Assembly: GCA_025361565.1 (NCBI GenBank)
Contig: JANYKN010000104.1
Coordinates: 1 to 64,000 of the forward strand
DNA length: 64,000 bases
Direction: 5' to 3'
Source of the DNA: Bacteroidota bacterium
GTDB lineage: Bacteria; Bacteroidota; Bacteroidia; Bacteroidales; NBLH01
Numbering within the stretch: position 1 is the stretch's first letter; every line of letters starts with the position of its first letter. The notes under the pieces were generated by a model. That model saw nothing but the letters and a program-made list of their open reading frames with translations. It was not told where the DNA came from and made no database searches. Shown here in pieces: positions 1-64,000 of this stretch. The translations under genes were made by a program, and so were the position numbers.

Positions 1-291
1 GTAAAGGGGAAAGTTAAATACAAATACATCTCCTCTTTTAATCTCACCCCTTCCTTTGTGCCAATTGTATTCGAGTTTTTTTTCAAATAGCAGTTTCCAA
101 ACATTGAGTACACGCGGGCCATAACTCATTTTGTTTACTAATATATAATCGCCTGGTTCTAAAGTGGGCGACATGGAGGGGCTTGGTATTTTATACAGCG
201 CAATAAAGTATATGCGTAGAATTGCAACAAATATAATAAAAGTAACACCCAACCATAAATTGGTAATATGTTTGTTAAATCGTCTATTCAT
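1..291 (-). CDS. lepB: Signal peptidase I, N-terminal part (cut by window edge)
   Basis: This would remove signal peptides from exported proteins at the inner membrane. Reading leftward from the ATG at 291, a membrane anchor (residues about 11-33) is followed by SPSMSPTL, where Ser39 is the expected catalytic nucleophile of the S26 family. After that come PGDYILVNKMSYGPRV and RGDVFVFNFPL, the family's substrate-binding box and the start of the box before the catalytic Lys. The general-base Lys lies beyond position 1, so only 97 codons are visible. It is the last visible gene downstream of the peptide locus on the same strand, but about 380 bases separate them. Confidence 0.85.
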   Translation of the reverse strand, partial: MNRRFNKHITNLWLGVTFIIFVAILRIYFIALYKIPSPSMSPTLEPGDYILVNKMSYGPRVLNVWKLLFEKKLEYNWHKGRGEIKRGDVFVFNFPLY

Positions 292-670
292 AACCTTGTA
301 TATAATAATAAAATCTCTTGAGACTTTCAAATAATTCAGTTTGTTTTATAATTAATGAGAACAATTATACAGAAATAAAGAATTCTTATATTTAAGAATT
401 TCTATTCCTAAAACCCTTATGCTTTTATATAATAACTTATTAAACACGTGACTAAAGTAATATTTACTAGATCTGCATTTCCAAGCAATAAAAAGGTAAG
501 AATAAAGAAATAGGGAAAGAAATTTTATAATCATAATAAATAAAACAACAAAATCTGGAGATCTTATTATGTTTAAGATTGGTATTATATAACTTGTTTT
601 GACAAAAATGTTAAAAGTTCTTTAAATACATGTTTGAAATGAATTATTTCAAACATGCATTTTCAAAATC
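292..670. other. Intergenic stretch without a convincing gene
   Basis: Very AT-rich. The only open stretch (352-534, minus) encodes 60 residues rich in Phe, Tyr, Lys and Leu, as random AT-rich DNA does, and I do not call it. The imperfect inverted pair TGTTTGAAAT (630-639) and ATTTCAAACA (646-655) forms a hairpin just past the end of the 671-934 gene and may end its transcript. Confidence 0.4.
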
Positions 671-934
671 TTAATTAACTGGTTTGGATTTCTTCTCAGT
701 TCTGTTAAAAACTAATATTGCACAACAAGCGCCAGCCCCATCTTTCCCACTGCCTACTTCGCAATCGTTACCACTACAATCTGGTAGAACTATTCTTGCG
801 GATGCATTTTGAATACCAAGAGACTCGCTCAAGGTTCCATTTAATATGTCAACTTGAGATGCCTTTAAATTGACAATCATACCTATTGACATAACAAATA
901 AACCAAATACCGAAATAATAAATAACTTTCTCAT
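671..934 (-). CDS. NVEAL-like small secreted peptide precursor with Cys-rich tail
   Basis: An 87-residue protein with a Lys/Arg start, a hydrophobic segment (residues about 4-21), then VNLKASQ and a short linker before a tail with Cys residues (DCSGNDCEVG, later GACCAIL). The layout matches the NVEAL family of Bacteroidota: an export signal ending near a V/F-N-V/L-N motif, a short propeptide-like stretch, then a variable Cys-bearing C-terminus. The match is weaker here than in the two peptides at 6445-6967, and the family's function is not established. It lies 57 bases downstream of the split thioredoxin-like gene. That context suggests a cargo peptide of the locus, which is inference. Confidence 0.5.
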   Translation of the reverse strand: MRKLFIISVFGLFVMSIGMIVNLKASQVDILNGTLSESLGIQNASARIVLPDCSGNDCEVGSGKDGAGACCAILVFNRTEKKSKPVN

Positions 935-991
935 ATGAAATTAATTAAATTAATGCCGGATTTTTTAAATTGGCATTCCAGCACAGCCATT

Positions 992-1363
992 TTATCTTTT
1001 GAAATAATTTATAAGTTTATTAAAGTATGGATCACTTATCGAATCATTGCTAGAGGCATGAAGAGGAAATTCAATTTCAAAATCTTTACTCGACTTAAAA
1101 TAAAATGGGGGATATCTACTTGTATCTTTTTCCATAGGTATATCGAAATTCTGGATTGTACGAAAACAATTAAATCCGATTTTTTTTTCTTGCATAAGTA
1201 TCTTTAACTGTAACTTATTTGAAGTCTTATAAATAAAAATAATCCTATTATTCCCAATACTATCTGCCAACCGTTTTAATAAATTCAGATTATCTTGTAC
1301 ACACGGAGGGCAAGTATTTTCATGTGCAACATAAATAAATGTCTCCTTCTTAATAATATCCAA
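992..1363 (-). CDS. Thioredoxin-fold domain with CPPC motif (C-terminal half of a split gene)
   Basis: The reading frame opens with TTG at 1361-1363 and encodes a compact thioredoxin-like domain: a beta strand (KETFIYVAH) leads into ENTCPPCVQDNLNLLKRLAD, a redox-type CxxC at the start of a helix. The family would shuttle disulfides or electrons on the outer face of the inner membrane. The upstream frame (1285-1620) supplies a membrane anchor and linker and runs directly into this domain after a -1 shift, so the two together look like one gene. A stop codon lies 6 bases before the TTG in this frame, so independent translation would have to begin right at the domain edge. Best read as the C-terminal part of a frameshifted or separately initiated protein. 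Confidence 0.55.
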   Translation of the reverse strand: MDIIKKETFIYVAHENTCPPCVQDNLNLLKRLADSIGNNRIIFIYKTSNKLQLKILMQEKKIGFNCFRTIQNFDIPMEKDTSRYPPFYFKSSKDFEIEFPLHASSNDSISDPYFNKLINYFKR

Positions 1364-1620
1364 ATTTTAAATGTATCATTTTCGGAATTAATTAATTGTA
1401 TATTATTAATTTTCATTTTTGCGGATAAAAATTCATTTTTTCTTGCAGCCTTAATCTTATCATTTTCATATTCAAGTTCATTATATTTACTAACTATAGT
1501 ATCAATCATTCCTTTTTGTCCAATAAATTGTTTTATGTTCAAGATTATTAAAATAGCAATAAATATTTCAATTACTCCAATAATAAAAAGACCAAAAATC
1601 CAAACTTTACTATTTCTCAT
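1285..1620 (-). CDS. Membrane anchor plus coiled linker, N-terminal half of the split thioredoxin-like gene
   Basis: ATG at 1620. Residues about 8-29 are a strong transmembrane segment (GLFIIGVIEIFIAILIILNI), followed by a charged helical linker to about residue 85. Beyond the Ile at codon 86 the frame continues for 25 residues that read as out-of-frame sequence (RRRHLFMLHMK). A -1 shift at that codon joins it to the CPPC thioredoxin-like domain at 992-1363. The combined product, about 210 residues, would be a single-pass membrane-tethered thioredoxin, a common architecture in this phylum. Start lies 5 bases downstream of the stop of the propeller lipoprotein, so the two are probably co-transcribed. 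Confidence 0.5.
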   Translation of the reverse strand: MRNSKVWIFGLFIIGVIEIFIAILIILNIKQFIGQKGMIDTIVSKYNELEYENDKIKAARKNEFLSAKMKINNIQLINSENDTFKIWILLRRRHLFMLHMKILALRVYKII

Positions 1621-1625
1621 TTTCT

Positions 1626-2771
1626 TTAATTAATTTTAATTAAAACTATAAGCGGGTTGCTCACTTGTTTGTCAGAAGAGTTAATTTGCATCTTTGATCT
1701 GCCCATGAATTCTTCAAAATCTTTAGGATCTACGATGCATATAAAACTATTTTCAAAGACCCCCTTTATTGTGCATACAGGTAAGAGTTTAGAACTGATT
1801 AGATTAGTAGATAAATATGATTCATTTGACTGTTTTGAGAAAATACAAAAGTCTTTCTGATCTTTATAATCGAAAGAAAATGTTATATACTTGTCATTTT
1901 CAAATAAATTATCGAAAGCTCTAACCTTGGGGCCTTGCACAGATTGGGCAATTATGTAGTCAAGATTTTTTTTTTGCAATTCCTCTTCGGAAAAAGCACA
2001 ATTCCCTAAATCAATTCTATATAAAGATGTAACCTTATTTCTATATAGTTGATATATATTATAATCTAATGGTGCAACCAATAAAATTCTATCATGTTTA
2101 TAAATTATTGATTCTGTATTGAATCTAGCTAAATCGATAGGAATTGGAAGCATCTTACAAATTATATTATGAAAATTATTATAATATATAACATAATTAT
2201 ATACTTCTTCAATTTGGGGCTTAGTAGCAGAGTTATGTAATTTCTCAAAATCTTCAGGTAAAATTCCATGCACAAATACAAGAAAAGTATCTACTCCAAT
2301 TGGCTCAATTGACCGAATTATTGTATTTTTAAGAAATTGGGCTTTTTTGAAATTTAAATCAAGATCATATTCTAACATTTTAAAATTGGCTTGATCAAAG
2401 AGATAGACATTCCCTTTAATACTATCAATATAAAAAGTGTAAGGTCTATTAGTTTCACCTGGGCCATCTCCTTTTTTTGATTTTCCAATAAATTTCCCCT
2501 TCTGATCAAATACAAATAGTGTTTTACTGATGCGTCTATCAAATATATAAAACCTATTTTTGCTATATTTCAAACTAGTAATTTCACCAATTAAGCATGA
2601 ATCATTTGTTTCCAACTCAATAATAGTTTTTATTTCAGTTTTCAGATTAGTGTTTTTACTAGATAAATTAATTTTTATTATATTATTAGTATTGTTATCT
2701 GGCTTGCATTTATTAAATAACATACAAATAAAAAAAATAGGTAAAATTAAATTTGTTTTAAAGTTCATCAT
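1626..2771 (-). CDS. 6-bladed beta-propeller lipoprotein
   Basis: A 381-residue protein with an export signal (residues about 6-22) ending at a Cys (FNKCKPD), consistent with the loose lipobox of this phylum. The N-terminal propeller region carries the family's hallmark: GEITSLKYSKNRFYIFD, then LFVFDQKGKFIGKSKKGDG and PGE, corresponding to the D...FD..GkF......G.GPGE signature of 6-bladed propellers often found beside NVEAL peptide genes in Bacteroidota. Likely displayed in the periplasm or outer membrane, where it may bind a peptide or glycan ligand; no substrate is known. It opens a group with the split thioredoxin-like gene and the 671-934 peptide. Confidence 0.75.
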   Translation of the reverse strand: MMNFKTNLILPIFFICMLFNKCKPDNNTNNIIKINLSSKNTNLKTEIKTIIELETNDSCLIGEITSLKYSKNRFYIFDRRISKTLFVFDQKGKFIGKSKKGDGPGETNRPYTFYIDSIKGNVYLFDQANFKMLEYDLDLNFKKAQFLKNTIIRSIEPIGVDTFLVFVHGILPEDFEKLHNSATKPQIEEVYNYVIYYNNFHNIICKMLPIPIDLARFNTESIIYKHDRILLVAPLDYNIYQLYRNKVTSLYRIDLGNCAFSEEELQKKNLDYIIAQSVQGPKVRAFDNLFENDKYITFSFDYKDQKDFCIFSKQSNESYLSTNLISSKLLPVCTIKGVFENSFICIVDPKDFEEFMGRSKMQINSSDKQVSNPLIVLIKIN

Positions 2772-3524
2772 ATTTTAAAGTTAAATTATTACGGTTTTCC
2801 TTTATGTTTATTATTTATAGTACTGTAAGGTCAATTAAGTATATTATTTAGAGTATTCTTATAATCGAATTATCTCCTTTAAATTAATTCAAACATATTT
2901 TCTAATTTCTTTTTACTTTTCAAACTACTTTTTCTTAAAATCATTTAATATGGATTCTTCAGCATAATTTTTCATCAAATCTGAAAATATATACTCCTGA
3001 AAAGCTTTCATAGTTAGGATAATGAATTTATGTAAGATCATAACTATATTTAATTTAAATAGAATGATAAGTATCTCAGATTATAATACATTACTTATTT
3101 TGCATGGTGTATTTGTTTATTTTTTGCTTTATTTTTGAGCGTTAGTTTATGCATTAATATTAATTAATTCTAAGCGGTATCGTTACAAAAGCTTTCTATC
3201 TTGTGATGGTTATATAAACGTATTTATTCAATAATGTCCTACTTCTTCAATTTGCAACGGTTTCAGATAAATGAGTTAATAACATATCAATTGTTAGATA
3301 TACTTTGAAATTCGGTTTGTAATAAAATGAGTAACAATAGATTTTGAACATTTGCAGATTATAACTTCAACATATTCCGCTTTTATGATACTGTTATCAT
3401 CGTCCAATTTTATGTTACTCAATATATCTTTATCAAATAATGCAATTTTCAAATTAATTATATATTCCGAACCTAGATTTAAAAAAAGATAATTCAACTA
3501 AAAGAATCGACATAAATATTTCAA
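2772..3524. other. Long AT-rich intergenic region inside the peptide locus
   Basis: About 750 bases with no convincing gene. It separates the upstream group (3525-6967) from the downstream group (671-2771), both on the minus strand, so a promoter for the propeller gene is expected here, but I find no good TAnnTTTG match. It contains one short protein-like stretch (2925-3041, listed separately) and a low-complexity open frame at 3294-3497 that I do not believe. The region may hold decayed sequence. Confidence 0.4.
2925..3041 (-). CDS. Possible small ORF or gene remnant
   Basis: ATG at 3041 (or internal ATG at 3011) to TAG at 2925, 38 or 28 codons. The shorter form starts MKAFQEYIFSDLMKNYAEES and reads more like genuine protein than the surrounding AT-rich sequence, with an amphipathic, charged composition. 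I recognise no family. It may be the end of a decayed gene or chance. Confidence 0.18.
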   Translation of the reverse strand: MILHKFIILTMKAFQEYIFSDLMKNYAEESILNDFKKK

Positions 3525-3905
3525 TTATATTCTTAATAAACCAATAGTAATCTTTTTATTACTATCAATATATAACTGTTTAATAGTAGACATTGGCAAT
3601 TTAATTCCAACATAATTTTTATGCAATATCATTAAACTACAGTTGTAATTAGGAACTTTAGTTATAAAATTTCCATTTTTATCAGTATAAGTGCAATTAA
3701 TTGAATCGTTAATTTGGATTTTAACTCCTAAAATTGGTTTTAAATTGGAAACATCTATTATAGTTCCTTTTATTTCTATACTAGAGACCATATCAGAGGA
3801 TTGAGTGATTGCAAAAGCATGGATTGCAATTAAAAATATTATTATAGATACTAGTGGCAATTCTTTCATTAACACTTGTAGCAAATTTTGGTTGAATTTT
3901 AACAT
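3525..3905 (-). CDS. Secreted protein with carboxypeptidase-regulatory-like domain
   Basis: A 126-residue protein with an export signal (residues about 14-33, ending HAFA) and one small beta-sandwich domain of the CarboxypepD-reg type: IEIKGTIIDVSNLKPILGVK, then TYTDKNGNFITKVP, the pattern seen at the start of many TonB-dependent receptors. Here the domain stands alone with no receptor barrel. It begins 6 bases after the thioredoxin-like lipoprotein and is presumably co-transcribed. It could act as an extracytoplasmic binding or scaffolding module; the role is unknown. An internal ATG at codon 13 is an alternative start that gives a more typical signal peptide. Confidence 0.65.
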   Translation of the reverse strand: MLKFNQNLLQVLMKELPLVSIIIFLIAIHAFAITQSSDMVSSIEIKGTIIDVSNLKPILGVKIQINDSINCTYTDKNGNFITKVPNYNCSLMILHKNYVGIKLPMSTIKQLYIDSNKKITIGLLRI

Positions 3906-3911
3906 TTGTTT

Positions 3912-4373
3912 TTAATTATTAAAATTTGTGATTATTGTAAATTTGTTTTTTTCTAAATAATTAATTATTTCAGGATCAAAAGAATTTAGATTTGTAATTT
4001 TTCCCACGTGATTATTTGAGATATGCATAAATAATCCTTTACCACTCAAAATATCATATTTTATAATCTTTGAATTCTTGTCGTAAAATAAATTATGAAC
4101 ATTTTTAATACTGTCAAAGTATTCTTTGTTTTCATTTAAAATTTCTCCAATTAAAACAACATCCAACTTCTTAATTCCTTTTACATCTAATAAATGGAGA
4201 ATATCTTTTGAACAACTTATGCAGGCAACATTTATCATGAAAATGAAATGTTCTTCATTATCAAGGTTTAATTTCAAATATTTTTCATTATATTTTCTGA
4301 ATTCTTTAAGCTCTGGTTGCCCTATATTACCACAAGATGCAAAAATGACTAAAGTAAAAACCAGGTATTTCAT
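3912..4373 (-). CDS. Thioredoxin-fold lipoprotein with CISC motif
   Basis: I choose the internal ATG at 4373 because it gives a compact lipoprotein signal (MKYLVFTLVIFASCGN, lipobox ending ASC); the ATG at 4403 adds ten residues. The mature part has a strand (EEHFIFMINVACISCSKDIL) leading into a helix, the thioredoxin arrangement, with C-I-S-C in the active-site position. Similar short thioredoxin-like lipoproteins accompany propeller and peptide genes in this phylum. The Ser before the second Cys, instead of Pro or His, is atypical, so oxidase or reductase activity is uncertain. With the CPPC protein at 992-1620 it makes two potential disulfide-handling proteins in a locus of Cys-bearing peptides. 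Confidence 0.6.
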   Translation of the reverse strand: MKYLVFTLVIFASCGNIGQPELKEFRKYNEKYLKLNLDNEEHFIFMINVACISCSKDILHLLDVKGIKKLDVVLIGEILNENKEYFDSIKNVHNLFYDKNSKIIKYDILSGKGLFMHISNNHVGKITNLNSFDPEIINYLEKNKFTIITNFNN

Positions 4374-4413
4374 ATAATATTTTAAAATTACTTTATCTTC
4401 CATATATTCTAAT

Positions 4414-5094
4414 TTAATTCATTTTTATAATCTTGCCATTTTTGTCATTAATTATTATAGAATCAATTATCATTTCAGGAACTCTATTTGTAAATAAAAC
4501 AAGACTATCATTCATGAATTCTGGTTCATTAAAACTTTCATAATTACCTTTAACGAATAAATCTTCATGCTTCCAAATAAATTTACCGTTAACCAAATCT
4601 AACTTGCCAATAAAGCCAAGTGTACTAATATATACAGAATTATCTTTTACAGCTGGTCTTGCTAAATTAAGTGCATAAATATGAGTACTCCAAATGATTC
4701 TATTTTGATTGAGAGAAATTCTTTTAGCAGTACTCCCACACGATTCCCCATCTGAATAAACATATAATACTATGATATCATTTTCTATTTGATAAATAAA
4801 CAATTCTGTAATTTGATCTTCTGGTACTATATTAAAGAACAACTTACCATCTTTATAAGCTTTACCTTTAGGAGTAATAAGTATCTTATCACTTCCTAAT
4901 TGAATATGCATAGTATCCGGCCGAATTTCATTTGAATTATTATATTCAACAATTTGAAAAAAAGTAATTTTTACCTTAAGAGCTTCACTACTTAAAATAA
5001 TTTTTCTTTCTGGACTATTATTTTGTCGATCATCTATCTTTTGTATACAATTCGAGAAGAGGAAAAAAGCAACTATTAGTTTAATTATTTTCAT
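4414..5094 (-). CDS. Lipoprotein with PQQ-like beta-propeller repeats
   Basis: A 226-residue protein with a signal ending in a lipobox-like FSNCIQK. The C-terminal half shows repeat units of the PQQ/outer-membrane-assembly propeller type: RISLNQNRIIWSTHIYALNL, then PAVKDNSVYISTLGFIGKLD and NGKFIWKHEDLF, each with the x-G-x-I/x-W turn of such blades. Too short for a full propeller, so it is a partial one or a smaller fold. Likely extracytoplasmic. It lies between the DUF4221-like lipoprotein (53 bases upstream) and the CISC lipoprotein (40 bases downstream of its stop), consistent with one transcript. Confidence 0.5.
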   Translation of the reverse strand: MKIIKLIVAFFLFSNCIQKIDDRQNNSPERKIILSSEALKVKITFFQIVEYNNSNEIRPDTMHIQLGSDKILITPKGKAYKDGKLFFNIVPEDQITELFIYQIENDIIVLYVYSDGESCGSTAKRISLNQNRIIWSTHIYALNLARPAVKDNSVYISTLGFIGKLDLVNGKFIWKHEDLFVKGNYESFNEPEFMNDSLVLFTNRVPEMIIDSIIINDKNGKIIKMN

Positions 5095-5147
5095 ACCACT
5101 GATATTAGTGAATTTATAATTCTGTTTTTAGGATTTTGAAAAAAAAT

Positions 5148-6332
5148 CTATTTTTTAATCTTTTTAATGGCGTTTTCTATATCTAATAATTCAAAACTTA
5201 AAAATCCTTCTTTTGGATTTACATCCTGTATTAATAAACCATCTTTCACAGGTAATATATTATAAAAATTAAATTTTCCTTTAGGCATGTTAATTTCTCC
5301 AATTACCAAAAAATCATCATTCATAACAACTAAAGACCATGCACAATCAAAAAAATCATGCTTTTCTCCACCTTCATTTTTCAATATCTGTTCATGTTTG
5401 CATATTCGGTAAAAAATCTTTCGATATTTATCATAAATAATATTAATATATGCAGGTTCCGATAAGCAAAAATTATACGCTTGCATCGGGCTAGATTCAT
5501 AATTAAATATTTTAAAATCCTCAATATAATTACTCTTTGTGTTGTTCTGAGATATTAAGTTTCCATTTTTTGTGTTATAGACATAAATTAAATGATCATT
5601 TGCAAAAGAAACAATTAATATAGAATCTTTATATGCAAAATTGGGATACTCATAATATATTGAATATTTTATACCCTGCTCGCTACTTTTAAATTTTTCA
5701 GGTAAATTAGCAAAGACATTAATTATTTTTTTATTGCTAATTGAATAAGATGCAATAATCGGTAATTCCCATTTAATTTTAAATGTTTTTTGTTCATAAT
5801 TATATATTGGAAAATATAATTTATTACTTAATTTCTCATAGTAAACTGATTTCGATAAAGGATATAAATGCATCATTAAAAAAATATTTTTGCCATTTAA
5901 TTCGAAATTATCAGGCACTTTGAATAAATTATAGTTTTTAAATGAACTATCTGTCATAATAATAGTCGAGGGATACCTTTTAAACAGAAATATTTCATTT
6001 AAAGAACTCACATAAAACATATCAACTCCATTTATTTTTATGCTATCGTTTCTATTTAATCCTACTTTTTTATGATAAATATTTTTCTTAATATCAAAAA
6101 CATCTAGCAGATTTCTTCTAATATCCAAGCCAAAAAAATAAAAACTACCATTTTCTTCAAGAATTTGTGATATATCATGGGCATAAGTGGATGTATCCGG
6201 TATATTTAGTATAAACTTCGTTTTTGTAATTGGCAGTTGTAATAATTCATTTTTTTTATAAATATTGCTCTCACAACAAACAATTAAAACACTAAATAGC
6301 AAATAAATAATTCCATTAATTTGTATTTTCAT
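5148..6332 (-). CDS. DUF4221-like / propeller-like lipoprotein
   Basis: A 394-residue lipoprotein: the signal (residues about 8-20) ends VCCESN, and the mature protein has regularly spaced beta-rich segments with FD or YD-type turns (FYFFGLDIRRNLLDVFDIKK, LIYVYNTKNGNLISQN, LVVMNDDFLVIGEIN). The length and pattern match the DUF4221 lipoproteins of Bacteroidota, distant relatives of 6-bladed propellers that often sit beside NVEAL peptide genes. No enzymatic motif is visible. It follows the two peptide genes at 6445-6967 by 112 bases. A role in binding the peptides, or a ligand sensed with them, is inference. Confidence 0.55.
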   Translation of the reverse strand: MKIQINGIIYLLFSVLIVCCESNIYKKNELLQLPITKTKFILNIPDTSTYAHDISQILEENGSFYFFGLDIRRNLLDVFDIKKNIYHKKVGLNRNDSIKINGVDMFYVSSLNEIFLFKRYPSTIIMTDSSFKNYNLFKVPDNFELNGKNIFLMMHLYPLSKSVYYEKLSNKLYFPIYNYEQKTFKIKWELPIIASYSISNKKIINVFANLPEKFKSSEQGIKYSIYYEYPNFAYKDSILIVSFANDHLIYVYNTKNGNLISQNNTKSNYIEDFKIFNYESSPMQAYNFCLSEPAYINIIYDKYRKIFYRICKHEQILKNEGGEKHDFFDCAWSLVVMNDDFLVIGEINMPKGKFNFYNILPVKDGLLIQDVNPKEGFLSFELLDIENAIKKIKK

Positions 6333-6444
6333 AGTAAGCTTTTGATAAATTAAAATTCAAATTATAATTATCGAATATCAAATTCAACTGAAGTAAACAG
6401 TTAGCCTTAAATATAAATTTATTAAAGACTAACTTTTGGATCCA

Positions 6445-6699
6445 TTAATTGGCCATTATTACACAATAACAACTTGGATATGCAACATAATAAGGACAAA
6501 CACAATATCCATAATTATATGGAACATGCATGAAATAATTCCCAGGAAAAGGAACAGGATCGCCTAATGCGAGAGCTACTTTACTATTTGAGTTCAATGA
6601 AAATTCAACTTCTTGCTTAGTATTATGGATGTTGACATTAAATGTAAGTAAGACTATGAGAATAAATAAACTTATTCCAATTAAAATTTTCTTTTTCAT
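6445..6699 (-). CDS. NVEAL-like small secreted peptide with CxC...CxC tail
   Basis: An 84-residue precursor. MKKKILIGISLFILIVLLTF is a Lys-rich export signal; it is followed by NVNI, a short polar linker and SNSKVALALGD, closely resembling the F-N-V-N and xNVEALA blocks that define NVEAL-family peptides. The C-terminal tail is rich in Tyr, Pro and Cys (YGYCVCPYYVAYPSCYCVIM), with two C-x-C pairs separated by nine residues. Its first 18 bases are identical to those of the neighbouring 6722-6967 gene, 22 bases upstream, so the pair is probably a tandem duplication with divergent tails. The family has no established function. Confidence 0.72.
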   Translation of the reverse strand: MKKKILIGISLFILIVLLTFNVNIHNTKQEVEFSLNSNSKVALALGDPVPFPGNYFMHVPYNYGYCVCPYYVAYPSCYCVIMAN

Positions 6700-6721
6700 T
6701 TTTATTATGTTTTAATATAAT

Positions 6722-6967
6722 TTATAATGGTTTAAATACACATACGCAACCTTTCAATGGACGATTACAAAAGCAATAGCAAATGCCATTAAGCCATACC
6801 GCTTCACCTGGGGCACCAGATGGAGGATCTGCCACATTTGTACTAAGTGCCTGAGGATTATTCAAGATTGCATTGGTAGTAGTATTATTAGCACCACTAC
6901 TTATATTAAAGCTAATAATAGAAACAATAGTGAGTATACACAATCTAAATAAAATTTTCTTTTTCAT
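6722..6967 (-). CDS. NVEAL-like small secreted peptide with CxCxC...CxC tail
   Basis: An 81-residue precursor, first gene of the locus. The export signal (MKKKILFRLCILTIVSIISF) leads to NISSG, a polar stretch and NPQALSTNVADPP, the position of the NVEAL block. The tail ends GICYCFCNRPLKGCVCVFKP, giving C-x-C-x-C and then C-x-C, the same C-x-C theme as its neighbour. The spacing and near-identical starts suggest duplication. A GAPGE segment just before the Cys tail could be a processing site, but no protease or radical-SAM modifying enzyme is encoded nearby, so maturation other than signal cleavage and disulfide formation is unproven. Confidence 0.68.
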   Translation of the reverse strand: MKKKILFRLCILTIVSIISFNISSGANNTTTNAILNNPQALSTNVADPPSGAPGEAVWLNGICYCFCNRPLKGCVCVFKPL

Positions 6968-7032
6968 CGTAATAATTATTAAAATTTATATAAAGTTTAT
7001 AGAAATATAATTAAGTTATCCAGCGACTTTCA

Positions 7033-7110
7033 TATCTTTGCCCCCAAAGGGGCTAAAAGAACTGATGTTTAATTCCCATTATACCTAGGTTTATAGTATG
7101 CCCCTTTTCT
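7033..7110 (+). ncRNA. Candidate small structured RNA with its own -7 box
   Basis: TATCTTTG at 7033-7040 fits the TAnnTTTG promoter element, although no TTG is found at the -33 spacing. Transcription would start near 7047, at AAAGGGGC (7046-7053), which pairs exactly with GCCCCTTT at 7100-7107. ATAC (7081-7084) pairs with GTAT (7096-7099) just inside that stem, and a T-rich stretch follows. The result is a closed transcript of roughly 60 bases ending like a terminator. A GCCCC/GGGGC hairpin at 7040-7053 resembles GC-rich extragenic palindromes common in this phylum, so a repeat remnant is the main alternative. Confidence 0.25.
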
Positions 7111-7166
7111 ATTTCAATAGAAATTAGACCTACTTATTATTTACAATAGAGAAATGCTTTTTGGCA

Positions 7167-7206
7167 GCTATCCTATGTTTATCAATGTCTTGATATGGTA
7201 GATAGC
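7167..7206. repeat. Nested inverted repeat (hairpin)
   Basis: GCTATC (7167-7172) pairs with GATAGC (7201-7206), and inside it TATCAA (7180-7185) pairs with TTGATA (7190-7195), giving a long two-part hairpin. It is not followed by a clear T-run. Its role is unknown. Confidence 0.4.
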
Positions 7207-7427
7207 ACTTATTTTGGATGGGTAATAAATAGTTTCATGTTGTTTGGTTTTTAGTTTTGGTTATTCGTATTTATAGTTTTCAAATTTATACTTGCTGCAT
7301 TCTTCACAAATCTATCCAACACAAAACCAAACGGCAACAAATATTTACGTATGCAAGTATAGGTAAATAAAATGTATTTTCAATGCTACCCCCCAATTTA
7401 GATTTATTCTAAATAAAAGAAGTGGGT

Positions 7428-7571
7428 TTAGATGGAGTATTCCATGATAAATGTTTCATTTTGTGCAAATACCAAAATATGTTGTAAAACATGTTCGTTC
7501 AAATAATCCTTTAGTACCAATGCCTGCCGAAATTCATTTATCTTTTCTGCAAATACACTTGACAAATTCAT
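7428..7571 (-). CDS. Small uncharacterised ORF, 47 residues
   Basis: ATG at 7571 to TAA at 7428. The product begins MNLSSVFAEKINEFRQALVL, continues KDYLNEHVLQHILVFAQNET and ends FIMEYSI. The composition (helical, balanced charge, no run of Lys/Asn/Ile codons) looks more like a real protein than neighbouring noncoding DNA. It is divergent from the DUF6261 gene, 81 bases away. No family is recognised; it could be a small cytosolic protein or the remnant of a larger gene. Confidence 0.3.
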   Translation of the reverse strand: MNLSSVFAEKINEFRQALVLKDYLNEHVLQHILVFAQNETFIMEYSI

Positions 7572-7652
7572 TGTATCATAAATAGATTAGCATACGTTCT
7601 ATACCTAGAAAGTGAATTTGTGTGAAGGCATTTATAAACTAAAAAAAATTAT

Positions 7653-8414
7653 ATGATGCAAAAAATTTCATTTTATCCATCCATCTTCTTAGCAGAAGAA
7701 ACAAACACAGCAGCCAAACAAATAACAACTGCTGTTAATTCATCACAAAATATCAATGAAACTCTGTTGTTGGCAAAAGCTGCCTTAGAAACCAGCAACG
7801 AAAAATTGACTAGGGTTATTCATGCTATACTGGCTAATCCTCACACACAGGATTTAACCAATGCAGATGGCAGCAGAGATACAACCTTTGTTGGTGGCAG
7901 AAATGTAATTGAAGGTTTTACACATTGGGAATTTGATGTTGCAAAAAAAGATGCCGCCATTAGGTTGGTAGAAGTTATTAACCGCAATGGATGGAGTTTG
8001 CATGCTTATGGTTACTCCAAACAAAGTTCTGCCACCAATTCATTGATCAATGAATTAAAAAAGCCTGAATTACAAGCGGATTTGGCTACACTGGGGCTTT
8101 TAAACTGGTATGCTGAACTTATCAAATCTCAAGAAAATTTCGAAAGTATCTTTAACCTTAAAGCCGGTACTAAAAACAGCAAAGAGTCTGTTGAAAAAAG
8201 AGAAGCTCAAATTCCGGTGAACGAGGATATTGAGAAATTGATCACCTACTTGAATTCCATCATTATGTTTAACACCAAAGACGAGAACTGGAATAAAATT
8301 TTTAACGATGTTGAAGGTATTGTTAAACAAATGACAAGTGTGGCAAGGGCACGTAGATCAAACCACAAAACAGACAATTCGGCTAGTACAGATAAGCCGG
8401 AGGACAAAAAGTAA
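7653..8414 (+). CDS. DUF6261-like protein
   Basis: A 253-residue protein predicted to be cytosolic and mostly helical, with no signal peptide or membrane segment. The central region (residues about 70-170) has the family pattern: DGSRDTTFVGG, then HWEFDVAKKDAAIRLVEVIN, a YGYSKQSSATNSLINELKK block, and LGLLNWYAELIKSQENFESI. These correspond to the RD, D..kr.AA..L..v...yG, and GL..W...L...N..F segments of DUF6261 proteins in Bacteroidota. The C-terminal 25 residues are polar and probably disordered. The function is unknown; in other genomes such genes often lie next to short tandem repeats, as here. It is monocistronic, ended by a strong terminator. Confidence 0.6.
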   Translation: MMQKISFYPSIFLAEETNTAAKQITTAVNSSQNINETLLLAKAALETSNEKLTRVIHAILANPHTQDLTNADGSRDTTFVGGRNVIEGFTHWEFDVAKKDAAIRLVEVINRNGWSLHAYGYSKQSSATNSLINELKKPELQADLATLGLLNWYAELIKSQENFESIFNLKAGTKNSKESVEKREAQIPVNEDIEKLITYLNSIIMFNTKDENWNKIFNDVEGIVKQMTSVARARRSNHKTDNSASTDKPEDKK

Positions 8415-8435
8415 TACAAAAAATATATGACTGTT

Positions 8436-8466
8436 AAGAGCCGGGAAAATTCCGGCTCTTTTTTTT
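8436..8466 (+). terminator. Rho-independent terminator of the DUF6261-like gene
   Basis: AAGAGCCGG (8436-8444) and CCGGCTCTT (8452-8460) form a perfect 9-bp stem with a 7-base loop, followed by a run of eight T residues to 8466. Confidence 0.9.
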
Positions 8467-8483
8467 ACATTAAAATTCCAGGG

Positions 8484-8795
8484 TTTTTCAATCAGCATGG
8501 TTTTAATACTATTTCAAACGCCACTTTTTCAGCCAGCTTAGTTTTAATAGTATTGCAATCTCTATTTTTTCAGCCAGCATGGTTTTAATACTATTACAAA
8601 CTTCATTTTTTCAGCCAGCATAGTTTTAATACTATTGTAATGTTCATTTTTTCAGCCAGCATAGTTTTAATACTATTACAATGTTCATTTTTTCAGTCAG
8701 CTTGGTTTTAATAGTATTACAATATTCATTTTTTCAGCCAGCATGGTTTTAATACTATTACAATGTTCATTTTTTCAGTCAGGTTATTCTTAATA
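8484..8795. repeat. Tandem array with exact 41-bp period (about 7-8 units)
   Basis: The anchor TTTTAATA recurs at 8501, 8542, 8583, 8624, 8665, 8706 and 8747, with a decayed copy at 8788, always exactly 41 bases apart. A consensus unit is CAGCATGGTTTTAATACTAT followed by TACAATGTTCATTTTTT. Each unit has a palindromic core TAATA-C/G-TATTA. Two linked variants exist: units with CAGCAT carry AATACT, and the two with CAGCTT carry AATAGT. There are no unique spacers, so this is a minisatellite, not a CRISPR array; 41 is not a multiple of 3, so it is not coding. It fills the gap between two convergent genes. Confidence 0.95.
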
Positions 8796-8835
8796 GGGTC
8801 ATAAAGGCTGTTTTTTCACACAAGCAAATTAAGCT

Positions 8836-9585
8836 TTATAGAAAAACAACTTCTTTAAAAGCAAATTGAAGGAGTTCTTTTTTTTCGTTCAACAAGCAGA
8901 GCCTGCCAAACTGATCAATATCGATAATTTTGGCGGTGAACACCTCATCACCGACTTTGTATTGATGAAGTTTTTGATATCTATACAAAAGAAATAGGTA
9001 CTCAATATCAATATCATCTACTTTACTTGTTTTTAGCTTATTATACCAATAATTCAATTTTGAAAACAAGGTTTCATACAATTCTTCCAATTGATAGGTA
9101 TCTCCAGTTTCAAGGCTAAGTGAGGTAGGATTTGGCAAGGCCGGACTAAAAGTTTTCTGGTTAATATTTAATCCAATACCTGCAATTGAACTCGAAATAC
9201 TATTTCCTATCAATGTATTTTCAATCAAAACACCAGCTATCTTTTTTTCATTTACATAAATATCGTTTGGCCATTTGATTTTAACATCAGTTATAAATGT
9301 TTTTAAAAAATCCACAATCCCAAGCGAAATTACTTTTGAAATCATAAATTGATTCCGGGCATCAATAAAAGTGGGATATATAACAAAACTCAGGGTTACA
9401 TTTTCGCCTTTATTACTTTCCCAGCAATTGCCAACCTGGCCTCTTCCGGCAGTTTGCTCTTGTGTAATAATCACAGTTCCTTCTTGGGGTGTTTCTACCT
9501 TTAACAATTCTTTTAAATAATTGTTGGTAGAATCAACCGTTTCAAGGTTTATGATATTATCTCCTATTGAATGAATTATTTTCAT
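8836..9585 (-). CDS. birA: Biotin--[acetyl-CoA-carboxylase] ligase (BirA, catalytic domain only)
   Basis: Activates biotin with ATP and attaches it to the biotin carrier protein of acyl-CoA carboxylases. I start at the ATG at 9585 (MKIIHSIGDNIINLETVDST), because DSTNNYLKE is the usual beginning of the catalytic domain. Motifs seen: QTAGRGQVGNCWES, the biotinyl-AMP loop, and KWPNDIYVNEKKIAGVLIEN, with the substrate-binding Lys. The 249-residue product lacks the N-terminal winged helix of E. coli BirA, so it is an enzyme without the repressor function. It is the last gene of the molybdenum-cofactor cluster, about 185 bases past mogA, and the 41-bp array follows it. Confidence 0.9.
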   Translation of the reverse strand: MKIIHSIGDNIINLETVDSTNNYLKELLKVETPQEGTVIITQEQTAGRGQVGNCWESNKGENVTLSFVIYPTFIDARNQFMISKVISLGIVDFLKTFITDVKIKWPNDIYVNEKKIAGVLIENTLIGNSISSSIAGIGLNINQKTFSPALPNPTSLSLETGDTYQLEELYETLFSKLNYWYNKLKTSKVDDIDIEYLFLLYRYQKLHQYKVGDEVFTAKIIDIDQFGRLCLLNEKKELLQFAFKEVVFL

Positions 9586-9677
9586 GTTTAATTTAAAAGG
9601 TGTAAGTGCGATTACTGGACATTTCAATTTATAGTTATCTTTTCAATAGATTAATTTGATTCATTTAATTATGACAT

Positions 9678-9712
9678 TGGGTTCAATCCCCCAACCCCCT
9701 TCGCCAAGGGGG
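9678..9712. repeat. Extragenic GC-rich palindrome
   Basis: CCCCCTT (9695-9701), loop CGCC, AAGGGGG (9706-9712) is a perfect 7-bp stem standing out in AT-rich DNA. It is preceded by TTGGGTTCAATCCCCCAA, itself an imperfect hairpin. Such CCCCC-AACCCCC...GGGGG elements are typical dispersed extragenic palindromes of Bacteroidota. The location between birA and mogA suggests either transcript stabilisation or partial termination. Confidence 0.6.
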
Positions 9713-9770
9713 AAAGCGTTTATCCACATTTCCAGTATTTTATCATTCGTCAAATCTCGAAACTATAAAA

Positions 9771-10301
9771 TCAATGTTTATTATGCGTATCAATACCATA
9801 AAGCATATAAATAAGATGTTCCAATGTTTTTAAAATTTCTACCATATATTCTTTTACGGCTTTTACACTGCCTGGCAAACAATATAATTGGGTTTGGCCC
9901 ATTACACCCGCCACTCCCCTGCTCAATAATGCATTTGGTATAAACTGTCCATATTTAATACGGATATTTTCCATGATTCCAGGAATTTCCTTTTCAATCA
10001 GCTTTTTAGCAACTTCAGGAGTAAAATCCCTGGGACCAATTCCAGTTCCTCCGGTGGTTATTACGATATCGGTTTTGTTACTTTTGGCAGAGATTAACTT
10101 TTTTTCAAGCAAATCAGCATCATCGGGGATAATTTCCAAATCAATATCGAAAATCCAATCCTTTTCAGTAAAATAGTTTTTAATAAAATTTACAGTTTCA
10201 GGGCCGCTTAAATCCTCATATTCACCCCTACTCGCCCTATCGCTTAAAGTAATAACATGGATTTTAAGCTTTTTGTTTTGCTTGAATTCTTCTTTGGTCA
10301 T
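9771..10301 (-). CDS. mogA: Molybdopterin adenylyltransferase (MogA/MoaB family)
   Basis: Adenylates molybdopterin so that MoeA can insert molybdenum. The 176-residue protein has the family's DRASRGEYEDLSGP near the N-terminus, TTGGTGIGPRDFTPE in the middle (the molybdopterin-binding loop) and PGSVKAVKEYM near the C-terminus. The aspartates in SDRAS and GPRDFTPE correspond to catalytic residues of MogA. It lies downstream of the DUF2459-like gene on the same strand, but the two are separated by a 226-base repeat-containing stretch. Paired with moeA, moaA and moaC in this window, it gives most of the cofactor pathway; moaD, moaE, moeB and mobA are not present here. Confidence 0.92.
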   Translation of the reverse strand: MTKEEFKQNKKLKIHVITLSDRASRGEYEDLSGPETVNFIKNYFTEKDWIFDIDLEIIPDDADLLEKKLISAKSNKTDIVITTGGTGIGPRDFTPEVAKKLIEKEIPGIMENIRIKYGQFIPNALLSRGVAGVMGQTQLYCLPGSVKAVKEYMVEILKTLEHLIYMLYGIDTHNKH

Positions 10302-10319
10302 AAGATGTTTATTTTTAAT

Positions 10320-10527
10320 GCGTGAATGCTCAAATGCTTGAATGCTTAAATAAAATTCGCCTTTCGTCTGTCAAATTATTTTCTTCAATTTTTCTAATTG
10401 TTCCAGCTAGCTTATTGATTGTGTGTCTGGATAATTCATAAACCATCATTATTTCATTTAACATTCATTTATTCTCTCATTCATAGATTCACGCATTCAG
10501 TCATTCAATCATTGACGCATTCACTCA
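10320..10527. repeat. Octamer arrays in opposite orientations flanking a 110-bp core
   Basis: On the left, GTGAATGC, TCAAATGC and TTGAATGC follow each other at 10322-10345. On the right, CATTCAGT, CATTCAAT, CATTGACG and CATTCACT follow each other at 10494-10525, preceded by looser copies from 10462. The right-hand octamers are reverse complements of the left-hand ones, so the block is an inverted repeat around 10346-10461. The core has a 39-codon minus-strand frame (ATG 10449 to TGA 10330) starting MMVYELSRHTINKLAGTIRK that runs into the left array. It looks like a decayed mobile or miniature element between mogA and the rest of the operon. Confidence 0.6.
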
Positions 10528-11199
10528 TTACTTCAAGTAAAACAACACCGATTTGTCAAAAGGTGCCCACAATGAATTTTTAACCCCAACTTTTTTTAAT
10601 CCCCTGCTTGTCCAGTTATTACAGGTAAATAACAAACTGTATTTTCCATTGGCTTCGAAATAAAGCAAATTTGAATTACTGATTTTTTCTGGCTCTATCT
10701 TGATTGGATTCAAAGATCCATCCAACACAAATGATTGATAAATATAAGCATTCAATTGATTTAATTGATTTTGTGACAGGTTAATTTTTATCGTATTTTT
10801 TGAAGTTTCCGGTCTTTCATCTATACAATATATTTGCAAAACTGCATCAGTGGGCAAGAATGCAGCTTTAAATGCAGTACTTAATTTTATATCGGACCAG
10901 TTTGGTGTATTCATATAAAATTCTTTATCGCCCCAACCAAAAGCAATGTATTTGCAGTTGTTATTTAACTTCAAAAGGTTGTTCCAGTTAAATGCCTGAG
11001 ATTGAGATGGAACAATTATGTTGGTATGAACACCGTTGGAACTGATATAAATTTCGGTTTCAGATGCTTTGTTTTGGAAATCTGAATTGACTGGAATCAA
11101 AGCTAGCACGATTGCAACCAAAAGATAGACAATAATCAGCAGTACAAAGCCAATTATTATTTTCAATATAATGGAAGCAATTTTCTCCAGCACATCCAC
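10528..11199 (-). CDS. DUF2459 / TIGR02117-like membrane-anchored protein
   Basis: A 223-residue protein with one long N-terminal transmembrane segment (residues about 9-37) and an extracytoplasmic domain. The family markers are visible: EIYISSNGVHTNIIVP, YIAFGWGDKEFYMNTPNWSD and LFTCNNWTSRGLKKVGV, matching the NGxHtdl, GWGDrxFY and CNtWta motifs of the family once called urease-region hypothetical. No enzymatic function is established; the conserved His, Asp and Cys suggest a papain-like fold. The start codon is GTG at 11199, 5 bases after the moaC stop, so it belongs to the cofactor operon by position. Its role there is unclear. Confidence 0.75.
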   Translation of the reverse strand: MDVLEKIASIILKIIIGFVLLIIVYLLVAIVLALIPVNSDFQNKASETEIYISSNGVHTNIIVPSQSQAFNWNNLLKLNNNCKYIAFGWGDKEFYMNTPNWSDIKLSTAFKAAFLPTDAVLQIYCIDERPETSKNTIKINLSQNQLNQLNAYIYQSFVLDGSLNPIKIEPEKISNSNLLYFEANGKYSLLFTCNNWTSRGLKKVGVKNSLWAPFDKSVLFYLK

Positions 11200-11204
11200 A
11201 AGGT

Positions 11205-11657
11205 TTATAGATCAGTTTTTGTTTTTTCAATTAATCGCACATTTTCAATAATCATGTGTTTATCAACAGCTTTGCACATATCATAAATGGTAAGTAATGC
11301 TACCGAAACTCCCGTAAGTGCTTCCATTTCAACGCCGGTTTGCCCTATGCAGCGAACTTCTCCAATCACTTTTACACCTGTTTCATCAAGGATGGCGTGT
11401 ATTTTCACTTTATTGATTAACAATGGGTGGCACAATGGAATAAGGTCGCTTGTTCTTTTGGCGGCCTGGATTCCTGCAATTTCTGAAACTGTCAATACAT
11501 CGCCTTTTTTCATATTGTTTTCTTTTATCAAGGCAATGGTTTCTGGATTAAGTGTAATATGTCCCTCGGCAATTGCTATCCGGAGTTGTTGATCTTTATT
11601 TCCCACATCAACCATTCTTGCTTTACCATCGGAATCGGTGTGCGATAATTGACTCAT
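11205..11657 (-). CDS. moaC: Cyclic pyranopterin monophosphate synthase (MoaC)
   Basis: Converts the MoaA product, 3',8-cyclo-dihydro-GTP, to cyclic pyranopterin monophosphate, the first stable intermediate of molybdenum cofactor. The 150-residue protein is full length and carries the family blocks LSHTDSDGKARMVDVGNKD, AIQ-type AGIQAAKRTSDLIPLCHP (with the catalytic His-Pro), TGVEMEALTGVSVALLTIYD and MCKAVDK with the catalytic Lys. Asp near the C-terminal helix (YDMCKAVDK) is also conserved. The gene lies 13 bases after the serine phosphatase gene and directly before the DUF2459-like gene, within the modE-moaC run. Confidence 0.95.
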   Translation of the reverse strand: MSQLSHTDSDGKARMVDVGNKDQQLRIAIAEGHITLNPETIALIKENNMKKGDVLTVSEIAGIQAAKRTSDLIPLCHPLLINKVKIHAILDETGVKVIGEVRCIGQTGVEMEALTGVSVALLTIYDMCKAVDKHMIIENVRLIEKTKTDL

Positions 11658-11670
11658 TTTATTACTATTA

Positions 11671-13074
11671 TTAAATTTTTAATCCGATTATTGAAATATC
11701 ATCTACTTGCTCATAATTGTTTTTCCAATTTTCAAGGGTTTCCTCCAACAATATTTTTTGTTTTTCCATTGGCTCATGATGGATAGACAACAATAGTTCC
11801 TTCAGGTTTTTAATCAGGAATTTCCGTCCATCATCTCCACCAAACTGATCGGCAAACCCATCAGAAAATAAATAAACAACATCCTCTAACTGATATTCAA
11901 TTTTATTATTTGTAAAATCTTTTTCTGTGCCAATATGAATCCCAATAGGCATCCGATCTCCTTTGTATTCAATTAAATTTCCATTTCTAATTAAGATCAT
12001 GGGATTATAAGCCCCTGCAAAATGAAGTTTTTTATTCCGATAATCAATCATACACAATGCGATATCCATTCCATCCTTTTGCTCTCCAGTTTTGCCAGTT
12101 TGTCGCAATGAAATTTTTATTTTGGTTCTTAGCTCGTTTAATATTTCGGCAGCATCTGGAATTCTATTGGTTCTTATTTCAATTTCTTTTACTATCTCAG
12201 ATAAAGAGGAAATTCCAAGCATGCTCATCAATGCCCCCGGAACACCATGACCTGTGCAATCAGCCACCGCTGCAAATATAATATTTTCTTCACCGGGTCT
12301 TTCAATTTTGTCGAACCAATAAAAATCACCACTTACAATATCTTTTGGTTTAAATAACACAAAATTTTCGGCAGTGAGTTTTTTGATGTTTTCCGTTGGC
12401 ATGAGCATCGCATTTTGGATTCTTTTTGCATACTTGATGCTATCGGTGATATTTTTGTTTTTTTCTGCAATCTCATCAGAAGCAACCTCTAGTTTTAATC
12501 TTGATGTAACTTCTTTTAAAGTCAGATTATATCGTGTATGAATAAGGACAATAGAAAAAATGGCAACCATCATGGTAAGAAAAGCCCCATTCGACAAATA
12601 TTCTTCGATAGATAAAGGGCTTAACAATAAAAAAAACGATGCATTCAGTATTAATGAAACAATTACTGCCCAAACTGAAAATGACAATCGCCAAACTGCC
12701 ATCATACCAGCTCCAATAAAAGTGGCAATAAAAGCAAATGTGAATTTTTGAAGAGTTGAAGCATCCATTACACTGTACATGTACGAATTTTCAACAATAC
12801 AACCTAAGTATGCAATAAAAGCCGGCCATTCAACAGGAATCGCAAATCTATCTTGAAGGAGATAAATGCTAAAAAAAATAGCTGTAATGATAAATCGGAG
12901 TACTAAAAAACTTTGCCAATGCTGAGGAATAGTAAAATAATCACTGATGGAAAACAAAATATTAAGAATAGCAACTACGCGAATAGCCAGATTATGATTG
13001 AGCAGGGCTATTTTCTTTATTTCTGACTTAACTACTTCTGAATCTACCGAAATATCCTGATAGTGTGTTTCCAT
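11671..13074 (-). CDS. Integral-membrane SpoIIE-type serine phosphatase
   Basis: A 467-residue protein. Residues about 28-190 hold five or six transmembrane segments, followed by a short coiled stretch ending SIKYAKRIQNAMLMP, the linker typical of Bacteroidota PP2C sensors. A SpoIIE-like PP2C domain (about residues 235-467) has VSGDFYWFDKIE, AAVADCTGHGVPGALMS and YLFSDGFADQFGG, keeping the metal-binding Asp residues. It would dephosphorylate Ser/Thr on a partner such as an anti-sigma-antagonist; none is encoded nearby. Its position is odd: 15 bases after moaA and 13 before moaC, inside a molybdenum cofactor operon. The C-terminal domain resembles those of the two giant phosphatases at 16435-23601. 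Confidence 0.88.
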   Translation of the reverse strand: METHYQDISVDSEVVKSEIKKIALLNHNLAIRVVAILNILFSISDYFTIPQHWQSFLVLRFIITAIFFSIYLLQDRFAIPVEWPAFIAYLGCIVENSYMYSVMDASTLQKFTFAFIATFIGAGMMAVWRLSFSVWAVIVSLILNASFFLLLSPLSIEEYLSNGAFLTMMVAIFSIVLIHTRYNLTLKEVTSRLKLEVASDEIAEKNKNITDSIKYAKRIQNAMLMPTENIKKLTAENFVLFKPKDIVSGDFYWFDKIERPGEENIIFAAVADCTGHGVPGALMSMLGISSLSEIVKEIEIRTNRIPDAAEILNELRTKIKISLRQTGKTGEQKDGMDIALCMIDYRNKKLHFAGAYNPMILIRNGNLIEYKGDRMPIGIHIGTEKDFTNNKIEYQLEDVVYLFSDGFADQFGGDDGRKFLIKNLKELLLSIHHEPMEKQKILLEETLENWKNNYEQVDDISIIGLKI

Positions 13075-13089
13075 CTAACAAATATAAGG

Positions 13090-13890
13090 TTATCCCCCAA
13101 TATTACTAAACTTATTTATCAAACTTTGTGTCCCTGATTTTGGTTTATTGCCCAAGGCTAAATTTAATGCTTGTTTTACACCCAGCTCCCTGACATCATA
13201 TTCCAAATCGCTAAACAAACATGGTTTTATTTTTCCATTGCTTGTCAATCTAAGTCTATTGCATATTTGACATGATCCACCTTCGCCTCCCTGAACTTTC
13301 CAAAACTGCCCTTTTTCAAGATCCATTTCACGGATGAACCTTATTTTCAAATCATTCTTTATGCAAAATTCAGATACTTCCTGTGCATCTTTTTCCTTTG
13401 AAGATTCTTTGATTACACAATTTATTTTAATCGGATCCAAACCCGCTTTTTTTGCCGCATCAATTCCATTTAACACCATATTTATGTCGCCCAGCCGTGT
13501 TAAGGCTTTATATTTTTCAGGGTTCATAGTATCAAGACTGACATTGATTCGTTGAAGACCTGCATCAAAAAGTGGCTTGGCAAATTTATCGAGGTAAATT
13601 CCATTCGTGGTCATTCCAAAATCTTTAACTCCTTTAATCTGACCAATCATTCGAACCAAATCAACAATACCTCTGCGTACTAAAGGTTCTCCACCAGTTA
13701 TTCTTATTTTATCAATTCCTTGTTCAACTGCTGCATTGACAACTTCCAAAATTTCATCGAAACTGAGAATTTCATCATGCTGCATCAATTGAATACCTTC
13801 GGCAGGCATGCAATAAACGCATCGCAAATTACAGCGATCAGTCACAGAAATCCGTAAATAATTGATCCTTCTGTTATATTTGTCGAACAT
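13090..13890 (-). CDS. moaA: GTP 3',8-cyclase MoaA, compact form
   Basis: Radical-SAM enzyme that starts molybdenum cofactor synthesis from GTP. I start at the ATG at 13890 (MFDKYNRRINYLRISVTDRC); the frame is open further upstream, but that part is the moeA tail in another frame. Motifs: CNLRCVYCMP (CxxxCxxC, the SAM cluster), RITGGEPLVRRG, MTTNGIYL, VSLDTMNPEKY and CQICNRLRLTSNGKIKPCLF, the second cluster with two substrate-binding Arg residues. It ends in the conserved Gly-Gly. At 266 residues it is about 60 shorter than usual, the missing part lying before the second cluster. It overlaps the moeA stop by 17 bases, indicating coupling. Confidence 0.92.
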   Translation of the reverse strand: MFDKYNRRINYLRISVTDRCNLRCVYCMPAEGIQLMQHDEILSFDEILEVVNAAVEQGIDKIRITGGEPLVRRGIVDLVRMIGQIKGVKDFGMTTNGIYLDKFAKPLFDAGLQRINVSLDTMNPEKYKALTRLGDINMVLNGIDAAKKAGLDPIKINCVIKESSKEKDAQEVSEFCIKNDLKIRFIREMDLEKGQFWKVQGGEGGSCQICNRLRLTSNGKIKPCLFSDLEYDVRELGVKQALNLALGNKPKSGTQSLINKFSNIGG

Positions 13891-15088
13891 GAACTTTTTC
13901 TCCTTTTTTAATTTCTTTTGTCCCAATTGGAACAAACATAAGTCCCCATGCCTTGTCAAATCCATTGATATGTGCCGAACCATGATATTCAATTGTTATA
14001 GCTTCGCCTTCATCAGTAATATTGACAGGGAAAAATGCAAGGCGGTTATCATGTTTCCGCGACAAACTCTTAGCCAAAGTCAACGAAAGATTGACTGGTT
14101 TGTCATTGATGCCCATCCATTTATTTAACATGGGCTTTACCAACAATTCAAATTGTACAAAACTTGAAACCGGATTACCAGGAAGGCCGAAACAATATTT
14201 ATTTTCTCGTTTACCAAAAACAGTTGGTTTGCCAGGTTGTACTGCAATTTCCTGAAATAAAAGTTCAAAATGCAAATTTTGAAGAATTTCGGGAACCAAA
14301 TCAAAATCACCTTTTGACACACCACCGGTTAAAATAACCAGATCGTTTTCGAGATATGCTTTTTGAATAAAATCCATAGTCTCTTTTTCAGTGTCACCGG
14401 CAATTCCGTAATAATTTGCATCAATACCCATGTTTTTAAGCTGGGCTATCAATTGAGAGCTATTGCTGTTTCTGATTTGAGAAACGGAAGGAACAACATC
14501 TGGTTCAACAATTTCGCTTCCCGTTGGGATGATTGCTACTTTAGGTTTTTTTGTGACCAAAGCGTTGGTATAGCCTACCGATGCCATGGTGGCAATGTGT
14601 TGGGACTTAATAAATGTTCCTTTTAAGATAACAACATCTCCCTTTTTTATGTCTTCGGCCTGATAACAGATATTCAGCCTCCGTTTATCGATTGATTCAA
14701 TCTGACAAAGATTTATATCTGGAATCTCCCTTGTATATCTAATTTTACCGGAATCGGCTTCTATAACATCTTCGACCATGATAACACAATCGGCTCCCTT
14801 GGGAACCATGGCGCCTGTCATTATTTTGGAACATTGATCTTTCCCTACTACCTTTTGCGGAACCGTTCCTGCTTGAATAATTTCAACTACACAAAGTTCA
14901 TTTCTAATATCCTGATAACGACAGGCATATCCATCCATCGCTGATTTATCGAAGGGCGGCATATCCATATCTGATTTTACGTCTTCAGCTAAGACACGTC
15001 CCAAGGACTGTGTAAAATGCAAATGTTCATCGTCAAGTGCAACAATAGAACCAATTACAATATGATAAGCTTCTTCAAATCGGATCAT
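13874..15088 (-). CDS. moeA: Molybdopterin molybdenumtransferase (MoeA)
   Basis: Inserts molybdenum into adenylated molybdopterin. The 404-residue protein is full length and has the family layout: N-terminal LGRVLAEDVKSDMDMPPFDK and SAMDGYA, a TGAMVPKGADCVIMVED segment, GSEIVEP and the MoCF-binding domain with LTGGVSKGDFD, then PGKPTVFG and GLPGNPVSSF near residue 300, and a C-terminal beta domain with the R-K/R-x-G-like substrate loop less distinct. The start ATG at 15088 is 33 bases after the mobB-like stop. Its last 17 bases overlap the start of moaA. Together with modE-like and mobB-like genes upstream it forms the front of the cofactor operon. Confidence 0.94.
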   Translation of the reverse strand: MIRFEEAYHIVIGSIVALDDEHLHFTQSLGRVLAEDVKSDMDMPPFDKSAMDGYACRYQDIRNELCVVEIIQAGTVPQKVVGKDQCSKIMTGAMVPKGADCVIMVEDVIEADSGKIRYTREIPDINLCQIESIDKRRLNICYQAEDIKKGDVVILKGTFIKSQHIATMASVGYTNALVTKKPKVAIIPTGSEIVEPDVVPSVSQIRNSNSSQLIAQLKNMGIDANYYGIAGDTEKETMDFIQKAYLENDLVILTGGVSKGDFDLVPEILQNLHFELLFQEIAVQPGKPTVFGKRENKYCFGLPGNPVSSFVQFELLVKPMLNKWMGINDKPVNLSLTLAKSLSRKHDNRLAFFPVNITDEGEAITIEYHGSAHINGFDKAWGLMFVPIGTKEIKKGEKVHVRQI

Positions 15089-15121
15089 TTTACGTTCCCT
15101 TCTTTTTTACAAATCAATTGA

Positions 15122-15676
15122 TTAAACATTTTCTCTTATTATCCACTCTGAATTGACGATTTGCAATTGTTCGACTTCGAAATTATGTTCAGCCCCATTA
15201 GTATAAACAATTTTACTGGCAAATTTCTCAAGTTCTATCGCACTGGGCTTCATCGTTTGATTATTTTGATCTTTAATAAATAAATAAATATCGGGTTCCA
15301 CTATTTTCCTCAAACTGTTTGACTCACAAACTATAAAATCGGTATTTTTTATATTGGATAAAAAAAAGGAAAAAGCATCTGATAAATATTCACTTTTCGA
15401 TCTTAACAAAAAAGCCCTTTGGGCTCCTGCCCTGAGCATTTTTCCAGTATCTTCGATAGAATCGTAATTGGGCTCTTCCGTCAATAAATATTCAGAGAAT
15501 GATGTCTTTTTATCTTTACCATGGAAATAGCCATCACCTTCATATATTGTTTTAAATTTGAGGCCAATAATTGATTGCTGTTTTGAAAAATGTTCGATGA
15601 TTTTACAAACCATTGTTGTTTTGCCAACGTTCCTTTTAGCACCTCCAACAAGCAACAAGCCTTTTTGTCTTTTCAA
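15122..15676 (-). CDS. MobB-like P-loop protein (molybdenum cofactor)
   Basis: A 184-residue cytosolic protein with an N-terminal Walker A motif GGAKRNVGKTTM, as in MobB, the GTP-binding accessory protein of guanylylation of molybdopterin. Also seen is FLLRSKSEYLSDAF and DFIVCESNSLRKIVEPD, corresponding to the E-S/G-N region that in MobB-like proteins holds the conserved Glu. It lacks the length and C-terminal signatures to be certain, so it could be a related P-loop NTPase. The start codon is TTG at 15676, 1 base past the modE-like stop, so translation is probably coupled. Its location between modE and moeA supports a cofactor role. Confidence 0.7.
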   Translation of the reverse strand: MKRQKGLLLVGGAKRNVGKTTMVCKIIEHFSKQQSIIGLKFKTIYEGDGYFHGKDKKTSFSEYLLTEEPNYDSIEDTGKMLRAGAQRAFLLRSKSEYLSDAFSFFLSNIKNTDFIVCESNSLRKIVEPDIYLFIKDQNNQTMKPSAIELEKFASKIVYTNGAEHNFEVEQLQIVNSEWIIRENV

Positions 15677-15677
15677 A

Positions 15678-16073
15678 TTAATTTTCAGATAAGGTTTTGT
15701 GATTAATCCGATGAAAAAATTTCTTGGTCACTTTTTTTATTGACTCGTCAATATCGTCTTTCAATTCCTGATAGGCTTGCATTAAATTGGCTCCTTCTTC
15801 GGTTAAAAACGAATGTCCACCATCTTTGCCGCCTCTTTGCTTATCTACCAGTTTAAAACCAAGCATATTTTCTGATTTTCTTATAATACCCCAGGCTTTA
15901 CGATAGCTAACTTCAAGTTTTTCAGCAGCTTCTTTAAGTGAGCCTGAGTTTTTAATTTCCAACAGTAGACTAAAACAGCCTTCACCCATAATCCCCTCGT
16001 TACTTATGGTTTTTAGCCATAGCCTGTAATCAAGAAAAACATTATAATATTTGTCGCCTTTCGATCCTGCCAT
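15678..16073 (-). CDS. ModE-like molybdate-responsive winged-helix regulator
   Basis: A 131-residue protein equivalent to the N-terminal DNA-binding domain of ModE. It contains NSGSLKEAAEKLEVSYRKAW (helix-turn-helix with recognition helix) and RKSENMLGFKLVDKQRGGKD, then GGHSFLTEEGANLM, the wing and the dimer helix typical of the family. The C-terminal molybdate-binding (TOBE/Mop) domain is absent, so molybdate sensing would need another route. It is the first gene of the molybdenum-cofactor operon and lies just downstream of a perfect inverted repeat (16095-16116), placed for autoregulation. Confidence 0.85.
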   Translation of the reverse strand: MAGSKGDKYYNVFLDYRLWLKTISNEGIMGEGCFSLLLEIKNSGSLKEAAEKLEVSYRKAWGIIRKSENMLGFKLVDKQRGGKDGGHSFLTEEGANLMQAYQELKDDIDESIKKVTKKFFHRINHKTLSEN

Positions 16074-16093
16074 TTTGTGTATTATATTTTATT

Positions 16094-16117
16094 CGATATG
16101 TTCAATCAAACATATCT
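16094..16117. promoter_or_regulatory. Perfect inverted repeat, candidate ModE-like operator
   Basis: GATATGTT (16095-16102), spacer CAATCA, AACATATC (16109-16116) is an exact 8-bp dyad with a 6-base spacer, ending 2 bases from the -7 box of the modE-like gene. A dimeric winged-helix protein of the ModE type would occupy such a site. Its position, between promoter and start codon and 21 bases upstream of the ATG, fits autorepression of the cofactor operon. Confidence 0.6.
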
Positions 16118-16118
16118 G

Positions 16119-16148
16119 CAAAAGTAAAAAATACCAATTGAATAGCAA
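16119..16148 (-). promoter_or_regulatory. Promoter of the molybdenum-cofactor operon
   Basis: Read on the minus strand: TTG (16146-16148), 19 bases, then TACTTTTG (16119-16126), matching the -33/-7 pattern of Bacteroidota. Transcription would start near 16112, inside the inverted repeat. Confidence 0.65.
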
Positions 16149-16434
16149 TAAAGAATTTGACTTTCCAGCACTTGGTATATAAGAAATTAAAAATTGGAAC
16201 TTCGTATAGCCTGCCTAGGTTTATTTTCAGAGACAGCAGAGGTTTCTGAGTATTGTACAGCTATTGAACTTAGCAAAAACATTACATTTCAAAGTGAATG
16301 TGGAAATAAAGCTGAAAACAAGTTCATCTGTAAAAAATTGTAGATATTGTCTACTAATCTTACTAACAAACAACATATTAAGTACTGATAATAGACGCCT
16401 TTATTATTAGAACTATCGAAACTTAGATTTGCAT
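16149..16434. other. Intergenic region, nothing convincing
   Basis: A 49-codon plus-strand frame opening with TTG (16194-16343) has protein-like composition but no ATG and a stop 6 bases upstream, so I do not call it. The last stretch is the 3' flank of the phosphatase at 16435. Confidence 0.3.
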
Positions 16435-19400
16435 TTATACTTTTAGCCCAACTACCAAAATATCATCCACCTGATTGAGGGAACCTCTCCATGCATCTAA
16501 AATTTCACCAAGCAACTCACATTGCTCATTCATAGGATGATGGTGTATTTCTGTTAATAGTGCTCTGAAATTTTTGCCGAAAAATTTTCTTCCTGTCAAA
16601 CCTCCAAATTGATCCATAAATCCATCCGAAAACAAATAGAGAACATCGCCTTTTATAATTTTTATGTTATTGTTTGTGAATGGTTTATCTCTAAAGGCAT
16701 GCAAACTTACCGGCATTTTGTCTCCTTTGTATTCTAAAAGTTCTCCTTTCCTGATTAGATACATGGAATTGTATGCTCCCGCATACTGAATTTCCATTTC
16801 CGAAAAATCAAAGATAACCATGGCAAGATCCATTCCCTCCAACATTTCAGTGCTATCTTTGTCCTGATTTAATGAATGAATAACTCTTTCTCTCAACATA
16901 TCCAAAATTAAACCTGCCTTAAGCATTTTCATTTTACTGGTTATTTCGTTAAGGAAAGTAACTCCAATCAAACTTAAAAAAGCACCGGGAACTCCATGAC
17001 CCGTACAATCGGCCACTGCAACCAACAATTTTCCTTCAATTTTGCTAACCCAGTAAAAGTCACCACTTACAATATCTCTTGGTCTATTAAAAATAAAGTA
17101 GCTATCTAATGATTCCTTAAGTACTTCTGTTGGAGGCAGAAAGGCTGTTTGAATATGGCTTGCATAATTTAAGCTTTTAGTAATTTCGCGGTTCTTGCTC
17201 TCAATCTGCTCTTTTTGTTTAACGATTTCAATTGTTCTTTCTTCAACTTTCGCTTCAAGTAATTTATTATCCCTTTGAAGTATTTGCGCTCTTTTCTTTT
17301 GTAGTAAAATGATAAAAATTGCAACAAGTAAAATAACAGCCACTATTGATGAAATAACAAACCAGGTTTTTTTCCAAACGGGATACTTAACAACTATTTT
17401 ATACTCTTGCGAACTACAAATTTCTCCAACTACATTTTTGGCTCTCACCTGAACTGTATATTTTCCTGGTTGTACATAAAAAATAAACTCCTGATTTTGG
17501 TTCCATTCAGACCAGTCGTTCATTACCCCATTTATCAAGTATTGGTATTTAGTTCCTGTAGATTTTAAATAATAGGGGGCACTTATTTTAAATGTTAATG
17601 CGTTTATTTCCGAAGCAATTTCTATATTCTCTAAGTCAACCAATTTGCCCTTATTGTTTTTTATTCTTTGAATAAAAACTTTAAAATCTTCATCATTTGT
17701 TCTTAAATTATTATTTGCCAGAATTTTATACAAGCCTTTTTTACCATCAATAATCCACAAATTCTTACTTTCATCAACATAAATATTTTGTATATTTTCA
17801 AATAAACCAAGTAATGAAATTTGGAATTTACCTGATATCGCTCCGTTTGATCGCTCCGTAATGCTTCCTGGTTTATATTGACTTGAAATACAAATCCATT
17901 CTTTTTCATTTTGAAGCCAAGTAATATTCTGCTGTGAAGCAATATATTTTAAATATGGCAATCCATAATTAGTTAACTGATTATCTACCTCAATTCTATT
18001 GGTATTTGAATTGAACCAATAATTCTGAGTGGCACTTATAAAGAAAATGCGATTATCAATTTGAACGATTGAGAATTTTTCGGGAAATTCATTCCCAAAA
18101 TCATAAACTTTGGTTGAAATGGCAGTCATGTTTTTACCTAACTCAAAACAGAAAACCTTAACATCATTTCCTACCCAAAGATTCCGGCTATCGTCTTCGG
18201 CAATTGTATAAATTGGTTCATTAAATCCATTTGGTTGCACTTTGGAATATTCAACCCATTTATTATTTTCTCTTTTAATTGCTGTTATTCCTTTATCAGT
18301 TCCAATATAAATAACTCCAATAGATTTTGACGGCAGAATACAATTGATATAATCTTTTTTAAGGATAATTTTGGAGGTTTTGTCTTTTATTTCATATAAT
18401 CCATTATTAGACGCAACCAAAAGCACATCCTTATATTTAATTAACTGTTTGCACTTTCCATCAATATTCTTTATCTTTTTAAAAACGTAATCAATTGAAA
18501 ATATTTTTTCTTCATCCTTTTCGGTTTTTTGCTTTTCTTTTCTTCGTTCCTTCCATCTCTCAAAAACACTTTTCTTTTCTTTTGGTTTTGCAACTTCTTT
18601 TAACTTAATTATAGAATCCTGATAAAATACACCCTGATTGGTTGCAATATATGTTTTTCTGTTAAATACAATAACATCAATTATATTACCTTCAACACCT
18701 GGATAATTATTAAAATCTTTTATTGGCAAATTATAATTCACCCTGCTCACACCATAACCATGCGAAAGCCAAAGACCTCCCTGTGAGTCTTTGCCTACAG
18801 AATATATCTCGTTATCGGGCAGTCCGTTTTTAATATCTACGATATTTACAATCTTGCCACTTTTTTTATTCAGGATAATGCAGCCCCCTGATATTGTTGA
18901 GATCGCAAAATTATCATCGGTCAAATCTATGCCATCGGTAAGAATACTTTCGAAAATATATTTTTTTGCCGGTGTCGTAAACTCAGCAATTATATTTCCA
19001 TCGAAAGTAAAAAGATTGTTACCTAAAATACCCACAATTACTTTTTTCTTAGAAACAGGAACACTGAAAGCAATTTGCTTTTGCGAAAAGAATTGGCTTT
19101 TAGGTATAAATATTTTTTTACCATCAGAATTGACTTTGCAAAGGCCTTTGTTCTGAATGTTAATATAAATATCGTTTTCAATTTGAATTATCCCATTTTG
19201 AACATTATCAGCAGTAGCCGGCCATGATTTATCGAATTTTAAATCATTGCGTTTATGCCTTACCAAAGTTTCATTTCCATAAAAATAGATATCCGAATCT
19301 GTGATTTTAATGTCAGAGATCTCTCCCCGAACTCCAGTTTTATTTGATAACAAATGATATTCATAAACACCCATGTGGTTTCTTTGTATATAACCATATT

Positions 19401-19776
19401 GATTTTCACAACCAACTAAAATCAGATTTTGATTTTCCATCGGTTTCAACACTTTTGGAACGGAAGGAAGCTTAACCTGCTCCCAATCACTCCCATTAAA
19501 TATAATAATACCTTGCTTGTGAGCCAAAATCATCGCGCCACCATTGTCCTGGGCAATGGCCCAAATTTGTATATCTGTCTGTCCAAATTGATAATGGCTC
19601 ATAAATGGACTCCCATAATCAGCTGGCATCACCGTCATGGACTGCTTGGGGGATGTTTTATTTTTGCCGGTTATGAAAGTTTGTAATGGTTGTTTTGTTC
19701 TGTTATAATTGAAGCTGTGGGACACATAAAGTGTTGAAATAAAAAGGAAAGTGAATATAACGATTAACTGTCTCAA
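16435..19776 (-). CDS. Giant sensor: two-component-type propeller + Y_Y_Y domain + SpoIIE phosphatase (copy 1)
   Basis: A 1113-residue membrane sensor. After a signal segment (residues about 3-22), a long periplasmic part carries propeller repeats of the kind found in hybrid two-component sensors (IGTDKGITAIKRE, GLPDNEIYSVGKDSQGGLWL, ILPSKSIGVIYIG, AEDDSRNLWVGND). Then comes a Y_Y_Y immunoglobulin-like domain (KYQYLINGVMNDWSEWNQNQ), one membrane helix (about 805-827), a coiled coil and SLNYASHIQTAFLPP, and a PP2C domain (about 870-1113) with ADCTGHGVPGAF and LFSDGFMDQFGG. So a ligand outside controls a Ser/Thr phosphatase inside, in place of a histidine kinase. Start codon is TTG at 19776, confirmed by alignment with the GTG start of its neighbour. 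Confidence 0.85.
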   Translation of the reverse strand: MRQLIVIFTFLFISTLYVSHSFNYNRTKQPLQTFITGKNKTSPKQSMTVMPADYGSPFMSHYQFGQTDIQIWAIAQDNGGAMILAHKQGIIIFNGSDWEQVKLPSVPKVLKPMENQNLILVGCENQYGYIQRNHMGVYEYHLLSNKTGVRGEISDIKITDSDIYFYGNETLVRHKRNDLKFDKSWPATADNVQNGIIQIENDIYINIQNKGLCKVNSDGKKIFIPKSQFFSQKQIAFSVPVSKKKVIVGILGNNLFTFDGNIIAEFTTPAKKYIFESILTDGIDLTDDNFAISTISGGCIILNKKSGKIVNIVDIKNGLPDNEIYSVGKDSQGGLWLSHGYGVSRVNYNLPIKDFNNYPGVEGNIIDVIVFNRKTYIATNQGVFYQDSIIKLKEVAKPKEKKSVFERWKERRKEKQKTEKDEEKIFSIDYVFKKIKNIDGKCKQLIKYKDVLLVASNNGLYEIKDKTSKIILKKDYINCILPSKSIGVIYIGTDKGITAIKRENNKWVEYSKVQPNGFNEPIYTIAEDDSRNLWVGNDVKVFCFELGKNMTAISTKVYDFGNEFPEKFSIVQIDNRIFFISATQNYWFNSNTNRIEVDNQLTNYGLPYLKYIASQQNITWLQNEKEWICISSQYKPGSITERSNGAISGKFQISLLGLFENIQNIYVDESKNLWIIDGKKGLYKILANNNLRTNDEDFKVFIQRIKNNKGKLVDLENIEIASEINALTFKISAPYYLKSTGTKYQYLINGVMNDWSEWNQNQEFIFYVQPGKYTVQVRAKNVVGEICSSQEYKIVVKYPVWKKTWFVISSIVAVILLVAIFIILLQKKRAQILQRDNKLLEAKVEERTIEIVKQKEQIESKNREITKSLNYASHIQTAFLPPTEVLKESLDSYFIFNRPRDIVSGDFYWVSKIEGKLLVAVADCTGHGVPGAFLSLIGVTFLNEITSKMKMLKAGLILDMLRERVIHSLNQDKDSTEMLEGMDLAMVIFDFSEMEIQYAGAYNSMYLIRKGELLEYKGDKMPVSLHAFRDKPFTNNNIKIIKGDVLYLFSDGFMDQFGGLTGRKFFGKNFRALLTEIHHHPMNEQCELLGEILDAWRGSLNQVDDILVVGLKV

Positions 19777-20031
19777 GTATGTATGGTTTTAAATGATGTA
19801 ATGTGAATTTAGTTCAAATATTCAAATTCTTTCTTCTAAAATGAAAAACAGAACAGTATTAATGCTGAGCATTTTATATTTATAAATTGCTTACCAAACC
19901 GTTAAAGTAAATGAATTATACCAATTGAATATGAATTTTGAATATTGTTCCAGACTGGCGGCTATCCCGTTATAAAATATCATAAATCTCAAATATTGAA
20001 CAATTGTAGAGAAATGTTCCAACCAGATAAA
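19777..20031 (-). promoter_or_regulatory. Upstream region of copy 1, shared with copy 2
   Basis: The stretch around 19873-19913 (TATTTATAAATTGCTTACCA, AACCGTTAAAGTA) resembles 23693-23733 (TATTTACAAATTGTTTACCA, AACTACAAAAGTA), at a similar distance (about 100 bases) from each start. TACTTTAA or TACTTTTG on the minus strand would be the -7 box. The shared sequence suggests the promoter was duplicated with the gene. Confidence 0.5.
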
Positions 20032-23000
20032 CTAAATTTTAAGGCCAACAATTAGAATATCATCAATTTGCTCATGCTCTCCTTTCCAAGCTTCCAGAAT
20101 ATCACCGAGTAGTTCACTTTGCTCCTGTAAAGGATTATGAGATATTTCGGTTAATAGCGCTTTGAAATTCCGACTTAAAAATTTCCGTCCATACTGGCCT
20201 CCAAATTGATCGGTAAATCCATCAGAGAATAAATAAATAACATCTCCTTTCTTAATCTCAATATCATGATTAGTAAAGGGCTTATCGCGATATGCATGTA
20301 ATCCTATAGGCATTCTGTCTCCTTTAAACTCAGAAAGGAAACCATTTCTAACTACATATAACGAATTATTTGCTCCTGCAAACTGCAGTTCCATTTTATC
20401 AAAATCAATAACTGCCAATGAAAGATCGATACCATCTAACCTTTTTTTATTATATCCTCCTTGGTTTAAGGATTTAATTACTCTTTCTCTTAACAATTCC
20501 AATATTAAATTGGCACGAAGCATCTGCAATTTATTTGTTATTTCGTTAAGGAAAGTAACGCCAAGCAGACTCAAAAAGGCACCAGGAACCCCATGCCCTG
20601 TACAATCCGCGGCAGTTACCACTAATTGTCCATTACGACGGTTTATCCAATAAAAATCGCCACTTACTATATCTTTTGGCTTATTGAAAACAAAAAAATC
20701 AGCCAACGTTTCATTTAATATTTCAATTGGAGGAAGAATAGCCGTCTGTATTTGGCTTGCGTAATTTAAGCTATCTGTTATTTCACGGTTTTTAAATTCA
20801 ATTTGTTCTTTTTGCCTAACAATTTCAATTGTTCTTTTTTCAACTATAGCTTCAAGCCTTTTTTTATCTCTTTGCAACTTTCTTTCACGTTTCTTTTGTA
20901 TTAGAAACCCAATAAATGCAAAGAACATGATGGTAATAGCAGTAACTAAAATAATAAACCAAATATTCATCCAAATTGGCGAACTAACTGCAATTCGATA
21001 CTCTTTAGAACTGCTGGTTTCGCCAAGAATGTTTTTAGCCCTTACCTGAACTGTATAATTTCCAGATTTCAATAAAAAAGGAAATTCCTGGTTTGGATTC
21101 CATTCAGACCAACCATTCATTACTCCTTTTATTAAATACTGATAAGTGGTACCTGATGGCTTTAAATAATAAGGAGCACCAATTGTAAACGTCAATGAAG
21201 TTATTTCTGAAGCTATTTCTATATTGTCTAATGGAACTGAAACTCCATAATCATTTTTAATCTGTTGCACAAAAACTCTAAATTCTTCATGATATTTCTC
21301 AGATTCATTATTTGATAAAATTTTATATAATTTTTTACCATCAACAACCCACAAATTATTTTTTTCATCTGCATAAATATTTTGAATGTTTTCAAATAAA
21401 TTGAGCAATGAAATTTGAAATTTGCTTGGTTTGTACTTGGTTGAAATACATACCCACCCTTTCTCATTTTGCAGCCAGGTTATATTATGTTGAGATACAA
21501 TGTATCTTAAATATGGTAATCTGTTAGTAATAAGCTGATTGTTTATTTCAATTTTATTCGTAGTTGCATTATATCTGTAAATTTGACTGGAACTCAAAAA
21601 GAAAATACTATTATCGATTTGCCTGATTGAGAATTTTTCAGGGTATTCACTTCCAAAATCATGGGCTTCATACGATATGGTTTTCAAGCCTTTACCTATC
21701 ACAAAATAAAAGACATTATTGTCATTACCTATCCACAGATTTTGATTTTCATCTTCAGCAATGGTATAAACAGCATCATTAAATCCTTTGGGCTGAATTT
21801 CAGGATATTCTACCCAATTGTTTTTCTCCCTTTTAATTGCAGTAATTCCTCTATCGGTTCCAACATAAAATATTCCTGCCGATTTTGAGGGAAGGATATA
21901 ATTAATATAATTTTTTTTAAGAATAATCCTGGAGCTTTTGTCTTTTATTTCGTACAAACCATTGTTGGAAGAAACCAAAAGCATATCGTCATACTTACAA
22001 AACTGTTTACATTTTCCATTAATATTTTTAATTTTTCTAAAAATATAATTCACCGACCATACTTTAGTTTTAACAATTGGTTTCTCAGTCTTTTTATTAT
22101 TGACCGGATTCTTGCTTTTGTCAGTTTTCTCAAGTAAAGTTTCTTTTATTGGTAATTCCTTTTTAACTGGTACTTCTACAATTTCCTTTACTGTTTCATT
22201 GTTATCAGGAACTTTGTCCAATTTCTTCTTTTTCTTCTCCTCTCTACGTTCTTTCCATTTTTGGAAAATGCTTTTTTTTGTGCTATTATCAGGCTTTACT
22301 TCATTATTTTGTAATTTTTCATCTTCTTTCTTAATTTCTGTGTCTATAAAATTTGCTTTGTTAATTTCAAGTTCCGGATTCTTATTATATGAACTTTTCT
22401 TTTCTTTTACTTTTTCAATTTCTTTTATTTCAATAATTGAATCCTGATAATAAACTCCCTGGTTAGTAGCAATATAAGTTTTATTCTTAAGTACAACTAC
22501 ATCAATAATATTACCTTCAATACCAGGATAATTGTTAAAATCTTTTACCGGCAAATTGTAGTTCACACTAGTTATTCCAAATCCATGAGAAAGCCAAAGT
22601 GCTCCATTTGAATCTTTCCCAATTGCATAAATCTCATTATCAGGCAATCCACTCTTTATATCTAAAATATTAATTATATCTCCACTTTTTTTATTCAGAA
22701 TAATTGCTCCTCCTGTAATAGTCGATATCGCAAAAATATCATCAGACAAATCAATACCATTTGTAAGTTGACTATCTGAAATATACTTCTGTGCAGAAGT
22801 TGTAAACTCTCCAATTATATTTCCATCAAATGTGTATAAGTCGTTTCCAAAATTACCTACAATTACTTTTCTTTTGGAAAGAGGAACACTAAATGTGATT
22901 TGTTTTTGGGAAATAGCGTAGGTTTTTGGAATAAATTGTTTAATTCCATCTGGTTTAAACTTATAAAGCCCCTTGTTTTTAATACTGATGTAAATATCAT

Positions 23001-23601
23001 TTTCAATTTGGATAATTCCATTCTGTACATCACCTTCATCTACAACCCAAGATTTATCTAATTTTAAATCCTTCCGGTTATGCCTGATTAAAGATTCTTC
23101 GCCGTAAAAATAGATGTATGAATCAGTTATTTTAATATCTGTAATATCTCCCTGAAACTTTGTTTTATCTGACAATACGTGATATTCGTAAACACCAAGA
23201 TGGTTTCGTTGCAAATAGCCATACTCATTGTCACAGCCCAATAAAATCAGGTTTTGATCTGCCAGTGATTTTAAAACTATTGGAATTGCAGGAACTTTAA
23301 CTTGCTCCCAGTCCTTGCCGTTAAATATAATAATGCCTTGCCGGTGCGCCAATATCATTTGCCCATCAACATCCTGGCTTATGGCCCAGATCTGCAAATC
23401 TGTCTGACCAAATTGATAATGGCTCATAAAAGGATTCCCAAAATCTGTTGGCAATAACTTTTTGTCCTTGTTGGTTATCGGTTTTTTCGGACTTGTTATT
23501 AAAGTTTGCTTTGAATATTTTGTCCGATCAGAAATTGAGCGTTGAAAAACACAAACTGCAGTAACAAGCAAAAAAGTTAATATGACTATTGTATATCTCA
23601 C
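20032..23601 (-). CDS. Giant sensor: propeller + Y_Y_Y domain + SpoIIE phosphatase (copy 2)
   Basis: A 1189-residue tandem paralogue of the 16435-19776 gene, colinear across almost the whole length: signal (3-22), propeller repeats, Y_Y_Y domain (YQYLIKGVMNGWSEWNPNQE), one membrane helix (about 883-904), coiled coil with SLNYASQIQTAILPP, and a PP2C domain (about 945-1189) with ADCTGHGVPGAF and LFSDGFTDQFGG. It differs by a long Lys/Glu-rich insertion around residues 385-510 in the periplasmic propeller (SIFQKWKERREEKKKKKLDK and neighbours), where copy 1 has only a short version. Start codon GTG at 23601. The two copies, 255 bases apart, presumably respond to different ligands or signals. Confidence 0.85.
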   Translation of the reverse strand: MRYTIVILTFLLVTAVCVFQRSISDRTKYSKQTLITSPKKPITNKDKKLLPTDFGNPFMSHYQFGQTDLQIWAISQDVDGQMILAHRQGIIIFNGKDWEQVKVPAIPIVLKSLADQNLILLGCDNEYGYLQRNHLGVYEYHVLSDKTKFQGDITDIKITDSYIYFYGEESLIRHNRKDLKLDKSWVVDEGDVQNGIIQIENDIYISIKNKGLYKFKPDGIKQFIPKTYAISQKQITFSVPLSKRKVIVGNFGNDLYTFDGNIIGEFTTSAQKYISDSQLTNGIDLSDDIFAISTITGGAIILNKKSGDIINILDIKSGLPDNEIYAIGKDSNGALWLSHGFGITSVNYNLPVKDFNNYPGIEGNIIDVVVLKNKTYIATNQGVYYQDSIIEIKEIEKVKEKKSSYNKNPELEINKANFIDTEIKKEDEKLQNNEVKPDNSTKKSIFQKWKERREEKKKKKLDKVPDNNETVKEIVEVPVKKELPIKETLLEKTDKSKNPVNNKKTEKPIVKTKVWSVNYIFRKIKNINGKCKQFCKYDDMLLVSSNNGLYEIKDKSSRIILKKNYINYILPSKSAGIFYVGTDRGITAIKREKNNWVEYPEIQPKGFNDAVYTIAEDENQNLWIGNDNNVFYFVIGKGLKTISYEAHDFGSEYPEKFSIRQIDNSIFFLSSSQIYRYNATTNKIEINNQLITNRLPYLRYIVSQHNITWLQNEKGWVCISTKYKPSKFQISLLNLFENIQNIYADEKNNLWVVDGKKLYKILSNNESEKYHEEFRVFVQQIKNDYGVSVPLDNIEIASEITSLTFTIGAPYYLKPSGTTYQYLIKGVMNGWSEWNPNQEFPFLLKSGNYTVQVRAKNILGETSSSKEYRIAVSSPIWMNIWFIILVTAITIMFFAFIGFLIQKKRERKLQRDKKRLEAIVEKRTIEIVRQKEQIEFKNREITDSLNYASQIQTAILPPIEILNETLADFFVFNKPKDIVSGDFYWINRRNGQLVVTAADCTGHGVPGAFLSLLGVTFLNEITNKLQMLRANLILELLRERVIKSLNQGGYNKKRLDGIDLSLAVIDFDKMELQFAGANNSLYVVRNGFLSEFKGDRMPIGLHAYRDKPFTNHDIEIKKGDVIYLFSDGFTDQFGGQYGRKFLSRNFKALLTEISHNPLQEQSELLGDILEAWKGEHEQIDDILIVGLKI

Positions 23602-23864
23602 AAAAACAGGACCTTATATATTATACTACAATATTTTTTTGTCTAAAACTCCGTTTAATCGCAGAAGAAATTTGATTACGATTTATAATGAGTATATTAT
23701 ATTTACAAATTGTTTACCAAACTACAAAAGTATACGAATTTTCTATAAAATATTTAAATATGTACAGTCTTGTATTAATATTTAAAATAATAGTGGATTA
23801 TTTTTTTTAAATAGATTTGGATAAAGTCATAAGGATTGATTAAAAAGAGGAAATTAAAAAATAC

Positions 23865-23894
23865 TGAGAATCCCAGAATGTTCCATCATTCTCA
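23865..23894 (-). terminator. Terminator of the serpin gene
   Basis: TGAGAAT (23865-23871) and ATTCTCA (23888-23894) pair; on the minus strand the stem is followed by a T-rich stretch (complement of 23846-23862). It lies 44 bases beyond the serpin stop. Confidence 0.55.
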
Positions 23895-23937
23895 ACCTAA
23901 TATAATCAAAGAGGGGAGTTTATCGGAATAAATTTCT

Positions 23938-25158
23938 TCAATTATTGTAATACTCAGCTGAAAGATTATTAAAATTAGGTGAAATAACTTTACCAATTAA
24001 CAATATACTATGATTCAGATTATCAATAACTACAAAAAGAAAAGGTCTGTTTGCCTTAAATTTCATAACACTGTTATCGTTGCTTTTATTCGACTGGTCA
24101 GGTGATAAAATGAGTTCAGTGAAATTACTGTTTTTATTTTCCTCGACAACTATAGTTGTTTTTTGAATAATCCTTGAAATATGTACCGGAGTTTTTGCTA
24201 TTCTCGAAAAATCAGCATCATCAGAAAATGCTAATTCAGAGCCATTTAATCCTAAAGTTGATGATACGTCTTCTAAAAATTCAATCCTGAATTTGGGGAT
24301 GGATACACTTACCAATTTTACATACAATTCATCTGTCCAAAAATCAAAATTAACTGAATTCAATGATTTCTCAAGACTATCTAAATAATTAGATTCTTTA
24401 GGCAATAAAAGCATCATAGATATATTTCGCCCCGAATATGGCAATTCTAAAATTTGAAAAACATCATTTTCATTATATCGCAGATATGAAGTCTGATTCA
24501 TAAAATCAACCTTAATCTTGGAACTATCCGATTCGTAAAAATCGTCTTTGCTGGTAAATTGTTCATTAAAAGGGTTTTCCCAATTTCCATTTAAGTGCAC
24601 AAAATTTGTATAAATAAGTTGATCTTCTTTTGCTATATTTTCAGGCTTCATAATACTTAGAACATTGTAATTGCTCGTTTTTTTTACCCATCGGTTCATT
24701 AATTTTGAATTATTTTCTTCATCATCTTTAAATGGGAGATCCTCGACATGGGCAGCAAAATTTACCTTTAAAAGATTTTTATATTTTTTCTGTAATTCAA
24801 TATCATCATTAAACCATAAGGCATTACCCATTAACATATTAACATCATTATTCTTATATGTTTGATAATGTTTTATCAGTTGTTTAAATCCAAAAAGAAC
24901 ACCAAAAGGGGTTATAAAATTCATATTACGTGCAATAACCTGCTGTGTGTTACCTTCGCTTCCAATATATGCCATAGCCATACAAGCTGATACACCAAAA
25001 GGAGATAAAACAAGATTTTCATCTGATTCATTAAAAAGGGAATAATACTTGAAAGAATATGCATTATTTCTTGTCACAGTGGCATCCACATATTCTTCCT
25101 GTGCAAAAACGAATTGAATCATTAATAAAAAAAAGCCTAAAAAATAAAATTTCCTCAT
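23938..25158 (-). CDS. Secreted serpin-family protein, atypical reactive loop
   Basis: A 406-residue protein with a signal peptide (MRKFYFLGFFLLMIQFVFAQ). Serpin landmarks are clear: NLVLSPFGVSACMAMAYIGS (helix B), a NALWFNDDIEL segment, IYTNFVHLNGNWENPFNEQF (strand 3A and gate), MMLLLPKE, VSIPKFRIEF (s2C), and the C-terminal FKANRPFLFVVIDNLNHSIL with IGKV. The hinge before the reactive loop, normally EEGTEAAAAT, reads VEENKNSNFTELIL here, lacking the small residues needed for loop insertion, so inhibitory activity is doubtful. It might act as a non-inhibitory binding protein. It is monocistronic, with a candidate -7 box TAATTTTG at 25216-25223. Confidence 0.88.
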   Translation of the reverse strand: MRKFYFLGFFLLMIQFVFAQEEYVDATVTRNNAYSFKYYSLFNESDENLVLSPFGVSACMAMAYIGSEGNTQQVIARNMNFITPFGVLFGFKQLIKHYQTYKNNDVNMLMGNALWFNDDIELQKKYKNLLKVNFAAHVEDLPFKDDEENNSKLMNRWVKKTSNYNVLSIMKPENIAKEDQLIYTNFVHLNGNWENPFNEQFTSKDDFYESDSSKIKVDFMNQTSYLRYNENDVFQILELPYSGRNISMMLLLPKESNYLDSLEKSLNSVNFDFWTDELYVKLVSVSIPKFRIEFLEDVSSTLGLNGSELAFSDDADFSRIAKTPVHISRIIQKTTIVVEENKNSNFTELILSPDQSNKSNDNSVMKFKANRPFLFVVIDNLNHSILLIGKVISPNFNNLSAEYYNN

Positions 25159-25608
25159 GAACAGTTTTATTACAATTAACAGTGTTTAATCTACTTTACA
25201 AGTATAATTATTTAGCAAAATTACATACATATGCTCAATAAAGAATGCTTTATCTCTTTATTTTGACAAATTAGTAACTTCCTTATTTGAAAAGTGGTAC
25301 AAAAACAAATAGGTATTTCAAGGATTTTTTCCTAGCATGACAATATTTACTGAAATAACAAATAAATTTTCTGGATTTGCAATTTAGAGCATTGAATTAA
25401 AGGTATTTGTATGAACTCTATTTTTATTTTCTTTTGTTCTTTATATTATCATAGTGATAAATTACAGCAATAGCTTATCTTAATACAAAGTTGAAAATAT
25501 TGGAGATCTAATTCTCTTAATTTCATGAAAATTAAACAATAAAGGGTTTTTATAAGCTCCCAATCAACAAATGGTTCGATTGTTTATATCGAAAAATATA
25601 GCTGTTTT
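25159..25608. other. Intergenic region
   Basis: 450 AT-rich bases between the serpin start and the cyclase stop. CAAAATTA at 25216-25223 reads TAATTTTG on the minus strand and could be the serpin -7 box, but no TTG is at the right distance. Otherwise I see nothing. Confidence 0.35.
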
Positions 25609-27024
25609 TTACTCTTCAGAATCCCAATCCACTAATTCCTTAATACGTTCAATTTGAGCCTGTTTATTAACTTCGCGCAAATTGTTAGCCGTATCGGTAA
25701 AAAAATGATGTATCGATAAAAACTTTACCTGAATCTTATTCCATGTATTTAGCGAGGACATTTTGTTTTGTGCTTTTAGTTCTTCATACAAGGTATTGGA
25801 AACAGGAATAAAGTCACTTCGCCCCAAATAATCCAAATCCGAATCACAAATAATTTTTTCGAGTAAATTATTGGGTTGAGGAGGCAGCTTGGTTGCCATA
25901 ATAATTTCACAAATACGATCTATCTGAACCGGAGTATAATTGTATTTTGGTAGCCATTCCCTTGCTATTTGTGTTCCAAAATATTCATGATTGTCATAAC
26001 CAATAGTATGTCCGGCATCATGAAAAAGTGCAGCTGTTGTGAGCAAAAGTATGGCTTCATCATCAACACCTTCGCCATATCCAATTAATTCCGCCTGATT
26101 TACCACGTCAATTGTATGTTTATAGTTGTGGTAAAATAAATATTTGGGCAACTCGCGTTCAAGTTTATCTAATATAATTTCTTGTAAATCTGTAAATTGC
26201 CTAATCAGATATTTGACCCTGAATATTTCATTGGCTCTAACTCCTGTATCTCTATCCGCTGAATATTTTTTCTTGATTCGTTTCAGAAAATACATTTCCA
26301 AATCACCCTGATATTTTACAAACATCTTTCCATGATAATCACAATCAAAATATGGCTTTACCAGCTCATAGGTCATTACCGATATGTTAATTTGACCAAA
26401 TTCACTTGCCGAAGCCATTCTGGTTGCAATATTAACCGTATCTCCTTTCAAATCATAAGACACTTTTTTTCTTCCTTGCATGGTAGCTGTTACAGCACCA
26501 GTATGTATCCCAAGCTTTAAATCCCAGAATTCTCTGTTTTGTTTTGCATATTCTTCTTTAAGGTTCCCCAGATATTCTTCCATTTCCAAGGCAGCCAATA
26601 CAACATCAATTGGATTGGTAATGTTTTTTACAGGCACTCCACCTGCACACATATAAGCATCCCCAATTGTTTTTATTTTTTGTATTTTATATTTCTTTAC
26701 TATTTCGTTAAAATGAAAGAATATCTGGTCAAGCTCATCTATAACTGCCTCGGAATTCATCTGTTCTGATATTTTTTTAAATCCCTGAATATCCAAATAT
26801 AAGACAGTAGCCATCTTAAATCTCAGCGTTTTTGTGGCTTGTGAAGATTTTAGGCCTTGTGGTAAATTTTCCTCTGGTATTTGTGCAACCAGATTTTTAT
26901 AATTTTGATTTTCGTCTTCAAGTTCTTCATTTTTCTTTTTAACGTCTTTAAGTTGACTTTGAAGTTCTTTATTTTCGTTAATAAGTTTTTGAATCCGAAA
27001 AACTAATTCTTTTTGATCTTCCAT
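25609..27024 (-). CDS. Class III nucleotide cyclase fused to an HD phosphohydrolase
   Basis: A 471-residue cytosolic protein. A coiled coil (residues 1-47) precedes a class III cyclase domain (about 70-250) with metal-binding Asp78 (LYLDIQGF) and Asp122 (KTIGDAYM), Lys118 and Asp191 (YDLKGD) in the positions that select ATP, and the transition-state Asn198 and Arg202 (VNIATRM). So all catalytic residues are present, and adenylate cyclase activity is predicted. An HD domain follows (about 295-430), with HNYKH (His299, His303), LFHDAGH (His335-Asp336) and the later DSDLDYLG. Such HD domains hydrolyse cyclic nucleotides, so one chain may make and destroy cAMP. No cAMP receptor is encoded nearby. 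Confidence 0.85.
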   Translation of the reverse strand: MEDQKELVFRIQKLINENKELQSQLKDVKKKNEELEDENQNYKNLVAQIPEENLPQGLKSSQATKTLRFKMATVLYLDIQGFKKISEQMNSEAVIDELDQIFFHFNEIVKKYKIQKIKTIGDAYMCAGGVPVKNITNPIDVVLAALEMEEYLGNLKEEYAKQNREFWDLKLGIHTGAVTATMQGRKKVSYDLKGDTVNIATRMASASEFGQINISVMTYELVKPYFDCDYHGKMFVKYQGDLEMYFLKRIKKKYSADRDTGVRANEIFRVKYLIRQFTDLQEIILDKLERELPKYLFYHNYKHTIDVVNQAELIGYGEGVDDEAILLLTTAALFHDAGHTIGYDNHEYFGTQIAREWLPKYNYTPVQIDRICEIIMATKLPPQPNNLLEKIICDSDLDYLGRSDFIPVSNTLYEELKAQNKMSSLNTWNKIQVKFLSIHHFFTDTANNLREVNKQAQIERIKELVDWDSEE

Positions 27025-27248
27025 TTATATAAAATTAAAGAATGCTTAATACAACATCGATTGATTTATAGAGAAAATACAATGTCAGCAAATTTGATGC
27101 AACAACAAAACTGTTATTTAAAAGGAACATCAATCGATAATAAAAACTACTAAAAATAATCATTCTGCTATTTCTATTCAAATATTATCCCAAAATTTAG
27201 ATGAAATACCTTTTCTTTTGTTTGAAATGCTAGAAAAACGAGGATATT

Positions 27249-28058
27249 TTAGCGTTCTTCGATTTTTTTAATCAGAATTTCAATCCTTTCGTTCAACATA
27301 TCAACTTTTTTTTCCAATTCATCATTGTTATCCATAACCATGGAGTCAACAAATATCGAATTGACTAAGGATAACCCCAATATGCCTCCAACTATTAATA
27401 TAATTACAAAATATAATTTAATAAAACCGGATGTCAGTTCTGTAGACTTCAAAACCATTTTATCTGGAATATCGTACCATCCTTCAACTGTGAAAATCCT
27501 AAAAGTGGAATACATTGATTTTAGTGGATTGCCAAAGTATTCTGGAGAAATATTTTTAAACATATAACAGGAAAGTATGGATATAACAAAGTTGAAAACA
27601 AAAAACCCGAATAATACAAAAACGGATGTTTTCAATGCCCTTTGCACTCCTTTTACTAGCTGGTTGATTCCAGGAATAAATTTAAAAAACCTGAAAAACT
27701 TAAATGCTCTTGAAATCCTGAATATTAAAAGAAAACTTAATCCTTCCATGCTACCATGTATGAATAACAATATAATTGAAGGCAATGACAAGAGAACCAA
27801 AACAAAATCAAGCTGGTTCCAACTTGATTTGATGTATTTTTTCCATCCAAAATGCCTGATTTTAACAAAAGCTTCAATCGAAAACAAAATAGTTATTGCA
27901 CTATCAACCAATGCAATATAAAAAAGAATGTATATGCCGAGTTCTGCAAAACCTTCTGCAAATATGGAAATGGAATTAATTAGAATAAGTAATAATATAA
28001 AGTGATCATTTAAAAATAAATCAACAAACTGATTGGATCCTTTTTTAATATCATCCAT
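27249..28058 (-). CDS. Voltage-gated-type cation channel, single-domain (Ion_trans)
   Basis: A 269-residue six-helix channel subunit, presumably a tetramer. S4 has Arg/Lys at every third position (Arg114, Arg117, Lys120, Arg123, Lys126), making it a real voltage sensor. The pore helix is followed by FRIFTVEGWYDIP, aligning TVEGW with the TLESW selectivity filter of bacterial sodium channels; Glu is kept and Ser becomes Gly. The C-terminal 30 residues (DELEKKVDMLNERIEILIKK) form a coiled coil, as in NaChBac-type channels. Sodium (or mixed cation) selectivity is therefore likely. It lies between the cyclase-HD gene and the T9SS cargo gene on the same strand, with 224- and 46-base gaps. Confidence 0.82.
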   Translation of the reverse strand: MDDIKKGSNQFVDLFLNDHFILLLILINSISIFAEGFAELGIYILFYIALVDSAITILFSIEAFVKIRHFGWKKYIKSSWNQLDFVLVLLSLPSIILLFIHGSMEGLSFLLIFRISRAFKFFRFFKFIPGINQLVKGVQRALKTSVFVLFGFFVFNFVISILSCYMFKNISPEYFGNPLKSMYSTFRIFTVEGWYDIPDKMVLKSTELTSGFIKLYFVIILIVGGILGLSLVNSIFVDSMVMDNNDELEKKVDMLNERIEILIKKIEER

Positions 28059-28104
28059 AATGTTTTATGCTAACTTGAAAACTAAATTTTCGGAATAAAA
28101 AAGT

Positions 28105-29769
28105 TTACCTGAACAATTGAACAGAACCTTTCTTTTCATATTCTATCCCATCAAACCCTTTTGCTTTTAGAACGTAATAATAAATTCCTGGAGATGCTTT
28201 TTGCCCACCATTAAAATTTCCATCCCATCCAATTTTTGCATCTTCAATTGAGTTCCATTCTGCAATTTTTTTGCCCCATCTACTATAAATCCAACAATTA
28301 AAAGTTTCAATCCCTGCGGCAGAACTTTCCGAAATCTTGAAGACATCATTCTTTCCATCACCATTGGGTGTAAATACATTAGGTATATCTTCAAAACTAG
28401 ATGGGGGGATTGTAACTGTGATTAGAACTGATTGCGCAGTGTCCTGGCACCCATCATCGGTAATTGCAGTTAGATGTGCCCAATATTTCCCTTCCTTAGT
28501 GTATGTATGTGATAAAGTATCACCCAGGCCGGTATTGGTTCCATCGCCAAAATCCCAAATATAATCTGCTTTCCAACTTGTTGTATTATCAAAATTGATT
28601 ACCAGGTTAAAAGGCCCTGATGTACTGTCAGTTGTAAATGTTGGAGCTTCAACTGTATTATAAACTGACGTATCCTGTGGGCATCCAAAATTATCTTTTA
28701 CATTAAATGTATAGCGATGATTTCCATAAACCTGAGGTATTGCAGTTGCCAGTCCGGAGCTGGATGTTGACGATACACCGCTTCCCTTCCAAACAGGAAA
28801 TGAATAAGTATGTTTGTATTCCCATTTCGCAGGCAATAGGGAAGATTCAAATTTAATTTGACTTAAAAAAACAAAACCACTATCAGGAGCTTGGTTATCA
28901 GTTATTTTCAATATCCATTCACCATTTAAAGGGCATCCTGCAAGCAAGTCAAAAGTTTGCTCGGGAGCGTATGAACCTGATGGTAATGAAGAACCTGAAG
29001 GTGATGCAGCATTCATTGTTCCAAAATCGGGAGAGTTCGTCCAATAATAATTATATCCTATGCCTGCCAAATCAGGGTTTCCTCCAATTATAGGCTCCCC
29101 AAAATATTTATTTGGTCCACCAAAATCCTTAAGTATAATAAAACTACCATTTGGACAGACCAATTCTATTTTTAAATCGCTTAAATTACTATGTTCCAGA
29201 TTAATGCCAATCGTGTCGATATCTAAAGCAGTTGCTATTGCTTGAGTTTTATTAAATATCCGATAGTCAAATTTAGTTTGATTTATAACTGAATTTGAAA
29301 TTAAGGAAGGATTTTCCTCTACTTTTAAGTCAGGCATCTTGTATGTCCAAGTTGAATCTGCTATTTTGCCAGTCAGAAAAACTTGTTGTCCAAGGCAGAA
29401 TGGATCTTTCCGATCTGAATTTGTACCTGAAAAATTTGGTGTTAAGGCAACTTCAAATTTATATAGAAAATAGTCAGAATCAATCCCTTTAATTGCATCT
29501 ACTCTTATAATATATCCACCACCTTTGGTAAATGCATGCTTAGTTGTATCAAGGTTCAGACCCGATTCAAAAGGGCTGCCATCGCCAAACGACCATTTAT
29601 AATCGACATCAGTAATAGGATTTAAACCATCGGTAACCTTTGCAGTAAATTTAACAGTTGAATCCATGCAGGTATAAGCTTTTAGACTGTTAACCTCAAG
29701 GATAAACTGTCCATAACTATTGAAATTATTTATACAATAAAACAGGAATAAGAAAATAATTATCTTCAT
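28105..29769 (-). CDS. Secreted PKD-domain protein with T9SS type-B sorting domain
   Basis: A 554-residue exported protein. A signal peptide (MKIIIFLFLFYCINNFNSYG) is followed by a PKD domain with YKWSFGDGSPFE (about 50-110), a region resembling the P/Homo-B jelly-roll (LSDLKIELVCPNGSFIILKD, later GEWILKITDNQAPDSG), a second PKD domain with YIWDFGDGTNTG (about 405-455), and a C-terminal gliding-motility-associated domain (FEDIPNVFTPNGDGKNDVF, WDGNFNGGQKASPGIYYYVL). The last is a type IX secretion system type-B sorting signal, so the protein is expected to reach the cell surface or medium. A T9SS machine must be encoded elsewhere. An adhesion or matrix role is plausible. Confidence 0.85.
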   Translation of the reverse strand: MKIIIFLFLFYCINNFNSYGQFILEVNSLKAYTCMDSTVKFTAKVTDGLNPITDVDYKWSFGDGSPFESGLNLDTTKHAFTKGGGYIIRVDAIKGIDSDYFLYKFEVALTPNFSGTNSDRKDPFCLGQQVFLTGKIADSTWTYKMPDLKVEENPSLISNSVINQTKFDYRIFNKTQAIATALDIDTIGINLEHSNLSDLKIELVCPNGSFIILKDFGGPNKYFGEPIIGGNPDLAGIGYNYYWTNSPDFGTMNAASPSGSSLPSGSYAPEQTFDLLAGCPLNGEWILKITDNQAPDSGFVFLSQIKFESSLLPAKWEYKHTYSFPVWKGSGVSSTSSSGLATAIPQVYGNHRYTFNVKDNFGCPQDTSVYNTVEAPTFTTDSTSGPFNLVINFDNTTSWKADYIWDFGDGTNTGLGDTLSHTYTKEGKYWAHLTAITDDGCQDTAQSVLITVTIPPSSFEDIPNVFTPNGDGKNDVFKISESSAAGIETFNCWIYSRWGKKIAEWNSIEDAKIGWDGNFNGGQKASPGIYYYVLKAKGFDGIEYEKKGSVQLFR

Positions 29770-29962
29770 ATTAGTAAATTACACTATATTCTTGCAAATC
29801 TATAAATTAATCTTTGAATCTTATCTTTGACAGATTAAAATTACAAATGACCAATTAAACATTTTGATAATTTATAGTAAACTAAGAATACGTGCCCATA
29901 AACAAAGGCCTTACCGAATTAACTCTTATGGTTTTAATTGTTAAAAAAGTATCGTAAAATAA

Positions 29963-29994
29963 TTTTGACATTTCCTTACATGCCATTATCTTTG
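29963..29994 (+). promoter_or_regulatory. Promoter of pcrA/uvrD
   Basis: TTTTG (29963-29967), 19 bases, then TATCTTTG (29987-29994): a near-perfect match to the Bacteroidota -33/-7 elements. Predicted transcription start near 30001. The promoter lies inside the upstream extension of the open frame, so the coding start must be downstream. Confidence 0.75.
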
Positions 29995-30072
29995 TACCCA
30001 CAAAAAACCTACTCCAGGAATTACACAAAGATCTATTTTAGTACAAATATTATCCTCCTTATATATATTGGT

Positions 30073-32427
30073 GTGCAGGCTTACCTTAAAGAATTAAACG
30101 AAGTACAACGCGAAGCTGTTGAAAACATTGAAGGACCTGTGCTTGTTATAGCTGGAGCAGGTTCCGGCAAAACCAGGGTTCTTACCTTTCGTATTGCACA
30201 TATGCTGCATCTGGGAAAACATCCGGCTTCTATTCTTGCACTCACATTTACAAATAAAGCGGCACGAGAAATGAAGAACCGTATTGCCAAAATAATTGGT
30301 GAAAAAGCTGCCCAATATTTATGGATGGGCACTTTCCATTCTATTTTTGCAAAAATATTAAGATTCGAATCAAAAGCGATTGGTTATCCTGCCAGTTTTA
30401 CAATATACGATTCACAGGACTCGAAAAACCTAATTAAAACTATTGTTAAAGAAATTCAGCTCGATCCCAATATTTATAAACCTTCTGATGTTTTAAGCCG
30501 AATTTCGTATGCAAAAAATAATTTGGTAACTGCAAAATCTTATGCAAATAATGCGCAAATTACAGAGACTGATCGCCAATCGAGAAAGCCTGAGATTTCC
30601 AGAATTTACCAGATGTATGAGAATAGATGTAAAACTTCTGGTGCCCTAGATTTTGATGATATTTTAATGAAAACAAATTACTTGTTTGAAAAATTTCCAG
30701 AAATTCTTCGAAAATACCAGGATAAATTTAAATACCTTTTGGTTGATGAGTATCAAGACACTAATTTTTCTCAATATCAGATAATTAGAAGGTTAGCAAG
30801 CTTGCACCATAATGTTTGCGTTGTAGGTGATGATGCCCAAAGTATTTATTCTTTTAGAGGAGCACGAATTGAAAATATACTTAATTTCAAAAAAGATTAT
30901 CCCGAAAACAAGGTTTTTAAACTAGAACAAAATTATCGATCTACCCAGAACATAGTCAATGCTGCAAATAGTGTAATTGACAAGAATAAAAACCAGATCA
31001 AGAAAAATGTATTTTCTGAAAAAGAAGTAGGAAACAAAATTAAAATCGTTGAAGCATTTACCGATTATGAAGAAGGTTACCTGATTGCAGGAAGGATAAA
31101 TGAAATCAGATTTAACCAGCAAGTTACATACAATGGCTTTGCAATTCTTTATCGCACCAATGCGCAATCGAGGATTTTAGAAGAAGCAATGCGTAAAAAA
31201 AACATACCATACCATATTTTTGGTGGTATTTCTTTCTATCAGCGCAAAGAAATTAAAGATTTATTATCATATTTCAGGTTGGTAATGAATCCAAATGATG
31301 ATGAATCATTCAAGCGTATTGTAAATTATCCGAAAAGAGGAATTGGAGATGCTAGCATAGATAAACTTTCATCTTTCGCTATTCAAAATGACACCAGTAT
31401 TTGGCAAGCTGCATTAATGTTAAATGAATCCAACATGGGATTGGGCGCCGCAGTCCAAACAAAAATCCTTGCCTTTATAGCTTTAATCCAGAGCTTCAAT
31501 GTTTCAGCGATGAATCTTGATGCATATGAAGTTGCCAGACAAATTGCCATATCGAGCGGAATACTTAAAGAATTATATGTTGATAAATCACCCGAAGGAG
31601 TTAGCAGGCACGAAAATCTTCAGGAACTTTTGAATGGAATAAAAGATTTCACCATAAGGGAAAAAACGGATGATGAAATTGTTACTTTAAATCAATTTGT
31701 CGAAAATGTAGCTTTGCTTACCAATGAAGACAAAACGGGAGAAGATGAAAGTGAAAGAGTAACTTTAATGACAATCCATTCGGCAAAAGGACTGGAGTTT
31801 AAACATGTTTTTATCGCCGGACTTGAAGAAGAGTTATTCCCTTCAAAATTTTCAGTTACCAGTTTGTCAGACATTGAGGAAGAGAGGAGGCTTTTTTATG
31901 TGGCAATTACCCGGGCAGAAGTAAGTTTGTGTCTTTCATTTGCAAGAACCAGATACAGATGGGGAACATTATCCGATTGCCAACCAAGCAGGTTTATCAA
32001 AGACATTTCTCCTGATTTTTTAGAATTTGAAAGTCAATCCATTTCTGGAAGTCCATTTTCGAGTTTTAAATCTGAAACTTTAAATATCAATGGTGTTCAA
32101 GAAAAAATTCAATTCAACGGATTAGAGAAAAAAAAGTTCAAGAGTTTTAGTAAAAAAACTGAAACACAACAAGTTAAGCCATTGGAAATTATCAACTCCA
32201 AATTTTCAAAAATCGATAAAATAAGATCTACTCCAAATTCAATCGCTAATAATAATTCTCTAGGAGGTATCAAAACAGGCACACTCGTTTTTCACGAACG
32301 TTTTGGAAACGGCAAAGTAATTGAAATAGAAGGAGAATTCCCTGAAACAAAAGCCACCATCGAGTTTGAAGGTTCAGGGAAAAAACAGTTGTTGCTTAAA
32401 TTTGCAAAACTTACATTAATAAGCTAA
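30073..32427 (+). CDS. UvrD/PcrA-type superfamily 1 DNA helicase
   Basis: A 784-residue 3'-5' helicase for repair and replication restart. Although the frame is open from 29938, a good promoter sits at 29963-29994, so I take the GTG at 30073, which gives VQAYLKELNEVQREAVENIE, the usual PcrA beginning. Motifs: GAGSGKT (Walker A, about residue 30), DEYQDTNFSQYQ (II), GDDAQSIYSFRGA (III), LEQNYRS (IV), TIHSAKGLEFKHVF (V) and FYVAITRAE (VI). The C-terminus ends in the small Tudor-like domain (TGTLVFHERFGNGKVIEIEG), as in PcrA, which binds RNA polymerase. Start of a plus-strand block of housekeeping genes. Confidence 0.93.
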   Translation: MQAYLKELNEVQREAVENIEGPVLVIAGAGSGKTRVLTFRIAHMLHLGKHPASILALTFTNKAAREMKNRIAKIIGEKAAQYLWMGTFHSIFAKILRFESKAIGYPASFTIYDSQDSKNLIKTIVKEIQLDPNIYKPSDVLSRISYAKNNLVTAKSYANNAQITETDRQSRKPEISRIYQMYENRCKTSGALDFDDILMKTNYLFEKFPEILRKYQDKFKYLLVDEYQDTNFSQYQIIRRLASLHHNVCVVGDDAQSIYSFRGARIENILNFKKDYPENKVFKLEQNYRSTQNIVNAANSVIDKNKNQIKKNVFSEKEVGNKIKIVEAFTDYEEGYLIAGRINEIRFNQQVTYNGFAILYRTNAQSRILEEAMRKKNIPYHIFGGISFYQRKEIKDLLSYFRLVMNPNDDESFKRIVNYPKRGIGDASIDKLSSFAIQNDTSIWQAALMLNESNMGLGAAVQTKILAFIALIQSFNVSAMNLDAYEVARQIAISSGILKELYVDKSPEGVSRHENLQELLNGIKDFTIREKTDDEIVTLNQFVENVALLTNEDKTGEDESERVTLMTIHSAKGLEFKHVFIAGLEEELFPSKFSVTSLSDIEEERRLFYVAITRAEVSLCLSFARTRYRWGTLSDCQPSRFIKDISPDFLEFESQSISGSPFSSFKSETLNINGVQEKIQFNGLEKKKFKSFSKKTETQQVKPLEIINSKFSKIDKIRSTPNSIANNNSLGGIKTGTLVFHERFGNGKVIEIEGEFPETKATIEFEGSGKKQLLLKFAKLTLIS

Positions 32428-32495
32428 ATAATTCATTATAAATTTATTAATCTAATTATTTTTTTATAAAATTGCACTAAATAACAAATAAAAAA

Positions 32496-33089
32496 ATGGA
32501 ATACAGTACCAAAAGAGTCAAGTTGATTTTACCAGAGTATGGAAGAAATATTCAAAAAATGGTAGAATATATTAAAACAATTGAAGACAGAGATACAAGA
32601 AATATAGCTGCACAGGAAATTATCAATATAATGGGCAACATGAATCCACATTTACGTGATATCAATGATTTTAAACATAAATTATGGGATCACATTGCTC
32701 AAATGGCCGAATTTGATTTGGACATTGATTCACCTTATCCAACACCACTTGAAGAAACTTTCACTTCAAAACCAAACACAGTGCCTTATACCGAAGGTAA
32801 ATTAAAATACAAGTATTTGGGAAGAACCATGCAAAAGCTGATAAAAGCCGCTACAAAAATCGAAGACAAAGAGAAACAGGATGAACTGGTGCGCGTTATT
32901 ACAAATCACATGAAAAAGCTATACGTAATTTGGAATAAAGATACAGTGGAAGACTCATTGATTTTTGAAAAATTGAATGAACTTTCGAATGGAAAGTTGG
33001 TGGTTGAAAGTGGCACAAGATTAACCGAGTCAAAAGATTTAATGAATAATACAAGAAAAATCAAGAAAAAAGTTTACACAAGAAACTAA
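32496..33089 (+). CDS. DUF4290 family protein
   Basis: A 197-residue cytosolic protein, mainly helical, with the family's EYGRNIQKMVEYI, NPHLRDINDFKHKLWDH, FDLDIDSPYPTP, KYKYLGRTMQKLI and MKKLYVIWNKDTVED segments. DUF4290 genes precede murA throughout Bacteroidota, and here the gap to murA is 167 bases. Its function is unknown; the conserved neighbourhood suggests a link to peptidoglycan synthesis, which is inference. No membrane or export signal is seen. Confidence 0.85.
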   Translation: MEYSTKRVKLILPEYGRNIQKMVEYIKTIEDRDTRNIAAQEIINIMGNMNPHLRDINDFKHKLWDHIAQMAEFDLDIDSPYPTPLEETFTSKPNTVPYTEGKLKYKYLGRTMQKLIKAATKIEDKEKQDELVRVITNHMKKLYVIWNKDTVEDSLIFEKLNELSNGKLVVESGTRLTESKDLMNNTRKIKKKVYTRN

Positions 33090-33256
33090 AGAGCAAATAT
33101 AAAAAGTGATTTAAAGTTGAATTGCTACAATTAAAATTTAGAATTTAGTATCTGATAAAATAATTGATTTATTTTTAAATTTTTCGCTTTACTCAATTTT
33201 TGCATTCAAGTCTATAAATAATTATCCTTTCTGATAAATTCCGTAATTGAAATAAT

Positions 33257-34564
33257 ATGAGTTCATTTAGGATTGTTGGTGGCAAACAATTAATGGGAGA
33301 ACTGGTACCTCAGGGAGCAAAAAACGAAGCTCTTCAAGTACTTTGCGCATGCCTGTTAACAGACCAGCCGATTACAATTTCAAATATTCCAGACATTGTA
33401 GATGTTACTAACCTTATTGATATCCTGAAAGGTTTTGGAGTTGAAATAACCAAATTGGGAGATGATACCTATCAATTAAAAGCAGCCAAAATTGATATGG
33501 AATTCATGAATTCAACTGAATATCAAACCAAAGGTTCGAGAATAAGGGGTTCTGTCATGATGATAGGACCAATGCTGGCAAGATTTGGAAAGGCTTTTAT
33601 TCCACGTCCGGGAGGTGATAAAATTGGAAGACGACGAATTGATACGCACCTGATGGGATTTGAAAAACTCGGTGCCCGTTTCCGTTTTGATTTGAAAAAA
33701 AATGCATATATTTTATCCTCCGAAAAATTACAGGGAGGTTATTTATTGCTCGACGAGGCTTCTGTAACTGGAACTGCCAACATTGTTATGGCTGCCACTT
33801 TGGCCAAAGGCACAACCACAATTTATAATGCAGCTTGCGAACCATATGTGCAGCAATTATGTATGATGCTAAATAGAATGGGGGCAAAAATAAGTGGAAT
33901 TGGATCAAACTTATTATCAATTAATGGAGTAGATTCACTTGGTGGCTGTGAGCACAGGCTTTTACCTGATATGATTGAAGTTGGTAGTTTCATTGGCCTT
34001 GCTGCTATGACCCGCTCAAATATTTTATTAAAAAATGTGAATTATGAACAATTGGGTATAATACCAGACTCATTTAAGCGTTTAGGTATTAGGATCGACA
34101 AAATAAATGATGATATCTTAATAAAGGAACATGAAAATTATACAATTGATACATTTATTGATGGTTCAATAATGACGATTGCTGATGCTCCTTGGCCAGG
34201 ATTAACGCCAGATTTATTAAGTGTATTATTAGTTGTTGCAACACAGGCAAAAGGAAGTGTTCTGATACATCAAAAAATGTTTGAAAGTCGTTTGTTCTTT
34301 GTAGATAAACTTATTGATATGGGAGCCCAAATCATTCTCTGTGATCCGCACAGGGCAACAGTAATTGGAATTGATCGGAAGTATCCACTTCGAGGCACAA
34401 TAATGACTTCTCCGGATATTAGAGCAGGAGTTTCACTACTTATAGCCGCGATGTCAGCATCAGGAACAAGCATTATTCACAATATTGAACAAATTGACAG
34501 AGGATATCAGGATATAGATAAAAGATTAAATGCAATTGGTGCTGAAATTGAAAGAATCGATTGA
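33257..34564 (+). CDS. murA: UDP-N-acetylglucosamine 1-carboxyvinyltransferase (MurA), Asp-type
   Basis: Catalyses the first committed step of peptidoglycan synthesis, transferring enolpyruvate from phosphoenolpyruvate to UDP-GlcNAc. The 435-residue protein is full length, with the Lys22-Asn23 active-site pair (QGAKNEAL) and the flexible loop PRPGGDKIGRRRIDTH. In E. coli the loop has Cys115 (GGCTIGARPVDLH); here the position is Asp121. A Cys-to-Asp change at this site is known to give intrinsic resistance to fosfomycin while keeping activity. The catalytic WPGLTPDLLSV segment is also present. It follows the DUF4290 gene and precedes a TlpA-like gene. Confidence 0.93.
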   Translation: MSSFRIVGGKQLMGELVPQGAKNEALQVLCACLLTDQPITISNIPDIVDVTNLIDILKGFGVEITKLGDDTYQLKAAKIDMEFMNSTEYQTKGSRIRGSVMMIGPMLARFGKAFIPRPGGDKIGRRRIDTHLMGFEKLGARFRFDLKKNAYILSSEKLQGGYLLLDEASVTGTANIVMAATLAKGTTTIYNAACEPYVQQLCMMLNRMGAKISGIGSNLLSINGVDSLGGCEHRLLPDMIEVGSFIGLAAMTRSNILLKNVNYEQLGIIPDSFKRLGIRIDKINDDILIKEHENYTIDTFIDGSIMTIADAPWPGLTPDLLSVLLVVATQAKGSVLIHQKMFESRLFFVDKLIDMGAQIILCDPHRATVIGIDRKYPLRGTIMTSPDIRAGVSLLIAAMSASGTSIIHNIEQIDRGYQDIDKRLNAIGAEIERID

Positions 34565-34589
34565 TCCTTATGAGGATAAACTTAAATAT

Positions 34590-35138
34590 ATGAAAAAATT
34601 CAAGACAATTACTTTATTGGTTTTAATCCCACTCTTTATTGGTTTTACCAATATTGAAAACAAAAACCAAAAAGAAACAATTCATCCAATACCGCCAAAA
34701 ATTGGAGATATTGCCCCGGAGATTAGTTTGCCATCAATTGATGGAACAACTATCTATACACTTTCAGAATTGAGGGGAAAAATGGTTCTGGTAAATTTTT
34801 GGGCCTCTCTCGTTGCACCATGCCGATTCGAAAATCCCAATCTGGTAAAAGTTTATCAAAATTATAATGACAAATCTTTTCAATCCGGGAATGGTTTTAC
34901 CATTTTTTCGGTATCAATGGATACCGATATAAACAATTGGAAAAATGGGATTACAAAAGACAAACTAATTTGGCCATATCATGTGAGTGATTTGCAAGGC
35001 TATGACTCAAAAGTGGCTTCAGATTACGGAGTTAAAGCAATTCCATATAATTTTCTGATTGATGGTAGCGGAAAGATAATTGCAGTTAATCTTCGAGGAG
35101 CAGAATTATCGAAAGCATTGGATTCTCAGCTTAAATAG
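34590..35138 (+). CDS. TlpA/ResA-like thioredoxin-fold protein missing the first active-site Cys
   Basis: A 182-residue exported protein starting at the ATG at 34590 (MKKFKTITLLVLIPLFIGF); the frame is open from inside murA, but the signal peptide fixes this start. The fold is that of TlpA-like peroxiredoxin-related proteins: KIGDIAPEISLPSIDG, LSELRGKMVLVNFWAS, then GFTIFSVSMDTD and YGVKAIPYNFLID with the conserved cis-Pro. The active site, normally WCxPC, reads LVAPC (residues 74-78), so only the second Cys remains. It cannot be a conventional dithiol reductase. It starts 23 bases past murA's stop and ends at a terminator. Confidence 0.8.
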   Translation: MKKFKTITLLVLIPLFIGFTNIENKNQKETIHPIPPKIGDIAPEISLPSIDGTTIYTLSELRGKMVLVNFWASLVAPCRFENPNLVKVYQNYNDKSFQSGNGFTIFSVSMDTDINNWKNGITKDKLIWPYHVSDLQGYDSKVASDYGVKAIPYNFLIDGSGKIIAVNLRGAELSKALDSQLK

Positions 35139-35168
35139 ACAATCTATTCGAGTTTGATTTATATTAAT

Positions 35169-35200
35169 CAAAGACAGGCTTATTGCTTGTCTTTGACATT
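35169..35200 (+). terminator. Terminator after the TlpA-like gene
   Basis: CAAAGACAGGC (35169-35179) pairs, with one mismatch, with GCTTGTCTTTG (35185-35195), followed by ACATTTTT. Confidence 0.75.
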
Positions 35201-35393
35201 TTTACAAAGTAAATTAAAAAAATGCCAAATTGTCTGACAATTGAGTAGTGGCAGATAATTTGCTTTGAAATTGTAACACATATTTTGCTAATTTTCTTTG
35301 AAATTAATTTCCTAATGTGTTAATGAATCAATAATTTAATTGTAAGTATCGAGAATTAATGGAGCATATATTAATTGTTTAAAATTTAGCACA

Positions 35394-35999
35394 ATGTCAA
35401 GAAAAAAAAATAAAATTGAATCACAAGAGGCAATAAATGAAGAAGTTAATAAAGATAAAAAATTGGAAACAGGAAACGAAAACAACGCAAACGAAACTGA
35501 AGGAACAATAGAAGTTCAATTTGAAGATCGGAATCAAGATCAAGTTCAAACAGAAGATAATGAACAGAAATTCAAGGATTTAAATGATAAGTATTTAAGG
35601 CTTTCTGCTGAGTTTGATAATTATAGAAGAAGAAACCTGAAAGAGAAAATGGAGTTGATAAAAACTGCTGGTGAAGATATTTTATTAAACATTCTTCCGG
35701 TTATGGACAATTTCGAAAGAGCACTTAGAGCAATTGAGGTCAAAAAAACTGATGAAAACACAGCAATTATAGAAGGTATTCAATTGATATACAACAATTT
35801 TAAAGATTTCCTTTCGCAAAGGGGTGTTAAAGAGCTCGAAGCTATTGGAAAAGATTTTGACACAGACCATCACGAGGCTATTACCAAAATACCTGCACCA
35901 CAAGAGGATATGAAAGGGAAAGTTATTGATGTTGTTGAAAAAGGATATGTAATGCATGATAAAATAATCCGTTTTGCAAAAGTAGTTGTAGGTGAATAA
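35394..35999 (+). CDS. grpE: Nucleotide exchange factor GrpE
   Basis: Releases ADP from DnaK in the chaperone cycle. The 201-residue protein begins with a long acidic, probably disordered stretch (residues 1-60), then a coiled coil containing KYLRLSAEFDNYRRRNLKEK, a helical bundle with ILPVMDNFERAL and the beta-wing domain with AIGKDFDTDHHEAITKIPAP and GKVIDVVEKGYVMHDKIIR. All are typical of GrpE. The ATG at 35394 is preceded by a long AT-rich leader; no clear promoter element is found. It is followed by dnaJ 33 bases later. dnaK is not in the window. Confidence 0.95.
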   Translation: MSRKKNKIESQEAINEEVNKDKKLETGNENNANETEGTIEVQFEDRNQDQVQTEDNEQKFKDLNDKYLRLSAEFDNYRRRNLKEKMELIKTAGEDILLNILPVMDNFERALRAIEVKKTDENTAIIEGIQLIYNNFKDFLSQRGVKELEAIGKDFDTDHHEAITKIPAPQEDMKGKVIDVVEKGYVMHDKIIRFAKVVVGE

Positions 36000-36032
36000 A
36001 CCTTGCAGGACATCATAAAAAAAAAATCAAAA

Positions 36033-37169
36033 ATGTCGAAAAGAGATTATTACGAAATACTTGAAGTACCAAAAACAGCTACGAAAGAGGAGTTGAAAAA
36101 AGCATACAGGAAACAGGCGTTAAAATTCCATCCTGACAGAAACCCTGATGACAAAGATTCTGAGCATAAATTTAAAGAAGCTGCAGAAGCATATGAAGTG
36201 CTTAGTAATGATGATAAAAGGAAGCGTTATGATCAATTTGGTCATGCCGGACTAAGTGGCAGTCAGGGAGCAGGTGGTGCCGGCTATAATATGGACATGG
36301 ATGATATCTTCTCTCATTTTGGAGATATATTTGGCTTTGGCGGATTTGGTGGTGGCGGAAGAAGAAGCCAGCAAAGGGTTGCTAAAGGAACAAATCTTAG
36401 GGTTAGAGTAAAACTCAACCTGCAGGAAATTGCAAATGGCGTTGAGAAAAAAATCAAAGTAAAAAAATATGTCAATTGTACTTCGTGCAATGGCACAGGT
36501 GCAGCAGATAGTTCTTCATTATCAACATGTTCTACCTGTAACGGACATGGTCAGGTAACCCGGATAACCAATACTATCCTTGGTCAAATGCAAACAGCTT
36601 CAGTTTGTCCGTCATGCGGAGGAAAAGGCAAGATAATAACAAAAAAGTGCAGTACTTGCTATGGTGAAGGTGTAACTAAACAAGATGATGTGATTGACAT
36701 CCATATTCCTGCCGGTGTTATGGAAGGGATGCAATTATCAGTTAGTGGTAAAGGCAACGCTCCAGCAGGTGGAGGCATAAATGGTGATTTGCTCATTGTT
36801 ATAGAAGAAGAAAAACATGCGGAATTAATCAGAAATGAGAATGATTTATTATACAACTTATACATTAGCGTTCCAGATGCAATTTTAGGTGCCCCGGTAG
36901 AAATTCCTACATTAAACGGAAAAGTAAAAGTGAAAATTGAACCCGGAACACCCGCTGGTAAAATTCTTCGACTAAAAGGAAAAGGGATTCCAGATGTGCA
37001 AGGTTATGGAAGAGGAGATTTACTTGTAAAAGTAAATGTTTTTATCCCCAGAACTATTACAAAAGAAGAAAAGAAAATTCTGGAACGACTGCAAACTTCC
37101 GAAAGTTTTGAACCAAAACCAGAAGACGATAAGAATTTTTTCAATCGAGTAAAAGATTTCTTCGAATAA
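36033..37169 (+). CDS. dnaJ: Molecular chaperone DnaJ
   Basis: Co-chaperone delivering substrates to DnaK and stimulating its ATPase. I start at the ATG at 36033 ([20 protein letters not shown]), ten codons inside the longest frame. Residues 1-70 are a J domain with the HPD motif (FHPDRNPDD), followed by a Gly/Phe-rich region ([10 protein letters not shown]), a zinc-binding domain with four CxxCxGxG repeats ([32 protein letters not shown]) and C-terminal substrate-binding domains ([20 protein letters not shown]). The 378-residue length is standard. It forms an operon with grpE and ends at a strong terminator. Confidence 0.96.
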
Positions 37170-37188
37170 AAATCCGATAAAAATAGGC

Positions 37189-37224
37189 AAAAGGCACATT
37201 ACAGTTATCTGAAATGTGCCTTTT
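37189..37224 (+). terminator. Terminator of the grpE-dnaJ operon
   Basis: AAAAGGCACATT (37189-37200) pairs exactly with AATGTGCCTTTT (37213-37224), a 12-bp stem with a T-run at its end. It may work in both directions. Confidence 0.88.
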
Positions 37225-37238
37225 ATGTTAAAAAGTGA

Positions 37239-37246
37239 TATATTTG
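37239..37246 (+). promoter_or_regulatory. Possible -7 element of the ABC exporter operon
   Basis: TATATTTG matches TAnnTTTG and lies 40 bases before the ATP-binding gene; no TTG is at the -33 distance, so support is partial. Confidence 0.45.
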
Positions 37247-37286
37247 GACTCAGTTCAATTTTAAAGAATGATAAAACTGTTAAATA

Positions 37287-38216
37287 ATGGATATCCTCGA
37301 AATTAAAAATGTTTCCAAATCATTTGTCAACCATAAAGCATTAATTGATATAGACTTATCAATCCCTGAGGCTAAAATATTTGGTCTATTGGGGCCTAAT
37401 GGTGCAGGAAAAACTACATTAATCAGAATCATAAACCACATTACAATGCCTGATTCCGGTGAAGTTTTGTTAAAAGGTCAACGTTTAAATTCCTCTCACA
37501 TCTCAAGAATTGGATATTTACCTGAAGAACGTGGCCTATATAAAAAAATGAAGACTGGTGAGCAGGCTCTTTATTTCGCTCAATTAAAAGGACTTAGCAG
37601 AGCAGATGCTTTGAAAAAATTAAAATATTGGTTCGAGAAATTTGAAATTGGAAGTTGGTGGAATAAAAAAGTTGAAGAGTTATCGAAGGGAATGCAGCAA
37701 AAAGTTCAGTTTATTGTAACGATTCTTCATGAGCCTGAATTACTGATATTTGATGAACCTTTTAGCGGTTTTGATCCAATCAATACCAATTTGCTCAAAC
37801 AAGAAATCCTTGAACTTAAAAGAAAAGGTTCAACCATTTTGTTTTCGACCCACAACATGGCTTCGGTTGAAGAATTGTGTGATAATATTGCATTGATTAA
37901 TAAATCAAAAAAAATACTGGACGGAGATCTTCATGAAATAAAAGAAACCTATAAATCAAATGTATTTGATATTACTTTTCAGGGGAATTTTGACAAATTC
38001 TCAGCTTCTTTATCCGCAAATTATCAAATTATTGAGGTTTCCAATAAAAACGGGAATACTACCGGTAGGTTTAAGCTTTTAAATGAAACCACTACCAACC
38101 AATTGATTACTGAGTTATTGCCTTATGGACATATTGTAAGTTTAAATGAATTAATCCCCTCAGTAAATGATATATTCATTAAACTTGTAGAAGAAGATAT
38201 TCCAAATAAAGGTTAA
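37287..38216 (+). CDS. ABC transporter ATP-binding protein (NatA-like)
   Basis: A 309-residue ATPase subunit: Walker A GPNGAGKTTL (about residues 34-43), Q-loop region, signature LSKGMQQKVQ and Walker B LLIFDEPFSGFDP, then the switch His in STHNMASVEE. Residues about 220-300 form the extra C-terminal domain seen in exporters of the NatA type. It is followed 36 bases later by the matching permease. The pair probably exports a cation, lipid or drug-like substrate; the substrate cannot be read from sequence. Confidence 0.9.
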   Translation: MDILEIKNVSKSFVNHKALIDIDLSIPEAKIFGLLGPNGAGKTTLIRIINHITMPDSGEVLLKGQRLNSSHISRIGYLPEERGLYKKMKTGEQALYFAQLKGLSRADALKKLKYWFEKFEIGSWWNKKVEELSKGMQQKVQFIVTILHEPELLIFDEPFSGFDPINTNLLKQEILELKRKGSTILFSTHNMASVEELCDNIALINKSKKILDGDLHEIKETYKSNVFDITFQGNFDKFSASLSANYQIIEVSNKNGNTTGRFKLLNETTTNQLITELLPYGHIVSLNELIPSVNDIFIKLVEEDIPNKG

Positions 38217-38252
38217 CCGAAATCTAACATTAACGAAACATAAAATTATTAT

Positions 38253-39575
38253 ATGAGCAAAATAAATCATATCATAAAAAGGGAATACCTAAGTAGGGTG
38301 CGAAAAAAATCATTTATAATTATGTCGATTCTTGGACCGATTTTAATGGCTGCACTTTTTATTGTTCCTGCATTACTGGCAATGATGGATACTGATGATG
38401 AGAAAACAGTTGCTATTGCTGATTATTCAAACCATTACAAGACTAGTTTTAAAGATAAAGAAAAATTAAAATTTGTATTTGTAAATATTGATAGTGTTGA
38501 AAACCTAAAGCTGAATTTCACAAAAGCAAAATATTATGCGCTTTTGATTATACCAGACAGTACATCTGCCAACAATATTCAACTTTTATCTAATATGCAG
38601 CCAGATATCAATACTAAAATGTATATCAATTCGATGATTGAAGGCAAATTACGTTCTGAAAAATTGCTAGCACTTGGGATTGATGAAACAAAATTAAATT
38701 CAATTAATGTAAATGTGGATATTAAAACCATTAAAATAAAATCGGACGGGAGTGAACAAATAAGCTCAACTGAGGTGATTATGGGTGTTGGATTTGTTGC
38801 TGCCCTCATTATTTATATGTTTATTTTTATCTATGGCGCCCAGGTTATGCGCGGTGTGATTGAAGAAAAAACCAACCGTGTGGTTGAAATCCTGGTTTCA
38901 TCAGTAAAACCATTTCAACTAATGATGGGAAAGATAATAGGCATTGCAATGGTTGCGCTTACACAGTTTGCTTTATGGATTGTTTTAACATTGACCATTG
39001 TATCTGTAGCCCAGCTTGCAATGAATGATGCAAAAGTGGTAAAGACCCCAACTGAGCAGATGATGCAGGCGTCCAATGTGCCTTCTGACATGCAAAATAT
39101 GGATAAAAAAGGCGATTTTCTTTCTGATGCCATGAGTACCTTGGCAAACTTGCCTTTTGGTTTAATGATATTTGGATTTATTTTCTATTTTTTAGGAGGT
39201 TATCTTTTATATGCATCATTATTTGCTGCGATAGGTTCGGCAGTTGACAATGAAACAGACACTCAGCAATTTATGTTACCTTTAACTGTTCCTTTGATAT
39301 TGTCATTTGTAATGGCGCAGTTCATTATTCAAAATCCTGATGGACCACTGGCTTTTTGGTTCTCCATCATCCCATTTACATCACCAATTGTAATGCTTAT
39401 GAGGATTCCATTTGGTGTGCCAGCTTGGGAACTTATCCTTTCAATGGTTTTGTTAGCAGCTACCTTTTTGGGAACTACATGGTTGGCTGGCAAAATTTTT
39501 AGAATTGGGATTTTAATGTATGGTAAAAAAGTGAATTACAGAGAATTGTGGAAGTGGTTGAGGTATGATAACTGA
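38253..39575 (+). CDS. ABC transporter permease (NatB-like, ABC-2 type)
   Basis: A 440-residue membrane protein: one N-terminal helix (about residues 22-45), a large extracytoplasmic domain, then five or six helices in the C-terminal half. RGVIEEKTNRVVEILVSSVK between helices is the hallmark coupling segment of ABC-2 exporters such as NatB, and FQLMMGKIIGIAMVALTQF follows it. Also visible is the motif AIGSAVDNETDTQQFMLPLT. It pairs with the ATP-binding protein immediately upstream. No terminator is obvious on its strand, but a near-perfect inverted repeat lies at 39613-39663. Confidence 0.88.
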   Translation: MSKINHIIKREYLSRVRKKSFIIMSILGPILMAALFIVPALLAMMDTDDEKTVAIADYSNHYKTSFKDKEKLKFVFVNIDSVENLKLNFTKAKYYALLIIPDSTSANNIQLLSNMQPDINTKMYINSMIEGKLRSEKLLALGIDETKLNSINVNVDIKTIKIKSDGSEQISSTEVIMGVGFVAALIIYMFIFIYGAQVMRGVIEEKTNRVVEILVSSVKPFQLMMGKIIGIAMVALTQFALWIVLTLTIVSVAQLAMNDAKVVKTPTEQMMQASNVPSDMQNMDKKGDFLSDAMSTLANLPFGLMIFGFIFYFLGGYLLYASLFAAIGSAVDNETDTQQFMLPLTVPLILSFVMAQFIIQNPDGPLAFWFSIIPFTSPIVMLMRIPFGVPAWELILSMVLLAATFLGTTWLAGKIFRIGILMYGKKVNYRELWKWLRYDN

Positions 39576-39612
39576 GATAAGACAAAAGATAAAAGTTTAA
39601 TGATAAAAGAAT

Positions 39613-39663
39613 GAATCTACAACCTGGCGCAAGTTTTTCTAGTTTGTGCCAAGTTATAGATTC
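39613..39663. terminator. 20-bp inverted repeat between convergent genes
   Basis: GAATCTACAACCTGGCGCAA (39613-39632) and TTGTGCCAAGTTATAGATTC (39644-39663) pair with three mismatches, all of which become G-U pairs in a minus-strand RNA. It lies 25 bases beyond the recJ stop and 38 beyond the permease stop, so it probably ends recJ transcription and may serve both. The weak T-run is on the minus strand. Confidence 0.55.
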
Positions 39664-39687
39664 AAAAATTTGAAATTCTAACCCACA

Positions 39688-41403
39688 TTATTCACCATCC
39701 ACCTGAATATCCCTAATTTTTAATTGGAGCGAAACTTTACCATTAAACTCATTTTCTTCGATGGAATAACATACGTTAAAGGGTTTACCATCTTTTACAA
39801 ATTGAAAAAGATTGGACATAAAAAATCCAATTCCTTGTTGCTTTGAATTTTGGGTGTCAACCATATCCAACTTTAGATGTTCTTCAGTTTTGCCAACTAT
39901 TCGGCTGTATCCTGCATCTCGAACATGTTCTGTAATGTATATAGGTGACATATTTCCTGGGCCAAATGGTGCAAATTGGTTCATAATCCTGAAAAATTGC
40001 GGTGTAATTTCAGCAAAATCAATTCGTCCGTCTATATTTATTTGGGGAATAAGTTGTTCCTGCGTAATATTTTCGGTTACAAACTTTTCAAACTTTTCAA
40101 TGAATTTCTCAAGATTTTCTAACTTTAAAGTAAGCCCGGCAGCATGTTTATGTCCACCAAAACTTTCCAAAAGATCGGAACAATAATCAACCGCTGCATA
40201 CAAATCAAATCCATCTACAGATCGGGCAGAACCAGTTGCAAAGCCCATCGATTCTGTAAGAATTACAGTTGGCCTGTAATAAGCTTCAATCAATCGCGAT
40301 GCTACAATCCCTATCACGCCCTTGTGCCATGATTTATTAAACAATACCGTTGATTTTTTATTTTGAAGTAATACATCGGAATCTATCATAGACATGGCTT
40401 CCTGCGTAATATTCCTATCCAAGCCTTGCCTTGTTTCATTGTGGACATTTATTTTGTTACTCATATCCGTGGCAAAATCTTCGTTTTCTTCAATGAGTAA
40501 TTTTACGGCACTCCTACCCGACTCAATTCTGCCGGCGGCATTAATCCTAGGTCCAATTTTAAAAACAACATCAGAAATAGTTATTTCCCTACCATCAAGC
40601 CCAGCGATGGCAATCATAGCCTGCAAGCCCATGCGTGGTGTTTCATTTAATCGCTTTAATCCAAAACTTGCCAGAATTCGGTTTTCACCAGTAATTCCAA
40701 CTATGTCCGAAGCTATACTGACAACCACTAAATCAAGATATTCCCACAATTTTTCAACAGGTAGTTTTTTATCAAAGGTAATGGCTTGCAAAAATTTAAA
40801 TCCAACGCCACATCCTGATAATTCCTTGAAAGGATATTGGCAGTCTATCCTTTTGGGATCCAAAACTGCCACCGCATCAGGAATTAAATCACCTGGTGTA
40901 TGATGATCGCAAATAATAAAATCAATATTTTTTTTATTGGCATAAGTGATTTTGTCATTGGCTTTTATACCACAATCCAAAGCAATTACAAGTTCAATAT
41001 TATTTTCAAAAGCGTAATCAATTGACTTGAATGATATTCCATAACCTTCTGAATATCTATCAGGTATATAAAAATCAATATTCGGATGAATTTCTTTTAA
41101 AAATGAATATACTAATGCAACAGAAGTTGTTCCATCAACATCATAATCACCAAATATTAAAATCCTTTCATTATTATTGAGAGCATGGTTCAATCTGTTT
41201 ACAGCTTTATCCATATCCTTCATTAAAAATGGATTGTGCAAATTAACAAGTGATGGTCTAAAAAAATCCTTTGCTTCTTCGAAGGATGTTATCCCTCTTT
41301 GTACCAACATGTTGGCAATAGTTTTTTTAACATTTAGCTCCTGACTGAGCTTTTCAACAATCATTTGGTTACCGTCAGGCTTAATATTCCATCTATTCTT
41401 CAT
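39688..41403 (-). CDS. recJ: Single-stranded-DNA-specific exonuclease RecJ
   Basis: A 5'-3' single-strand DNA exonuclease for recombination and mismatch repair. The 571-residue protein has the DHH-family motifs in order: ILIFGDYDVDGTTSVAL (motif I, about residues 80-96), ALDCGIKAND, IICDHHTPGD (the DHH motif, about residue 165), LSGCGVGFKFLQAI and, in the DHHA1 domain, SWHKGVIGIVASRLIE and GGHKHAAGLTL. The C-terminal OB-like region ends in LQLKIRDIQVD. The start ATG at 41403 lies about 24 bases downstream of a candidate TACTTTAG box at 41426-41433 (minus strand), with a TTTTG 17 bases further up. Confidence 0.94.
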   Translation of the reverse strand: MKNRWNIKPDGNQMIVEKLSQELNVKKTIANMLVQRGITSFEEAKDFFRPSLVNLHNPFLMKDMDKAVNRLNHALNNNERILIFGDYDVDGTTSVALVYSFLKEIHPNIDFYIPDRYSEGYGISFKSIDYAFENNIELVIALDCGIKANDKITYANKKNIDFIICDHHTPGDLIPDAVAVLDPKRIDCQYPFKELSGCGVGFKFLQAITFDKKLPVEKLWEYLDLVVVSIASDIVGITGENRILASFGLKRLNETPRMGLQAMIAIAGLDGREITISDVVFKIGPRINAAGRIESGRSAVKLLIEENEDFATDMSNKINVHNETRQGLDRNITQEAMSMIDSDVLLQNKKSTVLFNKSWHKGVIGIVASRLIEAYYRPTVILTESMGFATGSARSVDGFDLYAAVDYCSDLLESFGGHKHAAGLTLKLENLEKFIEKFEKFVTENITQEQLIPQINIDGRIDFAEITPQFFRIMNQFAPFGPGNMSPIYITEHVRDAGYSRIVGKTEEHLKLDMVDTQNSKQQGIGFFMSNLFQFVKDGKPFNVCYSIEENEFNGKVSLQLKIRDIQVDGE

Positions 41404-41576
41404 TCAATATTTTTAATAGTCTTGGCTAAAGTAACAATAAATTTGATGATCAAAAACTAAGTTCTAAAACCTAAAATATGAAGGATATTTTTTAAAAAAA
41501 ATTTCAATCATCCTTAAAATTACCATTTTGACAATGGTTTTTTTGTGTTTTTTAATGAACCTATCATATACTTAAT

Positions 41577-41584
41577 TATCTTTG
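41577..41584 (+). promoter_or_regulatory. -7 element of lysS
   Basis: TATCTTTG matches the consensus exactly and lies 25 bases before the ATG; transcription would start near 41591, leaving a leader of about 18 bases. No TTG is found at the -33 distance. Confidence 0.55.
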
Positions 41585-41608
41585 CACTTCAAATTTCAGA
41601 AAATATTT

Positions 41609-43324
41609 ATGGAGTTAAGCGAACAAGAAATCATTAGAAGAAATTCATTGCAGGAAATTATCAGTTTAGGTATAAACCCTTATCCTGCATCAAAATACGA
41701 AATCACAGCAAATAGTGAAGAAATCTTAAAGGATTTTAACGCAGAAAAAGGCAACTTCCAGGATATTAGTCTTGCCGGTAGAATAATGAGCAGGCGAATG
41801 ATGGGGAAAGCTTCCTTTGTAGAATTGCAGGATAGCCACGGAAGAATTCAAGCCTATGTAAACCGTGATTTCATTTGTCCTGGCGAGGATAAAGAGTTTT
41901 ACAACACTGTTTTTAAGCGATTGCTCGATATTGGCGACATCATTGGAGTAAAAGGTGATGTTTTTATAACCCAAACGGGCGAAACATCAATCAGGGTTAA
42001 AGAATTGACTATTTTAAGCAAATCAATCAGGCCGTTGCCTGTTGTAAAAGAAAAAGACGGAGTAGTATACGATGCTTTTACGGATCCTGAACAAAGGTAT
42101 CGTCAAAGATATATTGATTTAATAGTAAATCCTCACGTTCGTGAAGCTTTTATTAAGCGTACAAAATTAACCAATTCGATGCGTGAATTCCTTAATTCTA
42201 GATCATATCTTGAAGTTGAAACACCTATACTTCAGCCTATTCATGGTGGCGCCGCTGCTAGACCATTTAAAACCCATCACAATACACTTGATCAAACGCT
42301 TTACCTGAGAATTGCCAACGAACTTTATTTAAAAAAATTAATTGTTGGTGGATTTGACGGTGTTTATGAGTTTGCAAAAGATTTCAGGAACGAAGGCATG
42401 GATAGGTTTCATAATCCCGAGTTTACCCAAATGGAACTTTATGTTGCTTATAAAGACTATTTCTGGATGATGGATTTGGTAGAGGAAATGGTTGAGAAAA
42501 TTGCTTTGGATTTGAACAAAACAACTGAAATTCAAGTAGGAGAACATCTTATTAATTTCAAAAGACCATGGAAAAGGTTTACCATGTTTGAGGCAATTGA
42601 ACATTTTACTGGTGTTGATATTTCTCAAATGGACGAAAAACAATTGTTCGAAACTGCCAGAAAATTAAATGTTCCGGTTGATGAAACCATGGGAAAAGGC
42701 AAATTGATTGACGAAATATTCGGTGAAAAATGTGAAGGCAATTTAATCCAGCCTACCTTTATCACTGATTATCCGGTTGAAATGTCTCCTTTAGCTAAAA
42801 AACACCGTTCAAAAGCTGGTTTGGTAGAACGCTTTGAAGCAATAGTAAATGGTAAAGAAATTTGCAATGCATATTCGGAACTAAATGATCCATTAGATCA
42901 ACGAGAACGCTTTGAGCAACAACTTGAACTTGGAAAACGTGGCGATGAAGAAGCAATGATGCTTGATGAAGACTTTTTACGTTCCATTGAAGTTGGAATG
43001 CCTCCAACCAGTGGACTTGGAATCGGTATTGATCGCCTAACTATGATTATGACCAATTCTGCTTCAATTCAGGATGTTATCTTTTTCCCTCAAATGAGAG
43101 CTGAGAAAAAAGAACAAATTGATGGGAAAGAAATATTTATCAATGCAGGAATACCTGAAACTTGGGTCCAAGTGCTACAAACAATTGGATTTAAAACATT
43201 TAAAAGCCTTTCTGAACAAAAAGCAGCTAAACTACATCAGGATTTATGTGGTTATAACAAGAAAAACAAGCTTGATTTAAAAAATCCTTCAATTGATGAA
43301 GTCAAAAAATGGACAGGAGAATAG
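41609..43324 (+). CDS. lysS: Lysyl-tRNA synthetase, class II
   Basis: Charges tRNA-Lys. I take the ATG at 41609 ([20 protein letters not shown]), not the TTG 27 bases earlier, because a -7 element covers that region. The N-terminal anticodon-binding OB domain (residues about 55-150: [20 protein letters not shown]) is followed by the class II core: [19 protein letters not shown] (motif 1), [19 protein letters not shown] (motif 2) and [13 protein letters not shown] (motif 3). A C-terminal extension of about 70 residues follows motif 3 (from [16 protein letters not shown]), which contains a helical hairpin-like part common in this phylum. 571 residues in total. Confidence 0.95.
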
Positions 43325-43395
43325 ATACAGTGATTTGTCTATGATAATCTTTTTCATTAATTTGGGAATTGAATTTGTATAACTTTATTAAGCAG

Positions 43396-44400
43396 ATGAG
43401 CGAAAATTCAAGAATAGCTGTATTAGGAGGAGGAAGCTGGGCTACGGCTATTGTAAAATTATTGTCAGAAAATCTTGTAAAAGAAAATTCAATCAATTGG
43501 TTTATGCGCAATACCGAAGCCATTGATTTTATAAGGGAACATCGTCGAAATCCAAAATACCTGAGTTCTGTTGAACTGAACAATAAAGTTATTTTTTTAA
43601 GCAATGACATCAATGAAGTAATAAGCCGTTCAGACGTTTTAATCTGGGCCATTCCTTCTGCTTTTTTAAAAAATGCGTTAAAAGAAGTTACTATTGATCT
43701 AAAGGATAAAATTATTGTATCGGCAATTAAAGGAATTGTTCCAGGCGACAATTTAATTATTGCTGAGTATTTCAACCATGCTTATAATGTGCCCCTGGAT
43801 TCGGCAGTGGTTATTGCCGGTCCATGTCACGCAGAAGAAGTTGCTCTTGAAAGACTTTCATATATTACAATCGCATCACAAGATTTGCTCAAAGCAGAAT
43901 ATATCGCAAACCTAATGGAAACAAGGTATGTGAAAACCTCTATCTCCGATGACATTTATGGAACAGAATATTCAGCAGTTCTAAAAAACGTTTTTGCGGT
44001 TGCAGCTGGAATTTGCCATGGTTTGTCATATGGTGATAATTTTCTGGCTGTACTCATTTCCAATGCTATTCAGGAAATAAAACGATTTGTCGATACCGTG
44101 CATCCCATTACACGAGACATTAAAAGTTCTGCCTATTTGGGAGATTTATTAGTGACAGCTTATTCAAAATTCAGCCGCAACAGAACTTTTGGATTAATGA
44201 TCGGAAACGGATACTCCGTGCAAGCGGCACAACTAGAAATGAACATGGTGGCCGAAGGTTATTATGCAGTAAATTGCATCTATCAAATTAACAGTAAGTA
44301 TAATATTTACATGCCAATCACTGAAGCCGTATATAATATCCTTTATCAAGGAAAACCGCCAGCATTCGAAATAAAACTGCTAACCGATAAACTGAGATAG
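43396..44400 (+). CDS. gpsA: Glycerol-3-phosphate dehydrogenase [NAD(P)+]
   Basis: Makes sn-glycerol 3-phosphate from dihydroxyacetone phosphate for phospholipid synthesis. The ATG at 43396 (MSENSRIAVLGGGSWATAIV) gives a 334-residue protein with the Rossmann motif GGGSWATA at residues 10-17. Also present are SAIKGIVPGD (with the catalytic Lys region), AGPCHAEEVALER, and NVFAVAAGICHGLSYGDNF, conserved in the family. Located 71 bases past lysS. The stop is only 2 bases from the stop of the convergent DUF4924 gene. Confidence 0.93.
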   Translation: MSENSRIAVLGGGSWATAIVKLLSENLVKENSINWFMRNTEAIDFIREHRRNPKYLSSVELNNKVIFLSNDINEVISRSDVLIWAIPSAFLKNALKEVTIDLKDKIIVSAIKGIVPGDNLIIAEYFNHAYNVPLDSAVVIAGPCHAEEVALERLSYITIASQDLLKAEYIANLMETRYVKTSISDDIYGTEYSAVLKNVFAVAAGICHGLSYGDNFLAVLISNAIQEIKRFVDTVHPITRDIKSSAYLGDLLVTAYSKFSRNRTFGLMIGNGYSVQAAQLEMNMVAEGYYAVNCIYQINSKYNIYMPITEAVYNILYQGKPPAFEIKLLTDKLR

Positions 44401-44402
44401 GA

Positions 44403-44951
44403 CTAGATCCACTCTGTTTTTTCTTTTTCTTCGCGTTCATGGTACTTTTGCGAGAGTAGGGCCAACTGATCGCTAAAAGTTTTCATGGCCAATTCAGTTT
44501 CTTCAGTTATATTCCTTTTATTTATTCGCATCATTAACAATCCGTAGAGTCCAAGGAACATCATTTCAACTTCGTTGGTATCTTTGTTTTCAATTCTCTT
44601 CTGAAATTCATACAGATTTGGGGCAGCTTTGTAGTAAAGTTCTCTGTATTTAATTTCTTCTGGAGTTTTAAGCAATTGAACATGAAGCGTATTTAAATCA
44701 AGCATCACATTTTTTGTTATTTGTAAATGCCCAACTTCTTTGATATTCTCCATTTCCATCATCTGTGATAGATTTGAATACCATTGATAGATTTCCTCAC
44801 GCAAACTTGCAGATTCTGAAAATGTTGTAAAAACATTTGTTTCGAGCTGTTCAATATCAAAATGAAAGGCTCTTAATAAATCCTCCAACTGCCACATATA
44901 TAAAACATACTCGGCAATATTATTTTTCTTTTTTTCGAGGGCAACTTGCAT
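44403..44951 (-). CDS. DUF4924 family protein
   Basis: A 182-residue cytosolic, largely helical protein, recognised by KKKNNIAEYVLYMWQLEDLL at the N-terminus and the FQKRIENKDTNEVEMMFLGL and YGLLMM segments. It is one of the families restricted to Bacteroidota. The ATG at 44951 lies 2 bases after the TGA of the S4-domain gene, implying translational coupling. The function is unknown; pairing with an RNA-binding S4 protein is a hint, not proof. It ends 2 bases from the convergent gpsA. Confidence 0.85.
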   Translation of the reverse strand: MQVALEKKKNNIAEYVLYMWQLEDLLRAFHFDIEQLETNVFTTFSESASLREEIYQWYSNLSQMMEMENIKEVGHLQITKNVMLDLNTLHVQLLKTPEEIKYRELYYKAAPNLYEFQKRIENKDTNEVEMMFLGLYGLLMMRINKRNITEETELAMKTFSDQLALLSQKYHEREEKEKTEWI

Positions 44952-44953
44952 AA

Positions 44954-45334
44954 TCAAAAGTCTAGTTCGTCTAAGTCTCTACGTTCCTTTTTAGTTGGGC
45001 GCCCGGTTCCTCTATCTCTTTTAACAAAGATAAGTTTTGAGTTTACATCAAGTTTCTGCATTTCCTCAATAGAAGTGAGATTTTCGATATAATTATCAAC
45101 TAATTTAGGACCAACGCGGTTTTCCAGCAATTCCTTAACCTTATACATGAATATAACTGGATTCTTTTTCACTACAAATATGTCGCCAATATTTATAATT
45201 CTGGAGGATTTTACTGTGTAATCATTGATTAAAATCCTGCCATTTTTACAGGCTTCGGCAGCCAAATTTCTTGTTTTGTACAATCGTACGGCCCAAAGAA
45301 ATTTATCAATCCTTATTTTTTTAGAATCTTCCAT
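44954..45334 (-). CDS. S4-domain RNA-binding protein, Hsp15/HslR-like
   Basis: A 126-residue protein with an N-terminal S4 domain: IRIDKFLWAVRLYKTRNLAA, then ACKNGRILINDYTVKSSRII and GDIFVV, as in Hsp15, which binds stalled 50S subunits carrying nascent-chain tRNA. The C-terminus has the basic tail RDRGTGRPTKKERRDLDE typical of HslR. It would act in rescue of blocked ribosomes. The stop overlaps the region just before the DUF4924 start, so the two form an operon. Confidence 0.85.
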   Translation of the reverse strand: MEDSKKIRIDKFLWAVRLYKTRNLAAEACKNGRILINDYTVKSSRIINIGDIFVVKKNPVIFMYKVKELLENRVGPKLVDNYIENLTSIEEMQKLDVNSKLIFVKRDRGTGRPTKKERRDLDELDF

Positions 45335-45459
45335 TTTATCAATAAGTGCTTTGATTTAATTAGAGCTATGTATGCCTAAGGTTATGTATTAGAATTTGGA
45401 AATTGGAATTGCAATTTAGAAATTAAAATGTCAGGCAATCTAAGTACTCTAGACACTTA

Positions 45460-46023
45460 TTATTGTCCATTAAAAAAATTCATTGACCGTTCAATTCCAT
45501 TTGTAACAAAACTCTTTACTGCTTCACCCATTTTATTGATTCGCTCTGGCAATAATTTCAACTCCTCAGCAGACCATTCGCCGAGAACATGATCTATCTG
45601 TGCTCCTTTTGAAAACTCACTGCCAATACCAAATCTCATTCTGTTAAATTCCTGACTGCCTAATGTATCAATAATATTAATTAATCCGTTGTGCCCAGCA
45701 GCACTACCTTTATTCTTTATTCTGATTGTTCCAAATGGCAAAGCCAAATCATCAACAATAATCAACATATTTTCAATCTCGATGTTTTCCTTTTGAAGCC
45801 AATAATTAACAGCCTTTCCACTTAAATTCATAAAAGTTGTTGGTTTGCATAGCACAATCGAACGTCCCTTGTATTTTGTATGAGCAATCCAAGCCAATCG
45901 CTCTTGTTTGAATCCCGGTTTTTCAGGATCTATTAAACTATCAACAACCTGAAAACCAATATTGTGCCGTGTATTTTTATACTCGTCACCTATATTGCCC
46001 AATCCTACTATTAGATATTTCAC
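45460..46023 (-). CDS. pth: Peptidyl-tRNA hydrolase
   Basis: Cleaves peptidyl-tRNA released from ribosomes. The 187-residue protein has the family's first block MKYLIVGLGNIGDEYKNTRH (with the catalytic His20), NIGFQVVD, KPTTFMNLSGKAVNYW and the DDLALPFGTIRIKNKGSAAG and HNGL blocks, then RMRFGIGS. Start codon is GTG at 46023, as no ATG precedes the conserved block. It follows rplY, beyond that gene's terminator (152 bases between them); rplY-pth pairing is common in bacteria. Confidence 0.94.
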   Translation of the reverse strand: MKYLIVGLGNIGDEYKNTRHNIGFQVVDSLIDPEKPGFKQERLAWIAHTKYKGRSIVLCKPTTFMNLSGKAVNYWLQKENIEIENMLIIVDDLALPFGTIRIKNKGSAAGHNGLINIIDTLGSQEFNRMRFGIGSEFSKGAQIDHVLGEWSAEELKLLPERINKMGEAVKSFVTNGIERSMNFFNGQ

Positions 46024-46117
46024 TTAATTCGTTTATATTAAAGCACTTGTTTTAATTATGCCTGCCTATCGCATTAACCCTTCCTAATGCTAATCTAACA
46101 AACTGATTCAAATAAAA

Positions 46118-46157
46118 AAGGCATTTCAAATAAGTTTTTAGCTTACTGAAATGCCTT
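46118..46157 (-). terminator. Terminator of rplY
   Basis: AAGGCATTTCA (46118-46128) and TGAAATGCCTT (46147-46157) form a perfect 11-bp stem with an 18-base loop; on the minus strand a T-run (complement of 46114-46119) follows. Some read-through into pth is needed if they share a transcript. Confidence 0.85.
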
Positions 46158-46175
46158 GGTTCTTTTTTACAATAA

Positions 46176-46766
46176 TTAGGAAGCAGCAGTAGCTCCAGCC
46201 TCAGTAGTAGCAGCACCTTTAGCAGCCCTTGTAAGCTTAACTGCAGCAATTACAGTATTTTTTACATTCAATAATTCAATATTATCATAAGCAACATCAC
46301 CAACTTTAATTGTTTTGCCCAGTGCAAGATTGGTAACATCAACAATCAGTGTGTCAGGCATATACTTTGGTAATGCTCTTGCTTTTATTTTTCTGTTAAT
46401 TGTCAATAATTTACCGCCAGCTTTGACACCACTTGATAAACCTTGAAGTTCAACAGGAATATTCATTTCTATTGCTTTATCTTCAAATATTTCAAGAAAA
46501 TCAATATGTGTAAGAACATCAGTGACTACATGAAATTGCAAATCTTTTAAAATCGCTTTGTGTTTTTTACCATCAATATCCAAATCAACAAGATATACAT
46601 TATGAGAGTATACCAATTTTTTTACTGGTTTTAGTTCAACAGAAAAATGTATATTTTCTTTTCCACCATACATTACACAAGGAATTTTGTCTTCGCGACG
46701 TAACTGCTTGCTGTCAACTTTGCCAGTTGCTTTTCTTAGTTCACCTTTAAGCTCAAAAGTTTTCAT
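46176..46766 (-). CDS. rplY: 50S ribosomal protein L25 (Ctc form)
   Basis: Binds 5S rRNA in the large subunit. The 196-residue protein is the long Ctc form: an N-terminal L25 domain (ELKGELRKATGKVDSKQLRR, KIPCVMYGG, HIDFLEI) and a C-terminal beta domain (PVELQGLSSGVKAGGKL, LVDV-type LIVDVTNLALGKTIKVGDV). The tail is Ala/Thr-rich (KGAATTEAGATAAS) and probably disordered. It is preceded by a good promoter (46843-46872) and followed by a terminator. Confidence 0.93.
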   Translation of the reverse strand: MKTFELKGELRKATGKVDSKQLRREDKIPCVMYGGKENIHFSVELKPVKKLVYSHNVYLVDLDIDGKKHKAILKDLQFHVVTDVLTHIDFLEIFEDKAIEMNIPVELQGLSSGVKAGGKLLTINRKIKARALPKYMPDTLIVDVTNLALGKTIKVGDVAYDNIELLNVKNTVIAAVKLTRAAKGAATTEAGATAAS

Positions 46767-46842
46767 TTTTACCTTTTTTATGTGCTACCTAAGTCATTTT
46801 TTGACTTCCATTACACGTTATAACTATTTTTTAAAATGGATG

Positions 46843-46872
46843 CAAAAGTAGTAATAATTAAGATTACTTCAA
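46843..46872 (-). promoter_or_regulatory. Promoter of rplY-pth
   Basis: On the minus strand TTG (46870-46872, within TTTTGAAG), 19 bases, then TACTTTTG (46843-46850), a good -33/-7 match 77 bases before the rplY ATG. Confidence 0.7.
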
Positions 46873-46986
46873 AAGAAAGATTTTATACTTTAAACAATTG
46901 ATAAGTAACTATTAAGTACTTTCAAAAAAAAATAAGCGTTATTTCTATTTTATATTTCAAAAAAGTAGTTGCTTTCTAATATTATA

Positions 46987-47919
46987 TTAACTAATAAAAG
47001 TGGAGCTAATTGATTGATAATTATATATTTTTTTAATTACGTCAGCGAATAAATCTGCAATTGACAACACTTTTATTTTTTCAGAATGTTGCTTTAATGG
47101 AATTGAATCAGAAACAATTATTTCTGTAAGAGCCGAGGAGTTTATACGATCATAAGCTGGTCCAGACAGTACAGCATGAGTAGCAAATGCTCTAACACTA
47201 AGTGCTCCTTGCTCTTTCATGATATTTGCTGCCTTTGTAAGTGTTCCCGCAGTATCAATCATGTCATCCATAATAATTACATTTTTGCCTTTAACTTCAC
47301 CTATTACTTTCATTTCGCCAACAATATTTGCTTTTTCTCTAGATTTATAAGTAATTACCATTGGCGCTTTTAAAAATTTGGCATAGGTGTTGGCACGTTT
47401 AGAACCACCCATGTCTGGCGAAGCAACCACCAGGTTATCAATATTCATATTTAATATATAGGGGATAAAAATAGTTGATGCATACAAGTGATCGACCGGG
47501 ATATCAAAAAATCCCTGTATTTGATCTGCATGTAAATCCATGGTAACAACCCTGTCAACACCGGCGGCCATGAGTAAATTGGCAACCAATTTAGCTCCAA
47601 TTGAAACTCTTGGTTTATCTTTTCGATCTTGGCGTGCAAATCCAAAATAGGGTATAACTGCAACAATTTTGTACGCTGAAGCTCTTCGGGCAGCATCGAT
47701 CATTAACAGCATTTCAAATAAATTATCGGAAGGCATACATGTAGACTGAATGATAAAAACAGTATTACCCCTTACCGTTTCTTCGTAACAAGGCTGAAAC
47801 TCACCGTCACTGAATTTTAGATACGAAGTTTTCCCTAATTCAATTCCATAACTTTTGGCTATTTTTTCAGCCAATTGTCTGCTGGTTTGTCCTGAAAATA
47901 ATTTTATTGGTGAATGCAT
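46987..47919 (-). CDS. prs: Ribose-phosphate pyrophosphokinase (PRPP synthetase)
   Basis: Makes phosphoribosyl pyrophosphate for nucleotide, His and Trp synthesis. I choose the ATG at 47919 (MHSPIKLFSGQTSRQLAEKI), since a promoter overlaps the longer open frame further upstream. The 310-residue length is standard. Motifs: SDGEFQPCYEETVRG (ribose-5-phosphate side), YFGFARQDRKDKPRVSIGAK, DLHADQIQGFFDIPVDHLYA, and IIMDDMIDTAGTL (PRPP-binding loop). The gene is monocistronic by appearance. Confidence 0.95.
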   Translation of the reverse strand: MHSPIKLFSGQTSRQLAEKIAKSYGIELGKTSYLKFSDGEFQPCYEETVRGNTVFIIQSTCMPSDNLFEMLLMIDAARRASAYKIVAVIPYFGFARQDRKDKPRVSIGAKLVANLLMAAGVDRVVTMDLHADQIQGFFDIPVDHLYASTIFIPYILNMNIDNLVVASPDMGGSKRANTYAKFLKAPMVITYKSREKANIVGEMKVIGEVKGKNVIIMDDMIDTAGTLTKAANIMKEQGALSVRAFATHAVLSGPAYDRINSSALTEIIVSDSIPLKQHSEKIKVLSIADLFADVIKKIYNYQSISSTFIS

Positions 47920-47948
47920 CAGAGTTCTTATTATAAAAATATTTTCTA

Positions 47949-47976
47949 CAAAAGTAAAAAAAAAGTGATGCCACAA
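47949..47976 (-). promoter_or_regulatory. Promoter of prs
   Basis: On the minus strand TTTTG (47974-47978), then 17 bases, then TACTTTTG (47949-47956). Transcription would start near 47942, about 20 bases before the chosen ATG, which makes the upstream part of the open frame non-coding. Confidence 0.7.
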
Positions 47977-48227
47977 AACATACAAAACGAATTCAACTGG
48001 ATAGATATCTAAATGAATACATATTACAATCTAAATATCAGGACAATGACAATAAATTAAAACTTAATTTTTATTGTTAAAAGGAATTTGTTTTTATCAA
48101 GATCCATGTTCTTTTGATAAAACTTAAGCGTAAAATTTATTTGAAATAACAGAACCGTCTGTTGAAATATGCAACAAAAGTTTAATGAATATTTGAAATC
48201 AAATTATAAAGATTCGTTTAAAGTAAA

Positions 48228-48854
48228 TCAATCTGATTCATAACGTATTTCGTCTGCAACTTCTGAACTATTTAAGGCATCAATGTAGTTCAGTAATTCA
48301 TCCCTGCCAAATTTTGAATGAGAACTTGTTATAAAATGAAGAGGTGGATTTTCCCAAATATCTGACATCCCAATAAAATAATTCTTTAAATTATCAGCCA
48401 TCTCTTTTTTTGTTAATTTATCAGCTTTGGTAAAAACTATAACAAAAGGAAGATTATTGGTTGCAAGATTATACATAAAATCAAGATCAATTTCCTGAGG
48501 TTTTAAACGGATATCGATTAAAACAAAAATACAAACCAGGTTTTCACGTTTTAAAAGGTACTCTTTCATAAAACCAGCCCAAATATTTCTTAATTTTTTT
48601 GACGTTTTGGCATAACCATAACCAGGCAAATCAACCAAATACCATTCTTTGTTTATCAGAAAATGATTAAGCAGTTGCGTCTTGCCCGGAGTTGTTGATG
48701 TTTTGGCAAGTTTACTGAAATTTGTTAAAAGATTAATCAATGATGATTTACCAACATTTGACCTGCCCACAAAGGCATATTCTGGAAGATTGGGCACTGG
48801 ACACTTTGAAAGGTCAGTGTTACTCATTATAAACTGAGCAGATTTAATTATCAT
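48228..48854 (-). CDS. engB: Ribosome biogenesis GTP-binding protein (EngB/YsxC)
   Basis: GTPase required for assembly of the 50S subunit. The 208-residue protein has the G motifs: GRSNVGKSSLIN (G1), TPGKTQLLNHFLI (G2), VDLPGYGYAKTSKKL (G3), VFTKADKL (G4) and TSSHSKFGRDELL (G5), all as in YsxC. Starts at ATG 48854; an ATG eight codons later (MSNTDLSKCPVP) is possible. Downstream of the DUF4230 pair on the same strand, with a 27-base gap. Confidence 0.95.
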   Translation of the reverse strand: MIIKSAQFIMSNTDLSKCPVPNLPEYAFVGRSNVGKSSLINLLTNFSKLAKTSTTPGKTQLLNHFLINKEWYLVDLPGYGYAKTSKKLRNIWAGFMKEYLLKRENLVCIFVLIDIRLKPQEIDLDFMYNLATNNLPFVIVFTKADKLTKKEMADNLKNYFIGMSDIWENPPLHFITSSHSKFGRDELLNYIDALNSSEVADEIRYESD

Positions 48855-48881
48855 CTATAAATTTTACAGGCAGAATGCCAT

Positions 48882-49949
48882 TTATGAACTTACTTCTTTA
48901 ACTACAAGCTTAGTGTTACTTTTAAATCTAACCGAAACTTTTTTAAAACCAATTAACCTGAAAAAATTCTCCAAAGTTTTGGTAGCGGAAGAACTGGCAT
49001 TTTTCAACAGGCCTTTTTCCAGAGCGTCAATTTTCAGCTTTTCTTTACATTTAATTTTGAGTTGTGTCACTTCTTTATCGGTGAAGTTCTTATCACTTAA
49101 AATACTTCCGGTTTTGGCCATAAACACTTCATAGCCTTTTACTTTTTTATCATCTGTATAAATAAACCAGGGATTAATATCCGCATCGAGGATAACTGGA
49201 TCTGAAATCAAAATCTGAATTGAAACTGAATCATCCTCATCGATAATAATGTCATCTTCTGTAAGATTTTTCAGATTGATTCCAGCCTTAACCCATCCAC
49301 GGCCAATGTATACAAGATTTCTTTTTTTACGACTTTCCCAAAAATCAACTCGTTTTTCGGTATAATCGTTGCTAATATTCTTGAAATTATTTTTTATGCT
49401 TTCGAATGCTTTGTTTTCAGATTGGATATTGCCAATCAAAACATTATTGCGGGTTTCAAGCTGTTTTTTCTCTTTGCCATCTGTAGCCATGGCTATATCA
49501 TCTTTTAGCTTTTTATCGTCGTCTTTATATGTTTCTAATTTTTTAATGTGTTCCGACAATTGAGCTTCATATTTCACACTTGCTGAGTTAAACTCAAGTT
49601 CTTTATTTTTATATCCGGAAAATTTCGACATATAATCCTCCAAGCCACTATATTCCTGAAAATATGCATCGGGATTCATTGAAATTGAATCTTTGGAATT
49701 TTCTATTAAATCATCATATACTTCATTTAAATCTGCATAAACTTCGCCATAAAACTCGCAGGTAGTAAGTTCACCTAATTCCTTAATTTCTTTAATCAGA
49801 ACGGGAGTATTGTCAATTACTAGCTTTTGCTTTTTGAAGATATTAATTCCTCTTGGTAATATATTCAATGCAGCTAAAAGGAAATATAAACCTATAGCAA
49901 GGAAAATAAACCAGTATTTTCGAATAAAGTTAGATATTTTTAGCATCAT
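48882..49949 (-). CDS. DUF4230 membrane-anchored protein
   Basis: A 355-residue protein with one N-terminal membrane helix (about residues 12-31), a coiled-coil middle (roughly 100-190: KKLKDDIAMATDGKEKKQLE and neighbours) and a C-terminal domain with RNLVYIGRGWVKAGINLKNL, DDIIIDEDDSVSIQILISDP and NFFRLIGFKKVSVRF, the DUF4230 signature. The family is exported and uncharacterised. The stop of its neighbour at 49953 is 3 bases before this start, so the two are a tandem pair of diverged DUF4230 proteins, the one here with an inserted coiled coil. Confidence 0.75.
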   Translation of the reverse strand: MMLKISNFIRKYWFIFLAIGLYFLLAALNILPRGINIFKKQKLVIDNTPVLIKEIKELGELTTCEFYGEVYADLNEVYDDLIENSKDSISMNPDAYFQEYSGLEDYMSKFSGYKNKELEFNSASVKYEAQLSEHIKKLETYKDDDKKLKDDIAMATDGKEKKQLETRNNVLIGNIQSENKAFESIKNNFKNISNDYTEKRVDFWESRKKRNLVYIGRGWVKAGINLKNLTEDDIIIDEDDSVSIQILISDPVILDADINPWFIYTDDKKVKGYEVFMAKTGSILSDKNFTDKEVTQLKIKCKEKLKIDALEKGLLKNASSSATKTLENFFRLIGFKKVSVRFKSNTKLVVKEVSS

Positions 49950-49952
49950 TTT

Positions 49953-50594
49953 CTAGTTTTTATTTTTGGAGAAATACTCTTTCAAATCTTTCAATAACTG
50001 CTTATCCTGGGTTTCCAATCCTTGTGGATTATCGGCAAACTCAATATATATTTCATCAAATCCTGAAATTGCAAGGATTCTTTTTAATAAAATCCGGGTA
50101 TTTTCCTGAGCAGTTTTGATAATCCCTAAATCGTTAATATTTGCCCTGATATCGGCTTCTCCCTGTCGGTACAAATCGTCCTTTTCTCCCACATCAATAG
50201 AATTCCATTTAAAAATGGCACTTTCGTCAGAGTATTTTTCAATTACCTTAAATCCTTCGGCAGGATAAGAAAAATTGATAATTTCGACTGCAGGTAACTT
50301 AATGCTAATTTTACGACCATCAATTTTTATGTCATCTTCTTTTAGCTTCTCCAAATCAATACCAGCCTTAATAACTGCCTCAGTTTCAGCAAAAAAATAG
50401 GCATCCTTTGCAAACCAATTCTTGTCTTTTGCTGAAATCACTTTTGTTACAATATACTCAACAGTCGCCAACTTGGCAGAGTTTTTCAATTTGCTTATAA
50501 CCAGTGCCCTATCAGGCTGCTGACTACACGATGATGCAATCAGCATGGCACTGAGCAATCCTGAAATACCGATATTATGAAAAAGCAATTTCAT
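49953..50594 (-). CDS. DUF4230 lipoprotein
   Basis: A 213-residue lipoprotein (signal ending ASSCSQQ). The mature part is the DUF4230 domain: LATVEYIVTKVISAKDKNWF, FFAETEAVIKAGIDLEKLKE, DDIKIDGRKISIKLPAVEII and ILAISGFDEIYIEF. It is the shorter partner of the membrane protein at 48882-49949. A TACATTTG box (50678-50685, minus strand) is 84 bases upstream. The function is unknown. Confidence 0.75.
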   Translation of the reverse strand: MKLLFHNIGISGLLSAMLIASSCSQQPDRALVISKLKNSAKLATVEYIVTKVISAKDKNWFAKDAYFFAETEAVIKAGIDLEKLKEDDIKIDGRKISIKLPAVEIINFSYPAEGFKVIEKYSDESAIFKWNSIDVGEKDDLYRQGEADIRANINDLGIIKTAQENTRILLKRILAISGFDEIYIEFADNPQGLETQDKQLLKDLKEYFSKNKN

Positions 50595-50677
50595 GGAATT
50601 TTAATTTTATAATTATTTTAACTAATCCTTTTCAAGTAAGTAAATCAAAAAGTAATGTTTATTTTCCAATAAGATAA

Positions 50678-50685
50678 CAAATGTA
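50678..50685 (-). promoter_or_regulatory. Possible -7 element of the DUF4230 pair
   Basis: TACATTTG on the minus strand matches TAnnTTTG, without a -33 TTG at the right distance. Confidence 0.35.
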
Positions 50686-50761
50686 GTAAAAATGTAGAAT
50701 ATAGCGAATTAAGAAAGTGATTATTTTTATTTTGATAGAGTCTGGATTAGCATAATTAAAA

Positions 50762-50800
50762 AACCGATCCAAAAGAATTCTTGTTTCTATTGGATCGGTT
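50762..50800 (-). terminator. Terminator after the cytochrome c gene
   Basis: AACCGATCCAA (50762-50772) and TTGGATCGGTT (50790-50800) form a perfect 11-bp stem with a 17-base loop; a T-rich tail follows on the minus strand. Confidence 0.85.
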
Positions 50801-50817
50801 AATACTTTAATTTATAA

Positions 50818-51303
50818 TTATTTCTTTGCCCTTGCAGATTTTACGTCTTCAAGGGTAACTGTACCTAATTTATTTCCCCAACTGTTTAAAACATAGTTAA
50901 CTACATCCATCACTTGCTGATCTGATAATTCTTTTTCAAATACCGTCATAATACTTCCAGGATATTGAACACCATTTACTGTAATTGGTTTTTTTGAACC
51001 AAAGATTGCCTGTTTTACAGCACGCATCTTGTCTGCAAGCATATAATCAGAATTAGCCAATGGAGGAAAAGTTCCAGCTACACCAAGACCTGTTTCCTGA
51101 TGACATACCATACACTTTTCAACAAACACTTTTTTCCCTGCACTCAAATCTAGGCTAGCTGGGTTATTTTCATTCGCATTTTGAACAACTTTTGTAGAAT
51201 CAGTTTTAGCTGCATCACTACTTTGATCTCCACCGCCACAAGCCATCAAGCTGATAACCAATATTGACAATGTTGATAATAAAAAGAATGTAATTTTTTT
51301 CAT
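50818..51303 (-). CDS. Lipoprotein mono-haem cytochrome c
   Basis: A 161-residue exported electron carrier. The signal ends at a lipobox (ISLMACGGGD), so it is membrane-tethered; a Ser/Asp/Asn-rich linker (about residues 25-48) leads to a class I cytochrome c domain with the haem site CMVCH and, downstream, a Met-containing segment (YPGSIMTVFEKELSDQQVMD) for the axial ligand. The gap to the TauE/SafE gene upstream is 51 bases, and a TACTTTTG box lies inside it (51336-51343). It probably carries electrons to the oxidases encoded upstream. Confidence 0.9.
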   Translation of the reverse strand: MKKITFFLLSTLSILVISLMACGGGDQSSDAAKTDSTKVVQNANENNPASLDLSAGKKVFVEKCMVCHQETGLGVAGTFPPLANSDYMLADKMRAVKQAIFGSKKPITVNGVQYPGSIMTVFEKELSDQQVMDVVNYVLNSWGNKLGTVTLEDVKSARAKK

Positions 51304-51354
51304 TATATAATAATTTAAAGTTAAAAATTCATGGTCAAAAGTAACTATTATTTT

Positions 51355-52089
51355 TTAATGGGTACAGCAGTGATCCATTTTCATTTCAGTTTTTTCGGGT
51401 ATCTGAAGTTTCTTATCTAATGGACTTATATATGGTATTCCTAACCCTAACCCTCTTAATATAAACAAAATACCTATCATCACAATAATAACTGGAATAG
51501 CTTTGGTTATCCGTTTTCTTAATTGTAAGCTTATTACATTTCCTAAAATTGAAATAAAAAACAGCATTGGAAGTGTCCCAATTCCAAAAAGAAACATGAA
51601 TATTACTCCTGAAATAATGCTGCCCGTTGCCAACGCTCCAGCCAAAGCAATATAGACAAGTCCACAGGGAAGAAATCCATTCAATATCCCAATAAGCAAT
51701 AAAGAGAATAGGCTTCTTTTTTTTAAAAGGTCTCCCATTTTAAATTTTAATCTTCCAATAAAAGAAAAAGTGCTTTTTTCAAAATTAAACCGATTTTTAT
51801 AAAGTGAAGGAAACAATACCGACAAAACCATAATAGAGCCCATAATTATGGATACCCATTTTTGAAAACCAGCCATTACAAAACCTGTGCTTAATAATCC
51901 AAAAACAGCACCCATAACAAGATAAGTAAATGCTCGGCCAAGATTATATAGTAATGACCCGCTGATGCGTGTTATCCAATTGGAATTATTTAGAGGTATT
52001 GCCAATGCAATTGGCCCGCACATACCAACACAATGAAAACTACCAGCCAGGCCAAGGCTTAAGGCTGCTATGATTAAGTTAATTTCCAT
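51355..52089 (-). CDS. TauE/SafE-family membrane protein of the cbb3 assembly operon
   Basis: A 244-residue membrane protein with six or seven helices. The N-terminal motif LAGSFHCVGMCGPIALAIP, with a C-x3-C pair in the first helices, is typical of the sulfite-exporter-like proteins found beside cbb3 assembly genes in Bacteroidota; a second half begins LNGFLPCGLVYIALAGAL. The C-terminus MKMDHCCTH ends with a possible metal site. It lies 2 bases after fixH and downstream of ccoG, so a role in copper delivery or in cbb3 oxidase biogenesis is likely but not shown. Transport of sulfite itself is doubtful. Confidence 0.8.
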   Translation of the reverse strand: MEINLIIAALSLGLAGSFHCVGMCGPIALAIPLNNSNWITRISGSLLYNLGRAFTYLVMGAVFGLLSTGFVMAGFQKWVSIIMGSIMVLSVLFPSLYKNRFNFEKSTFSFIGRLKFKMGDLLKKRSLFSLLLIGILNGFLPCGLVYIALAGALATGSIISGVIFMFLFGIGTLPMLFFISILGNVISLQLRKRITKAIPVIIVMIGILFILRGLGLGIPYISPLDKKLQIPEKTEMKMDHCCTH

Positions 52090-52091
52090 AT

Positions 52092-52538
52092 CTACAAGTT
52101 CAGGTCGATTTCCTGATAATATTCTTTTAGTCCATCGGTCCAGTCCAATTTTAAAATGTAACGCCCTTTTTCAAACTTGCCCAATAAGAAGGCTTGGTTA
52201 TGATCTTTTGTTAAATTCAAGTTCTGTCTGATGTCTTTTTCAAAGTTTGTAATATAATAAAATTGAATAGTACCCGAAATTGTTTTAGAATCAAATTCCT
52301 TAGGAAAAAATATTATAAGCGAATCCATTGATTTCTTATAACTTACTTTTTCTTTTAACGCAATCAAATTTCTTTCTTTCAGGATTTGCTTATCATAGTC
52401 AATCCCTTTGGGATAATAATCGGGGCTAACTAAATTAACTTGTTGATTCATACTAAAGATTATGATTGACACCATAATTCCGACAAATAGTATGATAACA
52501 ATCAGAATACCAGTTCCCCAGTTAAAATTAAATTTCAT
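52092..52538 (-). CDS. FixH family protein
   Basis: A 148-residue protein with one N-terminal membrane helix (about residues 8-29) followed by an extracytoplasmic domain. VNLVSPDYYPKGIDYDKQIL, with SPDYYP and D-Y-D-K, is the FixH signature. FixH works with the cbb3 oxidase assembly and copper insertion apparatus. Located between ccoG and the TauE/SafE gene. Confidence 0.85.
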   Translation of the reverse strand: MKFNFNWGTGILIVIILFVGIMVSIIIFSMNQQVNLVSPDYYPKGIDYDKQILKERNLIALKEKVSYKKSMDSLIIFFPKEFDSKTISGTIQFYYITNFEKDIRQNLNLTKDHNQAFLLGKFEKGRYILKLDWTDGLKEYYQEIDLNL

Positions 52539-52665
52539 AATTATAATATTTCACCTTCAATTTGTGTATTGTAACTATTTGGAGTTACAGCATTATTCGA
52601 TAATTTCAATTTAATCAACTATAATTTTAGCTCAATTCGATGTTGGAAAAATCACCAAAGTTAAT

Positions 52666-54066
52666 TTATTTATATGCAAAATTAGTTTCGTACTGCTCCA
52701 AGAGTTTATCTTTATGATAGATTCCAAATTTCAATTTACTTTTCTTTTCTTTAACATCATTTTTATTTAAATAAACTACAATGATGCCTTCAGTTTTTGA
52801 ACTATACTTTAACAGGGTTTCGCCTGAAACAACAATATGACCTTTTGGTTCTAACAATTTAATTTCTAAGGATATATCTTCATTAGATTTATTTACTATT
52901 TTAAAATTGTACAAATTACTGATTTCATTATTGGGTTGTTCCTGGTAGTCCATTCCTGGTGTACGTAAAATAACTGTTTCAATACTTCCTCGATTAATAA
53001 AAAGAGATGTTGTAAATACAAGTATGAAAATTAAAAATATTGTATAAGCTACATTTCTTGTTGTGAGTTTAAATTTCTGACCATCCTGAATCCCTTTCAA
53101 TGAGGCATACCTGATAAGCCCTAACGGTTTTTTCTGCTTCTTCATAACAGAATTACAAGCATCAATACAAGCAGTGCAATTGATACATTCAAGTTGATTT
53201 CCATTACGAATATCAATAGAAGTTGGGCAAACTTGTACACATAATTTACAATCAATGCAATCACCTTTTACAATTCCAGCTTCTATCTCCTTTTTTCGGG
53301 CGGCACCTCGGGGTTCACCTCTTTTGTAATCATAAGCAACAATTATACTGTTAGAATCTAACAATACACCTTGTAAACGACCATAAGGGCACATAATAGT
53401 ACAAACCTGCTCACGAAACCATGCAAAAATAAAATAGAATACGGAAGCAAACAAGACAATCGAAACAAAACCTGAAAGGTGCTCTGATACCGGATCGGTA
53501 ATGATGTGAATTAAAATTTTTGTACCTACAAGATAAGCCAAAAATAAATTTGAGATCAAAAACGAAATGATCCAAAAAATACTATGTTTTAGGGTTCGCT
53601 TCCAAATTTTTGATAAATTGAGTCTTTGTGCTTTCAGTTTTCGCTGTTCGGTATGATTACCGTCAATTAACCATTCTATTTTTCTGAATACTAGCTCCAT
53701 AAATATGGTTTGTGGGCAAGCCCAACCACAAAAAAGCCTTCCATATACAACAGTAAAAACAATTATAAAAACAATAATTGCCAGCATTATCAGGTAAAAG
53801 AGATAAAAATCCTGAGGCCAGAAAATAATGCCAAAAAATACAAATCTTCGATCTAAAATATCAATCAAAATCAATTGCTCACCATTTATTTTTAAAATGG
53901 GTGCCAAAAATAAAAATGCCAATAAAAAATAACCAAAAATATTCCTATAGTTATATAATTTTCCTTTTGGTTTTCGGGCATGCACCCATATTCTTTTTCC
54001 TTCTTTATTTACAGTAGAAATATTATCACGGAAAGTATTATTTTCTTCATTCAAGTATTCGCTCAT
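52666..54066 (-). CDS. ccoG: Cytochrome c oxidase accessory protein CcoG (4Fe-4S)
   Basis: A 466-residue membrane protein of cbb3 oxidase biogenesis, a Cu(II) reductase in characterised members. Start at ATG 54066 (MSEYLNEENNTF); the earlier TTG is less likely. Transmembrane helices lie around residues 35-55, 80-110, 160-185 and 190-215, including GRLFCGWACPQTIF. Two ferredoxin-type clusters follow: CIDCKLCVQVCP and CINCTACIDACN. A C-terminal Ig-like domain (about 350-466) follows one more helix. Directly upstream of fixH, 127 bases between. CcoI and CcoS are not in the window. Confidence 0.93.
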   Translation of the reverse strand: MSEYLNEENNTFRDNISTVNKEGKRIWVHARKPKGKLYNYRNIFGYFLLAFLFLAPILKINGEQLILIDILDRRFVFFGIIFWPQDFYLFYLIMLAIIVFIIVFTVVYGRLFCGWACPQTIFMELVFRKIEWLIDGNHTEQRKLKAQRLNLSKIWKRTLKHSIFWIISFLISNLFLAYLVGTKILIHIITDPVSEHLSGFVSIVLFASVFYFIFAWFREQVCTIMCPYGRLQGVLLDSNSIIVAYDYKRGEPRGAARKKEIEAGIVKGDCIDCKLCVQVCPTSIDIRNGNQLECINCTACIDACNSVMKKQKKPLGLIRYASLKGIQDGQKFKLTTRNVAYTIFLIFILVFTTSLFINRGSIETVILRTPGMDYQEQPNNEISNLYNFKIVNKSNEDISLEIKLLEPKGHIVVSGETLLKYSSKTEGIIVVYLNKNDVKEKKSKLKFGIYHKDKLLEQYETNFAYK

Positions 54067-54287
54067 TTCAATCAATTCAAATAAATACGCAAGTCTGCTA
54101 ATGGAAATTAGCCACGAATTTAAAATAAATCCTTAAGAAAAAAAAGGAAGCAATGGAATGATTTGGAATTTGATATTTTAAAAATGATTCTCCCAGGAAA
54201 TGAGCTATAATAAATGAAGATCTAAGACTATCTATTAGGAAAAATCATTCAATTAACTAACAGTATTGAAAGATTGCAACTTTAAAT

Positions 54288-55142
54288 CTAATTAGCTACT
54301 TTGTCAATAAAAATAGAAATCATCACAAAAAGTAAAAAAACATTGATAATTATAAAATATTTTTTAATTGCAAAACCTTGTTCTTCATTACTGAAAAGCT
54401 TTAGGAACACTGCTATTAATGCAATAGTCGAAATACCAATAATTATTTTCTGAGAAACGGAATCTACAATATCAAAAACAGGAATAAAAAAGCAGGAAAC
54501 TGCCGTTGCTAAAGTCCAGATAAAAGTAATGCGTTTTAACTGGATTTCGGAATATCTGCTAGAAATGGAAGGGAATCCTGCTTGTTCATAATCTTTTCCA
54601 TGCATGAGAGTAAGTAACCAAAAATGAGGAATTTGCCACATAAAAAGGAAAAATGCGGTTATCAAAATATTGGGGTCACTAAGCAAACCGCCACCTGCAA
54701 CCCATCCAACAGCAGGTGGAATAGCGCCAATAAATGCACCAGGAATAACGGCATATGCAGATTTTTTTTTCAAAGGAGTGTAAATTCCATTGTACCAAAG
54801 TAATGCCAATAATCCAAGCTGAAGTCCCAAAAAATTAGAACCTAAGTATAGCAGGGTAGATCCAAGTATTACCTCAAAAATAATGATAATTAATGCTTGC
54901 TTTTCAGATATCCTTCCTGATGGAATTGGCCTATTTTTAGTTCTTTCCATTAACAAATCAGTACCTCTTTCCTGATATTGGTTTAAAGCCGCAGATCCTC
55001 CGGCTAAAATAAAAATACCCAGCACAGGTAAAATTGCATCTGTCGAAAAATGACCAGTTGCCATCACAAAACCTAATAAGGTGGTGAGTGTAACTGCACT
55101 CACAATCTTGATTTTATTCAGTTCAAGAATTTCCTTTAACAT
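54288..55142 (-). CDS. ctaB: Protoheme IX farnesyltransferase (haem O synthase)
   Basis: Farnesylates haem b to haem O, needed for the caa3-type oxidase. The 284-residue membrane protein has about eight helices and the prenyltransferase motif NQYQERGTDLLMERTKNRP (about residues 55-73), with both Asp/Glu-containing sites. Starts 2 bases after the coxB stop in the cox operon. No ctaA-like gene (haem A synthase) is in the window; the oxidase might use haem O or A. Confidence 0.92.
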   Translation of the reverse strand: MLKEILELNKIKIVSAVTLTTLLGFVMATGHFSTDAILPVLGIFILAGGSAALNQYQERGTDLLMERTKNRPIPSGRISEKQALIIIIFEVILGSTLLYLGSNFLGLQLGLLALLWYNGIYTPLKKKSAYAVIPGAFIGAIPPAVGWVAGGGLLSDPNILITAFFLFMWQIPHFWLLTLMHGKDYEQAGFPSISSRYSEIQLKRITFIWTLATAVSCFFIPVFDIVDSVSQKIIIGISTIALIAVFLKLFSNEEQGFAIKKYFIIINVFLLFVMISIFIDKVAN

Positions 55143-55144
55143 TT

Positions 55145-56059
55145 TTATTTTAGTGTTTTAATATATTCTATAATTTGCTTTATTTCCTCATCTGTCACCT
55201 GATCTTTGTATTCAGGCATTACAGCTTTTGGAAATCCTTCAACAACCTGTGAATTTGGCTTACGTATCGAATTTATTATATAGTCTTCATCTGCTTTTAC
55301 TTCAATTACTTTGCCATCAACAACCACTTTTCTCATACTTCCAAAAAGACCTTTGTACGAAGGTCCAACCAATTTAGAACCATCCGTTGTATGACAAGCT
55401 ACGCAACCGATTTTTTTCATAGCCAATTCTCCTGGCATTGCATTTAAATCAACCTTTTGTTTGGTATTATACCAAGCAGTGTATTCAGCTTCAGGCAAAA
55501 CCACAACTTTACTCATCATATACGAATGCCTTAACCCACAATATTCTGCACAGAGAATATTATATTGACCTAATTTTTCAGCTTTAAACCACATTTTATT
55601 GTTGATACCGGGCACAACATCTTCTTTTATTCGGAAGGCTGGTATATAAAGGCTGTGAATAACATCCATAGAGTATAGATTTATCTTAACTGCCTTATTT
55701 ATTGGCACATACAAGACACTATCCCATTTCCCATTTTCATATTCAAAAGACCAAGCCCACATTTTACCTGTTGCTTTGATATTTATAGCATCATCAGGAA
55801 ATGTACGCATTGGGCGATATCCTGCCCATCCAAAGTAAAACATGAATAAAACAAGAATCGTTGGGATGACAGTCCATAAAATTTCAAGTTTTGTATTTTC
55901 TACTGTTGGCTCAGCTTTGGGATGTTTTTTCTTGTTATATTTAATTGAGAAGTAAATCATTCCAAACGTAATACCAATTAGAAAAATCAATGAAATACCT
56001 ATAATAACAAAAAAGGCTAAATCTACTCCTTCAACAAAACTCGATGATCCTGAAAACAT
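55145..56059 (-). CDS. coxB: Cytochrome c oxidase subunit II, with C-terminal cytochrome c (caa3-type)
   Basis: A 304-residue subunit carrying electrons from cytochrome c to subunit I. Two transmembrane helices (about residues 13-36 and 58-79) precede the cupredoxin domain with its CuA ligands DVIHSLYIP and CAEYCGLRHSYM. Fused at the C-terminus is a class I cytochrome c with haem site CVACH and the MPEYKDQ Met segment, so this is a caa3-type subunit. It lies between ctaB and coxD in the cox operon. Confidence 0.93.
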   Translation of the reverse strand: MFSGSSSFVEGVDLAFFVIIGISLIFLIGITFGMIYFSIKYNKKKHPKAEPTVENTKLEILWTVIPTILVLFMFYFGWAGYRPMRTFPDDAINIKATGKMWAWSFEYENGKWDSVLYVPINKAVKINLYSMDVIHSLYIPAFRIKEDVVPGINNKMWFKAEKLGQYNILCAEYCGLRHSYMMSKVVVLPEAEYTAWYNTKQKVDLNAMPGELAMKKIGCVACHTTDGSKLVGPSYKGLFGSMRKVVVDGKVIEVKADEDYIINSIRKPNSQVVEGFPKAVMPEYKDQVTDEEIKQIIEYIKTLK

Positions 56060-56082
56060 AATCTTTTCTAAATTTAATTATT

Positions 56083-56379
56083 TTAAACAATAGATGTTCT
56101 AAAGCTGTAATCAACAAATGTTAATATTATAAAAGTCAAAAACACAAATAGTGTTATTAAAACCATGACCGTTATTATTTTACTATCAAATTTCAAATGC
56201 ATAAAATATGAACCTACTATAAATGATTTTGTCAATGCAATGAAAAGTGCAATACCAACAGCCAATGCTTTAAAATCTACAGTAGAAGCAGCGACCGATA
56301 AAATAGTCAATTCCATTAAAGCGACCCAAATAAAAATATAGGCCTTATAATTAAGTGTATTTTTATGTGTTTTTTCCAT
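56083..56379 (-). CDS. Cytochrome c oxidase subunit IV
   Basis: A 98-residue membrane protein with three helices, starting at the ATG at 56379 (MEKTHKNTLNYKAYIFIWVA); the longest frame runs into subunit III and is not used. The bacterial subunit IV family is seen in the SFIVGSYFMHLKFDSK segment. It is 5 bases past the subunit III stop, and 23 bases before coxB. Confidence 0.85.
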   Translation of the reverse strand: MEKTHKNTLNYKAYIFIWVALMELTILSVAASTVDFKALAVGIALFIALTKSFIVGSYFMHLKFDSKIITVMVLITLFVFLTFIILTFVDYSFRTSIV

Positions 56380-56384
56380 ACCTT

Positions 56385-57002
56385 TCAATGAACTAAATAA
56401 AACAGTGGAAATAAAAATATCCATATTATATCAACCAGATGCCAGTATAATCCGGCATTTTCGTGCTGTACAAAATTAGTACTATTAATAGTTCCGTTTT
56501 TTACTTTAAAAATAATTACCCCTATAAAAACACTTCCTGCAATAACATGCAGTGCATGCAATCCTGTCATAAAGAAGTAAAGCAAAAAAAACAATGCTTC
56601 ACCTTTTGGCAAATGCAAAAACGAATCGGTTCCAGGCGCCAATCCATGCTCAAACTTATGTGCCCACTCAAAATATTTATTTATCAAAAAAATAATTGCC
56701 AAAAAAATTGTCAAAACCATTAAAGAAATCGACAATTTCTTCTTGTCCTGTTGAATGGCAGCAATTGATACTGCAATAGTCATTGAACTGGTAATTAATA
56801 TTATGGTATTTACTGTTCCAATAAATACATCAAGTTCATGGCCACCAGCAGCAAATGCTTTTTGATTCATATACCTATAAATAGAGAATACCAAAAACAA
56901 TCCTCCAAATAGAAGTAATTCCGTAAAAAGGAAAAGCCACATTCCCATTTTCGAAGCCTCATCATCGCGGTGTGGATGTTGATGTGTTATAACTTGCTCC
57001 AT
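56385..57002 (-). CDS. coxC: Cytochrome c oxidase subunit III
   Basis: A 205-residue membrane protein with five helices, the short bacterial form of subunit III. Family features: KMGMWLFLFTELLLFGGLFL near the N-terminus, the central MTIAVSIAAIQ, and GLHALHVIAGSVFIG and ENAGLYWHLVDIIWIFLFPL with the conserved His and Glu residues. It starts 6 bases after the coxA stop. Confidence 0.93.
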   Translation of the reverse strand: MEQVITHQHPHRDDEASKMGMWLFLFTELLLFGGLFLVFSIYRYMNQKAFAAGGHELDVFIGTVNTIILITSSMTIAVSIAAIQQDKKKLSISLMVLTIFLAIIFLINKYFEWAHKFEHGLAPGTDSFLHLPKGEALFFLLYFFMTGLHALHVIAGSVFIGVIIFKVKNGTINSTNFVQHENAGLYWHLVDIIWIFLFPLFYLVH

Positions 57003-57008
57003 ATTATT

Positions 57009-58625
57009 TTATTTAATATTGTCATATTCATAAGGGCCTTCAGTAACTTCAGGCATTATTTTAAAGTTTTCGAGGATAGGTGGCGAGGATGTTTGCCATT
57101 CCAATGTAGTCCCTTTCCATGGATTATCTCCAGCAGGTAATCCACTTTTCATACCTTTAATTATGTTTACCAACATAATAATTAAGCCAGTAAATAAAAT
57201 CCAAGATCCTACAGTCGACAAAATCTCTAATGGCTGAAATTGCGGAAGATAATCATAATATCTTCTAGGCAATCCCATAATTCCCATGATTAACATTGGG
57301 AAATATAAAATATTAAAACCAACAAAGATGACCCAAAATGCAGATTTGGCTCTTTTGATATTATACATTCTGCCATATATTTTTGGAAACCAATAATGCA
57401 TAGCCGCAAAAAAACCAAATCCAGTACCACCAAACATTACATAATGAAAATGTCCTACCACAAATGCAGTATCGGTTAAATGAGTATCAGTTGCCAATGC
57501 GCCAAGTAATAAACCGGTTAAGCCTCCAATCATGAAGAGAAAAATAAAACCCATGGCATATAACATTGGTGGTTGCATATCAATTGATCCTTTATACATG
57601 GTTGCTAACCAGTTAAAAATTTTAACAGCACTAGGAATGGAAACCAAAAATGTTAATATGGAGAATATTACCCTTGAAGGACCACTCATTCCAGCAGTAA
57701 ACATATGATGGCCCCAAACCAGATAGCCAACAAATGCAATAGCTAAACTTGAATAAGCGATTGCTTTATATCCAAATATTCTTCGGCGTGTAAAAACAGG
57801 AATAATTTCAGAAATTACACCCATTGCAGGCAATATCATAATATAAACTGCCGGATGAGAGTATATCCAGAAAAGATGTTGATATAAAATTGGATCGCCA
57901 CCTAATGATGGATCAAAAAGACCTATTCCTAGTGTTCTTTCAGCAACTATCATTAATAATGTAATTCCAATAACCGGTGTTGCGAGTATTTGAATCCAGG
58001 CAGTTGCATATGTAGCCCAAACAAATAAAGGCATTTTAAACCAATCCATTCCTTTGGCCCGCATTCGATGGATGGTTGTTAAAAAATTCAAACCAGTTAG
58101 TATTGAAGAAAAACCCAATATAAATGCAGCTAGCACAGCCTGCGTAACATTAGTTCCAGTCCTTACGCTATACGGTGCATAAAAAGTCCATCCGGTATCA
58201 GCGGTGCCTTCACCAAAAAACAATGTAGATAAAGCTAAAATAGCTCCTCCAACATAAAAATACCATGATAATAAATTTATCCTTGGAAATGCAACATCCT
58301 CAGCACCAATTATTAATGGTAAAATAAAATTACCAAAAACCGCTGGTATGCCTGGGATGATAAATAGAAAAATCATGATAACTCCATGCAAAGTAAAAGT
58401 TTTATTGTAGGTACTTGCATTCATGATTGTTTTTCCTGGGGCAATCAATTCAATCTTCATTAATATACCTAAAATAGCAGCTGATAAAAAAAAGAATGCT
58501 ATTGAATATAGATAAAGTAAGGCAATTCTTTTATGATCGGTAGTAAAAATCCAGGAAGAAATCCCTTTTTTGGTCTTATTTTCAAAGAAACCTCTAGTAG
58601 GCAGTGCAACTCGTTCTTTTGACAT
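57009..58625 (-). CDS. coxA: Cytochrome c oxidase subunit I (A2-type haem-copper oxidase)
   Basis: A 538-residue membrane protein with twelve helices that reduces oxygen and pumps protons. Haem and CuB ligands: TLHGVIMIF (low-spin His80), WIYSHPAVYI (His257-Tyr261), WGHHMFTAG (CuB His pair) and GHFHYVMFGG. The A-type Glu before the Tyr (GHPEVY) is absent; the YSHPAVY arrangement puts it in the A2 subclass, with Tyr255-Ser256. The D-channel has Asp110 and one of the two following Asn (AEDVAFPRIN); the K-channel Lys is in SIPSAVKIFNW. It starts 1 base past the sco1 stop overlap. Confidence 0.95.
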   Translation of the reverse strand: MSKERVALPTRGFFENKTKKGISSWIFTTDHKRIALLYLYSIAFFFLSAAILGILMKIELIAPGKTIMNASTYNKTFTLHGVIMIFLFIIPGIPAVFGNFILPLIIGAEDVAFPRINLLSWYFYVGGAILALSTLFFGEGTADTGWTFYAPYSVRTGTNVTQAVLAAFILGFSSILTGLNFLTTIHRMRAKGMDWFKMPLFVWATYATAWIQILATPVIGITLLMIVAERTLGIGLFDPSLGGDPILYQHLFWIYSHPAVYIMILPAMGVISEIIPVFTRRRIFGYKAIAYSSLAIAFVGYLVWGHHMFTAGMSGPSRVIFSILTFLVSIPSAVKIFNWLATMYKGSIDMQPPMLYAMGFIFLFMIGGLTGLLLGALATDTHLTDTAFVVGHFHYVMFGGTGFGFFAAMHYWFPKIYGRMYNIKRAKSAFWVIFVGFNILYFPMLIMGIMGLPRRYYDYLPQFQPLEILSTVGSWILFTGLIIMLVNIIKGMKSGLPAGDNPWKGTTLEWQTSSPPILENFKIMPEVTEGPYEYDNIK

Positions 58626-59407
58626 TATGTTTTATTAATTTTAATAGGTTGTTTTTTTAATAATACAGTAAATAAAAATATAAGGACAAGTAAAATAATA
58701 AATGATCCAGATATTGAAGTTATGTTAAACATGTATTTTTTAGATTCTGAATCATAACTGAAACAAAATTTCAATAATTTATTAATCGTAGGACTAGACC
58801 GCTCATCAGCTGCTTCAATAATGGCCATTTTTAAATCGAAAGCCAAAAAATCTGTTCCGTATAAATATCTTGTAATCTTACCCTTAGGGCTAACCGCTAT
58901 AATACTTGCAGGATGCAAAAAATCTTTACCATTCCGTTTAAATTTAAAACCTACGGCATCAGTTATTTTTTGGATATTCAATGAATCTCCGGTGAGCCAT
59001 ATCCATTGAGATTCATCAATTTTTCGCTTTATGGATCCAACATAATTTTTTTTCTTCTTTTTACCAAGTGTAGGTGTATCATGATCGTTAAAACTAATGG
59101 TAATAACTTGATAATCTTTCCCAAGTTCCATTTCGGTGTGATCAATTACCTCAGCAACCCCATCTAGTAATGGTGAACATAAGCCCGGACATTCGTAATA
59201 AACAAAAGAAATGATAGTTGGCTTGTTAATTAAACTCCTTAAATTCACCTTCATGCTGTCCCTATCTAATAATACGACATCGCTGGGTAAAATACTATCG
59301 AGTTTTTCATAAATTCCAATCTCTTTTGGTGGATTGAATACATTTTGTCCGCTTGCATACAAACAAGTTAACAAACTGAAAATTAATAATATACTTTTTA
59401 TTTTCAT
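58625..59407 (-). CDS. SCO1/SenC-family copper chaperone
   Basis: Delivers copper to the CuA centre. The 260-residue protein has a signal peptide (ending ASGQ), a thioredoxin-fold domain with the copper-binding YYECPGLCSPLLDGV (CxxxC) and the later His in DFLHPASIIAVSPKG, and a C-terminal membrane helix (about residues 228-250). It is the first gene of the cox operon; the ATG at 59407 lies 57 bases downstream of a promoter, and the stop overlaps the coxA start by 1 base. Confidence 0.93.
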   Translation of the reverse strand: MKIKSILLIFSLLTCLYASGQNVFNPPKEIGIYEKLDSILPSDVVLLDRDSMKVNLRSLINKPTIISFVYYECPGLCSPLLDGVAEVIDHTEMELGKDYQVITISFNDHDTPTLGKKKKKNYVGSIKRKIDESQWIWLTGDSLNIQKITDAVGFKFKRNGKDFLHPASIIAVSPKGKITRYLYGTDFLAFDLKMAIIEAADERSSPTINKLLKFCFSYDSESKKYMFNITSISGSFIILLVLIFLFTVLLKKQPIKINKT

Positions 59408-59463
59408 TTAAATATTGTATAATAAGAAATTCGGATTACTAATTCTTAAATTACATTTTGCTG

Positions 59464-59494
59464 CAAATATAAAAAAAAAGTTTATTTATCGCAA
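59464..59494 (-). promoter_or_regulatory. Promoter of the sco1-cox operon
   Basis: On the minus strand TTG (59492-59494), 20 bases, then TATATTTG (59464-59471), a good match to the -33/-7 pattern. Confidence 0.7.
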
Positions 59495-59838
59495 TTTAGA
59501 CTAAATAAAAATAAGGAAAAATAAAAATCGATTTTAATAATCCTGGTAAATCTTTAGTTATAATGCCCATTGCCTTAAATTAAAACAGCAATACAATTGA
59601 ATATCAAAGCTTTTAACTTTTTCTTACCATAATATTATAATATTTTTTTTTGCAAATCAAAAAACGTTGAAAGGTGGAAATTAAATGAAAAAGATTCTGT
59701 ACCTTTTGTACCCCAACAAATTACCGCATTCGCTGAGTGTTTTCAATACGATAAGAAAACCAGATATTATAAAACAATAATACTTCAAAGAAAAATAATA
59801 AAAACATAATTAAATTGAGAAGTATATCTGGATATAAA
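59495..59838. other. Intergenic region upstream of the cox promoter
   Basis: Holds a 31-codon plus-strand frame with an RBS-like AAGGTGG (listed separately) and a 14-bp perfect palindrome AATATTATAATATT around 59631-59644. Otherwise AT-rich. Confidence 0.35.
59685..59780 (+). CDS. Possible 31-residue small protein
   Basis: ATG at 59685 preceded by AAAGGTGGAAATTAA, an unusually good Shine-Dalgarno-like stretch for this phylum, ending in TAA at 59780. The product starts MKKILYLLYPNKLPHSLSVF and is positively charged. It runs against the flanking genes. No family is recognised; chance remains likely. Confidence 0.2.
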   Translation: MKKILYLLYPNKLPHSLSVFNTIRKPDIIKQ

Positions 59839-61257
59839 TCATTTAATTTGACGTTTTATGTTTTTCATTACTTCTGCAACTGTTTGCTTTTTTTCAAGAA
59901 TGTCCATTACTGGTATAACAATGTTCTTGTTTCTTTCACCAAAAAAACAACTATTGTCAACAGGGTTTATCATATGTAAACCATATTTTTTTAATATATA
60001 AAACTGATAATCTTCAAATTGATCGAAACCAAGAGTTGTTGAGGTAATATTTCCTTTAACCGCAGTCGGGCACTTTGTATATCGTGCCCACTTTTCAGAT
60101 ATTCCAGAACTTGCCCAAAATTTTAAAAGTTTTATGGCTTCCTCCTTATGAGGTGCATTTTCAGGAACTGCCCAACAAGCTTTGTATCCGCCAATATATG
60201 CAGGATTATTTACTGTAAAGGTAGGAAGCTCAGCAGGCACAATATTGCGCAGCTTAACTTTATCGATTCCATCCCAAATAGTGTACATCCAAGAACCTTG
60301 TGCGTAAATTAAACATTGTCCGTCCAAAAGATAATTGAAAGTTGACGCCCATACCACTTTTTCTCTATCTCTGGGCAGTGGATCATATTTTGCAATTTCC
60401 TCAAATACGTTAAGTACTTTTTCAAGGTATTCAAGTTTCTTTGGATTATATTCCGGATTTACAATTTCATTATAATCACCTACCAACGAATAAAACATAG
60501 TATTTACAAGCATTGGAGAAATAATCCAGGAACCTTCCTCAAACATTGGAATTATATTGGTACCATGCGATTTATTATATTCGTGAGCTGCCTTGATGTA
60601 TGAAATAAAATCATCTGGTGTCATTCCAAATTGTTTAATTTGAATACCCATTTTCGCTGCTAAAACTTTATTATACCATATAGCATAATAAAACCCTTCA
60701 TTATATGGACCAATAGTTATACCGCCATTTGCATCTTTATACTCCTTATTAAAAACAAAACTTTGGTGTTTTTCTTTAAAATCAGGAAATTCACTGAAAT
60801 CGACCAAATATTTTTTTCCCCATTCAGGATCTTTCAAATATGCAGCTACTCTAGGATAATGGTCTTTTAACCGAATTATATCCCATTTTGGATGAGATGA
60901 AGTAATCTGTTCGGCAATAAATTTAACTTCTTCATTATCTGAAGATTGACCATTTGCGCTGGAAAAAAAATAAACATTTTCAGGAAATTGTAAATTTACT
61001 TTAACATCCTGATTAATAAACTCATACTCATTTGCAACTTCACGAACAAGCTGTTCTCGCTTGCCTTCTCCTTTCCAATGCCCAATCCAGTTTATTTGAG
61101 ATTTTTCTTTTACCTCAATGGTTTTACCATTTTCTGAAACCTTTTCCCTTTTACACGAAATAAATATGGTGAGAATCAACACTCCTGAAATAAGTGCAAA
61201 TCTTAAAACTGTCTCTTTTAAAAAGTAAAAAACCTTATACATTTTGCATTTCTCCAT
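59839..61257 (-). CDS. Orphan ABC-type extracellular solute-binding lipoprotein (family 1)
   Basis: A 472-residue lipoprotein: signal helix (about residues 17-34) ending at the lipobox FISCKRE, then a bilobed sugar-binding-protein fold. Typical features are NWIGHWKGEGKREQLVREVA, EGFYYAIWYNKVLAAKMGI, GTNIIPMFEEGSWIISPMLV, LLDGQCLIYAQGSWM and GGYKACWAVPENAPHKEEAI. These resemble sugar-binding ABC receptors. No permease or ATPase gene accompanies it, which is unusual; it might feed a sensor instead. It sits between two oxidase operons on the same strand, with large gaps on both sides. Confidence 0.85.
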   Translation of the reverse strand: MEKCKMYKVFYFLKETVLRFALISGVLILTIFISCKREKVSENGKTIEVKEKSQINWIGHWKGEGKREQLVREVANEYEFINQDVKVNLQFPENVYFFSSANGQSSDNEEVKFIAEQITSSHPKWDIIRLKDHYPRVAAYLKDPEWGKKYLVDFSEFPDFKEKHQSFVFNKEYKDANGGITIGPYNEGFYYAIWYNKVLAAKMGIQIKQFGMTPDDFISYIKAAHEYNKSHGTNIIPMFEEGSWIISPMLVNTMFYSLVGDYNEIVNPEYNPKKLEYLEKVLNVFEEIAKYDPLPRDREKVVWASTFNYLLDGQCLIYAQGSWMYTIWDGIDKVKLRNIVPAELPTFTVNNPAYIGGYKACWAVPENAPHKEEAIKLLKFWASSGISEKWARYTKCPTAVKGNITSTTLGFDQFEDYQFYILKKYGLHMINPVDNSCFFGERNKNIVIPVMDILEKKQTVAEVMKNIKRQIK

Positions 61258-61967
61258 TTTTATATCGCATAATGATTATGTGTTAAAATTTTATTGAAGC
61301 ACGTAAAATTTATTCATTAAATATAAATATTACGGAGCTAAACAAATCAAATATATCCAAGGCTCGATAGACGAATACAAAACAGAAACTGCGATTTTTT
61401 AAGAAGTAATTATTAAAGGATCTATTTTTTAAGTTGATTCGTTAACCATTGAATTTTAAGCTTCCTCTTTTATTTTCTCTTCTGTTTAAAATTCAATATT
61501 TTAATATGAAAAACTGCTTTTTTAGTTGATTGCACTTTGATTATTTTAAGTTTAAAGATAGCTATAATAATGAAAAATCCTTCACACTATCAAGATCGAT
61601 ATTGTAAATTGCACCTTTCATCAATATAATAAATGTACAAATTGTGCTTAGTAATTATAGTGTGGACTAACAGAAAGGCCTGTCATTTTATTTTATTCTG
61701 AATATAGTTATTGTAGGATTTTAGGAATAGCAAACCTGTTCAGTCTTAGGGAACAAAGGTTGATCTTTATTTAAGCTCCATTCAAATGGATTTTAAAATT
61801 AAAAGAAAGATAAAGCAATTAAAGAAAGTAGCAGAGATATTTTCAAAACTTAAAATAGTAATCTCGTTAATCATGCTTCAATTAATAAACTTGTTTTCTT
61901 TTGGTACGAAAATATTGTAACGCAAAAGAAAACAAATAGAAAAAGCTGAAAGGGAAATTAATGCCTA
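61258..61967. other. Long intergenic region between the solute-binding gene and ccoP
   Basis: About 710 bases. A 44-codon plus-strand frame (61786-61920) is listed separately. No clear promoter for the solute-binding gene is found. Elsewhere I see nothing but AT-rich DNA. Confidence 0.4.
61786..61920 (+). CDS. Possible small membrane protein, 44 residues
   Basis: ATG at 61786 to TAA at 61920. A basic amphipathic N-terminal half (MDFKIKRKIKQLKKVAEIFS) is followed by a hydrophobic stretch (IVISLIMLQLINLF) that could span or lie on a membrane. It runs antisense to the flanking genes. No promoter or family is recognised, so this is speculative. Confidence 0.2.
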   Translation: MDFKIKRKIKQLKKVAEIFSKLKIVISLIMLQLINLFSFGTKIL

Positions 61968-62621
61968 TTACTTATTAATAACTTTCAAGGAATCAACCTT
62001 TTGGGTATTTAAATTATTATTATAGTACCCAATCTTTTCTCCTTGAGGTGGTTTTGGGTTTTTGGGGCTTGATTTCTGAATTCTTTGTAACACGAAACTA
62101 AGCACTTGAACGATTTGATTTTCGGTCAATTGCCCTTTAAACGGGGTCATTCCCTTTGCTGGAACTCCATTTTTTACAACCTGAAAAAGAAGTACGGGTT
62201 GATTTCCATGAATCCAATATTCATCTGATAAATTGGGGCCTATTGCATTTCCTCCACCTTCTGGACCATGACAGGTTGTACAGGTTTTAGTTGCGAAAAT
62301 TTCAGCCCCGGCTCTTATGTTGATTTCATCAGTATATAAGGTAATTTGAGACTCATCAAATCCCTGAGAACCATTTTTTTTAATATTAATTTCAGCAATA
62401 GAAATTTCCTTGTTGTACTCTGCTTTTTGAAGATCGCCTATTCCAAGCCAAAAATAATACGCTCCGTAGAAAACTGAAAAGATAACTGAAAGATAAAACA
62501 GGCTCATTAACCAAAATGGAGCGGGATTATCGAGTTCCTGAATATTATCATATTCATGGTCCTTAATTAGATTGTGATCGAATTTTTCATTAAATTCAAT
62601 TTTTTCATCATGCTTATCCAT
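61968..62621 (-). CDS. ccoP: cbb3-type oxidase subunit III, mono-haem CcoP
   Basis: A 217-residue membrane-anchored cytochrome c of the cbb3 oxidase. One membrane helix (about residues 33-56) follows an acidic N-terminus with the conserved ELDNPAPFWLM box. The cytochrome domain has one haem site, CTTCH, and a GMTPFKGQLTENQI Met segment. Most CcoP proteins carry two haems; this one has only one and is shorter. The C-terminal 40 residues are polar. Downstream of ccoQ by 20 bases and upstream of nothing in the operon, so it closes the cco genes here. Confidence 0.9.
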   Translation of the reverse strand: MDKHDEKIEFNEKFDHNLIKDHEYDNIQELDNPAPFWLMSLFYLSVIFSVFYGAYYFWLGIGDLQKAEYNKEISIAEINIKKNGSQGFDESQITLYTDEINIRAGAEIFATKTCTTCHGPEGGGNAIGPNLSDEYWIHGNQPVLLFQVVKNGVPAKGMTPFKGQLTENQIVQVLSFVLQRIQKSSPKNPKPPQGEKIGYYNNNLNTQKVDSLKVINK

Positions 62622-62641
62622 GGTTCTCTGTATTTATTATT

Positions 62642-62857
62642 TCAATTATCCTTGCTGTTAGAATTATTCATGTTCAACTCATTATGAGTAGTATTGTTAT
62701 CAAATGGAAGATTCCCCCATTGCTTTGCATCGCTGCTACTAGTTCGGACTATGCGATATACTATCCATAAAAACAAAATAAAAAAAACTACCAATAAGCC
62801 GGATGCCAATATATCCAAACCTGCAATTTGCTCTAAAGAATTGGTAATGATTCTCAT
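62642..62857 (-). CDS. cbb3-type oxidase small subunit (CcoQ-like)
   Basis: A 71-residue protein with one strong membrane helix (about residues 17-36: ASGLLVVFFILFLWIVYRIV) and a polar tail, matching CcoQ/FixQ in size, topology and place between ccoNO and ccoP. The start is the ATG at 62857 (MRIITNSLEQIAGLD); three codons further up only TTG is available. Probably assists assembly or stability of the oxidase. Confidence 0.7.
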   Translation of the reverse strand: MRIITNSLEQIAGLDILASGLLVVFFILFLWIVYRIVRTSSSDAKQWGNLPFDNNTTHNELNMNNSNSKDN

Positions 62858-62885
62858 AATTTCCAAATTTACAATTTAATTAATA

Positions 62886-64000
62886 TTATTGATTTGCCTG
62901 ACTAACAGAAATATCCCGTCCTAATTTATGTAAATAAGCCATAATAGCAATCATTTCTTTATCCGCAGCTAAATCGATTTCAGCCGCTTTTAATTCACTT
63001 GAAAGACCTTCAGCCTGTGCTTTTAAATCAGCTTCAGCTTTGTCTGCAAAACCTTTGGGATAAGGTACTCCAAGCATTTGCATAACTTCAATTTTCCGTT
63101 TTAGATGTGAAATATCTAAATTTTGTGTTGCCAACCATGGATATTTGGGCATGATTGAACCCGGGCTCATTTCTCTAGGATCGATAAAGTGCTTGTAAAG
63201 CCATGCCAGATTTCGATACATTTTCCCATCTTTTGCTCCCGCTCTGGCCAAATCAGGTCCTGTGCGCTTAGAACCCCATTGGAATGGATGATCATAAACA
63301 AATTCACCTTCTTTTGAATATTCACCATATCGCTCAGTCTCCGAACGGAATGGTCTAACCATTTGTGAATGACAAGTATAGCAGCCTTCTCTAATATATA
63401 AATCTCTACCTTCTAGTTCAAGCGGAGTATAAGGTAACACACTTTGTATTGTAGGAATATTAGATTTTACAACAATAAGCGGAATTATTTCAACTGCTCC
63501 ACCAACGGCAACTGCAATAAGTGAAAAAACAGCGAAACGGACAGGTTTTCTCTCCAGCCAACGATGAGTTGATTCACCATCTCTTCTACTTGCTTGCAAT
63601 TTCTCAAGAGCTGGTGCTTGTGCTTCTTCATTATTAATAATTGAACCACCTCTAACAGTTTTAATAAGGTTAAAAACCATTAAAATAGCTCCTGTAAAGT
63701 AAAAGAGTCCTCCAACAACTCTAGTCATATACATTGGTAATATTTGGGTAACCGTTTCAAGGAAATTGGGATATGCAAGAATTCCATCAGACGTAAATTC
63801 TTTCCACATAAGGGTTTGCGTAAAACCTGCCCAATATAATGGAACAGAATACATAAGCATTCCCAAAGTAGCTATCCAAAAATGAGCATTGGCCAATTTC
63901 TCAGAAAAAAGTTTAGTATTGAAAATCTTGGGTAATAACCAATATAACATACCAAATGTTAAAAATCCATTCCAGCCCATTCCTCCAATATGAACATGTG
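62886..64000 (-). CDS. Fused cbb3-type oxidase subunits I/II (CcoN-CcoO), 3' part
   Basis: The gene enters from the right edge; no start codon is needed, since the frame is open through 64000 (HVHIGGMGWNGFLTFGMLYW, with the HVH haem ligands of CcoN's last conserved helix). CcoN helices end near the middle, then a linker, a membrane helix (RFAVFSLIAVAVGGAVEIIP) and the CcoO domain with haem site EGCYTCHSQMVRPFRSETER, RYGEYSKEGEF, and WGSKRTGPDLARAG. Subunits I and II fused in one chain are typical of Bacteroidota. The C-terminus is a helical extension. Followed by ccoQ and ccoP. Confidence 0.93.
   Translation of the reverse strand, partial: HVHIGGMGWNGFLTFGMLYWLLPKIFNTKLFSEKLANAHFWIATLGMLMYSVPLYWAGFTQTLMWKEFTSDGILAYPNFLETVTQILPMYMTRVVGGLFYFTGAILMVFNLIKTVRGGSIINNEEAQAPALEKLQASRRDGESTHRWLERKPVRFAVFSLIAVAVGGAVEIIPLIVVKSNIPTIQSVLPYTPLELEGRDLYIREGCYTCHSQMVRPFRSETERYGEYSKEGEFVYDHPFQWGSKRTGPDLARAGAKDGKMYRNLAWLYKHFIDPREMSPGSIMPKYPWLATQNLDISHLKRKIEVMQMLGVPYPKGFADKAEADLKAQAEGLSSELKAAEIDLAADKEMIAIMAYLHKLGRDISVSQANQ

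What the first reader, a model, noticed from the sequence alone, without database searches (positions are those of the whole stretch)
671..6967. Locus of Cys-bearing NVEAL-like peptides with propeller lipoproteins and two thioredoxin-fold proteins
Within 6.3 kb on one strand lie three small secreted peptide precursors with Cys tails, three lipoproteins of propeller or repeat type, one stand-alone carboxypeptidase-regulatory-like domain, a lipoprotein with CISC and a membrane thioredoxin with CPPC. NVEAL peptides beside 6-bladed propellers are a known recurring pairing of unknown function; the combination with thiol-disulfide proteins suggests an export and oxidative folding pathway for a peptide signal, toxin or surface ligand. 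This is inference from content and order.
Basis: partly seen in the sequence, partly recalled or inferred. Interest (0 to 1): 0.75.

Follow-up and report, generated by a model that had tools for sequence, protein, structure and literature searches.

The report
Secreted cysteine-peptide operon in Bacteroidales
This stretch is one of five related gene clusters in this bacterium that appear to make, fold with sulphur bridges and export small cysteine-rich peptides, and related machinery recurs in common gut bacteria, often beside a sensor gene, which suggests a cell-to-cell signal or weapon.

Summary
The content is real. Window 671-6967 (minus strand) holds three signal-bearing Cys-rich peptide genes, DUF5128 and DUF4221 propeller lipoproteins, a CISC lipoprotein, and a membrane thioredoxin whose TM and CPPC halves lie in different frames. 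The genome has five such operons; all five of its DUF5128/DUF4221 hits lie in them.

It resembles a Bacteroidales-wide system. Of 80 loci fetched by a CxxC lipoprotein, 77 hold propellers, 70 NVEALA-type peptides, 51 a transglutaminase-like lipoprotein, 39 S26, 35 Wzy_C/TPR, 19 RND. In 28 genomes 26 of 87 S26 genes lie within 10 kb of these families (2.7 expected). Cys-bearing cores have even Cys counts in 134 of 152. A divergent membrane regulator often abuts the operon, beside a two-Cys peptide (25 of 27).

Best reading: regulated processing, oxidative folding and export of disulfide peptides; signal versus antagonist is open. Against: the window's peptides miss PF14055, one has five Cys and no AxA; regulator, transglutaminase and Wzy_C were not found in this genome's peptide operons; only 18 of 97 propellers in the propeller-seeded set have a Cys peptide just upstream.

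The parts
6968..7413 (-). Repeated 5' element ahead of peptide 1; copies precede all five peptide operons of this genome (those on C144 and C139 are cut by contig ends); the core, window 7040-7159, is near-identical in all five
   Evidence: search of own genome; blastn and alignment of the copies; core coordinates; consensus fold without covariation; no Rfam family at its gathering score
6722..6967 (-). Peptide precursor 1 (81 aa): signal/anchor plus 5-Cys tail; no [AV]xA in the expected place
6445..6699 (-). Peptide precursor 2 (84 aa): signal/anchor, ALA ending at residue 44, 4-Cys tail
5148..6332 (-). DUF4221 propeller-type lipoprotein (394 aa)
   Evidence: PF13970 E 2.5e-12; all 3 DUF4221 hits of the genome lie in peptide operons
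4414..5094 (-). Lipoprotein of repeat type (226 aa), weakly BamB-like
   Evidence: E 0.016, far below cut-off
3912..4403 (-). Lipoprotein with CISC (163 aa), likely thioredoxin-fold (inferred)
   Evidence: no Pfam hit; weak likeness to the TRXL profile
3525..3905 (-). Stand-alone secreted CarboxypepD_reg-like domain (126 aa)
   Evidence: PF13715 E 1.6e-7, 31.6 bits against cut-off 32.2
1626..2771 (-). DUF5128 six-bladed propeller lipoprotein (381 aa)
   Evidence: PF17170 E 1e-28; both DUF5128 hits of the genome lie in peptide operons
992..1620 (-). Membrane thioredoxin with CPPC, interrupted: TM half 1285-1620 and CPPC half 992-1363 in different frames
671..934 (-). Peptide precursor 3 (87 aa): signal/anchor, ASA ending at residue 46, 4-Cys tail
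1..291 (-). N-terminus (97 aa) of an S26 signal peptidase with the serine motif PSMSP; cut by the contig end
   Evidence: PF10502 E 3.7e-14; window 1-141 is identical to the end of contig C67, which carries an S26 C-terminal part, and to the start of contig C139

Best explanation
The window locus is one operon of a peptide-secretion system of Bacteroidales, in a divergent branch. Each unit makes small precursors: a membrane-inserting N-terminus, a spacer of about 20 residues ending in a signal-peptidase-like A-x-A site (NVEALA in the canonical branch, only A-x-A or less in the window's genus), and a Cys-rich core of roughly 35-60 residues. A dedicated S26 signal peptidase releases the core (inferred); CxxC thioredoxin-fold proteins encoded alongside form or edit its disulfides (inferred from even Cys counts and linkage); the propeller lipoprotein encoded next to the peptide binds, presents or receives it (inferred); linked MFP-RND-TolC genes in a subset may export it (inferred, weakest). 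In many relatives the operon is divergent from a transmembrane regulator with a presumed periplasmic sensor domain and a winged-helix or histidine-kinase output, beside a two-Cys peptide of one type, so expression is probably controlled by an envelope cue that may be the peptide itself. Shown: gene content, order, family matches, co-occurrence, Cys parity, ruler-like leader. Not shown: expression, cleavage, redox chemistry, export, activity.
For: Own genome: five peptide operons (C114, C67, C189, C144, C139); all 5 DUF5128/DUF4221 hits lie in them. 39 NVEALA-centred regions against 14 controls (560 vs 278 kb): propeller 35 vs 1, thioredoxin-like lipoprotein 22 vs 0, S26 12 vs 0, Wzy_C/TPR 12 vs 0, transglutaminase-like 11 vs 0. 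S26: 26 of 87 genes in 28 genomes within 10 kb of PF17170/PF14055, 2.7 expected, 0 of 200000 simulations; 15 of 87 near PF14055 alone, 0.9 expected. Reverse test from the thioredoxin-like lipoprotein, 80 loci: propeller 77, peptide 70, transglutaminase-like 51, S26 39, Wzy_C 35, MFP 23, RND 19; 544 of 550 labelled genes on the strand of the query match. Peptides: 154 distinct; even Cys 134, odd 18, none 2; 8.2% Cys in the core vs 0.7% in the leader; motif ends a median 23 residues past the hydrophobic stretch, 5-95% range 19-24; 123 distinct cores are followed within 400 b by a propeller gene. Catalytic Ser and Lys motifs kept in the linked S26. Thioredoxin-like lipoprotein model (pLDDT 86) matches ResA-type oxidoreductases among others. 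Regulator: one family is 35 of 48 distinct genes in the divergent position, winged helix like PhoB/CadC/ToxR.
Against: The window's peptides do not match PF14055; peptide 1 has 5 Cys and no [AV]xA in place. The membrane thioredoxin is frame-broken. The CISC lipoprotein has no Pfam hit and only 14.8% hhalign probability to the TRXL profile. No full-length regulator in the own genome; Wzy_C hits of the own genome lie on other contigs; no transglutaminase seen in its operon maps (no family search was made for it, and a 710-aa protein on C139 is unassigned). Many propellers stand alone: 18 of 97, 38 of 82 and 111 of 222 have a Cys peptide within 600 b upstream in three sets. Peptide-propeller co-diversification is weak: r 0.095; shuffles over all pairs reach it in 0 of 2000, within-locus shuffles in 87 of 2000. 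A kinase/response-regulator cluster is not specific (10 of 39 vs 3 of 14 regions). ResA-like folds can be reductants, so redox direction is open.
Confidence: 0.62

Rival explanations
1. Antagonism: the cores are bacteriocin-like antimicrobial peptides and the neighbouring propeller lipoproteins give immunity or uptake specificity; many diverse copies per genome reflect an arms race.
For: Cores differ widely while the leader end is conserved; 26 loci hold two or more peptide-propeller pairs; closest characterised parallel, bacteroidetocins, pairs a 4-Cys peptide with a thiol oxidoreductase (PMC6671954, passages).
Against: No GG leader; no ORF large enough for a peptidase-ABC exporter in window 1-12000 (largest 467 aa); the regulator-linked two-Cys peptide is conserved, unlike a diversifying toxin; weak co-diversification with propellers.
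Confidence: 0.3
2. Signalling: the two-Cys peptide beside the membrane regulator is an autoinducer sensed by its periplasmic domain; further peptides in the operon are outputs.
For: Regulator in the divergent position, 35 of 48 distinct genes; two-Cys class 25 of 27 next to it vs 38 of 127 elsewhere, p 1.1e-9; sequence similarity of the N-terminal region links winged-helix and histidine-kinase versions; of 7 matches with E below 1e-30 in 28 genomes, 2 are rows of the query itself and 3 of the other 5 lie within 250 b of a PF14055 hit.
Against: No binding or induction data; the regulator could sense envelope or redox state; 2 of the 5 independent strong matches have no listed PF14055 hit beside them; absent from the window's genome.
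Confidence: 0.35
3. Surface assembly: peptides are building blocks or ligands fixed to the envelope by the transglutaminase-like and Wzy_C proteins, with propellers as scaffolds.
For: Transglutaminase-like in 51 and Wzy_C/TPR in 35 of 80 loci; 19 of 93 Wzy_C genes lie within 5 kb of an S26 gene, 0.8 expected.
Against: Neither was found in the window genome's peptide operons; transglutaminase folds are often proteases (recalled), so cross-linking is a guess.
Confidence: 0.2
4. Neighbourhood only: independent small secreted proteins and lipoproteins co-located by duplication, with no joint pathway.
For: Repeated 5' elements show local duplication; many propellers lack a peptide.
Against: The association holds across many families and from several query directions, with 544 of 550 labelled genes on one strand.
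Confidence: 0.05

Closest known systems
NVEALA protein family (Pfam PF14055) next to DUF5128 propellers (PF17170)
   Same: Small precursor, membrane-inserting N-terminus, spacer, A-x-A, Cys-rich tail, propeller lipoprotein gene nearby; 28 of 72 PF14055 places lie within 5 kb of a PF17170 place, 1.2 expected
   Different: The window's peptides are below detection by PF14055 and keep only A-x-A or less; no function was found attached to either family in the papers searched
Bacteroidetocins (class II-like bacteriocins of Bacteroidales; PMC6671954, passages seen)
   Same: Cys-bearing peptide with an adjacent thiol oxidoreductase; mature length 42 aa with 4 Cys
   Different: Bacteroidetocins have a 15-16-aa leader cut after GG by a peptidase-ABC exporter; here a roughly 43-aa leader ends in A-x-A and the linked protease is S26, with propellers and, in a subset, RND genes
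RiPP clusters of Bacteroidales (PMC10352776, passages incl. part of the abstract)
   Same: Leader-core precursors in Bacteroidales
   Different: Those are tied to GG leaders and peptidase-ABC transporters; the terms propeller, signal peptidase, thioredoxin and RND have 0 occurrences in that text
ToxR/CadC-type one-component membrane regulators
   Same: TM regulator with an OmpR-type winged helix (CadC DNA-binding domain Z 13.2, rmsd 2.6, 99 aligned; ToxR Z 12.5, rmsd 2.4, 95 aligned)
   Different: Here the winged helix is C-terminal (in ToxR/CadC N-terminal, recalled); the same family includes histidine-kinase versions; not in the window's genome

Membership tests
NVEALA (PF14055) | Match to the family HMM above the curated cut-off of 27 bits | tested here: not met
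   0 matches in the own genome and none for the three window peptides
NVEALA (PF14055) | Layout: membrane-inserting N-terminus, spacer, A-x-A ending near residue 43, Cys-rich core | tested here: inconclusive
   2 of the 3 window precursors meet it, peptide 1 does not. [AV]xA ends at 38-47 in 9 of 11 precursors of G000/G001, shuffled mean 1.56, 0 of 20000 reach it; two of the nine (C144) are coincidental since their A-x-A is at residues 22-24
DUF5128 / DUF4221 propellers | HMM match above curated cut-off | tested here: met
   1626-2771: 100.9 bits vs 22.9; 5148-6332: 47.5 bits vs 23.4
Type I signal peptidase S26 (PF10502) | HMM match and Ser/Lys catalytic dyad | tested here: inconclusive
   Window 1-291 has the HMM match and the Ser motif; the Lys motif (VKRC) is seen in the C67 part, but the gene is split at a 141-b end shared by three contigs
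Thioredoxin-fold oxidoreductase | CxxC in a thioredoxin fold | tested here: inconclusive
   CxxC present in both window proteins; the CPPC half matches the membrane-thioredoxin family model, whose fold was not tested; fold shown only for the relatives' TRXL protein
Bacteroidetocin / class II bacteriocin | GG leader and peptidase-ABC exporter | tested here: not met
   No GG leader in the three window peptides; no ORF large enough for such an exporter in window 1-12000
Bacteroidetocin / class II bacteriocin | Antimicrobial activity | not testable with these tools
   needs an assay
Peptide quorum sensing | Secreted peptide induces its own operon through a cognate receptor | not testable with these tools
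   only gene linkage

The most novel reading that the evidence does not exclude
A peptide communication system of Bacteroidales: a conserved two-Cys peptide, cut by a dedicated signal peptidase rather than a peptidase-ABC exporter and folded by linked thiol-disulfide proteins, is sensed by a divergently encoded membrane regulator (winged-helix or histidine-kinase output) that switches on batteries of diverse four- to six-Cys effector peptides, many paired with a propeller lipoprotein. The window's genus would carry a regulator-less branch under a shared 5' element.
Probability: 0.3. Interest if true: 0.92.

Novelty: new variant of a known kind. Interest (0 to 1): 0.74.

Why it matters
The secreted peptides of the dominant Gram-negative gut order that turned up in this reading are GG-leader products of peptidase-ABC exporters (PMC6671954, PMC10352776). 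A second, widespread route with its own signal peptidase, thiol chemistry and membrane regulator would open many uncharacterised peptides, in species such as Phocaeicola vulgatus and Parabacteroides distasonis, to direct test, and give DUF5128, DUF4221 and NVEALA a working hypothesis.

Tried and rejected
Calling the window's peptides NVEALA members: rejected, no HMM match. RNA element for the 5' repeat: no Rfam family at its gathering score, 0 of 36 pairs changed on both sides, no excess of promoter or terminator patterns; left unexplained. Gene remnants in 2780-3524: no convincing match to the locus proteins (one 13-residue hit). Propeller alignment A2 as a collection query failed for lack of a conserved stretch. 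Co-diversification of peptide and propeller: weak. The second look at folds covered model residues 249-351, so the sensor domain of the regulator was barely tested. Spread outside the order: 4 of 395 genomes of the phylum match PF14055, 2 over the cut-off, both in the order. Paper searches for NVEALA, NVEAL, DUF5128, DUF4221, DUF4934, locus tags BVU_008/BVU_009 and combinations found no paper on the system; the library lacks most subscription journals and all bioRxiv preprints. One paper lists, in an iron-response table, BT0662 'O-Antigen ligase family protein' and BT0664 '6-Bladed beta-propeller' of B. thetaiotaomicron two locus numbers apart (PMC10434189, passages); it was not followed further. 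PMC12632263 was seen in passages only.

Choices that shape counts: the 14 control regions were picked by hand, 13 of them from propeller-bearing genomes. The 28 genomes are the 25 with a PF14055 match plus G000, G001 and G061, so they are not a random sample. In one search one entry per S26 gene was chosen by hand (87 genes) and the PF17170 list was the 150 places printed, not all; Wzy_C had 93 entries after dropping second halves by hand. Chance expectations assume uniform placement and ignore contig ends. Some genomes occur in two sets (contigs of G110 and G292 have the lengths of P. acidifaciens and P. chinchillae records): 3 of the 38 regulator genes and of the 51 divergent genes are duplicates; peptides were made distinct first. 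The 80 named loci are the best 80 of 172, several share a genome, and three record titles (L240, L247, L265) name non-Bacteroidales metagenome bins. S26 calls can include housekeeping genes (L264 has such a pair besides its locus copy). For fold A6, 5 of the 28 proteins first listed were left out (one for a stop codon, four others with it).
Full report
WHAT IS THERE. On the minus strand the order is: repeated 5' element, peptide 1 (6967-6722), peptide 2 (6699-6445), DUF4221 propeller lipoprotein (6332-5148), repeat-type lipoprotein (5094-4414), CISC lipoprotein (4403-3912), CarboxypepD_reg-like protein (3905-3525), a 753-b gap without clear genes, DUF5128 propeller lipoprotein (2771-1626), a membrane thioredoxin split over two frames (1620-992), peptide 3 (934-671) and the first 97 residues of an S26 signal peptidase (291-1). 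The window starts at the contig end. The last 141 bases of contig C67 are identical to window 1-141. C67 reads on with an S26 C-terminal part, the repeated element, a 6-Cys peptide, a DUF5128 propeller, a membrane thioredoxin with CNSC and the start of an RND gene. Contig C139 begins with the same 141 bases, so which contigs adjoin is not settled.

FIVE OPERONS IN ONE GENOME. The 5' element recurs on C67, C189, C144 and C139, each time ahead of one or two Cys peptides, followed by a propeller-type lipoprotein and a CxxC lipoprotein or membrane protein. Both DUF5128 hits and all three DUF4221 hits of the 6.76-Mb genome lie in these operons; the propeller-type gene on C144 matches by clustering only. 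RND genes adjoin three of the five (C67, C144, C189). A same-genus genome (L054) has two peptides, propeller pieces, a thioredoxin-like gene, S26, MFP, RND and TolC, and then peptide, DUF4221-type gene, CISC lipoprotein and DUF5128.

A WIDER SYSTEM. PF14055 was searched in 393 genomes of the order (25 with a match, 21 over the cut-off) and 39 regions around hits were fetched, besides 72 propeller-seeded or own-operon regions (own locus included) and 14 control regions. Clustering their proteins gave recurrent partners in the 39 regions: propeller 35, thioredoxin-like lipoprotein 22, S26 12, Wzy_C/TPR protein 12, transglutaminase-like lipoprotein 11, RND 5, MFP 5, TolC 4; the controls held one propeller and none of the other seven. 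A kinase/response-regulator cluster (10 of 39 vs 3 of 14) was not specific. In 28 genomes chosen mostly for having PF14055, 26 of 87 S26 genes lie within 10 kb of PF17170 or PF14055 places against 2.7 expected; 15 of 87 lie near PF14055 alone against 0.9; 18 of 93 Wzy_C genes lie near either family against 3.1; 19 of 93 Wzy_C genes lie within 5 kb of an S26 gene against 0.8. As a reverse test, the thioredoxin-like lipoprotein was used to scan named genomes: the best 80 of 172 loci come from Parabacteroides, Bacteroides, Phocaeicola, Tannerella, Odoribacter, Dysgonomonas and others, and hold propeller 77, NVEALA peptide 70, transglutaminase-like 51, S26 39, Wzy_C 35, MFP 23, RND 19, TolC 7. Of 550 labelled genes 544 share the strand of the query match.

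THE PEPTIDES. Among 154 distinct motif peptides the core has a median of 37 residues; 134 have an even and 18 an odd non-zero Cys count (binomial 4e-23), 2 have none. Cys is 8.2% of core and 0.7% of leader residues. The motif ends at residue 43 (median), 23 residues past the hydrophobic stretch with a 5-95% range of 19-24, and E is common at +3 (126 of 154). This ruler plus A-x-A fits a signal peptidase site set away from the membrane; that S26 makes the cut is inference. In the window's genus the motif is reduced to A-x-A: 7 of 9 long-leader precursors of G000 and G001 have [AV]xA ending at 40-47; peptide 1 and the C189 peptide do not, and the two C144 peptides have a short leader.

REDOX PARTNERS. 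The thioredoxin-like lipoprotein of relatives has an invariant CxxC in the aligned sets and its model (pLDDT 85.9) matches ResA-type thiol-disulfide oxidoreductases and peroxiredoxins by one domain and PapD-like proteins by the other; Pfam names the second DUF1573. A paper on bacteroidetocins states that Bacteroides lack the general disulfide machinery and that a thiol oxidoreductase beside the peptide likely supplies it (PMC6671954, passages). The window's CISC lipoprotein is a candidate for the same role, but its homology to that family is not shown.

THE REGULATOR. One family fills the divergent position in 35 of 48 distinct genes (38 of 51 with duplicates): a TM helix, a region presumed periplasmic, a second TM helix and an OmpR-type winged helix, or a histidine kinase in some. 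The model's C-terminal domain matches PhoB, CadC and ToxR DNA-binding domains. Peptides next to it are two-Cys in 25 of 27 cases against 38 of 127 elsewhere (Fisher p 1.1e-9), and most of them align as one family with a short C-to-C loop of the kind CxGxGxxxC. Of 7 matches with E below 1e-30 in 28 genomes, 2 (G292:C7, G110:C61) are rows of the query itself; 3 of the other 5 lie within 250 b of a PF14055 hit and 2, at the end of G292:C20, have none listed. The window's genome has only short, winged-helix matches, so it seems to lack this regulator.

AGAINST. Not all propellers have peptides (18 of 97, 38 of 82, 111 of 222 with one within 600 b upstream). Peptide and propeller co-diversify only weakly (0 of 2000 shuffles over all pairs but 87 of 2000 within loci reach the observed correlation of 0.095). 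The window's own membrane thioredoxin is interrupted and one of its peptides is odd in Cys and site. RND linkage is a minority feature. Function as signal, antagonist or surface ligand is not decided by gene content.

VERDICT. The machinery reading (processing, oxidative folding and export of disulfide peptides) is the best supported; the signalling reading is the boldest that the evidence allows.

Noticed in passing
window 6968-7413 and four other contigs of the genome (C67, C189, C144, C139): A 5' element, near-identical in its core (window 7040-7159) across all five peptide operons, with a possible GCCCC-TTT-GGGGGC hairpin; no Rfam family and no covariation.
   Followed up: partly
window 1-141, C67 end, C139 start: The same 141 bases inside an S26 gene end three contigs: a repeat at which the assembly broke, so the genome has at least two near-identical S26 stretches.
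   Followed up: partly
window 8484-8782: Tandem array of a 41-base unit, 7.3 copies, 86% matches, downstream of a DUF6261 gene.
   Followed up: no
window 16435-19776 and 20032-23601: Two tandem paralogues of 1113 and 1189 aa (73-76% DNA identity by segments); the first has Reg_prop and SpoIIE phosphatase domains.
   Followed up: no
L177, L184, L180, L186: In one family of the order (f106) a histidine kinase plus response regulator is encoded divergently beside the peptide or propeller genes instead of a one-component winged-helix protein.
   Followed up: partly
L120, L121, L122, L123, L124: Weak DUF5128 hits in the window's genus and G045 lie in a different, conserved gene cluster rich in CxxCH motifs (judged by eye), not in peptide loci.
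   Followed up: no
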